Below, piece by piece: positions 1-64,000 of a stretch of DNA of 64,000 bases (the first letter of the stretch is position 1; every line of letters begins with the position of its first letter). A program made the position numbers and the translations under genes. The stretch is from Posidonia oceanica (Eukaryota; Streptophyta; Magnoliopsida; Alismatales; Posidoniaceae), in contig JAZBRS010000029.1 of assembly GCA_037176725.1 (NCBI GenBank), positions 40,744,001 to 40,808,000 of the forward strand. The letters run 5' to 3'. The notes under the pieces were generated by a model. The model was not told the DNA's origin, made no database searches, and was given only the letters and a program-made list of their open reading frames with translations.

Positions 1-469
1 AGCAGAATATGTCAATGTAAAGTAAAAGCATTTATATGATGAAATGTTTCCTTTGTTTACCTGCACACTCTTGCATTTTTGTTAATAATCAAAAGACATA
101 CCTTTCTTGACAAAAGGAATTGGCTAAGCTATTTTATTTTAAAGGAAGATATTGCAATGCATGTTGATGAATAATAGTTTTTACATGCATGTTACTGGTT
201 TGAAATTGAATGGAGGGAATTAATTTCTGGCCTCAACTAAAGAGATGGAAAATTAGAGCTCAGTGGACGCCGATTGTGAGTCATCTGTGGATGCTCTAAA
301 GATTGTTGCCTAAGCAACGACTTTGTTGAGAGAACGCACTCAAGCCGTGAGACACGCTTGAGTAGGACGTTAACTCCGAATCTGGGTGAGTCGATTGTTG
401 CATCATTGGCCAGATTAATTCAAATTTTCCTACTTACTAGGTTTTCACTTGTATGCAGGGTGGATTGTT

Positions 470-670
470 CTCTTTTGTTTGTTTTCTTTGGTTTTCTGAT
501 TTTTTTGCTATTTTCGGGTTTTATAATTCTTTTGGTATTTTGAGTTATATAATTTTTTTGGTCTTTTGGGTTATATGATTTTTTTGGATTTTTGGGTTTT
601 CTAATTTTTTTGGGTTTTCTAAATTTTTTTGGATTTTGGGTTTTCTAATTTTTTTGGATTTTTAATTTCT
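470..670. repeat. T-rich low-complexity tract in Tat-A 3' region
   Basis: Repeats of the form TTTCTAATTTTTTTGGATTT. The block with its left flank (about 328-460) is similar to 28,271-28,580 in Tat-B, and a like tract lies at 58,440-58,640 in Tat-C, always just downstream of the integrase end in element sense. No coding content is likely. Confidence 0.7.
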
Positions 671-1380
671 CTAATGGGGAAAGATGAGCACCTACTCTAA
701 GCATTTGCCTTAGGGTCTGTTTTAACCAAATGAGTGGACCCTACATTCGTGGGCATGTCCCTTATGCCATGCTTGCACCTTTTAGAAACTTTGGTCCACG
801 CATCAGTCCTTATTCGGGTTGTTATTCCCTTAGCCTTTTCAGTCTTTGACTACCTAGGGTTGCTTACTCCTTGCCTGTCAGTGGGAATAGGATGGGGGAG
901 GTTTCGAGATGTAGTAAACTCTCGATTTTGGCTTAGATCTTGAATTCCACTTGCCTTTCCTTCATCCTTAATGCGTCTTTCTAGGATTTATGCCTTAGGT
1001 ACATAGACAGCTTTTGCCATGTTCGTTTTCTGCTCTTTGGACAGCTCTTTGCTGACCTCTTTCAGTTGGGCAATTTCTTTTAGTCTCTTTTCATTTGTTC
1101 CTCACTTGGACAGCTTCTTTGCTGCCTTCTTTCCTCTCTGTTTGGGCAGTTTTTGCTGCCATCTTTCTAAACACTTTCTAAGTTATTTAGCAAGCTGTTC
1201 ATACCATAAGCCTCTTTTTCGAGCCTACCTTTCCCTTATCTCCCTATGCAGTGTGTACCTAGAGACAGGTCAAGGCATGGGTCCCTCTAGATGTTCCTTT
1301 TCTTATTGGCTTTGGGAATCTCTCCCCTTTTCCAGCTTGATGTTAGGCCCTAGGTCTTTTCAATGACATAAGCATACTGG

Positions 1381-1603
1381 TCAAGGGTAATACCTTTTCA
1401 GGTGTATTGCATTCCAGGGGTCAGGAAGATCTATCCCGTTTTGGGACAATCGATAGGCATTCCCTAGATATCCAGCAACCACTATGTAGGGCCCTTCCCA
1501 GTTTGGCTTTAACTTTCCCTTAGGGTGGGGCTTATTGTAAGGCAACACCTCTTTGAGCTCTAGATCACCAATTTTAAATTTGCGTTTGATTACCTTTTTT
1601 ATT
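1381..1603 (-). pseudogene. Integrase C-terminal remnant of Tat-A
   Basis: About 73 codons on the minus strand keep the end of a Ty3/gypsy integrase, including KLKPNWEGPYIVV and PWNAIHLKRYYP followed by a natural TGA at 1381-1383. It aligns with the same region in Tat-C (stop at 59,356) from the KKVI residues onward. Just upstream in element sense the similarity stops abruptly and is replaced by the spacer that in Tat-C lies near the G-patch/RT junction. This marks an internal deletion of protease, RT, RNase H and most of integrase. It cannot encode a working integrase. Confidence 0.8.
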
Positions 1604-2104
1604 ATTACTAGCTAAACTAGGGAATAAATTACTAGAAAGTAAATTGTGCGAAAATAAAATGCAGAAATTAAAAGCAGGAAAGAAATTATTCACAAGGCTA
1701 GGGGGATTGCCCCTAGGTTTGCTTCCGTGGCGGAAGCAGCGCGCCATTGGACGTTAGTCTGTGGCCCCGGCCCCTTCTTGCTTAAAGGGGCAAGGCGTCA
1801 CTGAAGAGGCTGGTGAGTTCACAAAGGGGGTCAGTGTCCTCTGTTTAAGCATCTTTGGAGGAGATGGAGGAGTCGGTTGCTGAGACGTCCGGAGGCAGGG
1901 AAATTTTTGGAGAAGGGGGAGGACGATGCCAAGGACCTCTTTTGTGCAGGGGGAAGAGGTTGGTGCTTTTGTCTCAGGATCCGTCAGGATGTCGAGGATG
2001 ATCGTGTCAGGAACTTCTTCAGAGTGGGGGGAAGAAGTTGGTGCTGTTGTTGTTGAATCTGCTGGGATGTTGGGAATTGTATCTGCCTCTCGCTTGTCGT
2101 GTAT

Positions 2105-4241
2105 CTACAACCCAACTGATATAAAATGATTTGATAAGGACCATGCCAAGGGCTTGCTCAGACTTGAATGCCCAAGGTACCCTAACCCTGTGTCATTAAA
2201 CTCTAGATCTGATTCCAACAGATGAATGGTCACTAGCTCGGACTTAGCCCCTGATGGACTGTCTCTCACTTCCAGATGTGCTACTGGATGGTTGGGCATG
2301 GGATCTTGATGTATCTGTAGTTTGTGCTGTCCTGCCTGGGCCTCCCTTAGTCTATCCTTGAGGGCTGGCCACATTATCTCCCCTCTATCATTCAGGTCAT
2401 TAATTTTATCCTTCAACACAAAACATTCCTCAAGGGTATGTCCATTTTTCTGATGGTACGCACAGTACTTGGACATGTTTGTGTTGGGAGCATTGGGCTT
2501 AGGAATCGGGGGCTACAAATCCCCACTCTCGACTAGCATCCTAAAGATGTCTGGGAGTGCTTCAGGGAGTGGTGGATAGTTCTGCCTTCTCGGCCCCCTG
2601 TGTACCTGCAATGGAGGAATATTGTTGTAGCTCCTCTGCCCTGGTGGTGGTCCCCTGTACTGATTATTTGCTTGCCCCTGTTGGGCATGCATGGGGAAAT
2701 TCGGGTGTTGGGGTTGGAACTGCTGAGGTGGCTGCCTTGGTGGTTCTGCCTGCTGGAACTGAGGCTGCTGAAAGTGCTGGCCCTTCCATCCCCTCTGGTT
2801 TTGCTGCGTGGATAGCTGTGCCATGCTTCCTGTGACACCCTCCACTGTGTGTCCCACAGTCTTCTTTCTGTTCTTCCCCTCAAGCTCTAGGAATGGCAAC
2901 TCTTCCCTGTTGCGCATGACCTTAGTAGCCTGCTCGTATAACTGCGGGTAAGTATGGAAGTCACCTACCAATAGCCCAACCCTGAGCATCCCCGTGGTAT
3001 TTCTGGCTATGATTTCCATGGCCTAACCTTCGGGTATGTAGCATTCTGACCGAGCGGCCATATCCCTCCATCTGCTTACGAAGGTAACGAAATCTTTGTT
3101 GGGCCTCATCCTCTTAGCAGTGAGGTCGCCTGCAGTGGATTTATGTGGCACCCAATGGCTGTATTGCTTCAAGAATTTTCCTTCAACTACCCTGAAATCC
3201 TGAAGATCATAGGTGGTAAGGGTGTCGAACCATTTTAGAGCTTCTCCTTGAAGGGTCTTGAAGAAGAGATATACAATAAGCCCCGTATCATAACGGTACG
3301 GCAGAGTATCCATGGTGAAAGCAGCAAGATGATTCCTGGGATCCTTTGTTCCATTGTACCTCCTCATCTTCGGCATTTTGAACCCTGGGGGAAGGGTGAA
3401 GTGAGGGAACTTGGAAGTGTCATAGCCTATCGGCGCTTTCGATGTGACCCCGGCCTCTACTAGTGCTTCGGCAATCATCCTCTTGAGGTCCGACCCTGGT
3501 GCATTGTGTGGCCCTTGGCTTGGGTGCCCGAGTGTTTGATGAAGTAGTGATGGGTTATGTGGTGGAGGGAAGAGTGAGGATTGGGGTGGAGTATGGTAGT
3601 ATTGCATGTTAGTGGGATGTTGTGGTGGGTATGGTATTCCAGGATATGATATTCCAGGATATTGCGAGACGTAATGGGTCGTGTATGGTGGAGTTAGATG
3701 GATGGAAGGGTAGGTGGTTGTTGCGTGGTATTGTGGGAATGAACCCTGAGTAGGAAAGTTTATAGTGGGGTTTGGTGTGGTGTGTGTAAGTGGGCGTGGT
3801 GAATGAGCCGCAGTGGTAGTTTGGGCAATAGTGCCCGTGGATGTTTGAGGTTTGTGGGTCGTTACATGCAAGGTGTTGCCCAGCCAGGGATTGCCGCACC
3901 TCGTTGGTCTCTTCTTCGGTTGGATAAGAAGCAGTCACAACGGGGGGTACAATAAGGGAAGTAGCCTCGGGATATGAATGCTCAGGCGGGGCGTTCCGTG
4001 CTTGAGAGTGATTTGCCTCTCTTCCTTCTTCATATGTTGAACTCTTGTTGAGTTCTAAATCAGTGTTGTAGTCGAAGGGGATGGAGGCGTGTGGGAATTT
4101 TCACCGACTTGCCGCTTTTGAGAAACCCGGGGTTCCTAGCCCTTCTATCTGGGAAGTTGGAGGGTCAAGGAAGAACCCATTCAGGCTCCAGCCCGGTTGT
4201 TCCGTGGAGGTAGAGGTGAAAGATGTGCCAGTACGCTCCAT
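2105..4241 (-). pseudogene. Tat-A gag pseudogene
   Basis: Gag forms the capsid-like particle of the retrotransposon. The start is taken as the ATG at 4241 (MERTGTSF), the first after the leader. In order: a Pro/Tyr/Gln-rich N-terminal region, a Retrotrans_gag core near 3,030-3,450 (LPPGFKMPKMRRYNGTKDP, then GEALKWFDTL), a Gln/Pro-rich linker near 2,550-2,850, and a zinc-knuckle-like CAYHQKNGHTLEEC near 2,430-2,465. The tail (SLSNHFISVGL) resembles the end of the Tat-C G-patch segment, so protease and most of the G-patch are missing. Breaks: an in-frame TGA near 4,100, a frameshift near 3,870-3,940, and TAG at 3023-3025 and 2513-2515. The two TAGs lie between segments that stay in one frame. 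Not functional as it stands. Confidence 0.8.
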
Positions 4242-4649
4242 TATAAAACTGTTCTTTAAACTATTATAGATACCTAGAAAAGGAAATTACAGACTCAATT
4301 ACACTATTTAATGCAGACCCGATTAAGTAAAGTAAAATAAAAGAAGCAGTTATTGTTCTGACGTTCCTGTAACCTATAGATGATAAGAATTAAAATCCTG
4401 CAAACAAGGCACACGGGAACATTCTACCTTGCAGTCGCCTGTAATTCAGGCGACCAAACAAGTCACCGGTTTTAATGGCAGCTGAGCGAGACGGCTTTTG
4501 AACAGGCGGCTCAGTACCTGTTCTTCCAGCAGCCAAGGTCTATTCTGGACAGACCGCGCAGCAAACAAGAAAATAAAAACAAAGCAAGTTTCAGACAGGT
4601 TGCAGGTTTTTACTTGTTGAAGTGAATAATTAATCAATTAATTAAACCT

Positions 4650-7190
4650 GCATGTTCACAATTAATGGGATTTTTGGCTTATGGTTACCACTCTTTGACC
4701 TTCGTTCAAGGTCTACCAAGAGGGCCTAGGCAGCGAGTTTGTCTCTCTAAAGAGGAGCCCACCACCTAGGATTATGTCCTTAAGATCGGTCCTTATCAAA
4801 CCATAAAACAGTAAATAAACAAGGAATATCAAAGTATCAAGTATCTACTAAAGATTATTTTTTACTTATGGAAGAGGAGGAGTCAAAAATAAAATCCTAG
4901 GACACCTTGAGTTCTTAACCTAACCGTCCCAATCAAACAGAGTATGGGTGAGCGACTTGCACTGGCCCGGTTTGCTCTGTATGACTGTTCTAGTTAGAGA
5001 AAGAGATCTCAAGGAACTCTAACTTTAATAGCAAAGAAATAGTTTCCACCTTAAGGGTGGACACATGTAAACCAAAAATCCGAATAAAAAACTAAAATTA
5101 CAGTGGATAGGATGTTAATTAGATTTTAAACTACTGCAAATCTAAAAGAAAAACAACACAAGCTATTGAAAATAATAAAAGATCTACATTGAAATAAAAA
5201 ACCCAGATCCAGTCGCCTGTAATGGGTGCGTCTGGAGTAGTCACCGTACTGAACTGCGACTTACTCAAACGCCTATTAACTGGGCGACTGGAAATCGAAT
5301 GTTTTCTATTTTTAGAATAGTAGTAACCCGACCCTCTATGACCGTAGACAGGAGGTTGTCGTTGCCTCAAAGTGCTAACGTGACCTCTTGCCTTAAGATC
5401 AAGGTGGTTGTGTTAGAAAACTGTTCTAATGTTAGAAAACACTATGGGGTTTAGGAGTTGTGAAAAACCTAAGCGCACGGCCTCCTAAACCGAAAACAAC
5501 AAAGAAAAACCAACTAGATCTAAGGAAGGAAATGAAGGAAGGATGGAAAAAACTCACGTAGCACAGAGGATTGGCTAAAGTCGGTCCCACCGTGATCGCC
5601 AGTCCTGTAGATGTGGATTTGGGGGTGTTTTTGAAGATGACTGCGTTTCCACGTACATTGTCAACTTTGTTGTGATCACCACTTATCAATGAACGGACAA
5701 GACGCCTGGGGAGATGATGATGATGTGGGTAGTCGGCTCACTAGATCGACGGCAGGGTGTCGTCCAGCGGCTTCCTCGTATTACGTGAGTGGATTCCTTT
5801 TCCTTCAAAAAAAAAAGTAACAGAAGATCTGGATGAGTTTGTGTGTAGTAAATCGATCAGATAAATAGGAGATAACATAAATAAATGCAACTAATACTAA
5901 CCGGGGGTTGTTCCCTACATGCATATGCCATGAATCTAATCTAAAGAATGCAATAATGAAAATAAAGAGAATGGAAGATGATACTCCCTTCACCCTCGTG
6001 CTGTATGCAGTGGGATGAGGAAGCGGAGGCACGATTGGAGCTCCGGGAATCCTTAAGATCTCTGGGATTCGAGGTGGGATACGGTGATCTAGGGTTTCTG
6101 GATTGAAGGTGGAGGCTAGGGTTTCTCACTTAGAAGATAATGAATTTTGCCTCCTCCAAAACCTAAAAATTCACCACCTTTTCGATCCCCCAAGCACTGA
6201 CTCACGGAGCCTTTTTATAGGTTCGTGGGACACGGGTGGCTTAGACCTAGGAAGGTTCTAGAAGTTTCTGGAAGGGAACTGATATTTAGGGTGAGTCACC
6301 GCTTAGGCAGGCGACTGGTGTAAATATCTCCCGAAAAGATCGTAGAAATGCCAGGAAACCACCGCGTGACTAGGTCAGCGGGGAGTCCACGTCAGCTAGT
6401 CGCTTGTAATACAGGTGTCTAACTGTAGCACTAATCCAGCAACTAAAAGATTTGTTTCTGATTTCTATGAGATAAATCCTGGATTGGTTACTGATTTTTA
6501 GGAAGATAAATCACTGATTGAAAAACGTGTTTTAGAAAGATCTAGGTCTTAATTTGGAAGACACCTAGGATTTTCTAGATTTATTCCTTAATTGATTATA
6601 TGATTTTTATATGATATATCATATATTAAATACTTGAAGACCATGGAAATATCGATAATGTAGAAAAAGCATTATAATATTTTATAAAGCCCCCCATGTA
6701 TTATATTAATGTCCAAGATATTAATTATCAAACTAGAGAGAGAGAAATTGCTAGTCGCCTGTCTCAGAGGCGCCTACACATTCCAGTCGCCCCTCTGAAA
6801 GGCGCCTGGATGTGTCGCCGCTTTGGGAGGCAACTAGCTAGGTCTTTTGTATTTTTAGCCCTATCTTTTAAGTTAATCCAAAAAAACATGATAAAAACCC
6901 GAAAAACTTCAGAAATCTCATGAAATCGTAAAAACATCTTCTTTAACTCAAATCTGCCACTGATCTGAGTAGGAAAAAGGGTACTCAAGGTACTCGGACT
7001 TGCCACAAGTCTGAGTGCGCTAGCTATGCCATAGCTAACAGCCTTGAGTCAAGTAAAATCAAGCGATGCTTTAAACAAATCACGGAAAATCTGGAAAATG
7101 TGTTATTAAGGCTTGGTTGTATGATATGGGGCGCCTAGTTGGTTCCTATCCTCTAAGAACTCTCAGAAATGCGAAAATTGGATATCTACA
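4650..7190 (-). repeat. 5' LTR of Tat-A (inner end approximate)
   Basis: The outer end at 7190 is exact (TGTAGATATCC on the minus strand). The inner end is estimated from alignment with the Tat-B LTR (31,740-34,638), with which it shares long blocks such as the ACCAAGAGGGCCTAGGC stretch near 4,720. It carries many copies of a short inverted motif, AGTCGCC, spacer, GGCGACT or GGCGCC (for example 5211, 6294, 6753, 6785, 6812; another at 4433 in the leader). Short ORFs in it are not genes. A second LTR copy is not in the window, so the length is uncertain. Confidence 0.65.
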
Positions 7191-7860
7191 GATACGTTTG
7201 CCCGGTTGGAGAGGTTTGCCCAAGCCTTCGATTCTGAAGAGAGGCGGGCAAATAGGTTTCTAAAGGGCCTTCAACCCAGCTTGAGGGTGAAGGTGATAGG
7301 CTGCCGATGCACGACGGCAGCTGATATGGTCCAGATGGCTTCCCACTTTGAGGAGGAATACCAGCAGTATGTGGATGGTCGCTCCAAGGGGAAGACCAAG
7401 TCGTCCTTTGCTTCTCGGTTCTTGTTCTCTGGTCCACCAAGTTCCAGTGGCACGAGTAGTCCGGGAAAGAGAAAGAAGGACAGATCTGGAGGTGTTTCTG
7501 GTGCCCGACACAGCTTGACTGGAGGTAGCAGGACCGGTTCTGTCTCTAGTGCGCGGCACAGTTTTGCTGGAGTTAGTAGCGCCGTTCCTAGCCAGGCTGC
7601 TTCGAGTGGACAGGGGAGTGCCCAGTGTGGCCAAACGAGTCACTTTGCGACGAACTACCCATGAGCGCAGCAGACTACAAGTCAGAGTGGAACAGGTTGC
7701 TACAACTGTAGGAGACCAGGACATGTGCAAGAGTTCTGTCCTGATCCTCCCAAGAGAGCGAGGAGTGCACCACAACAGTTGACTTGGGGGCGGGTGTTCA
7801 CCATTTCTACTCCCAACAGTGGGCCCTCTGGTGATGTTATAGAGGGTAAGTCCCCGTAGT
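7191..7860 (+). pseudogene. Tekay gag, C-terminal half
   Basis: The frame reads from the Tat-A junction (DTFARLERFAQAF) through ANRFLKGLQPSLRVKV, a typical Ty3/gypsy gag core ending, then a Ser/Gly-rich linker. A TGA at 7662-7664 interrupts it. A CCHC zinc knuckle follows at 7698-7739 (CYNCRRPGHVQEFC, spacing C-x2-C-x4-H-x4-C). The stretch 7,860-7,970 that should join gag to protease has stops and is degraded. Confidence 0.8.
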
Positions 7861-7973
7861 TTCCTTGGGTGGTGTGACCCATTGTATGTTGTTGTTTCTT
7901 TTCCCCCTGTAATATGAACTTTGTTGTTTAATTGGAGATGTTGTTGCTTGTGCTAAGGCCTTAGGTTCTTATT

Positions 7974-9821
7974 TTGTGGCAGGCCGAATGGCCAAGGTTC
8001 TCTGACTCAGGGAGTACTTTCTCCTTTGTCTCCGAGTCGTTTGCGGCGGAACTGGATGATGTGTCACCAAGGTTGGCTTTCCACCTGGATGTTGTAACGC
8101 CGCTGGGTGAGCACAGTTTGACGTGGAGATACCTGCCGTCTGTCGATCTGGAGCTAAACGGCCGAGAGTTCGATGCCTCACTTATTCTTATGGGCATGAA
8201 CAAATATGATGCCATTTTGGGCATGGACTGGCTGGGACAGCAATCTGCTATGATCGACTATGCTCGTAGGAGGATTTTCTTTGGAGTTGCTGAGGCTGGA
8301 TCCTTCTTTGTGCAAGGTGTACGCCAGGGTGAGCCGAAATTCATTATCTCTGCTATGAAGGTTTACAAGTCGCTGACTAAGGGATGTGTGGGGTACCTTG
8401 CTAGTGTGGTTACCTCTGTTTCTCCGGAGTTGGGCGTTCACAACATCTCAGTGGTGTGTGAATATCCCGACGTCTTCCCTAAGGATTTGCCTGGCATGCC
8501 ACCTCATAGAGAGGTAGAATTCACCATTGAGTTGGCCCTGGGAAGCGGTGCTGTTGCGAAGAATCCCTATCGTATGGCACCAGCTGAGTTGCGGGAACTC
8601 AAGGCCCAGTTGCAAGAGTTGCTGGACAAGGGTTTTATCAGGCCAAGTGTGTCTCCATGGGGAGCGCCTGTCTTGTTCGTCCGAAAGAAGGATGGTTCAC
8701 TCCATCTGTGCATTGACTACTGGATGTTGAACCAGATTATAGTGAAGAACAAGTATCCCTTGCCCCGTATTGAGGATCTGTTTGACCAGTTGCAGTCTGC
8801 ATCTGTTTTCTCCAAGATTGATCTGAGATCAGGATACCACCAGCTGAGGATCCATGATTCAGACATCCAGAAGACTGCCTTCTAGATGTGGTACGGCCAT
8901 TATGAGTTTACTGTTATGCCCTTCGACTTAACCAACGCCCCTACTGCATTCATGGAGTTGATGAATCGGATCTTCAGGCCTTATCTAGACCAGTTTGTGG
9001 TGGTCTTTGTAGATAACATCTTGATCTACTCTCTTGATGAGGATTCTCATGCTTTGCATCTGCAGGCGGTGCTAGATATTCTAAGACAGCAGCAGTTGTA
9101 CGCCAAGTTCTCCAAGTGTGAGTTCTGGTTGAGTGAAGTTATGTTCCTCGGCCACCTTATCTCTGGAGAAGGCGTCAGAGTGGACCCTGCCAAGGTTGAG
9201 GCAGTTAGCAATTGGGAGAGACCCAGAAATGTGACAGAGATTAGAAGTTTCCTGGGATTGGCAAGTTACTATCGGAGGTCCATCAGGGATTTCTCTTCCA
9301 TTACATCATCCCTGACAGCTCTGACCAGACAAGGAGTTCCGTTCATTTGGGACCACGACTGTGAGGCGAATTTCAACGAGTTGAAGGCTCATCTGACTTC
9401 TGCCCTTGTTCTGACTTTGCCTTCTGGTAGTGGAGGCTTCATTGTATACAGTGACGCAAGTGGTGTTGGGTTGGGCAATGTTCTGATGCAGCATAGCAAT
9501 GTGGTGGTGTATACCTCTCGTCAGTTGAAGGACCACGAGAAGAACTACCCTACCCATGATCTAGAGATGGCTGTCGTGGTGTTCGTGCTCAAGCTGTGGC
9601 GACACTATCTGTATGGGGAGCAGTTCGAGGTCTACACTGATCACAAGAACCTGAAGTATATATTTACCCAGAAAGACCTCAACATGCGGCAGAGAAGATG
9701 GATGGAATACTTCAAGGACTATGACTTCAGCTTGTTCTACCACCCTGGGAAGGCCAACGTGGTCACCGATGCTCTGAGTTGGCGTACGCACGTCATGGCG
9801 AGCCTGATGGTCAAGGAGTAG
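7974..9821 (+). pseudogene. Tekay protease, reverse transcriptase and RNase H
   Basis: Aspartic protease with a DSGS motif at about 8004, then RT from about 8,450 ([28 protein letters not shown]), and Ty3-type RNase H from about 9,430 ([20 protein letters not shown]). The RT is broken by TAG at 8883-8885. The catalytic FVDD box reads FVDN; the Asn codon is at 9015-9017, a single G-to-A change from an Asp codon. A TAG at 9819-9821 separates this part from integrase. The element cannot be autonomous. Confidence 0.9.
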
Positions 9822-9824
9822 ACC

Positions 9825-11346
9825 ATGCTTGAGGATCTGGCTGACTGTGGACTTAAGAGACTGCATGGGGGAGCGGGTGGTGCTTACATGGCAAGCTTAT
9901 CTGTTCGCCCCAAGCTGTTGCAGTTCATCATTGCCTGTCAGCAGATGAACCCTTTCATTCAGGCAACTGTGGAGAAGATGGAAGCTGGAGATGCACCTAA
10001 ATTCTCTTTCGGCGTATATGGGGAGTTGAGATTTGATCAGCGCCTGTATGTGCCCCAGCATGAGGAAGCCAGGCGGAGGCTACTGGACGAAGCCCACAGA
10101 TCCAAGTACATTGTACATCTAGGGACTACAAAGGTGTACCGAGATCTAAGGAGGAACTTTTAGTGGCCTGGCATGAAGAGAGAAGTGGCTGACTATGTGG
10201 CAAGGTGCAAGACTTGTCAGCTAGTCAAGGCAGAGCATCAGAAGCCTGGAGGGACCTTACAGCCGCTGGACATTCTAGAATGGAAATGGGAACACATCTC
10301 ATTGGACTTTGTGACTGGGTTGCCACGCACAGTGAGGAAGAACGACACCATCTGGGTGATCATAGATCGGCTAACCAAGTCAGCTCACTTTCGTGCAATC
10401 CGGGTGAATCTCCATTTATGGCGGTTGGCAGAACTGTATGTATCGGAGATTATTCGGTTGCACGGCGTTCCTATATCCATTGTGCCTGACAGAGACATGC
10501 GGTTTACCTCAAGGTTCTGGAGGACTCTGCAGGAGGTTTTTGGCACAGTACTCAATTTCAGTACAGCATTCCACCCCTAGTCGGATGGCCAGACAGAGCT
10601 GACCATTCAGACACTAGAGGACATGCTGAGAGCTTGTGCCATTGATCTGCAAGGAAGTTGGGAGGACATTTGCTGTTGGTTGAGTTTGCATACAACAACA
10701 GCTACCACGCCAGCATCGGGATGGCGCCATACGAGGCTCTATATAGTAGGCCCTGTAGATCACCAGTTTGATGGAGCAAGGTAGGGGAGCAGCAACTTCT
10801 TGGTCCTGAGATTGTGCATCAGTACGCGGACAAGGTGGACTTGATCCGTAGAAGGCTTGCAACTACACAGAGTCGACAGAAGAGCTATGCCGATCGGAGG
10901 CAGAGATTGCTGGAGTTCCTGGTGGGAGACCATGTGTTCCTGAAGGTCTCACCAACCAAGGGCGTGATGAGGTTTGGCAGGCATGGGAAGCTGAGTCCCC
11001 GCTACATTGGCCCGTACTAGATCACGAAGAGGGTTGGTGAGGTGGCATATATACTAGCCCTACCACTAGAGCTGTCAGCAGTGCACGATGTTTTCCACAT
11101 CTCCATGCTGAGGAAGTGTCTGGCTGATGCATCACAGGTGATCCTTGTTCAGCCAAAAGTGCTTCAGGAAGATCTCTCCTATGTTGAGGATGCTGTCCAG
11201 ATAATTGATCAGAGGGAACAGGTGTTGCAGAACAAGGTGATTCCGCTGGTGCTCATGTGATGGCAGCATCATGGAGCTGAGGAGGCCACTTGGGAAGGCA
11301 AGGATGACATCCTTGCTCGTTACCCGTACTTTTTCGCCTACCATTG
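9825..11346 (+). pseudogene. Tekay integrase with chromodomain-like tail
   Basis: The HHCC zinc region is visible (AHRSKYIVHLG, then ARCKTCQLVK). The catalytic core has SLDFVTGLP and IVPDRDMRFTS, followed after a stop by DGQTE. The tail has VFHISMLRKC and, near 11,160-11,345, a chromodomain-like module ending ATWEGKDDILARYPYFF. Breaks: TAG at 10161-10163, 10578-10580 and 11018-11020, a frameshift between 10,580 and 10,814, and TGA at 11258-11260. In chromoviruses the tail is thought to guide integration to heterochromatin. Confidence 0.85.
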
Positions 11347-11467
11347 ATTTCGGGGGTGAAATCCCTTTTTAGGTGTTTATGCTGTAACACTCAGGAATTC
11401 ATTCCCTTGTAATTGTACAAATTTAATGAATTCCTGTATTTGTGGATGGGTGTTATTGGCCTCGTAG

Positions 11468-11600
11468 GCCCCACCTGTGGTTTGCTGTGGGCCCACTTGT
11501 GGTTGTGTCGGTCCCACTTGTGTTTGCTGTGGGCCCCACTTGTGCATGTGTGGGTCCCACTTGTGGTTTGTTGTGGGCCCCACTTGTGGTGGTTGGTGGG
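11468..11600 (+). repeat. Short tandem repeats in the Tekay LTR
   Basis: Four to five imperfect copies of a unit around CCCACTTGTGGTTTGCTGTG, about 35 bases each. Confidence 0.75.
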
Positions 11601-11854
11601 ACCAGGTGGAGGCTTGGTCCCTATATTTATCCTTTTTGCATTCTAGTCCCTATCTTTTGTATTTGTGCCATTTCCTAATTCTTCGGGGGGTGTCATGCAA
11701 TTTACCCAGCATCTTACTATGCTTGGGCCCGCGTGACACTATGCACACGCGTTTCGTTCACAATAGGATTCGCGGACAATGTCGGTTGGTGAAGGCACGA
11801 GATCCGAGTTTTACGAGGAAAAACAGACACTGTGTGTCTTTTCCTTGACTTTAA

Positions 11855-12345
11855 ATTCTCGTGATTTTTCTCCACACCTCACCCACCTCTTCCTTCCTCT
11901 CTCTCTCTCTCTCTCTCTCGTGCACCACATCTCTCCCCCCATTCACTATTCATTTATATTCTCCTCCTTTCCCCCTTCAACCAAAATCCCTTCCGCCCTC
12001 CCCTGTTTTCCCTCCTCCTTCCACCCCTCCCTCTGTCTGCAACCCCCTTCCCCCCCTCTCGCCACCCATTCCCCCCCTCCCTCCTCTCCCCTCCTCTCCC
12101 CCTCCACCTCCTCTCTCCCCCTCCCTTCCCTTCTCCTTCCCCCCTTCCCATCTCCTCCCCCCCATCCTCTCCCCTTCCATCTGTAGACTTCCCCCTCCCA
12201 CTCGTCTCACCCTCTCCCTCCCTCTCTCTACGATCTCCCCCTCTCTCCACCTCCTCTCTCCCCCTCTCATTCCCTCCTTCCCATCCTCCTCCTCATTTCC
12301 TCTCCTCCTCCTCCCTTTCCCCTTTTTTTTCTCGTTTGTTGGGTT
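11855..12345 (+). other. Polypyrimidine tract in the Tekay LTR
   Basis: Nearly 500 bases that are almost only C and T on the plus strand, beginning with a (TC)n run near 11,900. It lies downstream of a TATATTTAT sequence near 11,622, so it may fall in the transcribed R/U5 part. Reading frames here have no support as genes. Confidence 0.85.
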
Positions 12346-14169
12346 CGGCAATGGCCACTGGTGGCGGCGCACGACGGCAGTGCGGCGGACACTGGCCTTC
12401 GTCCCGGTGGAGTGGTGGGCCCTAGTGCGGCGTGTGGAGTTCGGATTCAGTGGTGGATCGCTAGAGTCGGCGGCAGATCACCGGAAAACAATGGGTTTCC
12501 TCACTGTCCGAGGTACACATTCCGCCTCCCTTGCTCCATTTTGCCTAGACATTATACAATTATGTTCCTTGCCATGAATTACATACTATGGTAGTGATTT
12601 AGTAATTTTTAGGGAATTATATGGATTTTTGAGCAAATTTTGTAGCCTATGTGGATATTATGCATATGCTGTGGTTTTTCATGTTTTCTGTGAGCTATGA
12701 GCTATGGAATGGCATGTTTATGGTATAGTTGTGTTCCTTATTGAGTTCCAGTCGTTTCGGTATATAGCATGTACTTTTAGAAATTTTGTGCAAGTTTTGG
12801 GATCCAAAATAGAGCCCACGGTTTTTGCCCCTGCAAAGTCCAATTCGGCATGCCGAAATGGGTTCGACATACCGAACCTGGGCCTGAGTTTATTCTCAGG
12901 CCCTGTTTTGGGTGGGGTAGGCTTATGGTTTTATTTTTCCTTTAATAATGCTAATGCCTGTACATGTTTGGTGGCTTGTTAAGGATTTTTAGTTGTGATT
13001 TTTGGTAATTTTGGAAAATATTTTCAAAAAGATTTTTAAGGAAAAACATGGGTGTTTTGCAAATAATTTGCCGAAGTTTTTCCATGACCGAAGCTTGGGA
13101 ATCGTGTGGTCTGGACCTGGGGGTGCAACGGCATTCCTGGTGTGTCGCATACTTCGCCTAGGCTGAGGTTCGGGAGTTGGGGTGCCGTCTGTACCTAGTG
13201 GTATCGTGGCAGCGGACTCGGGAGGTATGATACTTTTGCGTAGCTGGACGTGATACCCTAGCCGCTACGGGCATCGGGACTCACCTTCTTGTTTTGGGTG
13301 CTGGTTGAGCTTAAGGGTGAGGAGCCTCTAGTGGTTCAGAGCATTGAGCTTGTGGACGTCGATTGTTACGTGCCCTGTCGTTTGTCCCGAGTGGGGACTG
13401 CTTTCCCAGTTGGGGATTGCTTTTTGAAGCATCTCTAGTGTGAGATGCTGTGACGGGCATGCTCCCCCACAGGGCGGGTGTCCGTGGCAATGCAGTGAGT
13501 TGCAGGGGTGAGTTCCTTGCTACTGCTTGAGGCCAGGTCGGTTGCTGGGGCGCTAGGCAACACGACTAGTTGATTTTCTTTCGTGCCCATGTTGGGCCAC
13601 GCTTGGTTTGTTTGGGCCATATTGGGCCTCGAGCTGTCTGTTTTGTGGCATTGTGCTTTCTGTTGAATTTTGGACGAGTGGGCCCCGCTTTGAGGAGTTT
13701 TGGGCCAGTGGGCCCCGCTTTGAGATAAAGAGATTTGTTTTGCATCTGGTTTCCCGGTTTAGCTTTTTGGGCTTTGGGAAATGTGCTTTAGTATTATAAA
13801 AATATTTATGTGGGCCCAGATTTGGGGTTTTGACCGATTTTACACTGTATTGTGGTTTTATGCCGGTTTTCTCATGATTTTTGCAGGATGTGTGCTTGGT
13901 GACAATTTCTAGTCACTCACGTGTGTTTTATTGTGTTTTTAGTTGTAAGTGCAGATGATTAGCTGGTTTAGAGTCATAGTGCATATAGTCAGAGTCACGT
14001 AGCTGTCTACTGCAGGTTCCCAGCACATATTCTTCTTGTTTAGCTCATAACTTATTATAATTGTTATAATTAATTAAGTTTTAATTTGTTTGGACTTTTG
14101 GAATGTGTTGGTAGCGACTCAGGTCATTACACTTTGGAAAGAGCAAAAAAGTCTGAAAAAATTCTAGAC

Positions 14170-14511
14170 CTCCAAGGCATCAACTTCTGGGGCTCAAGAA
14201 AGAGACAAAGAAAGCTCAGAAGAAGAAGACGAGGACCAAGTGAATAAGCGAGCAATTGAAGAATTGAAAAATCAAATCTCTGACATTCAGTTACAATAAG
14301 AAGAGTTACATAAATAGTCATATGAATGGAGAAATGAATTCACAGAAAATTTAAACTCTCTCTCCACTCATTTTGACTCATATATCGCTCATTCGGACGA
14401 ACAAATGAAATATCATTTAAATCAAATCGCACAACTTGGTGAAAAGATGGATTCGTATCATTCTGAGATAATGAATTATCTACATGGATATCCACCACCT
14501 CCACCTCCATA
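14170..14511 (+). pseudogene. Coiled-coil ORF remnant upstream of the SIRE LTR
   Basis: One plus-strand frame reads ERDKESSEEEDEDQVNKR and continues with helix-like heptad composition to NYLHGYPPPPPP and a TAG near 14,509. Two internal stops (near 14,297 and 14,313) break it. Its position just upstream of a SIRE 3' end fits the extra envelope-like or unknown ORF of that lineage. Similarity to a named family cannot be shown by eye. Confidence 0.45.
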
Positions 14512-15134
14512 GTTTTGTGATTATGAGTCATGTTGGCATGTTTATGTAAACATTTAAATGAATGATATGTTTCTGTGTAAAACTTTGTGATGAATTTTAT
14601 GATTATTTATGAAATTATATGATTGAGAATGGTTATGAATGATTATGCAAATATAAGATAATTGTTTCTGACATTTATGCAAATAGTTATGAGAATGATT
14701 ATGATAGCCTAAATATAACAAAAATTGGCTCTAGTTCCGTCTACCGTTTTTGTTTGGTATGCTGAAAATTCTAGCTTTTTGATTATTAATTTTGTTTAAC
14801 TTAAAAATCCCATTCAATTATCTTGCAAAAATATCAATGAATACTATATCTTGTATGCATATGCTAAATATCCATTTTGGAAATATACATCCCCATTTTG
14901 ATTTAAACACTTATATCTTTTTGCTCATGACAAAAAAGGGGAGAAAATATTATATTTTGATAGTGTGCATACTTGACTAAAATTATGATAATTAGGGGGA
15001 GCAATAGTTTTGAAGTACTTATAACAAGGGAAAGAAAATCATTGATAAAGATTTTTTTTCAAACCCATGCTTATTGATAGGAGGAGCATATAGATTAAAT
15101 CTTTAAATTTTTGTCATCATAAAAAAAGAGAGAT

Positions 15135-16435
15135 TGTTAGAAATATACACCTGAATATTTTATTTTGATGATAACAAAGTCATGTATATTGTTTTTCAAA
15201 CTAATATTACTATGTGAGAAAAGCTTAAGCCTATAAAGTAAAGAAACTCCAAGAAAAGACTCACAAAGAAGATATTTACCATGAAGGAAGAAATGTGGAG
15301 ACTTCTGGAAAAAAATCAAAGAGAAATCAAAGAAAATCAAGATCAAAAGATTACGTTTGAGTTTATAGTAAAAATATTGACATAATTTTTCATTTCTCTT
15401 TTTGTAATATCTAGGATGTGTAATGATCTCCAAAATAAATCAAAATCCTACGAAAATAGAAATACCCAGGAACCAAGTAGGAAAACCTTAGAAAAATCTT
15501 GCACATAGGTTCAAGGTTGATTTCAGCATATTGGATGGGATCGGTATATCGAAATCTGGTATATTGGGTTACTGTTGAACCTAAGTAAAAACTTTAGAAA
15601 AATCATTTTTAATTCAAGGTTGATTTCAACATACCAGATGGGTTCGGTATACCGTAATCTGGGACAAACGGGGTTTACAATTGAGAACATCTTCGGCACA
15701 CTGAATTATTTTCGGACTATCGAATGTCTCGACCTTTGTAAACTACAAAAGAAAATCGATCGACCGAAAAATTTCGACATGCCGATTCAGTAGTCGTTTG
15801 TATCCGTTAGAGAGAAAAATAAAGGTGTTTAACACATGTCAAAATTATTTTATTCCTATATATAGGACCCCCCTTAACCCATGTTTAGTACACAAGTTGA
15901 TCCTAAGCTAAATTCATATCACATTGAAAGGTTTCCAAGCTCAAGTACTCACATTTCCATTTAGAGAAGAGTTTTCCAAGTAAATTCTCATTATTCCCAT
16001 AGAGAGAACAAGTGAACTTTAAATCCTTATACATTCAGTCTTGCATTGTTGATTGAGAGATCAAGCTACTTGGAGCTGTAAAAGAAAGTTTTGTAAAGCT
16101 TCAAAAGGTCTAAAGCTTCTCCGATTGTGAGAAGATACCACGGTTTTTGCGGGGATTGGCAAGGGGATCGTCGTACAAGTAAGTTCTTTTAAGTTTAAGG
16201 GAACTCTCGAGGCGATCTCGAGGAGTGGGCTAAGCCGGGGTTGGCCGAACCACTATAAATCTATAATGTTCTCATTGTCTCTTGTTCCCTTCTATGCTTG
16301 CTTTACTTAGTTGTTCCAAATCGTCATTGATATACTTGTGCTTATAATTATCAAAGAACTTAAAAATAACAAATAAGATTTAAATTTACTAAACTTCTCT
16401 ATTCACCTCCTTTAGAAAAGCCTCTCGATCCTACA
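15135..16435 (+). repeat. SIRE-type LTR, 1,301 bp
   Basis: Begins TGTTAGAAATATACACC after an A/G-rich tract and ends CCTACA. Contains an internal near-duplication (CAAGGTTGATTTCA at about 15,510 and 15,616) and palindrome-like TTCGGTATACCGTA at 15643-15656. The block GGTTTTTGCGGGGATTGG near 16,144 recurs inverted in the solo LTR at 20,520-21,700. Confidence 0.85.
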
Positions 16436-16437
16436 AT

Positions 16438-16449
16438 TGGTATCAGAAT
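16438..16449 (+). other. Primer-binding site (tRNA-Met type)
   Basis: TGGTATCAGAAT, 10 of 12 matches to the usual initiator tRNA-Met site TGGTATCAGAGC, two bases after the LTR end. Confidence 0.85.
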
Positions 16450-16488
16450 AAGGTTTATCTAAGTCTAGATTTAATCATCTATTAGATA

Positions 16489-16750
16489 TGACTTCTTCTT
16501 CTTCAAACAATAATCTAGTATAGGGATAGAGTATAAATAGACTACCATTCTTTGATAGAAATAATTATAATTATTGAAAATGTAGAATGATCATTTATTT
16601 GAAATCTATTAATTATGAGTTATGGGATATAGTAATCAATGGATTTCCTAAAAATAAAAAATCATATAGAGAATGGAATGAAGATGAAAAGAAAACAACA
16701 TCACTTGATGCAAAAGGTTTAAATACAATTTTAAGTAATTGGTTATTTTG
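16489..16750 (+). pseudogene. SIRE gag N-terminal remnant
   Basis: From the ATG near 16,489 the frame reads MTSSSSNNN, then after stops LPFFDRNNYNY, KCRMIIYLKSINYELWDIV and NGFPKN. This matches the start of Ty1/copia gag (the DUF4219/UBN2-type region). Three stops and a lost end make it non-functional. Confidence 0.75.
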
Positions 16751-16759
16751 AATATTTTA

Positions 16760-18548
16760 ATATCTTAAAAACTATATATTTTAAAAAATTATGATATTAA
16801 TAGTTAATTGTACATTTAAACAACATAAACAATAGAGTTAATAATTAGGATAAAACTTAATCCATCAATGTCAAAATAAAACCCTAATATATATTCAAAT
16901 GACTTTCCAAGAAATATAAATATTAATTAAATATTCTCATCAATAGATTTAATAATAATAGTGGAAACTAGAATAATAATTATTATAAATAATTATCAAA
17001 ATAAAATCACCATAACCAACTTATAATTATAATAAATATGTTGATTTGTCAGTTTTCAAATATATTGATATTTCATCAATGGAATCACAATTCCACTTTC
17101 CTCCTCCACTTCTTTGACTTTTGCTCGTTTTAGAGGAAAAATCAAGAAAGTTGAACTATGTATTTTAAAGAAATCATGGAAGCCATAGAAGTCAAGTTCT
17201 GAGACTTCCTCACAATCAATTGCTAGAATACTCATCCAGAAGTCGGGTTCTGACAATAATTTTCCAAGGGGAGTATGATGACATAAAAAATTCTCAAATC
17301 CATTTGAATCCTTTTCCAATGGAAATCTTATTCCTACCTTGAGGCCATGTTTGGTTGACGGAATTGTAATGAAACGTAATTAAATTCCTTGTAATTTGAT
17401 TATATAGAATTAAATTTCACTATAAACTTAAATGGAAATCAATTGCAATATTTAGGTGATTAAAATTTAATAATTGATTAGATATTATAAAATTGATTTC
17501 GATGATTACTAGAATTACTTTGACTATGGTCGGAACAACTCCGATGATGGCCGACCGTAGAGTGACTCCAATGACTATCAGAGTAACATTGGCAATTGCT
17601 TAAGTGACTTCTATAACCAATGAAGTAATGCCAACGATTGTCGAAATGATTCCAACGACAATTAGAGTGCAACATCAATAATCACCGATGTAAATATAAC
17701 AACGGTTGAACTTACTTCGTCATTATCAGAGGGGTTCCATGGGTGGTTGAAGTTGCTCCATCCAACTCCATGTATTGTTGGAATGGTAACGATGGTGGAT
17801 GGAGTTGACCCGACGAACATTGAAGTGGTTCCAACAGTATCCAGAGTTGGCCCGATAATTATCTGTGTGATTATGACAGTGATTGAATCAACTCGAATGA
17901 TCTTGAAACGACTTTGGCAGTGGCAATGATGTTGTTGACTTTGATATTTACGAAGAACATCGTATTAGATTACCACTGATTATGATATAATTGGATTACA
18001 CTCAAATGAAGTAATTGCATTACAGAGGTAATCCAATTATAATATCTAACTTGATGAGTGAAACATCTTAATCAATGATAGAATGTAATTAGATTATATT
18101 ATATACCTTACATGGGTGGTAACAAGTCAGGAGGGACCAAGTTAAAGGTCAACCCCTGACTTAATCCATTTTGCTAAAATGCGTTAGAAGTTTGATCATG
18201 ACACATTTTTTAAAATTTTTGATCTGTAACCCGACCCTAACCTGTTAGGATAACGGGTTACGAGTGGGTAAACGGTTCAAACATGTTAATATAAAACAAA
18301 GAGGCCAATCACACTTGTAAACACTTATAATGAAGGTTACATATTCATAAACATGTATTATATTATATGAAGTATCTTTGAATTATGTATAATGATAAAA
18401 CTACAAAACTGATCAATCAAAAAATGAATCTTGGTAGATATAATTTTTAATCCACAAATAACAAAATCAAATGAATATGTTTATAACACTACAAGATTAA
18501 AAATTTGTAACAATTCAACATCAATGATCTAAACCAATAAAACAAAAT
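16760..18548. other. AT-rich intergenic DNA, no gene supported
   Basis: Mostly AT-rich. A minus-strand frame at 17,056-17,319 (87 codons) has no recognisable family. GGCCATGTTTGGTTG at about 17,343 has an inverted counterpart near 20,236-20,252, which could be the arms of an old DNA transposon split by the solo LTR; evidence is weak. Confidence 0.5.
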
Positions 18549-18553
18549 AAATA

Positions 18554-19980
18554 TGTAACACCTAGGGTCTCTATGGTGGGGACATAGGTACCAGGCACGT
18601 ATTCCAAGCGCATAATTCAGGCATGGATTCCTGACATGTATTGCTAGCGTGGATTCTGGAGGAATTCTAACAATTCAAAATCCAGAGTAATTGTTTTGGG
18701 ACTAAATTTCCACTTAGTTCGATTTTGGTGATCGAATTCGGATCCGCACGCGGGAGGCTTCTTTAAGAAGTCGAGAATGAGAGAAGAAGAAGAAGAAGAA
18801 GAAGAAGAAGAAGAAGAAGAAAATTAGAGAGGAAGGAGAAGAGAGGAAGAGGAAGAACTGAGAGAGAGAGAGAGGGGGAGTGTCTGCAGGAGAGGACACC
18901 TGTTGTTCACTGCTGTTGCTTGCCACTGCTGCTGCCGCCATCGTGACACCGAAGGGTCGCCGTGGTCGTCGCCATCATCGGAGTGTCACTGATGCCATGT
19001 TGGGCTATTATGACCAAGCGAGCGTCGAAGTCGATCCTCGGTGAACAATACACACTCTACCTAGGCTATTCTATGCTCCTTAAGCATTTAATTGTATTGA
19101 TTGTGCTTGGGATCCCACAGGTGGGATCGAGGTGCAGCAGTGAGATCGCATGGGTGCTGGGTTCCCATGAGTGAATCCATCCCACTAGTGTGATTTCTGG
19201 CCGATTCTTCGATTTGTGTGATGCTTGGATGTGTAATTCGTTGTTTGGATTCTTGTTTCCCTCGAGTTTTGTTCTCATTTCGCCATTTATTTTTCTATCC
19301 TTTGGGGACAGACTGTGTGTGCCATGCACTCTCAGGCCAACTGTTTGGCTTAAGGCGTGTATTGGACGCATGGGCCAGAGGCGCGTATTAGCCATGCGGC
19401 ACCTGGATAGTTGGATTCAATGGCTTCTTTTAGGGTTTCTAGTGGTGCTTTTGAGTTGATGCCTTTTGCGGCTTTGAGTGGCTTTTCGTGTGGAGTTTTT
19501 TGTGTGATGTTTTGTAGTGTTTTTTAGATGATTCTGAAATAATTTTCGAAATGATTTTTCAAAAATGATTTGGAAAAGAAATGCATAAGTTTTACAAATG
19601 TTTTGAAAAAGATTTTCTATGAACTAAGAGATCGATGCTGCTAAGAGGGGTAGTCATGTGGCTTGGGGAGCTGAGTACCAGCAACTCCAATCTTGGTTTC
19701 TTATTTCTAGCAATTGGTAGACGTGTACTAGGTGATTAATAGATGTCACTCACATGTATTTTAAATGATTTTCTTGCAGCTGCAGATATGAAAGCGGCAA
19801 TCAAGTCTAGTGCATAAAGTCGAAGTCACATAACCACACACTACAGGTTCTGAGTGGAGTTAAGATTTATTTATTTTGTTTCAGTTTATTTATTTAAATT
19901 CCTTGCATTTTGTTGAGTTATTTATTAATAGTGGCCCTAACTATGTCAAGATGTTAGATAATCGCGACTAGGTCGTGACA
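18554..19980 (+). repeat. Solo LTR, Tekay-like, 1,427 bp, perfect 5-bp TSD
   Basis: Starts TGTAACACCTAGGGTC and ends GACTAGGTCGTGACA. The five bases before (18549-18553) and after (19981-19985) are both AAATA, a perfect target-site duplication. No internal region is present, so it formed by LTR-LTR recombination. The 19,350-19,630 part matches the LTR at 35,186-37,204 (for example GTGGCTTTTCGTGTGGA). Contains a (GAA)n tract at 18,783-18,821. Confidence 0.92.
18783..18821 (+). repeat. (GAA)n microsatellite
   Basis: About 12-13 GAA units inside the solo LTR. Confidence 0.95.
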
Positions 19981-19985
19981 AAATA

Positions 19986-20519
19986 TGTAATATAATAAAT
20001 CATTTATAAATTCATGAAGTATCTACACGTTTTTGGTTCCTAAATGGTTACTAGTGGGTTAGTGAGTCAGGTAACATGTCTCAGACATGACCCAATTTGT
20101 GAAGTGTTTGGATTAACATATTATGGGTTAACAGGTCTAAAATTTTAACACACACCCTGAAATAACAGGTTAGGTCAAACGAATTAACAGATTTGATTCA
20201 ACCCATTAACAACCTTACCTCCTTAATTACATCCAACCAAACATATCCTAAATTGGATACTCAAATACATTAAAATGAGCAAAAAAGGAATAATATTCCA
20301 TTCTTAAGTCATGTTTGATCTTTGATTTTACTAATTCCTACGTAAAACAGAAACATTTTTTATATTAAAAAAATTAAAAAAGCAACCTAAAAATCTACGT
20401 TGTGAAAAGCTAGTCAAAATCAATCAAACCCTATAATCAAACACATCCTTGGACTCCCACATCCATGGAAATCATTTTCCGATGAGACACTCATTCCTAA
20501 CTTAAATTGGACATGGAAG
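19986..20519. other. Intergenic, no gene
   Basis: AT-rich, with several direct and inverted copies of GTGGGTTA/TAACCCA-like words and the CAACCAAACATA arm mentioned for 17,343. Nothing coding is seen. Confidence 0.5.
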
Positions 20520-21700
20520 TGTTGGGATTCTAAGCTTCACTAGAAGAGGTGAATAGTGAATTTGATATATAATCCTGAATTTAAACTACCTTTGACAATT
20601 TTAAGCAATTTATCAAGTAAATGAAATATAAAGCTAGATTTTAGATATTAAACTAATAACATACAAATAAGGGAATGAGAGGCAAGGAGAATATACTCAA
20701 AGAGATTTATAGTGGTTCAGCCTCCTCGACTTAGTCCACTCCTCGAGAAAATCTCTCGAGAGTTACCTTAACCTTGATCTTCTTCTTGATCTTGTTCTGG
20801 GTCAAGATCCTGCCATACACCTTGATGAGACCACACCAAACCCCCGCAAAAACCATGGTAACCTTTCTCACTCCCAGAGAAGAAACTCACTCAAGAAAGG
20901 AAAATTACAACTCTTTTTCAACTCTTTCTATATATCCCAAAATACTTTTGTTAGGTGGAAATGATACTCTCTTAGCTTGGGAAATGTCTCTCAAAGATAT
21001 GAGTGAAATGCTTAACAAAAGGATGGAAATTTAGCTCAACATCTTATATATGATGTGCAATATACTTGTCTAATCTCTGGTGTGAAATATGAGTATAGTA
21101 ATGTCCTATATACAGGCATGAGTTAGAATAAACATTTGTAAAATGAACTCACAATTTAGACATGTGTTAAATACCTCTAACTCCTCTCAAAATAGACATG
21201 TATTAAACACCTATAAAATCCTCTCAAAATAGACATGTGCTAAACATTTATAAAATCCTCTCAAAATAAGACATGTGTTAAACACCAATAAAATCCTCTC
21301 AAAATAGACATGTGTTAAATACCTATAAAATCCTCTCAAAATAGACATATATTAATTATATTCTAGATGTACAATAAACTTGAGATACTTCTTGCTAAAC
21401 ATGGTTTATTTTTGGGTTTATGGCTATTTTCCTAAAACACTATGGAGATGTTTGGAAGATTATTACAATTTTCTAAAATACAACACTCTTTTACATGACT
21501 CTTTACATATAACTTTAGTCTTCAATCTTCAAATGATTTATCTTGAATTGCTTTGATCTTCCTTATTGATTCCTTCTTTGCCAATATCCATTATTATTTT
21601 TCCAAAGTCCTTGAGAACTTCTTTCTTAACTTACTAAGAAGTTTAACTCACAAATATGTTTTATTATCATCAAAACCGAGATGAGGCATTTTTGCCAACA
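20520..21700 (-). repeat. Solo SIRE-type LTR, 1,181 bp, near-perfect TSD
   Basis: On the minus strand it starts TGTTGGCAAAAATGCC (at 21,700) and ends GAATCCCAACA (at 20,520). The inverted GGTTTTTGCGGGG and CTCGAGGAGTGGACTAAG blocks match the SIRE LTR at 15,135-16,435. Flanks are GGAAG (20515-20519) and AGAAG (21701-21705), four of five matching. No internal sequence adjoins, so it is a solo LTR. Confidence 0.85.
21170..21355 (-). repeat. 37-bp tandem repeats in the solo LTR
   Basis: Five to six copies of a unit reading AAATAGACATGTGTTAAAC on the plus strand, followed by ACCTATAAAATCCTCTC. Confidence 0.88.
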
Positions 21701-21780
21701 AGAAGCACATCAAATATAGCAAGAAAAGGAATGCTATTCCATTCCTAGGCTTTTACCATCATTTGCCAAACATGGTTTAA

Positions 21781-22317
21781 GTTTCTTGTACAATGTATAA
21801 AAAAATTCTTAAATGGTTTAGTTGTAGAAAAAATTCTTTCCAAATCAATTTAATGACTTTACCTTAAAACATTGTGGAACAACAAAAGACAATTCTTTTT
21901 CTCCAAAACAATTTAAGTGGTTTTCTTTTAAGATTGTAAAAATAAAATATTTTAAATTTAGGCAAAATGATTAGATAAGGTCAAACCTAATTTAACCTAA
22001 ATGATATCAACCGATTCTTTTCCAGAAAACTCTCACAAGTAAAATTTCTTGTACTATGTATAAAAAAAAAATCTTAAATGGTTTAGTTGTGAAAAAATTC
22101 TTTCCGAATATTATTCCAGTCTTAAATCAACTTAATGACTTTACCTAAAATCATTGTGGAAAAACAATAGACAATTCTTTTTCTCCAAAACAATTTAAGT
22201 GGTTATCTTTTAAGATCATAAAAATAAAATATTTTAAATTTAGGCAAAATTATTAGATAAGGTCAAACCTAATTTAAACCAAATGATATCTACCAATTCT
22301 TTTCCAGAAAACTGTGT
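21781..22317. repeat. Direct tandem duplication, about 260 bp x2
   Basis: Copies at about 21,781-22,035 and 22,044-22,317 both run from TTTCTTGTAC to CTTTTCCAGAAAACT and share words such as AAATGGTTTAGTTGT and TTAGATAAGGTCAAACCTAA. They differ by point changes and a short insertion near 22,105. No coding content. Confidence 0.88.
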
Positions 22318-24558
22318 TGTATTTCATCTAATTTCAGCATTTATTAAAATTATTAAAATAATTTTTCAACATTATAAAATTGTTTCTTCAATAGTCTATA
22401 AATAAAATACAAAATAATTTACTGAAAGAATACACAGGTTTCGTCTGTGATAACTCTATTAATTTAAATCACCATGTTGCATTGCAGTCTATATTCTTTG
22501 AGCATTTTTATAACTTTGGATGCTTACTTAATTGTAGTGTTTGATGGTTTACAGGATATGGTCAATAGAGTAATAGCCCTGAAGTGCATTACAAACTGGA
22601 GGAGAAAGAACCTTGGCATTTTTAATTTTCCAAACCACCTGGCTAGAAATGATTGTTGGATACCTTTAAAAGAAAACAAAATACAAATTTCGAATCTCAA
22701 TATGACCAACCACAAAACAGAAAAGAAAATATATTGCATAGAAATATAGCAAACATGTCTAATGTTACTACCAAAAGTCATCGCCATTGACCAATTATTG
22801 GTATGATACACAGCAACCAAAGAGCATGTAATGCTTAACCATAAATACAGGAAAAGAAAATCTTGCACAAAGAAATCCAAGCATTTAATGAATTCTCTAG
22901 GAATGAAATTTCCGACGGAGAAGTGGTTCATGTTTTCAACGAATAGACAAAGGGTTACATGTGGGAATTAGCTCCGAACAATAAAAACACTCTATATTGC
23001 TCTTATGTTAGAAAAAAAGACCAAACGTAGGTATATGCTTCGATTTTTTTTTGTAAGTATAGGTATATGTTACTTTGTATCTTGCATTTCATATTTCCGA
23101 AAGTCCACAAAGGCAATTGGATCGGTAATTTCTTATTGTTAGACATTGAGAACTTTCCCCAATATAAACAAATTTGGAAACCTGTGGCATTTTAATAAGT
23201 TAAGAAAAGATAACTAAACACAAGTTAGTGCAGGATTTTATGTTTATCCAGAATAACCAATCCTATGCTTCCATTTTGTTTCATGCTAAATCAGTAAATA
23301 TATTTGGCAATTTGATACCCCTTTTAGACACAGTTTCACATATATTAATATTCATTTGGTAATAGAACAATGAGAGTGTTTACAGATTGTCTCCCTGATT
23401 TGATTTTTCCTATCATTTAGTTGTGTGCTGCATAATTGATATTCCAAAATTTTGTTTGTATTCATACCATTTCTGATAGTGCAAGGTAAAAGAAGAAAAA
23501 GAAACCATGAATTTAGGCCATAATGCATATGTTAGTATCTTAGCTTTTTGTACCACATTTATCTAATTATACACTAAGCACTGTATTCTTATGTCGACCA
23601 TAAAAAACTCATAGTAATTGACCACTAATTATACACTAATTATGCATTGAGCACTGTATTAGCAGTCAGGCCACATACCTCCCAATAGTTGTACACCATT
23701 GACCAGATACTCAGATATGCTGGTGGTGAATTATGATAGATTTATGCCAGAACATGATTCTAGTCATGGGACAATTTGTTATCTGGCCTTTTTTCCCCTT
23801 CTTATAGGTTGTGTGCATCCATGGTTCCTTGCACTATTTTATACCGTGTACTTCATTATATTAGTAGTCCATCACTGAATAACAATGAGGAACTACGAGG
23901 AAGTAAGCAACTTATACTCATACTTATAGCAATTAGCAAATGAAAACAAAATTCTAGATACTTCCCTTCTAACGAGCTATCTCTACGACATCAGGTGAAA
24001 GATGTATTTAAGATTTTAAGCATATTGGCAAATGACAAATCAGAGTAACAAAACCAATTAGAATTACATAAATTTTAATTTTTTATTTATAAATGGTCAA
24101 ATCATCAATATTTCAAATAATCACCAGCTAGCATTATGCTCTTGTAGTTGTTATTTCTACATAATTAAGGAATCCACGCTATTTGACAACCAAATACCTG
24201 GTTTTCATGATCTTGGAGATCATTATAACTATAATTGGCTAAGATAACCAGATGTGAAAGGAAGAAGGTAGCTCAAGTAGTCTTTGGTTCTTAGGATACT
24301 AAAGGGCTAATAAACTTCTCTAGTCTTACTGAAATCGATTGGGATTATGCATGTTTGCAACAAAATGCATGCAACTCCCACTACAAAGGACACAACTAAA
24401 TTGTCTCCCAATGCATGAGGACCTGCCAGCCTATCACTGCCTGAAACTCTAGCATCCTTGAAAAAATTCAATCGATCAATTCTCTAGGAGTTGTGCTCCA
24501 CCACCACGTGTTAATGAAATGCAACAGTAGAATGGAATAACAAACTTAACCGCCCAAA
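22318..24558. other. Intergenic, no gene recognised
   Basis: AT-rich. A minus-strand frame at 22,524-22,931 (135 codons, hydrophobic) overlaps a plus-strand one and has no recognisable domain. I see no RNA gene or mobile element with clear ends. Confidence 0.5.
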
Positions 24559-24735
24559 CAGTGGTGGAGACAAGGGGGGTTATGCATCGGCCATTGCCCC
24601 CCTTGTTTCTATAAAGCCCATTAAATTTGGTATGTAGTTAATAGAAAAAGTAAGAGACATAATAGAAATTGTCCCACCTCTTGCAAGTCTAATTGTAAAA
24701 GCCCCCTTATGAACACTAATCTAGCTCCGGCACTG
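24559..24735. mobile_element. hAT-like MITE, 177 bp
   Basis: Left end CAGTGGTGGAGACA and right end (reverse complement) CAGTGCCGGAGCTA form imperfect terminal inverted repeats of the CAGTGGCGGAGC type common in plant hAT-like MITEs. Flanking 8-mers CGCCCAAA (24551-24558) and CTCCCAGA (24736-24743) match at 6 of 8, consistent with an old 8-bp target duplication. No coding capacity. Confidence 0.6.
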
Positions 24736-25258
24736 CTCCCAGATGTCTTCTTATCTTACGGCAAGGCCATATATTAAACAGTGCGAATACTCCACCAGAA
24801 GAGCCTAGTGCACTTAATCATAATGGACGCAAAACTATCAAAGAAAGAACAATTCCAAAATCCAAAGATAAACCCCTTCCAATTTCCCTTCAGACCAGTT
24901 ACTAGTGCATAGTTTTCTTGGGATAAAATTCCTTTTTCCCCCACTAAAAAATTAAGTTACTGAGTTGTGTTGAGATGTCAACCCCACACAGTGTGATTGA
25001 TAATTAAGGCATGATTATTGTTGTTGCTGTCGTTAAATTTTGTCAAGAACAAGAGATTATGTTGAACAGAACAAAAGAGCCACATACTAGAATTGAAACT
25101 CAGAATTCTGGAAACAGAAAAGCAAACTTCACATGAAAATAATAATAATAATAAGAAGAAGAAGAAGAAGTAGTAGTAGTAGTAGTAGTAGAAGAAACGG
25201 CAAACAAGAAGAGCACCATCGCAAATGTTGATACTCGACCTACTCGTGGTCGTCCATC
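24736..25258. other. Downstream region of RPL31 with trinucleotide repeats
   Basis: Probably includes the RPL31 3' UTR (minus strand). (AAT)n, (AAG)n and (TAG)n runs occupy 25,138-25,196. No gene is seen. Confidence 0.6.
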
Positions 25259-25822
25259 TCACTTCTTCCCCTTCCCTTTGCCGGAGGCCTTCTTCTTGGT
25301 GGGGAGCACGATCTCCCCGTACTTGAGATTGGGGATCTCCATGATCTGTCCGATCTGTCCGTACTTCTTCCGGAACTTCTCGACCTGGTCGGCGTCGATG
25401 AGGAGCGCGGACCTGTTGCCGAGGTAGAAGGGGTGGTTACCGGACCAGACGTCGACGGAGTACTCCCTCTGCGTGCCGCCCGTGGTCATGACCAGCTCCC
25501 CGTTGCAGTACACCTTGGCATCCTCGTGGAACTCCGGGTGGACGCCCTCCTTCCTGCACGACCACCGCGAGTACCCGTCTCCTCCTCCTCCTCCTCCTCT
25601 TCTCGCCTGAAACCAACGTGAAGAATGGAGATGGAGGTGTACACACACACACACACACATAAGAGAAAAAGAAGTGGGAGGAAGGTGGTGTTGTATGTAT
25701 ACCTGGAAGTAGAATTGGGAGGAGGAGGAGGAGGAGGAGGAGGTGGAGGTGGTGGTGGTAGAGGAAAGCTGGTGTGGCTTCTTGCTCGGGACGAATGCCG
25801 TCGATAGGGACAGCAGAGCCAT
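25259..25822 (-). CDS. RPL31: Plastid 50S ribosomal protein L31 (bL31c), two exons
   Basis: Nuclear gene for a chloroplast large-subunit ribosomal protein. Exon 1 is 25822-25703 (40 codons: MALLSLSTAF and a Ser/Thr-rich tract typical of a plastid transit peptide). The 96-bp intron 25702-25607 has GT and AG ends. Exon 2 is 25606-25259 (115 codons plus stop). The mature part carries EGVHPEFHEDAKVYCNGEL, then SVDVWSGNHPFYLGNRS, the L31 signature. The usual zinc Cys set is largely absent (one Cys at VYC), so it looks like the zinc-free form. The Lys-rich end (KKKASGKGKGKK) suits rRNA binding. Total 155 residues. The start is chosen because the next upstream in-frame ATG (25993) adds a basic stretch unlike a transit peptide. 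It is intact and the only clear host gene here. Confidence 0.93.
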   Translation of the reverse strand: MALLSLSTAFVPSKKPHQLSSTTTTSTSSSSSSSSQFYFQVYIQHHLPPTSFSLMCVCVCVHLHLHSSRWFQARRGGGGGGDGYSRWSCRKEGVHPEFHEDAKVYCNGELVMTTGGTQREYSVDVWSGNHPFYLGNRSALLIDADQVEKFRKKYGQIGQIMEIPNLKYGEIVLPTKKKASGKGKGKK

Positions 25823-26274
25823 CTTTCTCTTCTTCTTGGTTATTGGTTCTTCTCCCTCTGCTGTGTTGTCGTTCCGTGCCGAAGGTGTTCTTATTCTTAT
25901 CCCCTTTCCGGATTCAGCAAGAGAGAGACTCAACGTTTGATAATCGACAGTATTACGAAATTGCCATCGTTTCTCGTCTTCCTGTCTTTTCATTTTTCAC
26001 TCACTCTATCTAGTTTACTACATGGAACGAACATCCGCCACCGGATCAAGAAGACGCTGTGGCAGAGGGGCTCATGCTTGCCCATGACAACGCAACCACT
26101 ATTATAGGAGCACACTCCACCACCGGCTAATTAGTGGCTCATGTTTTGTTGGGGGTCACTCTTTACGTGTTTTTCTTCACAACATAGTGTTCGTGTTGTA
26201 TAACCACAAATTTAATAAGGATACATTTGATTGAGATTTTGAAGTTAGGGACAAATTTGATGTACATTCAACAT
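25823..26274. other. 5' region of RPL31
   Basis: Expected to hold the RPL31 5' UTR and promoter (minus strand). CTCTCTC pyrimidine runs occur near 25,920; I see no clear TATA box. Nothing else is recognised. Confidence 0.45.
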
Positions 26275-26812
26275 TAAAGGTGTAAACATATCAGATACGA
26301 TACAAATATGGGTGTTATCATATCCATATCTATACTTTAAAAACGGACATATGTCCATATATTCGTTTTTGAAGTACGGATATCATCTGTATATGAAAAT
26401 GCATATCTATATCTTTAAACAACGGATACAGATACGGATACAGTACGGATATTTGACAGACGGACACGGATAAAATAACAGATATAGTAGAATATCAAAA
26501 AAAAAAATTATGGCTAAAGTTTCAAATATATGTAAGTGAATATACTTTACATAACTAATCATATGAAAATCAATAAATTATTATTATTGTCATTAAATAT
26601 TTATATATTACAATCAAATCAAAGAATATATCTATGCAATACGGATATAATACGAATAACGGATACGGAACAGATATTATAGAAGATTTGAAAAATAATA
26701 TCCATATCTGTATCCGTATCTACTCAAGACGGATACGGATAATCCATATCCTCTAAAAAATAGATATGAATATGGATACGGGACAGATATCCCATATCCG
26801 TTTGCACCCGTA
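26275..26812. mobile_element. hAT-like MITE, 538 bp, 8-bp TSD 7/8
   Basis: Left end TAAAGGTGTAAAC and right end GTTTGCACCCGTA are imperfect inverted repeats. The interior is full of ACGGATA/TATCCGT words in both orientations, so it can fold on itself. Flanks TTCAACAT (26267-26274) and TCCAACAT (26813-26820) match at 7 of 8, the target-duplication size of hAT elements. No transposase. Confidence 0.75.
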
Positions 26813-27592
26813 TCCAACATGGTTGTAGCACCTTTTTTTAAAAATAAATACATAGGAGAAAAAAATAATCGTATAGATATATTTATTAGATATTTATAAA
26901 TATATAGTAAAATTTTCATTTAAATCAAACAACTATTAATCTTTGATCTAAAGGTCTTAAAATTCAACATGTTTTGTTAAATTCTAACTATTAAATTTTA
27001 GATTAAAAATTAACAGTGAATATAACTCAGATTAGGATGAAATTTTAACACATAGTAGATTATCTTATAAATTAAATAATCATATAATTAGATTTTATTT
27101 TTAAAAACAAAAAAAATAAAAAAGGATGCCTACAGGGAAAATTCCTTATAGGCACCTACAGGGATCATTTTCTATTTAAGATTCGTGACCCTCTCATGAT
27201 GTAACTAAACAGGCTAGTTGATATTCCGTATAGAATCTCCGCATAAAATCTTAAAGAAATCTTAGGATATATATATGTTTGTACTTTTGGATCATGAGAT
27301 AATCGAATATGGTTAGATTTTGAAATAACTTCTTGCTTTTGGGATACAATAACCTTTCATCCTATAATCTTTTCATTTACAGGAAATATAGTAATTATTG
27401 TATTTTTTTATTGATAGTTTTGTAATGAAGTAAATGAAAAAAAAATGGAATTCTGATAATCCACTAGCTCAACCAAATAACATTGACTAGATATTCTATA
27501 ATAGAAGAAAAATCAAGGCTGTGGATTTTCTCAAATTTGATACCTATATTCTTAATTTTACAAAATCTTTGGACAAAATAATAATATAAGAG
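26813..27592. other. AT-rich intergenic, no gene
   Basis: A short repeat of GCCTACAGGGA occurs at about 27,128 and 27,153. Nothing else is supported. Confidence 0.5.
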
Positions 27593-28266
27593 TTGTTTTT
27601 CTTTTGCATAACAAAAGGAGGGCAAGCCTCAAGTGTGTATATATATATTACAAATCATATACAAAAGTCAATGAGCATCCACAAATGCTCAAAGATCGAT
27701 ACAAGCATTATACAACACATCCACTACAACATCTACAACAACAAAAAGATCAGGATCACCCATAGGACTTCATCTGCAAAATCCCCAAGATAAAGTCCCA
27801 AATTTGATCCGGAGATCTCAGCCTATGAGTAGCATAAAAAAGATGAGCATTATGCTCTTGCCAAATAAAATAAACAAAGGCCTCCAAGGTAAACAATGCT
27901 TGCTGCCGTAGACGAGTAGACAACCCATAGAACCTCTCCAGTAGCTCCTGGATAGTCCCACTAAAATCCAATTGAAGAGTCGCAGCTGCCAACGACACCA
28001 CCGCCCGAGAGAAAGAGTAGCCCAAAAAAAGGTGGTAAAGATCTTCATACGCATAGCAGCACAAAGCACAACGTGAGACAATGTACAAGCCAAGCCTTTG
28101 CGACCTGTCTTGTGTCTTGATTCGCCCTTGTAGCACTAACCAAAGAAGAAAAGCATGTCACGGAACATAGCCACCATACCAAACCATTGGCGCCCAAGAA
28201 ACTGGCGAGCCGCGAACCTGAACAACATCCCAAAGGACTTAGAAGAAAAGACCCCAAAAGCAATAT
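27593..28266 (-). mobile_element. L1-type LINE 3' end with zf-RVT remnant
   Basis: On the minus strand the frame reads LWDVVQVRGSPVSW, then after a TGA HAFLLWLVLQGRIKTQDR, then RCALCCYAYEDLYHLFLGY, the zinc-binding region at the end of plant LINE reverse transcriptases, ending EILQ-like sequence near 27,756. Only the last 170 or so codons and the 3' UTR remain; the 5' side is cut at the Tat-B boundary near 28,266. Plant LINEs usually end in poly(A); none is clear here. Confidence 0.75.
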
Positions 28267-28419
28267 CTTTGTTGAAAAAACGCACCCAAGCCGCGAGGCA
28301 CGCTTGAGTAGGACGCTATCTCTAAATCCGAGGTGAATCGATTGTTGCATCACCGACTAAACTAATTCCAATTTCCCTACTTACTAAGTTTTTTACTTGT
28401 ATGTAGGGTGGATGGTACT

Positions 28420-28580
28420 TCTTCTTAGGTTTTCTAAGGTTTTCTAATTTTTTTGAGTTTTTCAGATTTTCTAATTTTTTTGGCTTTTGGGATTTTTTAA
28501 TTTCTTTGGTTTTTTTTGGATTTTCTGATATATTTTTTTTGGTTTTTTGGATTTTCTATTTTCTTTGTCTTTTTGGATTT
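28420..28580. repeat. T-rich tract in Tat-B 3' region
   Basis: Counterpart of 470-670 in Tat-A, with runs of TTTTTTGG and TTTTCTAA. Confidence 0.7.
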
Positions 28581-29404
28581 TTTTGTTTGATGAGTGTAGT
28601 CGCAACCCTTTTTCTTAGAGATCTAATGTTATTGCCTAGTATTATCCACGGCAAGAGAATCTTCCCTTTCATCATATTTTTCCTTTTGAGAGCTTAGAAC
28701 TTTGTACTAGCCTTAGTTGATTATTGCTTCATTTATTTACTTAGTCTTTGAATTTCTAGGGTTTCCTGCCCCTTGCCTATGTGTGATGGGAAGATGGGAG
28801 GCTCAAGGTACAGCAAGCTCTCGACGTTGGCTTGAGCTTTTAAGTACCACTTGCTAGGTTTGACCCTAGTGCGCTTTTAATATTCCCTAGGGTTTCTTTT
28901 CTTTTTCTTTTGGCTTTCTTTCTTTCTTTTCTTCCTTTGCTTTTTTTTTTCTTTTGGGGTTCCCCTCTCTTGTTATTTCTTGTAAGTGCTCGCCCATCAC
29001 TGACTTTCGGGCTTATGCTATGACAGCACACTTACTTCGTCTATTTTCTCACCCAATTTCGAGTACCCGCCCGTCACTACCTTTCAGGCTTATGCTATGA
29101 TGGTGTACCTGCATTATCATGCACTCCCCTCTTTTGGGCGCTTTCCTAAGTCGAGTTAGGCGTGCTCATCCATCACCACCCTCTCGGATTTACACTAGGA
29201 TGCAACACTATTTAGGACAAGTGGATTTTATGATATGCCTTAGCTCCAAGCCCGCCTTTCTCTTACCCCCGTGCAATGTGTATGTGAGAATAGGACAAAG
29301 TTGGGGTCACCCTAGTTACTCAGCTTCCTTTCTATTCGGGAGACAATTCCCTTTCCTCAACTAGTGCTTGGTTTTGGACTCTCTCTAGACTTGGCATGTT
29401 GATT

Positions 29405-29585
29405 AAGGGTGTACCCTTTTTCAGAGTACGTGTAACTTCTACGGATCTGAAGAGAGCTTCAGGTTGTCACAACCAATTGTTGGACCTTCCCTAGGTATTA
29501 CAGTCTCTGCTTAAAGACCCTAGATAATACTTTAGTAAGTCTACTTGATGTTCTAAGTTGTCAGGTGTAATTTGCGCTCATCAAT
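29405..29585 (-). pseudogene. Integrase end remnant of Tat-B
   Basis: Heavily decayed counterpart of 1381-1603. A minus-strand frame shows EGPTIGCDNLKL and, with stops, residues matching the PWNAIHLKRYYP end. Its upstream border (GCGCAAATT, then ATTATT) resembles the Tat-A deletion border. Confidence 0.55.
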
Positions 29586-29692
29586 CATCAGTATTATTTT
29601 ACAATCTAGCTTGGCAAAACGGAAATAAAGGAAAATACAAACAAGGAACTAAATGTCTTATTTACAAATTTTGAAATGGATTAACATTGCCC

Positions 29693-31280
29693 TTAGTTGG
29701 GTTTAGTGGAATTTCGTACTCCCCTTCCCAAATGAGGGGACTTACCTGAGAGGTGACCGTGGAAGTCTGCCCCTAGCATGGAGTAGCGTGGTGTTTGTGG
29801 CGCATCTCTTTGTTTTTCCTTTGGTTTGCGCCTAGTCCTTGCTTTCTCCGGGTTAGAGTCGGACTCATCCTGACCTACTTCTTGTAACGTGCCCCTAGTG
29901 GCTTGACTTTCCCTTGAAGATTTCATTATGCTGCAACCTTTGATGTGTTCATAGATGCCCTTTGTGTACTCGCTTCCCTCTACAGGATCCGGTGGCTTGG
30001 GGGAAGGCCTGGTTATTGCATAGGCTGCCTTTTGGCAAAGTGAGTTGAAGGCAGCCTCTATGTCATACCAATCTGAGTCAGCGTATTCATCATAGATGGG
30101 CATGTCCTCTGGGTCATTTGATTGGATAGGTTCATGCTATGCTAGAGGAATCTGTATGATTCTCATGCTGCTTGACTCGATGGCTTCTTCTCTAGTGTCT
30201 CTCGAAGAGCTCTGATAAGTAGAGACTGCAGCTGGCCATTTGTCGTGTAATGTGGTCTACACCTCTTGCTTTGTTTCCACAAGGTCTTCCACCCTTGGAG
30301 ATGATGAAGAATCTAGCCCTGAAGTTGGAACTTGCTCGAGTATATGGCGATCTTCACAATTTCCCACTTCGAACAAGCATTCTGACTTCAGGTCAAGGTC
30401 TGGTTGCCCCTGTTCCATTAATGCTGCATGGAGAGACCCACTATTTTCTTCTTGTTTAATCACCTTCCCTTTCGTGCCTCTTTATGATGCTCCACCGCCT
30501 GTTTCCTTGCGACGTTCGGGAGAACTGCCTTTTGCATTTGTTGTTGTTTGAAGTCATAGATTAGGGCACCAAAAGGTTCCTCCTCTTCCCAATTACGTAG
30601 TAGATGTATATCATGATTTGGTAGAGGATTTGTTGATTGCTTTTTGTTCCTCAACCACTCTTGAAGCCTCTTTGGTCCTTCATACCTCCCTTGCCCCTGG
30701 TTCTGATGTGGAATATGTCGATCATGCTGGATTGCTTGGGCAAGTTGATATTGTTGGGGCTGACACCGTGATTGTGCCTGTTGTTGCTGCTGCTGAGGAG
30801 AGTAGTATTGTTGGGATGACATAGGCAATGGTTGTTGTGAGCCTTGCACGTAACATTGATGTGCTGGCACATGAGATTACTGTGAAGGAGGTAACTGATA
30901 CAAGACATTGTGATTTCGTATCCCTTGAGTGAACCAATGATTCTCCGTAGGCGGTATCGGGTATTGCTGAGTAGAAAAATGTGTCCCTTGTACTTGATTA
31001 GCAGGAGGTGCCATCCATTGCTGATTACAGACTTGGCCTTGTGAGACTAGACTGGGGTATGGAATGGGTTGATACGATGGATCATTATGTATTTGGGCTG
31101 ATGGAGTGGTTGGAAACAGCGAATTGGTTGTGGTGGGATATTGGGCCACGTGGTGATTGGCTTGTGTATATGGAGGAGTGTTATATGTGGGATTGGTGGT
31201 GGAAAGATTGAAATATGACAGATGAGGTGGGTGTGGAAAAGGAATGGGTTATCATAGGCATTATGTCCTTCCATCACTTG
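29693..31280 (-). pseudogene. Tat-B ORF in gag position, Pro/Gln-rich
   Basis: Broken minus-strand frames read AQYPTTTNSLFPTTPSAQ, SSQQYYSPQQQQQQAQSR, RLQEWLRNKKQSTNPLPNHD and EEPFGALIYDF, then near 30,100 YDEYADSDWYDIEAAFN and IYEHIKGCSIMK. Composition matches the N-terminal and linker parts of Tat-A gag, but I cannot find the Retrotrans_gag core or a zinc knuckle. Several stops interrupt it. It may be a gag with its core deleted or a different ORF of a non-autonomous element. Confidence 0.5.
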
Positions 31281-31739
31281 ACAATGGTCAGACTATTATA
31301 AGCTCTTAAAAGAAAGAAATTACATACCCTTCTACTTTCTAAACTGTTACAACTGCTTTGGAAAGGAAAGTATAGACTCTTTTAACAACACTACTTATTA
31401 CAGACTCAATTTAATGAAATAAAAGGAATGTAAATGACTGCCCAGCAACTGTTCTGACGTCTTTGCGGCCTATGTTACTGATCACGGCCAAACCACCCTG
31501 CAAACTAGGCAATCCGGTGTGTTCTGGGATGCATCGCCTATCTATGGGGCGACAGCACTCGTCGCTTGTTGAAGCGGCAGCAGAACAGGTTGCCTCTTGG
31601 ACAGGCAACGAAAGTCTCTGTCTTTTCAGCAACTAGAGTCCGTCCTTGACAGACCGCGAATCAAACACAACTAACTAAGCAAACAGGTTTTAATCAAAAT
31701 GCAAGTTTTATTTGTTCAAATGGTTAATTAGTTGCTTGA

Positions 31740-34638
31740 TTTAGCTTGTGCGCTCTCAATAATTGGGTTCCTAGGCTGGGGTAAGGACAACTTCGTGGAA
31801 TCTAAGGATCACACAATAGGATTTTTTTTTCTTCAGGTACCTCCCTTTGACCTTCGTTAGGGTCCACCAAGAGGGCCTAGGCGGCGGGTTTGTCTCTCTA
31901 AAGAGGGGCCCGTAACCTAGGATTCTGTCCTTAGGCTCGTATCCTAATAATCCACAAAGCAATAAATAAACACGAAATATCAGAGTATCAAGTATCTACC
32001 AAGGATTATTATTGACTCAGGGAGAAGAAGGAGTCAATAATAAAACCTTAGAACACCTTGAGTTCTCAATCTAACTATTACAATCAAACACAGAGCATGG
32101 GAGAGCGACTTGCACTAACTCGGTTCACTCGGTTTGGTTGTTTTAGTAGAGAAAGATTCCCACAAGGGACTTTAACTCTAATATCAGAAAGATAGTTTCC
32201 ACCCTAGTGGTGGACACAAACAGACCTAAAAACCGTTGAAAACTAAAATACAGTGGGCAGGAATTGTTTTTGATTTTTTTTATGCGACCGCAGATCTAAA
32301 AACAACATAAACAAAGGAAAAAACAAGGATCTACACTGGGAACCGTATCCGGGTCCAGTCGCCGATCTTAGAGGCACCTTTGTCAATCGCCCCAGAGAAG
32401 TGCGACAAGGGAAGGCGCTGCTTAAACAGGCGACTGGGTATGGAAGTTTCCTGACCTCAGTAAAACCAGCCTAGTCATCGAAGCTATAGACGCCAAGTGA
32501 GTTGTTGCCTCAAAGTGCTAACGAGACTCGACGCCTTAAGCAGAAAACGACTAGATGCAAGGTTTCGCTAACGTCAGAAATAATAAAAAAACCCGATAAA
32601 GGGTCTAGGTATCGTGAACCCCTATGTGCACGACAACCAAACCCAAAACTACACCAACATCCATGGAAAAAATAAAGGAAGGAAGGAAAAGGTACGCTTA
32701 CGTAGCATAGAGGGTTGGCTCAAGCCGGTCCCACCGGGATCACCACTTTCTGTGGATGTTGGATTTGGGGGTGTAGATGGATGAAGTAGTCGGCGTTTCC
32801 ACGACATCGTCTACTTGTTGTGATCACCACTCGTCGATTTGCTGAAGCTGGCTGACAAGACGCCTAGGGGAGATGTGGATGATGTGGGTCGTCGACTCAC
32901 TGGATCAACGGCAGGATGTCATCCAGCAGCGTCCTCGTGCTAGAAAGCGTGTTCCTTTCCTTCAAAATAAACAGAATAGATCTAGGTAACTCTAGGTGTA
33001 GTAAACATATCAGATAAACAAGAAATAACATAAATAAATGAATCTAATACTAACTAGTGGTGGTTCCCCTCATGCATATGCTATGAGTCTTAATTAAGGA
33101 ATGCAATAATGAAAATAAAAGTAGATTGGAAGAAGATACTCTCTTCACTCTCGTGCTCTTATGGCTTGGAGTGAGGAAGTGGAGGCACGGACGGAGCTCC
33201 GGCTAGGCTGATCTCTAAGATCTAAAGTTGATAATCTAAGGTTGATGATCTCGGGGATCTAGGGTTTCTCAAAGGATTTGGGCAGAGTGGGGACTAGGGA
33301 TCTCTTAAAATCTCTCTAGCTCTCAGAAATGGCTCCTAACTCTCAAAAATGCCTTCCCTTGAGCTCTAACTCTCGGGGCCTATTTATAGAGGTGTGGGGC
33401 TCGAATGGATAGGATCTAGGAACTTTCTAAAGACAAAATAGATATTTTAGCAAGTCACCTATTGGACTGGTGACAAGCACAAATATACCATTTTAACGAC
33501 GTGGAAATGACATGGAAGTCCGCAGATCGGAAAACAGAATGTGACACGTCAGCAAGTCGCCACTTCGTGTGGCGCCAAGCTGACGCAGGAATGACGTGGA
33601 GGATCAGATTAAAATGGAATAGAAAAGTCCACGTCATCAAGTCGCCGCTAAAGGTGGCGCCTACCTGAGATATTTTATTTTTAATAACGTCGAAATGACG
33701 TGGAGGATATTATATTAAAATATCCACAGAGGCTAGTCACCCCTTATAGCGTCATCTATCTCCTGGAATATTCCAGACTTAATTTTAAATGTGATTTTGA
33801 GTTTTAAATGATATATGGCACATTAAAAATGTGTTAAAAATCGAAATAAAGCCTGGTTGTCACCCAATCTCCTAGGTTTTTCTAGAATCTTCGTTAATTA
33901 ATTATTTTTTATATGATATACATAATATACCATATATTTAATGCTAGAAAAAATCATAGAAATATCAATAATTATGGGAAAATATTATAATAGTTTATAA
34001 AAATCCCATGTGTTATATTAATGCCCAGGATGACAAAATGTGCTGAGAGAGAGTGTCAGGATGCAAGTTGCCTAGCAATATGGCGACAACACAGACTAGT
34101 CGCCTATTGAGATGGCGACTAGCTGTGTTGCCGCTCCTAGAGGCAACGAGCTAGTCTTTTTACATTTCTAGCCCTGTCTTTTATATTAATCCAGAGAAAC
34201 GTGTTAAAAGCCCGGAAAACTTCAGAAATTCCATGAAATCGTAAAAACATCTTCTTTAACATTAAGATACTCAAATCTGCCACTAATTTGAGTGCAATGA
34301 GAGTATTAACTCTGCCATAGCTAATAAATTCTCATTAAATAAGGTTAAAGGGACTCAAACTTGCCACTAGTTTGAGTAGAATAAGGGCGTTAGCTCTGCC
34401 ACAATCAACAGACTTATACTGAGAAAGAGTGTTCAAGGTACTCAAACTTGCCACTAGATTGAGTGTGTTAGTTCTCCCACAACCAACGACCTTGAACCAA
34501 GTAAAATCAAGTGATGTTTTTAAGTAAGTCATGAAAAACTGAAAAATGCGTTATTAGTCCTTAGTCATGTGATTTAGGGCACCTCAAGGGTTTCTATCCT
34601 TAATGAACTCTGGGAAATGCGAAAATGGGATATCTACA
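31740..34638 (-). repeat. 5' LTR of Tat-B (inner end approximate)
   Basis: Aligned with the Tat-A LTR. Contains hairpin-like copies of the same short motif, for example 33554-33576, 33640-33661 and 34096-34122; the last has perfect 9-base arms CTAGTCGCC and GGCGACTAG. Confidence 0.65.
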
Positions 34639-35185
34639 GATGCCACTCGTGTAGATCTAAGATTTGAAATGGCCAATGAGGATGAGACGAGTGGGTTTAA
34701 TGGGGATTGGTTTTGGATGGAGGGATATGATGGTTAGGACACCTCAAGGGACAGGCCCAGATCTGTGTTGGCCAATGAGAAGAGTGAATTAAGTGTTCCT
34801 CGTAGCTAAAAGACCACTTAATCCTTTAATCCTCTGCAGAATTAGCTTCTGGCTCAGGGCAAGTCATCGACAATCGGCACCAACAATCTCTGCCAGCAAT
34901 CAGTGCCACTAAACCGCGCAGCCAAGAGCAGTGGCAAACCGCGCTAGTTTTCCACGGTTGGCCCATTGCTAGGCCCGTTGCCTAAATTCTGGGCCTATTT
35001 CTTGAGTGCTAGACCACCGAATGGGCTTTGGGTATTGAAGGCTTGTGGTTCTGAGGGTTTAGGTAGGTTTAGGTAGGTTTAGGGTTTTGGTTTGCGAGAA
35101 AATGGTGGGGTCTGCCATGCCACGTCCTGAGCAAGCACCTCCAGGGGAGTCCGCCAACGGATGGTGCCAAATCAGGGTGTCTACA
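34639..35185 (-). repeat. Tat-F: outer part of a different Tat LTR
   Basis: The outer end at 35185 reads TGTAGACACCCTGATTTGG on the minus strand. It resembles the outer part of the Tat-D LTR (to 42,552) in the shared GAGAATGGT/GGTTTAGGGTTT-like and CCTGGGG-CCGxxGGCG blocks. It is cut at 34,638 by Tat-B, and lies next to a Tekay-type LTR, so the order of insertion is Tekay LTR, then Tat-F, then Tat-B. Confidence 0.7.
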
Positions 35186-37204
35186 CTTAGTGATTATTGC
35201 TTGTGTATGACCCACAACATTTGTTGATAATTTATCATGCTTAGATTGAGGTTTTAATGGTGTTTGTTGAGTTGGAGGCGGCGTGGTTCATGGTGTGAGC
35301 ATACAACCATTATCCGCCAATATCTCTAGTTGTAGATATCAAATTTTTGTGATCTTTGTTGCACATGGTAGATAATTCAATTATCTTCATTTTGATATAT
35401 GGTACATCATTTTATGGTATGTTTGTGAGGTTTTGTGGCTAGTTGCAGGGTGACAGTTTTATTGTCCTATTTCTAGCGCCTGAGGCGCATGTTGCCCGTG
35501 CGTATTGGACGTGCGGGTTAGGGGCGCGGGTTATCTGCATAGTCCCCTGCAGCAGTTGCTGCAATAGGTTTTCTTAGGGATTTTTTAGTGGTACTTTTGT
35601 GGTTTTTGCGTGGCTTTTCGTGTGGATTTTTGCATGATGATTTGTGGTGTTTTTGAGATGATTCTAAATTGATTTTTGAAATGATTTTCCAAAAAGGATT
35701 TGGAGAAAAATGCATAAGTTTTGCAAAGATTTTGGAAAATAGTTTTCTAATGATTTTGAAGGACTGAGAGGCCGAAGCTTCTGGCCGATGGACTAGAGAC
35801 GACTGATACCTCTAGATGGTTGAGAGCCAGTTGCCTAGGATGAGGTTCGAGTGGTTTTGCTGTGGTTTTTGAGGAGCCAAGAGGGTTGTAGGATCGTACC
35901 AATGGACCAGAGACAATTGATACCTTTAGAAGGTTAGGTACGAGTCCAAGGTTAAGGTTCCATAGGTTTAGTGGATCAAGAGGTCGAGGTTGAGGTCTAA
36001 GTGACCAAGAGACTGAGGATGAGGTCCTGGACCAAGAGGCCGAGGTTGAGGCCTGAGTGACCAAGAGACCAAGGATGAGGTCCAGTGAGGACGTTGAGAG
36101 GGCGAACCCTGTGTTTGTCCCAGAGTGGACTTATAGAGGGTTTTAGAGTATGAACCCGAGACAGAGGAGCTCTTGCACACGGTGGCTTGTCCGTGGTAAT
36201 GTAGTGTGCTTCAACGGCTACTTGTGGGCTGGTCAGTCGCTTGTGGCCAAAGTGACATGATAGGTTTTTGTGTTGTGTGTGTGAGTTGTGGTTGTGGTTT
36301 CTCGAGTACTAATTCAGATTTTCAAGCTCCAGTCTAGTGGAGGCCTTGGTTTTTGAGATGTGGATTTGTGTTAGTTTTAAACTTGGTTTGGCGTAGAGTA
36401 GCCATTCTAAGAGTGCATAAAGAGATTTCAAAGATGCACGTATTTTGAAAAGAAAAGAGAAATAGTTTTGAAAAGCATATTTTAAAGGATTTATGCTTGT
36501 GGGGCAATAGCAGATTGCCTTGCTGTGGTTTTGTGGCATTAAGGTAAGATGCCTGTTTTCTGAGGTGTTTAGTGTTGTTGTCTAGGATGCACGCCTATTT
36601 GGTTTTGTGCATCAAGGTTTTTGGTGGTTTTGATTTTCTAGCATCAATAGTTGAGATGCTTGTTTTAGTAGTGTGTTTCGTTCGCAGATCTCGAGTTTTG
36701 TGAGGTCTGGGATTTTGGTTTTAAGATGGTTTTCGTGATTCACGTCACAGTGTGTGGGTGCATTGTATTTTTTGTGGTTTGGGTTTCCATGTGTGAACCC
36801 ATTTGGGGATTTTAGTGATTTTGGGTTCCTACTTGACACGTAGGACTGTTGAGGTTTTACTGGTTTTTGGTTTGGTGTTGGCATGGTTTTCAAGTTTAGT
36901 TTTCTGGTTTTATTTTTTGGTTTTGTTTTGTGGAGTGTGTGCTAGGTGACCTAGTTAATGGTCACTCACGTGTGCTTTTGTTTTATATTTTGCAGGTGTA
37001 GATGTAGAGTTCGACAAGTTTGCTAGTGCATATAGAAGGGAATCACTCAACCACACATCAAGGTTTCTAAGTAGGCTTCCTATATTAGACTCATTAATGC
37101 TGATTATGGTATTTTAGATTGTGTATTTGAATTTAGATTCAGAATTGGTATTTGATTGAAAAAAAATGTGGTTAGGATTAGATGTGATGACCGGGGTCGT
37201 TACA
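35186..37204 (+). repeat. Tekay-like LTR, left part removed
   Basis: Ends GACCGGGGTCGTTACA at 37,204. The interior matches the solo LTR at 18,554-19,980 (GTGGCTTTTCGTGTGGA, AAATGCATAAGTTTTG). Its start is missing because Tat-F is inserted at 35,185. It includes internal near-duplicates around 35,780-36,080 (GAGGCCGAGGTTGAGG). Confidence 0.8.
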
Positions 37205-38242
37205 CTTTATTTGCACATTATGTTTGTAAGAAGAAGAAGAAGAAGAAGAAGATGATGATGATAATGATGATGATGATGACGACGACGACACTTACAAGCA
37301 TGGGAACCTTTGAATGACATCGGCGTTGTCCCAAAGTAGTCGAGCACACATTAACACACACCTCCTTAAGACATCTCAAACGTCAGCAATTAAGCGAACT
37401 AAGAGTGACGATCATAATCAACGTTGATGTGCGTGGAACAACAACAATAAAATAACAAACACCATGAGACTAAAAACCGATAACCACACTTGTAACCTCC
37501 CATCCTTTCCAATGGGGACTACCGAATAGTCTCTATTTATATGCCCCCTCCTCTAGGAGGGGAGATATGCTCTCTTTTCTTGGAGACACCCATCTTCCAC
37601 ATTACTCATGACACACAGTAACTTAGGCATCGAAGAGTCTCCGACTGAACACCATCGTGAGAGATCCTTTAATGCATGTATTTTTCATAAGGAGACGCTC
37701 ACTAGGGTCAAGCAGGTGAGGACTCTCTGATTTCTAAGATCTGAGAGGGAGACACATCAATTACAATGTAGAATGGCACTCATCGTGGGCATGAGAAGAG
37801 GAAGAATAGTGGGTCTTGGAGGAAGGGTGAGCCACAATAGTAGGAGTAGAGGAGCAAGTGCAAGGGCAAGGAAAAATGAAAGCAAAGTACAAAAGACACC
37901 CTAGGATAAAAGGAGTGGTTGAAGGATAGTGGGGAAGTTAAGGAGGCAAGGTAGTGATTGCTACCACAACAGTGCACAAAGAGACACCTTTGAGAGATAT
38001 GGCATGAATCTCGTGTTGTGGGATGCAGGGGGGCTTTATGAGGAGGCGATCAAAAATCATAAAAGTGCACAGAAGACTAGATGCTTGAGGCCAAACGAAG
38101 GAAAGCTTTCAATCCATTCGACCTTTCAGCATTAGTCCTCAAGATTGTGAGACAAATGCAACATGTGAACCTTGATCCATCACTAGATGTGTGCCACGTG
38201 TTCATTAAAGGATCCAGTCTGCCCCTTTTGTTGACCTTGTTG
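37205..38242. other. Unassigned DNA with a mixed trinucleotide repeat
   Basis: (AAG)n then (ATG)n and (ACG)n at 37,229-37,289. The stretch near 37,325 (GGCGTTGTCCCAAAGTAG) resembles, inverted, the Tat-C LTR near 46,618, so some of this may be Tat LTR debris. No gene is seen. Confidence 0.5.
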
Positions 38243-40440
38243 TGTAACGCCCCTAGTTGCTACAATCCAAAATACTAGCCTAAACAATTTAAAATCACAA
38301 TATAATCCTCAATTATAATAAAATTAAAGGCTACTAAAAGAAACTATCTACCCAAGAACCTATGTGTACGACTACGTGACTCCGGCTATAATGCATCAGA
38401 GAAAAAGACCGTTACGCATCTGCACCTACAACTAGAAACCATAAGAGAAAACACACGTAAGTGACCATCAAAAAGGTCACCCAATACACATCCCACACAA
38501 ATCCACAAATCCAGAAAACATATCTTTAAAACCTTTACAATCATCACTGCTAAAAAACACAACCATTGTGAAAACCACTAAAGCTCAGGAGCATGCCAAA
38601 AACTCTAGAATGGCAACTACACAAGGCATTCGAGCCCCACAAGCCAAAAATAGCGAAAACCACAATGCACTCTAACTAAAAGACATGCATTCCAAAAAGC
38701 TATCACAAACTCAATGCCACATAGGAGGAAACACAGAAAACCTTGAGCCACACAAGCGAAAAAAAACTAACTGAGTCGTGTTGCCCAGTGCCAAGCTACT
38801 GACTTTGGCAACAAGCAGCCACCGAGGTGTACTGCACTGCCACAGACAAGCCACCCTGCGTGGAACCTGTCCGTCCCGAAGTCCAACCTCACTAAAGGAC
38901 CCTCAACATGCTAACCATACAAAAAAGTTGTCCTCTCTCTCAAAAAGTCACTTGGAATGGGGCACGTGAAACTACCCGTACTGGCCCAACCACGCAGAGT
39001 CCGCCCTCTCGGCGTCCTAACCACGGTTCTTGAAGCAACCAGAGTCTCTAACCTCTAGGTCCAACTAGCATCCCATGTCTCAGTGCCCAGAGAAACTAGA
39101 GTATCATACCTCCGGGTCCAGCCAGCACCTCAACCCACGAACCTCAGCCTCGGTCTCGTGAAAGCCAATCTAGGAGTGTCATACCTCTAGGATCCGACGA
39201 CACTTACCTACAGTCTCTTGGTCTCAGAACCTCAACCTAGGTTTCATGCTCGACCACCCAGGAATATCGTTATATCATCTGGTCCTGGTAACACGACCCT
39301 CCAGTCTATTGGTCCACAATAAAAACCATGGAAAACTCTTTTCAAAATCATTCTCAACATTATTTCCTCAAAACCATTTAGAAAACAATTTCACATTTCA
39401 GGAACCACTCTCAGAAATCACAATGCAAGCCTAGAAATCAGGACAGTTTAACTGTCAAGCCCAAAACTAGCCTGAAAAATGTGCCAATAATATGAGCTAG
39501 TAATCCAAGCCAGTATCATGCGCCTGCATTTTGCGCTCTCAGTAGAAAAATAGAGCAAATAGAGCTTTAAAACCAGAGCAGGGAAAAAACAGTGAGCTAC
39601 AATTCGGAAATCATCCTGATCTCACCACGCTCACCCAAAAATTACACATAGCATATCAAAACAAAGATCTTGAGATACTCTATCATTTGGGACCAAAAAC
39701 ACAAAGATTGGGTGCATAAAACTCAAGATATTACCAAATCAAGAAAACAACATATATGCATATACGAACCATAACCCGAGAACTTTCAAGCATGTATATT
39801 CACTAGAAAATCATCTAAAATTCATCAAAAACTATGATAAATTTCTCACACAACTGGATCAACGCATTCAACATGAAATCACAAGATTTAAGCACAAAGG
39901 AAGGGTAAAACGGGGTGTGTACCATGAAATAAGCCAAACGACCCAACATACAGGAACCCAAACTTGATGCCAGCGATTTCCAACGCCGGTGCTCCAAGGA
40001 TCACAGCAGCCACCTCCAACTGGGCATGCACGAACCGCCTAGTGTCCATCGACAATCGGCCAACAAGAATAGCACCGTTACTCATGCATGCAAGCAAAGA
40101 GGAGATGTGAACCCATCGATAGAGAACCAACAAAAACTCACCTCCACGGCACAAACACGATGGGGAGGTGGTGGTGGGTGATGAGACTCTCTCTACTGCA
40201 CACACAGCAGCCTCCCATGCAGTGACCACGGCAAGAAAACAAAACAAATCAACATGCATGCCAAGATCTAGAACAAAACTCGACATGCAAGAAGGGAGGA
40301 AGGTGGATCGAACCTGTCCTGTGACCATGTGTCCGCGTGGCTCGTGGGGGGGCGAGCCGACGACGGCCACGGCTGAGCGATGCATCCAAGGAGGACTCAA
40401 CTCTAAAACATCGAAAGACAAGTGGAGAAAACAAAGATAA
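38243..40440 (-). repeat. Tekay-like LTR, inverted, outer end at right not seen
   Basis: Left edge TGTAACGCCCCTAG is the end of the LTR on the minus strand (CTAGGGGCGTTACA). Its reverse complement aligns with the end of the LTR at 37,204 (GGTCACTTACGTGTG, GTAGGTGCAGATG). The other end is not found; Tat-D sequence begins near 40,440. Frames of 60-185 codons inside are not convincing genes. Confidence 0.7.
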
Positions 40441-40449
40441 AGCAAAAGG

Positions 40450-42552
40450 AGTCACCACTTAGTCTATTTATCGGAAAGACGAGGCAAATCGGGAAGAAAG
40501 CATGAAAATGCGTGCATTGCAATGCAAAATGTATGACTGGTGCCAATGGATGAGACACTATGGTTATTGCGGGCCAGAGAAAGGGTAAGGACTCCAGTTA
40601 CGCATGGGGAAGGGGTTAGGCACCCCCATGCACTCGACGAGTCGGTCTTTCTAAGCTTATTCGCTCGCATGTGTGGGAATGTCGGCAATTGAATACCAAT
40701 TATTATATGCCCGGGGGCGATGGATGCCATGCCATGATGTATGATTTAATGTCGCTAGATACATGCTAGAAACGAATGCTTGATATTGAATGCCATGCTA
40801 TAATGCTTAAAACATGTGGATAGAAACAAGGCTAAAGCAAGGAATCACAGGTATGCAATGTAAACAAGGAAAACTCATGCTCAGTTAACTATCTAGGTGG
40901 TCTGATCTGGGTTTCTCGCGCTGGGTCTGCACGCCAGTAGTTCCTGCTAGGAGGATACGCTAGATTTGGTCACCAGTATGGCACGCCAGGTCCTGACGCT
41001 AATATGGTGCACCCCAGTTTTTACAGACATACACATAGGAACTTCATTGCATAATTATGATTCAAAAACGATTAAAGCAAGGTGGGAACAAATTGACGAA
41101 GCACAAGGGAGGTCCAGAGACCAAAATGCAACAATCAAAACATGGGATGGCTGTGTGGAATGCTCCACCCACCTCCGTGCCCCATTGGCGAGTCACGTTG
41201 GGTCCTTCGGCCACGACGAAGGCCGGGAAGCCCCATGACGCCGCCGAGGTGCTCTGGGGAGGTCTGGAAGGTTAGGTGAGATGCAATGCAAGTGAGAAAA
41301 CATGAAATGGCGTGTCCCCACTCTCCCCTCCATGGCGTCGACTCCACCAGTCATGGAGCAGACGGTTGGCCATTGGCACAGCCGGAGGAGGCGACGCCGC
41401 GTCACCGAGGGGCTTAGGGAGCTATGCGCAAATGTGGGGGTGCGGCCTATTCGAGCTCATTGGCCTCTGGCCAAGCAGGAAGTTGAGAGCACACCTCGGA
41501 TGCAAATGGATGTCAGCGGTAAACCAAGGAAGAAAATGATGCAAAAATGGCATTCAAGAAACAAACAGGAAACACAACTAGACTACATTGCTACGGGGGA
41601 GGCGAGGCTATACTTGGGTGGATTCCGGCGCATGGTCTCCCGGTGTAGTGAGTCACGGCGTGCGTCGGTCGGCTCGGTTAGGGTGGCGAGCTGCGGTGTG
41701 GGCTATTTTGTGGGCTGCGATGTGGCCTACGGTGTGGCCTACAATGGTGCGAGGTGTTCGGGTTGCTTTCGTTACTCTCAGGTTGTGCTCGCACAGGAGG
41801 TCTGGTTTGCCCAGGAATTGCACACACCTCTCTTGCTCTCCCAATTCCCTGTTTTTGTTGCCTGCTTGTGTGGTGCTGGTGGCCGAGGTGGCGTGCTACG
41901 GTGCGGGCTTAGAGTGGCAGGGAGTGGCGAGGCGTGCGGTGCAGAGAGCATGTTGTGCAGCAGGAGCGCCGAAACCAAGCCGTTCACTCACGCCTGGTCA
42001 CCGGTACAGTGCACGGGCGCATGTGGTCGAGTGCAATGGCTAAAACTCAGAGGACACGGGTGGCTCAAGATTGGATGGATGCATGATGGCTAGGGTACTC
42101 CACAGTACGTGCATGCTAGTGGGGGGAGAGAATTAAGCATTTTCGTGGTTAAGAAACACTTGAGTTCTCTGCAGATTTTAATCTGACACAGGGCACTGGG
42201 CTGGCATTTTGCACCGGTCGTGGTCGCTTGGATGATTCGCCTTGTATTTCCACTGGCTGTCTCCGCGAGCTAGCTGCACCAGGAACTGACGCTTGCTATT
42301 CGTGCTAAGACTATGTCAGAGGCTTTGCTGCTCTTGAGCTCATTCCCATGGAGTCCTGGGCCATCAAACGGGCTTGGGCTTTTGGCTCTGGTGGTTTTAG
42401 GGTTTCAGTGGGTTTTTAAGGTGTGTTTGGTGTATTGGGTTGATTTTGAAGTGGTAGGTTTGGCTTGGGATATGGGTTTGCGGCCGCCATGCCCGAGAAT
42501 GCTCCTCTGGAGAAACCTGCCGACGAACGACTACAAAATTGGGGTGTCTACA
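40450..42552 (-). repeat. 3' LTR of Tat-D (inner end approximate)
   Basis: The right edge is exact: TGTAGACACCCC on the minus strand, preceded in element sense by a polypurine tract. The left edge is estimated. Near 40,450 the minus strand reads AAGTGGTGACTCC, which resembles the primer-binding sequence of some Tat elements, so a tandem LTR arrangement is not excluded. A 263-codon plus-strand frame at 41,302-42,093 lies in it but shows no known domain and is probably spurious. Confidence 0.6.
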
Positions 42553-42568
42553 GATACCCCTCCTTGAG
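42553..42568 (-). other. Polypurine tract of Tat-D
   Basis: Minus strand CTCAAGGAGGGGTATC directly upstream of the LTR start. The same AAGGAGGGG core is found at Tat-C (48,068-48,084). Confidence 0.75.
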
Positions 42569-42689
42569 CGAGGTTGAGGGAACCATGGCCGCTGCTCAGG
42601 GCTGATAAGACACCCCACCTGAAGTCCATGGGAGAGTTAGCTATTGGCCCGAGTCACTTATCCGGCAGATACACCAAAGGTCGTGGCTC

Positions 42690-43505
42690 GCTGCCGCAAT
42701 GCAAGTGCAGGTGCGAATGCTATGCTGATGTAGATGGTAAAACGCAAAGCTGACGAAAATCATGCAATGTTGATGCTGATGCAGGTGCGATGCTTACGCT
42801 AATGCTCATTGCGCTGAACTCTGCTGGGGGGATGCAGGCGATGCATGCGTGTGCGGTGTTGATGCGATGCTGTGGGTCGCTGAGCTGCCTGACTCTAAGC
42901 GACGATGATGCGGGTCACTGAGCCGCCCGACTCCAGGTGACGGTGCTGCCATTCGCTGAGCTCTACTCTAAGCGATGGCTGTGCGGGTGTGCGGGTGTTG
43001 TGTATGTGATGCTGATGTAAGTGCGCGTGACATTGGGGTTGTGCATGTGATGCTGAGCACGCAATGTCGAGGAAGCGATCCTGGCCATGCACTACCGCAG
43101 GTGTCATCCTGTGCAGGCAAGCTGCAGAGAGTGTTGCATAGCTAAGGACGCCACCTTGAGCAATACGCGAACCAAGGGTTCGATTCCTAAGCACACAATG
43201 CCCGGTGATGCGAAAATGCGGGAGATAGTGTAATGGCTGCACGGAGTATGACAGCGCAATGAGGATGCGATGTTATACGATGCAATGCAATGTGATACAG
43301 TGTAGTAAAAATGTGATGCAAAGAAATGACATGCAATGCAATGTAGTGTATATACAGCGTAATGCAATGCCATGCGATGCTAGTGTTGATTCTACTGGGG
43401 ACAGATAGAAAGTGTGTGATGGCATGTAATGAGATGCAAAGACATGCGACATAATGCTATGCAATGCAATGCAATGAAACGCTATGTGACAGAATGCAAT
43501 GACGA
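42690..43505. repeat. Quasi-repetitive ATGCAATGC/GATGCTGATG region
   Basis: Long stretch built from words like ATGCAATG, GATGCTGATGT and GATGCGATG, in the 3' region of Tat-D. Not a clean tandem array and not coding. Confidence 0.7.
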
Positions 43506-43506
43506 G

Positions 43507-43867
43507 AGGCGTGATGAGTTGACGGACTCATCGCCGGATAGTTAAGGTTATCAGCCCGAGCAGTTAACGGACTCATCGTCAGATAGTTAAGGGTATCAGC
43601 CCGACGAGTTAACGGACTCATCGCCGGATAGTTTAGGGTATCAGCCCGATGAGTTAACGGACTCATCACCAGATAGTTAAGGGTATCAGTCCGAGGAGTT
43701 AACGGACTCATCACCAAATAGTTAAGGGTATCAACCCGATGAGTTAACAGACTCATCACCGGATAGTTAAGGGTATCAGCCCGACGAGTTAACGGACTCA
43801 TCACTGGATAGTTAAGGGTATCAGCTCGGGAGGAGTTAACGGACTCATCACCGGATAATTAGGGCTA
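43507..43867 (-). repeat. 45-bp tandem array, 8 copies
   Basis: Unit contains GAGTTAACGGACTCATCACC then GGATAGTTAAGGGTATCAG. Copies differ by a few bases. Because 45 is a multiple of three, a minus-strand frame encodes a 15-residue repeat (MSPLTRRADTLNYP); this looks incidental. Confidence 0.9.
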
Positions 43868-43884
43868 TCAGCCTGGGGGATGGG

Positions 43885-44430
43885 TGGAGTGCGACAGGAA
43901 TACTGAACCCGAAGGTGCGGCAGAGGTTTGTGGACCGTCCTGTGACAGTTAGGGGTGTCAGCCCGGTGGAGGATGAGATGATACCAAAGGGCAGTAATGA
44001 TGCCCCTAGTATCGAGGGCGATGACAGGCCAGCGAGTCTGTCAGGCAAGAGGGGTGATGACAAGTCGGATGACTTGTAACCACAGATGCAAAATGCAATG
44101 GGAATACCACATTCGAAGGTGTGGTAGACGTCCATGGACTGTCCCGTGACAGTTAAGGGTGTCAACCCGGTAGAGGATGAGACGATACCAAAGGGTAGTA
44201 ATGATGCCCCTAGTATCAAGGGCGACGATAGGCCAGCAAGTCTATCAGGCAAGAGGGGTGATGACAAGTCGGATGACTTGTAACCACGGATGCAAAATGC
44301 AACGGGAATACCACACCGAAGGTGTGGCAGAGGTCTGTGGACGCTCCCGTGACAATTAGGGATGTCAGCCTAGATGCAGATGGAGATGTGATACCAGAGG
44401 GCAGTGAAAAGATGCCCCTGGTATCAGAAG
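43885..44430 (-). repeat. About 203-bp tandem array, 2.6 copies
   Basis: Units begin near 43,902, 44,109 and 44,312 with CGAAGGTGYGGYAGA and contain GATGACAAGTCGGATGACTT. They lie in the 3' untranslated region of Tat-D next to the 45-bp array. Confidence 0.85.
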
Positions 44431-45600
44431 GAAGATACCAGGGGACAACCGAAGCGCCCTTGGCATCGAGATGAAGAATGGTGACAAGACTGATGAGCTT
44501 GTCAACCGAGTAGTTAGGGGTACCAGCTCATATGTAAGGAGGATGAATGCAAGGACCCATCGCGGTGAGTGTGCAATGGTCTCAGAGCAGGCATGTGATG
44601 TTGCACCACGAAGTGGCAAACGATGAACATGTCAATCATCACGGACACCCCAACGCGATGAGTAGCCAAAACTTGAAAAGTGCAGAGCCTCTGAGCGAGG
44701 GCTTTGCAAAAAGTGCTCATCCTTGACTCCAATTTTCGAAAACAGGGAGAAGGGGAAGGATTGATTATTGCATTTATTATGTTTTTGGTGGCTTCGAATT
44801 CAAAGCAGCTGTTTGGTGAGAGGATGCTTCTACACGTCCTGATTCAGGAGACTTGTTGATCCTCGAGCAATGCCATGTCAAGTTGTGGATGGTGGCTCTC
44901 ATTCTCACTCTGGGTTCGGGATGAGGCCTCAGCTTTGCAGGATATAGCGTTTGGCTGCATGTGGGTAGCAAAAACATTGGATGTAACTTCATAGCCTCTG
45001 TCTTAACTCCTCGAGGACCGACTACCGCTTTTGACACTCTCAGATTGATATTTCTTTCCCCCTCTCGAGTGATTGTATTTACATCTGATCTGCCAGGGAG
45101 GTTGAGTTGTTGCTTGCACAAGGGATCTGAGCATGCTGCTGTGCTCGGTGGGTGGGGCCAGCTCCTCCTGATGGTGTTTCCCATGCAGTTGGCAATGTTG
45201 CGCTTGCAATTGGAAGTTGAGGTGACTTCGATGCTCGTCCGAGTCACTCCTCTCATAGGATCCTTCTTTCTTCAACTTCTTTCTTCATATTTCTTTAATG
45301 CCCAATATGCATATCATGCCATTTTTTCTTTTTGCTTGCATGCTCTCAATTCTTTTGGATATGCATCTTCTTCGCCCTCTTGGGGTAGCGGTCCCTGATG
45401 AGGTGTTAAGAGTTCGCCTGTTCAGCGCACACCATCAGCCTCTGCCACGTGTACAAGTAGCCTCTAGCTATGCTCTGCTCTACTTTGGTCCTCTCCATGT
45501 CTGGTGGACTCACTTGATTGGATTGATCTCGCTCTTGGAGTTTCACGCTTAGCGAGATTCTTTGATCTGCTCTAGGTCTTACATTGTGGCCACATGCAAT
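44431..45600. other. Tat-D interior or junction, unassigned
   Basis: A last degenerate repeat copy near 44,440-44,530, then unique sequence. Overlapping frames at 44,777-45,256 (minus) and 44,961-45,398 (plus) show no known domain. The border with the Tat-C LTR cannot be placed exactly. Confidence 0.45.
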
Positions 45601-48067
45601 GAAATGGCACTGCTCGGGTGAGTTCTGCCTGAGATGGTTGATGCTTGACATCCTCTCGACGCTGCTTGTTTATCCAAAGCCGGTTTTTTGGATTATACAA
45701 ATTTTTATGGGTTTTTTCATTTTACACATGTTTTTGGGTTTTGTCAGTTTTGTGATTTTTAGGGTTTTTTTGCTTTTATAGAAAAAACATAAAATCAAAA
45801 ACTAGCGGAAAGGGAAACATGTTTTTGTCGTTTTTTTGCATATTTGAATTTTTGTGCTTTTGTATTTTTCAAGATGTAGGAAATGAAATGCTCATGCAGA
45901 GAAAGTAGAAGCATGTTTTTTGGTTCTTTATGGTTTTTATACTTTTTATGGTTTTTTGATAATGCGAGAAAACGCAAAAGCAAACAAAATGGAAAAAACG
46001 AAAGACGATGCCAGAAAAAAAAGGGGAAGGTAAGAGGGGCTTACTTGTCAGCAACCTAAGGATGGAGGTGTTGGAACCGCCCCCGCACCGGCACTGCCCT
46101 AACATCCCTGGCTGCGTTCTCTCTCATCCTTGCAAAGCTGTTCTGACTAAACCAAGGAGATAGGATGCCTAAGATATGGGACGGCAAAGGGGGTTGGAAC
46201 GAGACTGATGAGATCAGAAGGATCCATTGGGGAAGAGATAGAATCGGGAGTGATGAGATTGACTCCTGAGGCCCCAGCACCGTTGGAGCTTGCAAACCCA
46301 CGCGAGGGATGGCTGGGCAGACCAAGGTGCGCCGGTGTTGACGGTGGCATCGGATCTACCTCTTGCACCCTGATGCGAAGGACCTTCCAGTCGATGAGGC
46401 CCTGAACGGCGTCTCGCAATTATGGATATGGGGTTTTGGAGGGAAAAAAACGAGGCTTCCTTCTTGACGACGTCTATCGCTCTCTCGGGGTCCCCTTTTG
46501 TTGTATCCAACTTCTCCACTCCACGTGTGAGGAAGTTGGTGTGATCGCCACTCTCGATTCGCTTGCGCTGGCCCTCGAGACACCTTGGGAGATGTGATAT
46601 GTGTTGCGGGTTCAGCTACCTTGGGACAACACCAGCGTTGCCCAAGGGTGCCCGTGCTTTGGTGAGTTTCTTCTTCTTCTTCTTCTTCTTCTTCCTTGCA
46701 AAAAAAACAGAATGATATGAAAGATATGGGTTAATTTGGTGTAGTAAGTAATCCTAAAATAAAACTAAAAATCAACATAAATTAATCAAAGAAATACTTA
46801 CCCGAGGGATTTTTATCCCCCCCGGTTGTAACTAAATATGAATATGCCTAGCTACAACAATATGGAAAATAACATGCGATATGCAAATGTGTAAAGCGAA
46901 ATATAATGCTAAAGTAAAACCCCCTTTGGATGTAGTGGAATGTTTGGAACAGGAAGGATTAACGTCACGTAATCGACGACAAACTCTCAAGCTTTTAAGC
47001 TCTTCCTTTCTCTTTCTCTCTCTTTATATTTTTTCTCTCAAGTCTATATTTTCTCAATTCAAACCCTTTTCAAAAATCTCGTCTAATCTCTATTTTCTGG
47101 TCTCAAATTTGTGTCCTAGGTCCCCTCTCAAGGTTGAAGGAAGAATAAAAATGTGCCAATGGGGAGCCAACTTATCAAAGTTTCCAAAACAGAAACGTTG
47201 GACACATGATATGGCGCAGCTAACGTTATATGCTGGGAAAGCAGCGTCTAACGACCTCCCGAGCTACAGCTGTTGTGGATCAAGAATATTCTCCCCTAAG
47301 TGCTGATTAACTGTGATTAAGCCACTCTTAATTGACATTAAAAGGCTTTGACCGGTCAAGGAGTCCAAAATTGGTAAAGGAATCAAGATAAAATTTGGGC
47401 CAAATAAGGAAGGTTGATAAAGCAAATTGCCGCTGTAAGACGCATGGAACCATGCGTCTTACGTTGGACGACTGGAATCCCATGTACAATGACCCTCCAA
47501 GGTACAGCTGTGGATTTGAAGGAATAATTAGCAATTAATGATGGATTAATGCTAATTAAACACAGATTTGTTAATCAATTGGTCAACGGACCCCTAAAAG
47601 GAGTAACAAACAGGCCCTCGGATTTGGCTAAATAAGGAAAGTTGTGGTCAACACTGGGTTTCAACGTTGGACGTTGGTACACTAGTGTCCAATGTTAAAC
47701 GCAGGGACACCCGCGTCTAACACACACAGGCAATCCACCTTCCAAATTTGGCCAAGAAATTAAGGGAGCTTATATTGTTGTCATTGAAGTATAAATAAAG
47801 GATCTCTTAAAGGCACGAAGACAATGTGGTAACCTGGGGACCAAATTGGACCTAAGAACTGGGCTGATCGGACAACAGTTCGCAGAGTTGTTATATGAGT
47901 TATATGCTGCGTCGTCCAGCAAAGCACTCTTCTAACACCCACGATAAGCGTTTAGCTCGAATGAGAGAGCTTTGGTCGAGAAAAGGAGCTCTAGAGGTAA
48001 ACTGAGTACGATATGATGCAAAAGGGTTTCACTACAATGAAGGGAGTGCCAAAATGGGGTATCTATA
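45600..48067 (-). repeat. 3' LTR of Tat-C (inner end approximate)
   Basis: Outer end near 48,067, where the expected CTACA reads CTATA (one transition). The block near 46,560-46,860 aligns with the Tat-A LTR near 5,700-5,960. It contains a (TTC)n run at about 46,669-46,696, a perfect 13-base inverted repeat at 47435-47462, and copies of the dyad motif at 47216-47233 and 47685-47702 plus a partial one at 47,244. Confidence 0.65.
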
Positions 48068-48084
48068 GATTGCCCCTCCTTGAA
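48068..48084 (-). other. Polypurine tract of Tat-C
   Basis: Minus strand TTCAAGGAGGGGCAATC, matching the Tat-D tract. Places the element interior to the right of 48,067. Confidence 0.75.
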
Positions 48085-48196
48085 GCTGGCTTCAGCACAA
48101 AGCTAGCTACAAGGCGAGACGATACCCCCGTATGGCACTACCCATGGTTCTAAGAGAAATCCAATGCCTGCTGCCACCAGGCTTGGACGAGACACA

Positions 48197-48450
48197 ATGA
48201 GGGTCGAATGAAGAGACACGACCATGGGGGTTACCCAAGGGGGTCAAACTAAAAGACACGGCCATAAGGGTTGCCTGGGGGGGTCAAGCTAAAAGACATG
48301 GCCGTGGGGGTTGCTTGGGGTGGTCAAACTAAAAGACACGGCCAAAGGGATTGCCCTAGGGGGTCAAACTAAAAGACACGGCCAAAGGGGTTGCCCGCGG
48401 GGGTCAAACTAAAAGACACGGCCAAGGAGATTGCCCTAAGGGGTCAAACT
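48197..48450 (+). repeat. 40-bp tandem array, about 6 copies
   Basis: Unit GGGGGTCAAACTAAAAGACA then CGGCCAAAGGGGTTGCCCGC. The same family returns at 49,441-49,983. Confidence 0.9.
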
Positions 48451-48689
48451 AAGAGATGGATAGCAAATGTATCCAACGACCACTCAATGCGAATGCAATG
48501 CAATGTGCTATGCATGGATGCGTGCTGGTTGGAATGCAAGGGAGGTGATCATGAATGTAATGCATGACCCTAGATAATGAGGTTCCTCTCTCATTTCCGG
48601 CTTTGATTTGTATACTGAGTTGGCTAAGGAATTTTCTCATTACCTAAAGCGAACTGACACATGCATGAACACAATTTGTCATAGTCAAG

Positions 48690-49435
48690 TGCCCTTTCAT
48701 TGAGTGTAGTCTACACTCTCGACAGGGACCGTCGTTCTATGATACGCAGGTTGATAAGCGAGAGGTCCATGATGTTCCCAGGTGTTGGGCAAAGGGGGTT
48801 GACCTCTTCTCTGCTAGCTGCGTTGGCTTTATTTATCATAATCGGGTGTCTTTTCATTGAATGTAACCTACATTCTCGACAGGGACCGTCATCTTATGAT
48901 CCGTGAATTAGTAAACAAAAGGTCCACTAATATCGTTGGCTTGGTTTGTCAGATCAGGCATCCTTTCATCAAATGTTGCCTACATTCTCGACAGAAACCG
49001 TCATCTCATAACCCAGGAATTAGTGAACAATGAGTCCACTAAATACCGTTGGCTTTGTTTGTCAAATCAGGTATCCTTTCATTGAATGTTGCCTACATTC
49101 TCGACAGAAACCGTCATCTCACGACCCGTGAATTTAGTGAACAATGGGTCCACTAAATACCATTGGCTTTGTTTGTCAAATCAGGTGTCCATTCATCGAA
49201 TGTTGCCTACATTCCCAACAGAGACCGTCATCTCATGACCCGTGAATTAGTGAATGATGGGTCTACTAAATACCGTTGGCTTTATTGGTCAAATCAAGTA
49301 TCCTTTCATTGAATGTTGGCTACATTCTCGATAGAGACCGTCATCTCATGACCTGTGAATTAGTGAATGATGGGTCCACTAATGCCATTTGCTTTGTTTA
49401 CCCAGTTTTGCTTTGGGATCATGAACAAGGAGTTT
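48690..49435 (+). repeat. About 114-bp tandem array, 6 copies
   Basis: Units contain TTTCATTGAATGTTGCCTAC, CTCGACAGRRACCGTCATCT and CCGTTGGCTTTGTTTGTC. It separates two arrays of the 40-bp family. Confidence 0.9.
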
Positions 49436-49440
49436 TTTGG

Positions 49441-49983
49441 AAGACACGACCAAAGGGGTCGATTTGAAAGACAGCCTAGGGGATTGCCCGAGGGGGTTGA
49501 ACAGGAAATTTAAAAGACACAGCCAGGGGGATTGCCCGAGGGGGTCGAATAGGAAATTTAAAAGACACAGCCAAGGGGATTGCCCGAGGGGGTCGAACAG
49601 GAACTTAAAAAGACACAGCCAAGGGGATTGCCCGAGGGGGTCGAATTGGAAGACTCTACCAGGGGGATTGCCCGAGGGGGTCGAATTTGAAAGACTCTAC
49701 CAGGGGGATTGCCCAAGGGGGTCGAATCTGAAAGACACTGCTAGGGGGATTGCCCGAGGGGGTCGAATTTGAAAGACACTGCCAAGGAGATTATCCGAAG
49801 GGGTCGAATTTGAAAGACTCTGCCAGGGGGATTGCCGAAGGGGTCGAATTTGAAAAACTCAGCCAGGAGGATTGCCCGAGGGGGTCGAATTTGAAAGACT
49901 CATCTAGGGAGATTGCCTGAGTGGGTCGAATTGAAAGACTCAGCCAGGGGGATTGCCCGAGGGGGTCGAATTGAAAGTCTCAT
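49441..49983 (+). repeat. 40-48-bp tandem array, about 13 copies
   Basis: Unit GGGGGTCGAATTTGAAAGAC then TCTGCCAGGGGGATTGCCCGA; the first few copies carry an extra 7-8 bases. Related to the array at 48,197. Confidence 0.9.
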
Positions 49984-50078
49984 TCTCAAATAGTGTTGGC
50001 TTTGTTTACCCAGTTGTGCTCCGGGGTTTCTAGATTTATCTTTTTCTCTGCTCTGGAGCGTTGGACCCTTGATCTACT

Positions 50079-50255
50079 GTGTCCAACGTTAGACACACCT
50101 ATTCCTGCGTCTAACGTTAAATGGCCTGACGGCTGCGTTTAACACCTCGAGACAGACTGCCTTTCTTTCCTTGCTTGATATCACCAATACGGCAGTAAAT
50201 CTATGATTTCTCGATTGCTTCCTTTCCTGTGAGGATTCCATGGCCTATATTAAGC
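50079..50255 (+). promoter_or_regulatory. Putative promoter of PMD-1 with dyad motifs
   Basis: Motif copies GTGTCCAACGTTAGACAC (50079-50096, nearly a perfect palindrome) and GCGTCTAACGTTAAATGG (50107-50124). TATATTAAG at 50247-50255 lies about 90 bases before the PMD-1 ATG. Confidence 0.5.
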
Positions 50256-50341
50256 CCCTCCCTTGGCTTAGGATTTCAAAACACAAGTGAAACTCTTCTT
50301 TGTTTGTTTCTGGTATTTGTGAGGGAATTGCAACTGTCCTC

Positions 50342-51723
50342 ATGGATTTGAATGAGATTCCTTGTCACGCTTTTAAAGTGGCCAACTTTTCCTCCCCTTC
50401 CGACCAAATGTAGCTTCGATTAGAGGCTATGCCTAACCATCTGGTGAATCTTCTGGTGAACGAGAAGGTATGCTGCTTTCTTTTCCTTTTCTTTCTTCCG
50501 TTTTTCTTTTGTTTTTCTTTTCCTGTACCGATCTCTTCCTTTTCTTTTCCTCTTTCGTAGCCTCTAGCTTCCTCAAATAGTGACAGGGATGGTAAGGCCT
50601 ACCAACTGGATTGGGTCCAAAATTTCCGAACTTGGACACTAAAGAGGTACCGAGAGCAATTGGAGGAGGTTGGCTTCTGTCAAATCCTCTAGCAACTGCG
50701 GCAGCCCATTGACTAGAAGGCACTCTTCGGCCTTTATGGGCTATGGAACCCCCTTACCCACACATTCTTCACCTCTGCAGGGGAGCTTACTATTCTTCTG
50801 GAGGAGGTAAGCACTTTATTAGGCACTCGACCTGCTAATCCTTCCATTTATTCCAGGGATGCATAGTTGCGTACCTATTGCCAACTAGGGTGGTAGGATC
50901 TTTCTCTCTCCTAAAACGCATCTTTGGCTCCATCATTGCCCTTGAGGATCTGGTGCTGGATGGCTACATCAACCTCACTTCTCTGTGGAAATTCTTTTCA
51001 AAGCAGCGGGACGACATTCGTTCGAAAGCCTCTTGCCTGGAGTGCATCTTTATCTTGATTGGTGGGTTGGCGCTCTTCGCAAATGAGGCTCTAACCATTA
51101 GCGCATATCATGCTGAACTTATGTGCATGAGCATCTGCAATCTGGAGAAAAGCTTGAGTCAATCTGTGCTGGCCTTCACCATTTGGGGTTTATCCAGTGC
51201 TTGCCTCAGTGGACCATTCTTTGGGTCGCCTTTTCTGGTTCTGCGGTGGCTGGATGAGCATATTCTGCTACCTGCTCTTGATGCTGGTCTTCCCCTCAAG
51301 GAGTATGTTCAGAGGTTCTGCATATGTGAGGTTAAGCCTCAGATTGATTTCTTCAATCACCTCTCAACATTCCGGACAGCCTACAATCCTGAGTATTTCT
51401 TGACGCTTGTCGGGGCAACAGAATTCGTGAGGTACAATCCCCAACGCTGCTTTTCTATGTTGGGCATTCCTCGAGCTATACCTCCCATGCATCGCTTCTC
51501 GGATATGATCCTTCCGCGCCTGAGGGACACCCCTGGAGATCTTGCTCAAGTCTACTTCCACTCCGGCATCTGGGATGGAAAAGGACAGAGTCGCGTCCTT
51601 TCTTTGTGGGATAATCCAAATGTGGACCGTGAAGCCATCTCCAACACTACTCATGATGTTTGGTACGAGGGGGTGAAGCCCAATTTATTTATTGAGTTTC
51701 CTGCGAAGAAGCAAAAGTTGTAA
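50342..51723 (+). pseudogene. PMD-1: plant mobile domain gene, three exons, broken
   Basis: Antisense to Tat-C pol. Exons 50342-50467, 50561-50806 and 50857-51723, all joined in phase 0 with GT/AG introns of 93 and 50 bp. Exon 2 carries GLYGLWNPLTHTFFTSAGEL, the N-terminal PMD pattern; exon 3 has LIGGLALFANEALTISAYHA, GPFFGSPFLVLRW and RYNPQRCFSMLG, shared with PMD-3. It ends EFPAKKQKL, a basic tail. About 412 codons. Three TAG codons break it: near 50,408, near 50,690 and near 50,717. Fused exons keep one frame, so it decayed recently by point changes. The function of PMD proteins is poorly known; some act in transposon silencing. Confidence 0.75.
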
Positions 51724-51874
51724 TCAATATTTTATCTTTAATCATCAATTAAAGTCATATTTTATTTTCCTTTGCCTACTTCCCCTCTTTCTAGCACATC
51801 TTCATGGTTTTTATCAAAGAGAACTTAAGTTCAAAAAACTCCCTGTATCAGAGGTGTTAGATGCATGAACTGGC

Positions 51875-52019
51875 GCGTCCAACGTTATCCACGAGATTTC
51901 CTGCATATAATGTTTTCCCTTCTTTGGGGTGTTGGACACGTCAGTTTACGCGGACAACGTTTTTGCCTGCCGACGCGTTGGACGGCCCAACTCACGTATA
52001 TAACGTTGATTGGTATAAA
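51875..52019 (+). promoter_or_regulatory. Putative promoter of PMD-2 with dyad motif
   Basis: Motif GCGTCCAACGTTATCCAC at 51875-51892, further TTGGACACGTC and CGCGTTGGACGG words, and TATAAAA at 52013-52019, about 124 bases before the ATG. Confidence 0.55.
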
Positions 52020-52142
52020 ACCTCTGTTTTACACAACAGGCGGGCATCCTTTCTTCCTCTTCTCCTCTTCTCTGGCGATAGCGATCTTCTCTCCTCCAGT
52101 GACGTCTCCCTGATTTCGGCGAGGTCCCTTCTTCCATTCAAG

Positions 52143-55100
52143 ATGGAGAAACGGATTTCCTACTTCTATTCTCAGGCGGCGAAACGTGCCCAGATGGGAC
52201 CCGAGCCTTCAACTCCCGGCGAGCCCGCATTGGAGGCTCCAGCGGCTGCCCTGACTGTAGAGGAGACGGCGGTGGTGACTATAGAGGTTGGTGCTGGGGC
52301 TGCGGGGGGCGGAGCTACGACCGTGGAGGCCGGTACCAGGGCTACGGGTGGCTATGTTGTGGCTACAGAGGTGGTGGCCGCAGGTGGGGACGCCGACGAT
52401 TCGGCTAGGGCAGCGACTGTGGCTATAGAGGTGGTGGCCGCAGTGACTGAGGTGGTGGTGACTGGTGGGGATGCCGTGGAGGCCGAGGTAGTGGCTGGGG
52501 TAGTGGGCGACAATTCCATGGAGGTCGAGGCTGTGGCTGCAGCGATAGAGACGGAGACTGCCGGCGATGACGCTACGGAGGTTGGGGCAGTTCCAAGTGC
52601 GAGCTCCGACGATTCCACTAGTTCCAAGGTAGAGGACTCAGAGGAGATGGTTTCCGAGGAGGAGGTGGCCGAGGTGGCACCTGTCGACCCTCTGGTTGCT
52701 CAATTTGGTGAGAACGATGGGTGGTACCACAACATTCTGGATTTCGTCCAGCAGGAGGAGGAGGGTGGCGCCATGGATCCCCTGGACTTTTGGCAAGCCC
52801 AGATTCCCCACGATGAGGTTCAGGCGTCGGGACCGTGTAGGAACACGTCCCAGATGGAGTATGCCACTACCACTTTGGCCTTGAGAGGACAGGTAACCCT
52901 CCTTTTAATCTTTTCCTCATTTAATTTGATTATATCTACCTACTTGACAATTCTTTTCTCTTGCAGAGTCGGGCCTCGGCAGTGGTTCAGTGTTACTGGG
53001 GGCGGGTCCACCGATCCTATGACATGCTGGCTCCCTTTCAGCAGGAGTGCCTAGGCGAGATGGGATTTGGACACTTCCTATCCATTCCTGACTTTCCTCT
53101 ACGTCCCATGTTTCTGGAGGCAGTTACGGAACGGTATAACTACCAGACTAGCTCCATAGTTACGAGGGTGGGCGAGTTCATCCTTTCACTGGAGGACATG
53201 GCCCAGCTAACTGGCCTATGGGTGACGGGCCGCCTGGTGACTAGACGGGTTCGCTCAGATTATACTGCCATGGTGAGGGAGCTGGTAGGCAGGTAGGTGA
53301 CTATGTATGGGCACCAGCTCTTAGTCATTTCTTCTGTGATTCACCGGGTCGAGGAGTTGGCAGCGACGATGGCTGAGCCAAGCGTAGAGGCTGACCAGCA
53401 GCTCAGGGCTTTCCTATTGGTGCTGTTTGGGGAGGTCCTCTTCTCCCATGCTTCTTCAAAGCTGTCTGCCGTCTTCCTGCCTCTTTTGGCGGATTTGGAT
53501 TGAGTGGGAGAGTATGCTTGGGGAGCAGCTAGCTTAGCTCACCTGTACTCGACCCTCTTCTGCTTTACCAATGGCAGTTCTTGTCAGTTGGGTGGGAACT
53601 TGCCTTTCCTCCGGGTAAAATAATATACTTGTTTGCTTGCTTGTAAATACTTCTTGCACGATATGATATAATAATTGAACACTTATGTTTCTTATGCAGA
53701 TGTGGGCGTGGGATCACTTCGCCTTCTTGCGAACCACTCCTCCTCCTGTTCCTCTGGCGGGCGTACCTTTCCCCCGAGGATTATTCTGGGCTGATGCTGA
53801 GCAAGCCCTCGAGCCAGTGGATGACAACCGCTATGTCGGTCTACTTTTCGAGTTGCTGGTCCCAGCTCAGGTAACTTGCCTCTTTTCTCCTTTCTGCTTC
53901 TGCTTATTCATTCATCTGATATTCCTTTTGTTCTTTTCAGGTGGTCTGGTGCCCCTATGCTGAGGGGGAACACGAGGACGTCCCAGAGATTGCCTGGGAT
54001 CGGGTCATCTTTACCAGGGACATTTGGATCCACTACTGGAACCATTGCCATTTCCAGCAGATCAGCAGGGCGCTTCGGCAGTTAGGGCGCTGATAGATCC
54101 AGCCTCTCCCTCCTCCTCATAGGGTTTGGCGGGAGACTCGAGGCGAAGGCAGCCGTGCTCATCACTAGGTCGACGTCTATGGCCCGTAGCTGCTGGACTG
54201 GGCTCGTCATGGCTCTCCTACTCCGGTGGACGTGACAGAGGAGGATGAGGCTGCCTGGGCCGGATGGATGGACGCTGAGTTCTCTTCGCTGATGATCTTC
54301 CACCGGACCCACTTCCTCGGGCACTTGAACCTTCCTATGGGGGACTCAGACCTTGGGGAGGCTGTGATGTCCCAAGTGGCACTGCTGGCGGAGGCTCAGT
54401 CATATCGTGCCCAGCTGGAGATAACGGTGAGCTTTTAAATTTTATTTATAACCTGCCAATTCAATTTGCTAACTTGCTTCTTTTCTTTTTGTAGCTCAAG
54501 GCTGGAGACGAGCAGGCTCAGCAGGAGTGGGGCTTGACTCAGCAGCTCTCTGCTCTGATTGGGGAGATTGAGCGCCTCCGTGCTTCTGCCTCTCAGGTAG
54601 ATTTGAATTTTTAGAGCTTTTATAACCTGATTATGAACTGTAGCTAATTGTATATTTTCCTTCTTTGCAGCCTTCTACTAGTTCTACGCCTCCCCTTAAT
54701 CACTCGGAGGAGATCTCCCGACTCCAGGATAAGGTATAAATATTTTTCTACTTTTGGATTAAGTCCTTTCTTGATTCTAACATTGTTGCCTGCAGGTTGC
54801 TTATCTGGAGAATGAACTGAAGGAGCAGGCTGGTGACTTTATTGCTGCTAGCTCAGTCGGGAGACTGGAGGAGTTGAAGGGGACTGTCACCTCCCAAGCC
54901 ACCCGCATCTGGGAGTTGGAGCAGCAGGTTGCAGACAGGGATGCTAAGGTTACCAGGACTCAGATGGTATAATCAGCTTTGCTTCAGCTTTTCTCTTATT
55001 TCTTTGTCCTTACTTGTATAATCACTCTCTTTTCCTTTCTACAGAGTTTGCATGGCACCGAGGGGGTCATCTCACAGCTTGAGATCGAGCTAGGACACTA

Positions 55101-55353
55101 CAGGAAGCTTGCCTACATAAGTGGTGCCAAGTTAAAGCAGCCAGTTCCTCCTCCACCGAGCCACCATTCAGGTAGTCACCGCTCCCGATCTGTCTCTAGG
55201 GCTCCGTCAGGTGTTTCAGTTCGTCAGTCTCCTCAGCCTCCTACTGTTCCTCCTTCAGTTCCAGAGGGTGAGGGAGAGAGCGTCCGTCAGTCTCCTCAGC
55301 CTCCTGTTGCTCCTTCTTCAGTTCCAGAGGGTAAGGGAGAGAGTGTCCCTTAG
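52143..55353 (+). pseudogene. PMD-2: PMD plus coiled-coil gene, eight exons, broken
   Basis: Exons: 52143-52892, 52967-53614, 53700-53870, 53941-54426, 54495-54596, 54671-54733, 54796-54966, 55045-55353; introns have GT/AG ends and are 67-85 bp. Residues 1-240: Ala/Val/Gly/Glu-rich low complexity. Exon 2 has the PMD core (FLSIPDFPLRPMFLEAVTER, VGEFILSLEDMAQLTGL). Exons 3-4 continue (MWAWDHFAFL, WNHCHFQQISRALRQLG). Exons 4-8 form a coiled coil (LEQQVADRDAKVTRTQM) and a Pro-rich tail with two SVRQSPQPP repeats. Breaks: TAG near 53,294, TGA near 53,502, and stops plus a frameshift between 54,090 and 54,230. An AATAAA lies at 55403. The start MEKRISYF is the first ATG after the TATA box in this frame. 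Confidence 0.75.
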
Positions 55354-55791
55354 ATAGATCTTCATTTTGTACTTCAGGGGTATGCCCTGGTGATTTTTGT
55401 AAAATAAACTTATTTTTGAATGAAGAATTTCTGCATACTCAACAAAATTGTCAAATATCTCTTTTGAATTACCTTTCTCGGAGTTAAAATGAATTTAAGC
55501 GACCAATATAGTTAACTTGAAACCAGCGTATTCATTTGAAATAATATGTAAATGACAAAGTTATGAAGAAAGATTTCACCTGTGAGCTTTAAAATCAATT
55601 TTTTTAGGTTGTCGGCGCCTTAGCAAGCCATTAACTCAATGAAATGCATACTTGATGATTCTGAATAGCCCGAATGTCCAAAAAATACGAAACCAGCGCT
55701 CGCACGTGTATTCCAACTTGATTAAGCCTTTGGAATCGACAAACGTGGTTTATGCAACTCAAACACCAATTTAGGGGAGCCGTAGCCAAGT

Positions 55792-56067
55792 TCAGTAACT
55801 TAAGTCATTGATAAAACGTAAGACGCGTGATCTGGTGCGGCTAATGTTATACGCTGGAATGTCTGCGTCCAATGCTGAAAGCTGGTTTGAACGCAAGACG
55901 CTTGATATGACGCGTATTACATAGGACGCGCCAGTTCAAGCGTACAACGAAGCGAGCACAGAATCCTTTCTTTTCTTTCTTGCTCTTGGCTAATTTTCTG
56001 GAATGCTGCAAGATTTTCTCAATGCCCACATGGAGGATCTCCGACGGTCCTCCTGTGCTTATAAAAG
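55792..56067 (+). promoter_or_regulatory. Putative promoter of PMD-3 with dyad motif
   Basis: An 85-base block from 55,792 (CTTAAGTCATTGATAAAACG, then GCGGCTAATGTTATACGC at 55837-55854) that recurs at 57,672. Further GACGC words follow. TATAAAAG at 56060-56067 lies about 94 bases before the ATG. Confidence 0.6.
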
Positions 56068-56160
56068 CCTGACGACCCCTTGGGATGCATACACCTTGTT
56101 CCTTGTATTTTTGCTTGTATTCTTTTGCTTGTGCTTGTCCATCCCTTCTCCCTTGTTCTC

Positions 56161-57453
56161 ATGGCATCTGCTTCAGTCCCCAATGTCTCTATGCACAATA
56201 AGAGAGGAATTGCAAAACCTCTGGAGGAAATTGAAGGGTACATGATGTCCCATATTAAGACCGAGAATGTATGATTCTCCTCATTGGTTTCTCACCCTTT
56301 CTTGTTTCTCATCTTTTGCTCTTGTTTGCAGGAAATTCTCGATTTTACGAAGGCACCCTGTTTTGACAATGATTTTCCTTACTATTCTCCCTGGGTGAAG
56401 GAATTTGTGCCTTGGGCTCTGGAAAGAAAATCCGTCTTAACACACACAAGCTTTGGTGGGCTCTTGGACTTGTTGGGAATTGCTTTGGACTGGCCTTTGC
56501 TCCATGCCTTATGCGCTTTCTGGAGTACTAAAACTCACACTTTCTTCCTCGGGGGCTGTGAGATGACGATCTTGGTGGAGGATGTTCACGGCCTTCTTGG
56601 TGTTACTCAGATTGGGGCCTTCCAATCAGATACCAACTTCCCATTGCCATATGGAAAAGCAAATATGCAAGTGTTCATGGATCGTATCTTCACTGCTCCA
56701 CCCACTTTCCCGGTACTCAAAGGTCGCCGGCTCAACTTGGCACATCTGTATTATAGCTTCCGCCGGATCAAGGATTCTGCCATCGAGGATCAACTACAGA
56801 TCTGTCTACATTTATTGATTGGAGGTCTCACTGTATTTGTCTCCAAGGACTTTACCTTGGACGTTTATCATATCGAGCTCTTGGTGGGGCTCACCGAGCA
56901 CTTTTGGTGTTCTCCTTCGGTTGCCATCCTTGCAGCCACATACCTCGGTCTAACTAGTGTATCAACCAGAGGGGATTTCGTAGGCTCTCCTTTTCTTCTT
57001 TCCAAGTGGTTGCATGTCCACTTCCCGAGACTCAAGCTTGCGAAGACTGATCTTATTGAGGAGAGAATCTGCTTCCTGTCCTCTACTTCTATCAACATCT
57101 TCACACCCTCCACGCCATTTTGTCGCAAACACCAGGTGCAAGGGTCTCCGGTTGAATTAGAATTAATTGGGCCTACCCACTTCGTGGTGTACAACTCTCA
57201 TCGCTGCTTTGAGATGGTAGGGCAAAAGAAGGGGGTGCCGCCTCGACTAAGTTCTATTCCTCGTATCCGAACTCGAGAACGCGGCTTTTCAACTGATGCA
57301 GTGATGGTGTACTATATTCGAGCTCTTTGGGCGACCTTGGACCATCACGATGACTCAGATGGGACCCACTCTACTCCTTTGACTTGTTGTCTACTCCAAG
57401 AGGATGAGCACTGGAGTTGGTACTCAAAGCTGCTACCCAAGCCCAAGGAGTAG
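56161..57453 (+). CDS. PMD-3: plant mobile domain protein, two exons, intact
   Basis: Exon 1 56161-56268 (36 codons, MASASVPNVSMHNKRG), intron 56269-56331 (63 bp, GT/AG, pyrimidine-rich before the acceptor), exon 2 56332-57453 (373 codons plus TAG); 409 residues. PMD features: WPLLHALCAFWSTKTHTFFL and EMTILVEDVHGLLGVTQIG near residues 95-140, then CLHLLIGGLTVFVSKDFTLD and GSPFLLSKWLHVHF near 215-290. It aligns with PMD-1 through the second half. No stop or frameshift, unlike PMD-1, PMD-2 and pol. It lies antisense in the Tat-C 3' region, under its own TATA box and dyad motif. The start is chosen as the first ATG after the TATA box that splices in frame. Biochemical role unknown; some relatives help silence transposons. 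Confidence 0.8.
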
Positions 57454-57671
57454 GTTGAGGAGACCGACGTGTTGCGCAAAAAGAGGAAGAGGCCAATTAG
57501 ATAGGCCATCTTTATAGTTCATCTCTATTTTGATCATGTATTTTTAATTCAAGGGATGAATATATATTTTCTTTTATTTCATCTCCTATTCATATGCTTT
57601 GGACTGTGCTGAGTTTAAAAATACTCCATGGTGGCTTTGGCATTGTCTCAAGGACCCCTTTGTCTGAATTC

Positions 57672-57905
57672 AGCAACTTAAGTCACTATTAAAACGTAAG
57701 ACACTCAATCTAGCGTGGCTAACGTTATACGCGTGAAGTCCTGCGTCTGACGTTGCTTTGTTAGTTATTAAACGCAGAAGATGGAACGTCTAACGTTGAA
57801 TGCTGAGATTTGCCTGTTTAACGCCTCTGAACGATTTTCTGCACAATCTTAGCAAACTTGTTATTCCATCTAGGGTTACCATTGCCCCTAGTCTTATATA
57901 GATCA
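57672..57905 (+). promoter_or_regulatory. Orphan promoter-like block downstream of PMD-3
   Basis: Repeats the PMD-3 upstream block (AACTTAAGTCACTATTAAAA; motif GTGGCTAACGTTATACGC at 57715-57732; second copy at 57786-57803) and has a TTATATAG at about 57,893. No PMD gene follows; a tandem array begins at 57,930. It may be the left-over of a lost fourth gene. Confidence 0.45.
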
Positions 57906-57929
57906 AAACGACTTTCATGAAAAGAAAAA

Positions 57930-58200
57930 AAAACTTAAAATGACCTTAAAATAATGAAACCAAAATGACCTTTGAAAAAGCTTAGGATGACCTTAATACA
58001 ACGAAACCAAAGTGACCTTCGACAAACTAAGGTCTTATAATGCAATGAAACCAAAATGACCTTCGAAAAACTAAGGACCTATGAAACCAAAATGACCTTT
58101 GAAAAACTAAGGACTTATAATGCAATGAAACCAAAATGACCCTTGAAAAACTTAAGACTTATAATGCAATGAAACCAAAATGACATTTGAAACGAAAAAA
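57930..58200 (+). repeat. About 44-bp tandem array, 6 copies
   Basis: Unit AATGAAACCAAAATGACCTT then TGAAAAACTAAGGACTTATAATGC, with shortened copies. Confidence 0.88.
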
Positions 58201-59355
58201 CTTAGGTTTTGGATAACAAGCATTGGCCTCGGCTTTGTTGTCTAAAGATGATATGCCTGACGAGGGGCTGTCTCTTCTCGAGATCCCAGTCCTGACTCGT
58301 AGGCGAATACCAAGTGACCGTCCTAAATAGGAGGGGTCAAGTACGACTCGGAGTCGTAAAATTTCCTAGATTTTTGCATCATAGGCGTTGCTAGTTATCA
58401 GTTTCATGAGATGATGTTGGTTGGGTAGATTTTACCCTACTTTCTATTTTTTTGGATTTTTTATCTTTTGCTATTTTTAGATTTTTGGTTTTCTCATTTT
58501 TATTTGGATTTTTGGGTTATCTTATTTTTTGGATTTTTTGTTATCTTATTTTTTGGATTTTTGGTTATCTTATTTTTTTGGATTTTTGGTTATCTTTTTT
58601 TTTTGGATTTTTGGTTATCTTATTTTTTTGGATTTTTGGGGAGTAGAAGAATCTTCCATGGAGTTGGGAAACAAGAGACCTTATGGTTGGAAAACCTTAA
58701 TAATTGAGTCCCTTGTGCACCTTGGAGTCTAAAGATACTTCAGGCTTGCTTTGGCGCCTAACTACCCCTAAACCTAGGCTTCTGCCCCTTGCCTCTATGT
58801 GTGTAGTGTAGGGTGTGGTGAAAGAAAGTCAATGTCCTATCTTGGGATTTCAGCTAAAGATTTGGAGCCTATACCCCTCCTAATTCAAGGTTGATTCCTA
58901 CTGCGCTTGGTAATTCCCAATTTTCAGTTTTGACTCTTGGACAACTTCTTTGCTACCTTCTTTTCCATTCTCTTTCTTTTCTTGCACATGGATAGCTTCT
59001 TTGCTATCTTCTTTTACCTCTTTTCTTTTCTTGGGTACTCTGGCAAGCATCAGTAGTCTCACCCCCTTTTTGAATGCTTGGTCAACAGATATTCGTTGAT
59101 AGGCCGAGACACTCTTCTATTTGGTACACTCCCTTCTTTTCTGTGCTTCTAAGTTTGGCCTTTGACTCAAGGGATGTGTATGGACTTGTTCATGAACTGA
59201 GAGGGGGCTTCTTATGATTTGCCTCTATCTCAGTGTTGGACCATTTCCCCTCCTTCTCCCACAAGGTGTTTGTGAGGTGAGGCTAAGGTATGATTCCTAG
59301 GCTTTGGAAACAGTAGGTTCACAAGCACGGGCAATCTAATGGCTCAGTGTGCATG
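58201..59355. other. Tat-C 3' region between integrase and the gene module
   Basis: Holds a T-rich tract at 58,440-58,640 with TTATTTTTTTGGATTTTTGG repeats, similar to those of Tat-A and Tat-B. GGACAACTTCTTTGCTACC and GGATAGCTTCTTTGCTATC near 58,940-59,010 match words in Tat-A near 1,040-1,150. No gene. Confidence 0.65.
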
Positions 59356-60570
59356 TCAAGGGTAGCACCTTTTGAGGTGCAGCGCATTCCAGGGATATTC
59401 AAGCCTAGTGCCATCCTCTTTGGCCAAACAATAGGCATTGCCCGGATATGTCTCGACCACCAAGTACGGTCCTTTCCAATTTGGTCTCAATTTCCCATGC
59501 TTGCGAGGAAGGATTTCTTTAAGCACCCATTCACCAATATTGAATTTACATTCAATTACTTTCTTTTTATAAGCTCTTGCGAGTCGTTCTTGGTAGAGGC
59601 GTGCATGCTCAACTGCCTGCAACCGCTTTTCATCTAGTAAATCTAACTGTAAACTTAATAATTGTCTCTTATCCTCGGCATTTATTTCATCATCAAGTTG
59701 TATTCTGGATGAAGGGACCATGATTTCAAATGGGACTACTGTCTCCGTACCATAAGTAAGTGCAAACGAGGTTTGACCTGTAGGTGTTCTTATGGAGGTT
59801 CAGTAGGCCCATAAGGTATCAATTAGTTTATCTGTCCAATCAGGTCCCTTGGCACCTCCTACCGTTTTCTTTAGGATTCGGATTAACGTTCTATTAGTAG
59901 CTTCAGCTTGCCCATTACCTTAGGGGTAATATGGTGACGAATGATGCAACTCGATCTTGAACTTCTTGCAAAGCTTTTTGAAGTCCTGGGATACGAAGAT
60001 TGCACCATTATCTGCTATTAATCTCTTTGGAATCCCAAATCTTGAGAGAATGTTCTTCCACACGAACTTGCACAGGCTTGAAGCTTTGATCTCAATGAAC
60101 GATTCTGCTTTGGCCCATTTGGTGAAACACTCAGTGGCAGCAAGTATGAACTTGTTTTGCTTTTCGGTGTCGAAGGGTCCTACGACATCGAATGTCCACA
60201 TGGAGAAGGGCCATACTGCTTGAGTTGGGTTTAACTCTGATGCTGGTGCGTGTATTCTGTCTGCATCGATCTAGCATTGCCTGCACCTTCTCACCTTGTC
60301 TGCACAATCTGCCTCCATTGTGGGCCAGTAATAGCCCCTCTGCAGTATCATTTTAGCCATGAACTGAGAATTGATGTGTCCTCCACATATCCCTTCGTGC
60401 ATTTCTCTAAGGATGACTTCGACCTCCTCGTAGGTGATGCAACGAAGCTCTATTCTGCCGAAGGATCTCTTGAAAAGGACTCTGGCTCTCATGAAATATC
60501 TTGTGGCCATTCTTCTGACTGCCTCGTTATCTTGTGAAGTTGCATATTCAGGGAAGGTCCCGTCTTGAAT
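59356..60570 (-). pseudogene. Tat-C integrase
   Basis: Zinc-binding region near 60,430-60,275 (HEGICGGHINSQ, RRCRQC), catalytic core near 60,200-59,900 (WTFDVVGPFDTEKQ, LIADNGAIFVSQ, then GNGQAEATNRTL after a stop), and C-terminal domain to the natural TGA at 59,356 (WVLKEILPRKHGKLRPNW, HLKRCYP). In-frame stops at 60271-60273 (TAG), 59920-59922 (TAA) and 59800-59802 (TGA) break it; the frame is otherwise kept. Needed for insertion of element cDNA into the genome. Confidence 0.88.
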
Positions 60571-60576
60571 GTAGTT

Positions 60577-61743
60577 CTAGATGTCAAAGAACCACAGGTT
60601 TCCATCATCTTCCATGTTGTAGCAAACTACAAACTTGGTTGCCTTTGATTCCCCAATTCTTTGTTTAAGCTCCACCGCCCATGATTCAGTTGAGTCAATG
60701 ACGGATGTCCTATGCTGTTGTACCATAATCGTTTGCTCTTGGGTATTGATGGGGAACTCAATTGAAGAAGCCAATGAAGCAAAAGCATCTGCCAAAAGGT
60801 TATGACTTCGGAGGGTATGGACATACACCACTTGCTGGAACCTGGCTAACAGTATACGGGCAATGCCCTTATATGTTTCTAGCCTGAGGTTGAGGGTTCT
60901 GTACTTGTTCAGAATTTGCCTTAGAACCAACTGGGAGTCTCCAATGAGCTTTAGCCGCTTTGCCTCTAGCTCCAGAACTAGGCGTAATCCAAGGATCAAG
61001 GCCTTGTATTCTGCAATGTTGTTGGTATTTGCGGTGAAGTTCAGTTGCACAGCTCGTGAGATGAGGACTCCTTCCGAGGTGAGAAGTGCCACTTCTATGC
61101 CTGCAGGCCTATTGAGTGCTCCATCAAAGTAGAGGGTCCATTGTTGACTGGGAGGCTCTACATCTTGTATTTCCACTATTTCCTCATCTGGGAAGTCTGT
61201 TTGGACTGGTTGATAGTCCTCTATTGGTAAACCTACCAAATGATCCACTATGCCTTGCCCCTTGACTGCTTTCTGAGGTACATATTGGAGATCAAACTCA
61301 GTGAGGAAGAGTTGCCATCTTGCTAGCCTTCCAGAGAGGGCGGGCTTTTCGAACATATATTTGATTGGATCCATTTTGGCAATGTAGCAGACTTTATGAG
61401 CTAAGAAATAGTGCCTCAACTTCTGGGATGCCCATACGAAGGCTAAGCAATGTTTTTCTATGGATGTGTACTTTTCCTCGTACTTTAGGAAAGTTCTACT
61501 CAGATAGTAGATAGCCTTCTCTTTCTTTCCGTCTTCATCATGCTGGGCTAGCGCTACTCCTAAGGAGGATGAGGTGATCGCCACATATAGCAACAAAGGC
61601 TTTCCTGGTACAGGTGCTGATAGGACCGGAGGGCTCATGAGGTATGACTTGAGCTCATCAAAGGCTTGCTGCCAACTTTTATCCCAAACAAACTCCTTTC
61701 CTCCCTTCAATAGCTTGTAGAAAGGCATACATCGATCGACGTG
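60577..61743 (-). pseudogene. Tat-C degenerate Ty3 RNase H and second (archaeal-like) RNase H
   Basis: The first RNase H begins near 61,620 (KPLLLYVAITSSSLGVALAQ). The catalytic Asp of the usual DAS motif is not seen, as in the degenerate connection domain of Tat elements. The second begins near 61,140 (WTLYFDGALNRPAGIEVALL) and keeps Asp, Glu (NNIAEYKALILGL) and Asp (LIGDSQLVL), so it is the likely active one. The pair is diagnostic of Tat. Ends at TAG 60577-60579. A TAG at 61744-61746 separates it from RT. Confidence 0.88.
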
Positions 61744-62960
61744 CTACGAGATGAATGTCTTGATGAACTGTAAGCGGCCGATGAGTCCTCTGAGCTCCTT
61801 GATGTTCCGTGGAGGAGGCATTTGTGCTATTGCTCTAGCCTTCTGCAGGTCTACTTCAATTTCTCTTTTGCCAATGATAAAGCCCAGCAATTTCCCAGCA
61901 GTTACTCCAAACACACACTTCTTCGGGTTCATCTTTAACTGATATTGCCTTGCTCTACTTAGTACCCTTCTTAGTGCTTTGAAGTGTCCTTCCCTTGTCT
62001 TTGATTTGACCAAGATATCATCAACAAACACCTCCATGCAGTCGTGCATCATGTCGTGGAAGATTGCCATCATTGCTCTTTGATATGTTGCACCGGCATT
62101 CTTGAGACCGAACGGCATGACCACATAACAGTATGTTCCCCATGGTGTGATGAATGATGTTTTCTCTTGGTCCTCCTCTGCTAGCTTGATTTGATTGTAG
62201 CTAGAGAAGCCATCCATGAATGATAACATCTCGAATCCTGCTGTATTGTCAACTAGCAAGTCGATGTGTGGCAAAGGGAAGTCATCTTTAGGACAAGCGG
62301 CATTGAGGTTGCAATAGTCAATGCAAACCCTAACTTTCCCATCCTTCTTGGCTACTAGCATTATGTTGGAGACCCAGTCAGGATATACGACTACTCTGAT
62401 GAATTTTGCTTTATGAAGCTTGTCGATCTCCTCTTTGACTATGAGTGCTAGCTCTGGCCTCAATCGCCTCAATTTCTGCTTGACTGGTTTAGCTCCAAAG
62501 TTTAGTGGAAGCAGGTGTTCCATTAGGGCTGATTGCAGACCGAGCATGTCCTTGTATTTGATGGCCAACACATCCACAAATTCCTTCAAATTTTGCACCA
62601 TCTCTGCTTGCTCTTGTGGGCTTAAACTGGCACTTATGAGTATTGACTTCGGCTCTTCTGTGGTCCCCAAGTTGACTTCTATGGTCTCTTCCTCGGCTGC
62701 CTTAGTTTGCTCATCATATTTATCCATTAGGTGTTTGAGCAAGTCTGAGTCAGTTTCTTGGTCCTCCTCATCATCGTTACAGCTGACTAGCTCATATGCC
62801 TCAATTCCTGCATACTTCCCAGATCGATCAAACTCTTCTACTAGGAAAACTATGTTAGCAGTAGCTAGCTCCTGAGGCATTGCCTCTGTGTATTGACACA
62901 TGCGCACAGTTTTTGAAGCAGTGGTCGAAGTTGACCGCGAGCTGCTACAACCAACATGGT
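61744..62960 (-). pseudogene. Tat-C reverse transcriptase
   Basis: Upstream acidic segment near 62,700 (NDDEEDQETDSDLL), then RT from about 62,430: AKKDGKVRVCIDYCNLN, DDFPLPHIDLLVDNTAG, SFMDGFSSYNQIKLAEEDQE, VMPFGLKNAGATYQRAMM and the catalytic FVDDILVKSK near 62,010. The box is intact, unlike in the Tekay element. The frame is open for all of RT and ends at TAG 61744-61746. Confidence 0.9.
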
Positions 62961-62970
62961 GATCCTCTCC

Positions 62971-63048
62971 CTTATTGAAAACAGAAAATAAATTGCGACT
63001 ATTTCTAGGAAATGAAAACAATGCAAAATTAAACAGAGTTTTATTTAC
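62971..63048 (-). other. Possible intron between G-patch and RT of Tat-C
   Basis: On the minus strand GTAAATAA at 63048 could be a donor and CAATAAG ending at 62971 an acceptor (78 bases); a shorter 44-base version ends at CCTAG (63005). Ogre elements are reported to carry an intron between protease and RT. Tat-A (GTGAATAA) and Tat-B (GTAAATAA) keep a similar donor-like word. Splicing is not shown. Confidence 0.3.
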
Positions 63049-63244
63049 AGAATCCACGGGGATGCCCCTAGAGTTACCTCCATCAGTAGAGGTTGGTGCC
63101 TTTCTAGGCGGGCTCATCATTGTTGACGTTCCCACCATCTTGGAAAAGCTCATGATTTGCTCCTGGGTCAGGATCAATTTCGAGCTCGTGGGGCCACAGA
63201 TCTTCAGAGAGGTTCACCGTGAGGCGGTGAGCCTTATCTACCAG

Positions 63245-64000
63245 TCATTGTGACCTGCGTAGATTTTGCTCTGTCAGTTGCTCCAAAGAAGAAAAGAGGT
63301 TCAGAGCTAGAGGAAGAGAGGACTTGGAAGCGGCGGTGCCGGAATGAGAGGGAAAAGGAGGGGGTGGCTTGTCCGAAGGTTCGGGAGTCGGTGTGCCTAA
63401 CATTGGTGGTGATGATGATCCCTCGGCAGGCGGAGGGACTTCTGTTGCAGTCTGACCTTCTGGAGGCTCTGCTGGCAACTCTGTTGTAGTCTGACCTTCT
63501 GGAGGCTCTGCTGGCAACTCAAATGGTGGAATCCTTGTTGCAATCTGACCTTCTGGAGGCTCTGTTGGCAACTCGGTTGCAGTCTGACCTTCTGGAGGCT
63601 CTGCTGGCAACTCTAGTGTTTGGAATAAGCCGGAAATGTATTCGTTGGCTGTATCCTCTTCACTTGGGAGGGTAGATTTGGTTGGTTTCACCAATATGAT
63701 ATTTCCCAATGGGGATGTATTCAGATTGAAAATCCCTATGCTAGTGAAATACTTTCGTAAACTCCACTGTAACGGCTGGTCGTCGGGGAACTGGTCGAAA
63801 CCAAGTCCTCCTTTCCCTTCTCTGTCATAAGCCTGGACAGGCTCCTTTCTTCCTTTTCTTTCTAGGCCTAAGCCCTGGCCTTCCTTATAGCCAATCTTTC
63901 TCATGATCTCCCAACCTACGCTCATGGAGGCTCTTCTCGACTTTGGAAATACTTTTCTTTTGTGAACCAGCTTGGGTTTGGCCCATTTGTCCCTTAGCTC
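63245..64000 (-). pseudogene. Tat-C G-patch segment and Pro-rich repeats, partial
   Basis: The frame is open from the window edge. MRKIGYKEGQGLGLERKGRK is a G-patch, an RNA-binding glycine motif known downstream of the protease in Tat/Ogre elements and betaretroviruses. LQWSLRKYFTSIG follows, then four copies of a repeat based on ELPAEPPEGQTAT (63,430-63,612). TGA at 63245-63247 ends it; the same frame continues (LTVNLSEDLWPHELEIDPD) to a TAG near 63,108. Protease and gag must lie beyond 64,000. Confidence 0.75.
63430..63612 (-). repeat. Coding minisatellite in Tat-C
   Basis: Four imperfect copies built on CTTCTGGAGGCTCTGCTGGC on the plus strand, 36-60 bases apart, giving the ELPAEPPEGQ protein repeats. 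Confidence 0.85.

Follow-up and report, generated by a model that had tools for sequence, protein, structure and literature searches.

Three PMD-type genes, arranged head to tail on the plus strand and antisense to pol as the initial annotation had stated, are part of one 24,705-bp LTR retrotransposon of the Tat/Ogre type in Posidonia oceanica. The window, i.e. the whole 64-kb stretch of DNA analysed here, contains the 3' LTR (46421..48067, minus strand, 1647 bp), and the second, 5' LTR is located in the next 10 kb beyond it (L009:5453-7125), window and L009 together giving the 74 kb examined. The unit is real as a single element because the LTR pair is accompanied by a matching 5-bp target-site duplication (46416..46420, no strand; the same five bases at L009:7126-7130); the two LTRs are 92.4% identical over 1682 columns (blastn; K2P 0.056). 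The LTR edge at 48,067 had been placed correctly and is adjoined by a polypurine tract (48068..48084, minus strand, read from the sequence). Pol (59356..63213, minus strand) comprises RT, RNase H, additional RNase H (aRH) and the zinc finger, core and C-terminus of integrase, with RVT_3 following RT_RNaseH and the integrase domains further downstream, i.e. the Tat arrangement, and carries five in-frame stops (61744, 60577, 60271, 59920, 59800) and no frameshift. A portion of the gag-protease frame that includes a G-patch domain is found at 63401..64000 (minus strand), its frame differing from that of pol, which opens at 63213; the element runs on into L009, and gag itself is broken in this copy. 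Tandem repeat arrays with units of 40, 113, 48 and 41 bp occupy 48214..49981, and further tandem repeats (57953..58639; both no strand) lie between pol and a module termed P4. PF04195 (TRP28, the antisense gene of Retand) was not detected in the plus-strand frames scanned from pol to the 3' LTR, some short frames lying outside the scan.

PMD-1 (50342..51723; exons 50342-50467 and 50561-51723) and PMD-3 (56161..57453; exons 56161-56268 and 56332-57453; 409 amino acids) have one intron each, and PMD-2 (52143..55353) consists of eight exons (52143-52892, 52967-53614, 53700-53870, 53941-54426, 54495-54596, 54671-54733, 54796-54966 and 55045-55353) with seven introns of 62-85 nt. As proposed earlier, all introns are of the GT-AG type and consistent in phase, namely phase 0, and TATA-like boxes are located upstream, 96, 129 and 101 bases from the ATG of PMD-1, PMD-2 and PMD-3, respectively. 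The search against Pfam PF10536 that the initial annotation had suggested placed PMD-2 exon 2 (E 1.8e-23, 83.7 bits, stops read as X) and PMD-3 (E 3e-10, 40 bits) above the curated cut-off of 34.9, whereas a piece of PMD-1 exon 2 (E 5e-6, 26.3 bits, stops read as X) remained below it. PMD-1 and PMD-3 are indeed paralogous (33% over 212 amino acids, E 6e-23, blastp), and PMD-2 represents another subtype, as had been suggested, with no significant blastp match to either of them. Searches for homologous proteins yielded nothing but short ORFs on ENA contigs (2, 4 and 28 matches), relatives of PMD-3 were not found in IMG/VR, and the best PDB sequence match reached only E 0.52. In P0002 a PMD-1-like front is fused to a PMD-3-like end, which may be a recombinant or an assembly artefact.

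None of the three multi-exon genes is intact in this copy. PMD-1 has in-frame stops at three sites (50411, 50690, 50714), and near 50.86 kb its reading frame changes owing to a length difference absent from seven other copies (7/7); a short second intron at this place was rejected, as it would span residues that by eye resemble PMD-3. PMD-2 contains six in-frame stops and no frameshift, and PMD-3 a single late stop; the corresponding codon is a sense codon in 20/20 other copies, and in the 19 readable ones the protein continues into a basic tail. The present copy is dead because every PMD gene carries stop codons. At least one in-frame stop is also present in 19 of the 20 other copies over the gene stretches compared, the exception being L036, which is covered for PMD-3 only.

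In these copies the expected arrangement, PMD-1, PMD-2 and PMD-3 in the same order between pol and the 3' LTR, was recovered seven times, and partial sets were found in the other 13, i.e. PMD-2 pieces with PMD-3 in ten and PMD-3 only in three; splice sites are mostly conserved. The three-gene cassette with its own TATA-type upstream regions and a fourth, geneless module is a family trait. For variants shared among copies the ratio of nonsynonymous to synonymous changes over the neutral expectation is 0.52 for PMD-3 (p 0.006) and 0.60 for PMD-2 (p 0.007), and 0.88-1.13 in the wrong frames of both genes, the shared-variant class being inflated by repeated deamination, since stops occur among the shared variants. 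For PMD-1 the nonsynonymous deficit is not significant (p 0.23), and the transversion-only dN/dS is 1.32. The variant counts support the view that PMD-2 and PMD-3 probably evolved under amino-acid constraint during the spread of the family.

A single block recurs in all four modules, in the LTRs and in the 5' leader. It is about 63 bp long and CpG-rich and consists of palindromic half-sites in a fixed register, and it is located upstream of each PMD gene, behind PMD-3, several times in each LTR and in the leader, near which no PMD-like gene was found. On the plus strand, P1 (50056..50145; TATA-like site at 50246) precedes PMD-1, P2 (51851..52008, best at 51851-51914 and weaker up to 52008; TATA at 52014) precedes PMD-2, and P3 (55812..55949; TATA at 56060) precedes PMD-3. 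P4 (57690..57823, plus strand) is an orphan with a TATA-like site at 57897, and position 57,905, where the initial annotation had ended the gene region, in fact marks this TATA-like site of the geneless fourth module; a fourth PMD gene behind P4 was rejected, as tblastn of PMD-1, PMD-2 and PMD-3 found none. The 3' LTR holds three blocks on the plus strand (47190..47728, i.e. 47192-47253, 47435-47472 and 47663-47722) that are 231-238 bp apart, together with a plus-strand TATA-like TATAAATA at 47790 and a minus-strand TATAAAG at about 47030. Across the 74 kb of window and L009 there is no match at E<=0.01 beyond LTRs, leader and PMD modules. The upstream motif noted earlier as shared by the PMD genes is real and beyond chance, but not restricted to PMD promoters, as it is also present in both LTRs and the leader. 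Among the other copies P1 is found in 5/6, P2 in 8/8, P3 in 17/20 and P4 in 20/20.

Plain blastn of LTR against modules is too weak by itself (E 0.013; in 15 of the 60 control draws some pair also reached E<=0.01); the link between LTR and modules was settled by the profile search. A profile built solely from two LTR blocks finds P3 (E 3e-9), P4 (6e-7), P1 (3e-6) and P2 (0.002); elsewhere in the window, outside LTR and modules, nothing matches it even at E values as high as 10, and the best of 20 control profiles, column-shuffled from P1, P3 and P4, reached E 0.49. For P2 alone the profile match is significant and the half-site count is not. Of 39 half-site matches in the window (up to 3 mismatches), 28 fall within five regions that make up 4.3% of it, with recurring offsets of 23, 28 and 51; these were relied on, and an offset of 5 between plus and minus half-sites was set aside, being partly implied by the palindromic core. 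This core, AACGTT, has 10 of its 13 window occurrences in the five block regions and is presumably a plant bZIP-type core. In six blocks half-site columns are 70% identical and spacers 45% (2 of 2000 permutations), a contrast with some circularity, the half-site consensus having been defined from the same blocks, and it falls to 55% versus 39% when two leader blocks are added in a hand-set and possibly incorrect register. Within the family no constraint on the block is visible: π is 0.13-0.14 in blocks and 0.07-0.10 in flanks, and the non-CpG columns are also more variable (0.085 versus 0.058).

Two components of this arrangement are already known, namely PMD carried by Ogre and, in Grande, an antisense gene under a promoter of its own. 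According to the passages on Ogre in Neumann 2019 (PMC6317226, also citing Steinbauerova 2011), these Tat elements may carry PMD as an extra ORF, 57% of them doing so, and the same survey distinguishes 3' extra ORFs in reverse orientation. The element resembles Ogre in its large size, its tandem repeats, PF10536, the position of aRH between RNase H and integrase and apparently also in having separate frames for gag-pro and pol, but differs from Ogre as described in those passages (PMC6317226) by three intron-bearing PMD genes of two subtypes, a geneless fourth module and a block that also occurs in LTR and leader. The antisense gene of Grande encodes a nuclear protein in the account excerpted from Vicient 2025 (PMC11963269, citing Gomez-Orte 2013), and, within that account, Grande and Retand share with our element tandem repeats and one or more antisense genes in the interval that separates pol from the 3' LTR. 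In contrast, the antisense genes of Retand carry TRP28 instead of PMD, the region from pol to the 3' LTR measures 2.9-6.6 kb in Grande/Retand and about 11.3 kb here, and the LTRs measure 315-1194 bp and about 1650 bp, respectively (figures as in the excerpt of PMC11963269). Our literature search turned up neither a three-gene PMD cassette nor the shared block, and no report on what retrotransposon-borne PMD does.

The PMD domain, whose function is called unknown (PMC9289625), has host members that act in transposon silencing, yet others reside inside retrotransposons. The Arabidopsis PMD proteins MAIN and MAIL1 are involved in TE silencing and gene expression in the passages seen of PMC7156037 and PMC5418596, and MAIN/MAIL1/PP7L resemble the present case in that PMD proteins are linked to a promoter motif and TE silencing (as excerpted from PMC7156037 and PMC9899485). 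In contrast, these are host genes of the PMD-C clade, and the DOWN motif of MAIN/MAIL1-dependent genes is, in the source excerpt, CATGCAGTTT in the MORC1 promoter; as identity of the block it was rejected, as there is no resemblance, and at up to 1 mismatch the window contains 6 matches (5.86 expected), none of them in modules or LTR. PMD encoded within a Gypsy element has a parallel in clades PMD-A1 and PMD-A2, carried by Gypsy elements, and the ancestry of PMD is left open in the relevant section of Ikeda 2017 (PMC5418596). In the parts consulted of Hosaka 2017 (PMC5735166) and Sasaki 2023 (PMC10398659), VANC is a TE-encoded accessory protein that binds short motifs dense in the non-coding parts of its own TE, VANDAL; an accessory gene and a dense short motif have counterparts here, but the motifs are unrelated, and binding is demonstrated for VANC, whereas our case relies on motif distribution.

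The placement of the palindromic block points to a putative self-contained regulatory circuit. The PMD proteins may be nuclear regulators of the element, and antisense transcription would protect the PMD introns from removal when the sense genomic RNA is spliced. The blocks may serve as operator arrays for a dimeric DNA-binding protein, either an element product or a host factor cooperating with element products, and would thereby couple PMD expression to LTR activity, a coupling that most likely would aid transcription of the element against host silencing, as VANC does for VANDAL, which is not an LTR retrotransposon. We tentatively favour this joint account of PMD regulators and block operators that counter host silencing, although we place it slightly short of an even chance. 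The initial annotation had considered that the genes might help to control expression or silencing of the element; this finds indirect support in the occurrence of one block in LTR, leader and PMD promoters and in the nonsynonymous deficit of PMD-2 and PMD-3. We regard as rather unlikely a regulon of the element's own, in which PMD genes and LTR would be wired to an element-specific operator bound by an element PMD that lifts silencing in a VANC-like manner, a candidate ancestor or mirror of MAIN/MAIL1. If an element PMD binds the block and alters LTR activity or methylation, giant Tat elements would carry their accessory genes as regulators and not as captured cargo.

The blocks could instead be sites of a host transcription factor with an ACGT/AACGTT core that fires LTR and PMD genes together, the PMD proteins acting elsewhere in the life cycle. 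The dense palindromic AACGTT (10/13 in the five regions) speaks for such a factor, as does the TATA-like site found after the block in each of the four modules and on the LTR plus strand, but the fixed 28-bp register and the leader copies exceed ordinary promoter sites, and we consider this somewhat unlikely. That the blocks are a mere repeat, produced by duplication of promoter or LTR segments and devoid of a binding role, with useful PMD genes under ordinary control, appears decidedly unlikely: the LTR blocks lie in imperfect repeats, P3 and P4 share 78% over 79 bp and the blocks vary among copies, yet most module pairs are similar over a block-sized stretch only (blastn), seven blocks align without internal gaps (the LTR_c row having been deliberately shortened), and half-site columns differ less from block to block than spacer columns do, with the circularity mentioned above.

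Captured host genes decaying as inert cargo in a dead element would account for the stops here and in 19/20 copies, but hardly for the deficit of nonsynonymous shared variants that PMD-2 and PMD-3 show in the true frame only, the mostly preserved splice sites and the cassette in 7/20 copies, making this very improbable. The multi-gene antisense module of one element that had been proposed agrees with the LTR pair, the target-site duplication, the gene order in 7/20 copies and the absence of inverted repeats of at least 80 bases from the window. Secondary insertion of a separate PMD-bearing transposon into this Tat copy, for which an empty junction had been named as a check, is extremely improbable and was rejected: the block is common to LTR and modules, and the arrangement recurs in the seven dispersed copies. 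The one relevant copy among the 20, L024, lacks PMD-1 and PMD-2 although LTR, tandem repeats, P1 block and PMD-3 are present. Its junction, judged by eye, sits where the P1 and P3 modules resemble each other, which fits a recombinational deletion, although L024 may represent an ancestral one-gene form.

The window is C28:40744001-40808000 of the 2.96-Gb assembly, and its PMD-bearing Tat-type element lies on the minus strand. According to a domain scan, the pol frame comprises RT, RNase H, a second RNase H and the zinc finger, core and C-terminus of an integrase, contains five in-frame stops and no frameshifts, and is preceded by a frame with a G-patch domain. At 48,067 the edge of the LTR looks, by eye, like the LTR starts of two other probable Tat elements in the window. 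A 5' LTR (L009:5453-7125, L009 being the 10 kb past the window) is 92.4% identical to the 3' LTR (46421-48067, minus strand), and a 5-bp target-site duplication is found on both sides of the pair. Therefore PMD-1, PMD-2 and PMD-3 lie inside one Tat element, in the interval between pol and the 3' LTR, as the initial annotation had proposed. The LTR and duplication coordinates give an element length of 24,705 bp, and the K2P distance of the LTR pair (0.056; 74 transitions and 14 transversions at 1638 sites) corresponds to an age of about 2.2-4.0 My, depending on which of two assumed rates is used. Stretches with 93% identity, one on each side of the element (40314-40874 and L009:9441-10000), suggest that it may be nested within another repeat.

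PMD-2 consists of 8 exons, whose sum is a whole number of codons, separated by seven GT-AG introns of 62-85 nt, and PMD-1 and PMD-3 contain a single intron each. All of these introns are in phase 0, in agreement with the consistent phase noted initially. In the aligned copies, the window included, the splice sites are kept in 7/7 (donor) and 8/8 (acceptor) cases for PMD-1, in 19/20 and 19/21 for PMD-3, and in 10/14 to 14/14 (donors) and 10/12 to 14/14 (acceptors) for PMD-2. The assignment of all three genes to PF10536 holds for PMD-2 and PMD-3, which exceed the cut-off; PMD-1 stays below it, yet is related to PMD-3. In the window PMD-1 is broken by three stops and a private length difference, PMD-2 by six stops, and PMD-3 has one late stop, in place of which a sense codon stands in all 20 other copies; 19 of these 20 are readable beyond it and continue into a basic tail, which to us resembles a nuclear signal. 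An ENA protein, P0002, is PMD-1-like at its front and PMD-3-like at its end, and would be either a recombinant element or an assembly artefact.

DNA searches of the genome, in which the best 40 of 5547 candidates were scored for PMD-3 and the best 40 of 6658 for PMD-2, returned PMD-3 copies with 91-94% identity to the query, the window itself excepted. Ten of the 39 other PMD-3 copies listed pair, by eye, with a listed PMD-2 match, at a spacing of about 3.4 kb in nine cases and about 9.3 kb in one. We examined 20 of these 39 copies, each with 8.6 kb upstream. The three-gene cassette, postulated from the window, recurs in the same order in seven (PMD-1 being covered to 84-100%), but is incomplete in 13, i.e. 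ten have pieces of PMD-2 (25-98%) beside PMD-3, one of them also with part of PMD-1, and three have PMD-3 alone; the absent parts may lie past nested insertions. In one of the 20 copies, L024, an LTR, tandem repeats and block P1 are fused straight to the downstream part of P3, without PMD-1 and PMD-2, and from this junction similar promoter modules seem to recombine. The stretches compared contain at least one in-frame stop in 19 of the 20 copies, in-frame stops being the only defects counted, and the stop-free copy, L036, covers PMD-3 only.

Coding constraint was assessed as N/S relative to a mutation-weighted expectation, with variants shared by at least two copies set against singletons. 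The shared ratio is 0.52 for PMD-3 (92 N:86 S; singletons 0.86; Fisher p 0.006), 0.60 for PMD-2 (232:191; 0.82; p 0.007) and 0.68 for PMD-1 (37:27; 0.88; p 0.23), and the two wrong frames yield 0.86-1.13 across all three genes. Without CpG, TpG and CpA contexts few variants are left, and the ratios are 0.29, 0.32 and 0.36 for PMD-3, PMD-2 and PMD-1 (p 0.048, 0.003 and 0.20). Against constraint count the transversion-only dN/dS values (PMD-3 0.73, PMD-2 0.49, PMD-1 1.32) and the stops among shared variants (8, 23 and 4, respectively). On balance, we read the pattern as pointing to past selection on PMD-2 and PMD-3, that on PMD-1 being unproven.

The upstream motif said to be common to the PMD genes proved to be a block of about 63 bp, found before PMD-1, PMD-2 and PMD-3 (modules P1-P3). 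It is built of half-sites with the consensus GCGTCYAACGTTA, as we define it, placed at 0 (minus), 23 (plus), 28 (minus) and 51 (plus), a fixed register that results in palindromes every 28 bp. Three further blocks lie in the 3' LTR and one, P4, behind PMD-3 without a gene; L009 adds three leader blocks and the ones in the 5' LTR. A profile of two LTR blocks alone recovers all four modules and, up to E 10, nothing else in the 64-kb window besides the LTR; when the columns of the P1/P3/P4 profile were shuffled to give 20 controls, the best E reached was 0.49. Compared with 300 shuffles per region, half-sites are enriched in the LTR (9 vs a mean of 0.18), P1 (5 vs 0.06), P3 (6 vs 0.22) and P4 (6 vs 0.16), but not significantly in P2 (2 vs 0.16, shuffle maximum 3); the two other probable Tat LTRs contain 2 and 0. 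Where the anchor was found in the 20 copies, the block is present in 5/6 (P1), 8/8 (P2), 17/20 (P3) and 20/20 (P4) cases, most P4 matches being truncated where the retrieved sequence stops. Between six blocks, conservation is 0.70 in half-site columns vs 0.45 in spacers (2/2000 permutations), the half-sites having been defined on these same blocks, and 0.55 vs 0.39 after addition of two leader blocks in hand-set register. CpG amounts to 7.3 per 100 bp in the block vs 2.9 in 48068-64000, blocks included. Among copies the block is more variable than its flanks, CpG aside too, an argument against strong constraint at the family level. P4 (57690-57905) is an orphan promoter-like module aimed at the 3' end of pol, and no PMD-like gene lies behind it in the window. 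Within the LTR, the arrays lie between a minus-strand TATA (~47030) and a plus-strand TATA (47790), so that 47030-47800 is possibly a two-way promoter.

Being antisense, the PMD genes would retain their introns because the sense genomic RNA cannot be spliced there. That the LTR, the leader and the PMD promoters all carry blocks suggests a candidate binding array, which might couple PMD expression to LTR activity. The nearest working model is VANC, which binds short motifs that are dense in the non-coding parts of the VANDAL element encoding it (PMC5735166, PMC10398659). Host PMD proteins are linked to the silencing of TEs and to a motif in promoters (PMC7156037, PMC9899485), but this motif differs from the element's block. 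A PMD is reported for 57% of Ogre elements (PMC6317226), and in a survey of plant LTR elements no other extra domain was as frequent as PMD (PMC9289625). Retand elements contain antisense TRP28 genes, and in Grande an antisense gene has a promoter of its own and encodes a nuclear protein (both PMC11963269). The listings and passages of the literature searched, outside which Steinbauerova 2011 and Gomez-Orte 2013 lie, report neither several PMD genes per element nor an LTR-shared block.

Elsewhere in the genome, dozens of the PF10536 matches listed fall in G000:C62:365902-1864070, many about 25.4 kb apart, an arrangement that resembles giant PMD-bearing units repeated in tandem; their open frames of about 508 aa represent a different PMD family (about 27% to PMD-2, five loci). 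The best genome match listed, L001 (G000:C75:7965734-7966819), encodes the PMD domain at full length within a single open frame of 704 aa and is possibly a host PMD gene. In the window, the related repeats 312-7175 and 28258-34630 (shared stretches 75-80%) are probably short Tat elements: the former shows a weak match to gag and the end of an integrase, the latter no Pfam match in three ORFs, and neither a block profile match at E<1. Of the ORFs scanned, the one most clearly representing a host gene is a frame with a ribosomal protein L31 domain (25262-25996, minus strand). Domain matches also reveal a second Gypsy-type pol with an RVP_2 protease (7965-10577, plus strand) and a zf-RVT fragment (27759-28157, minus strand), which we take to be LINE-type.
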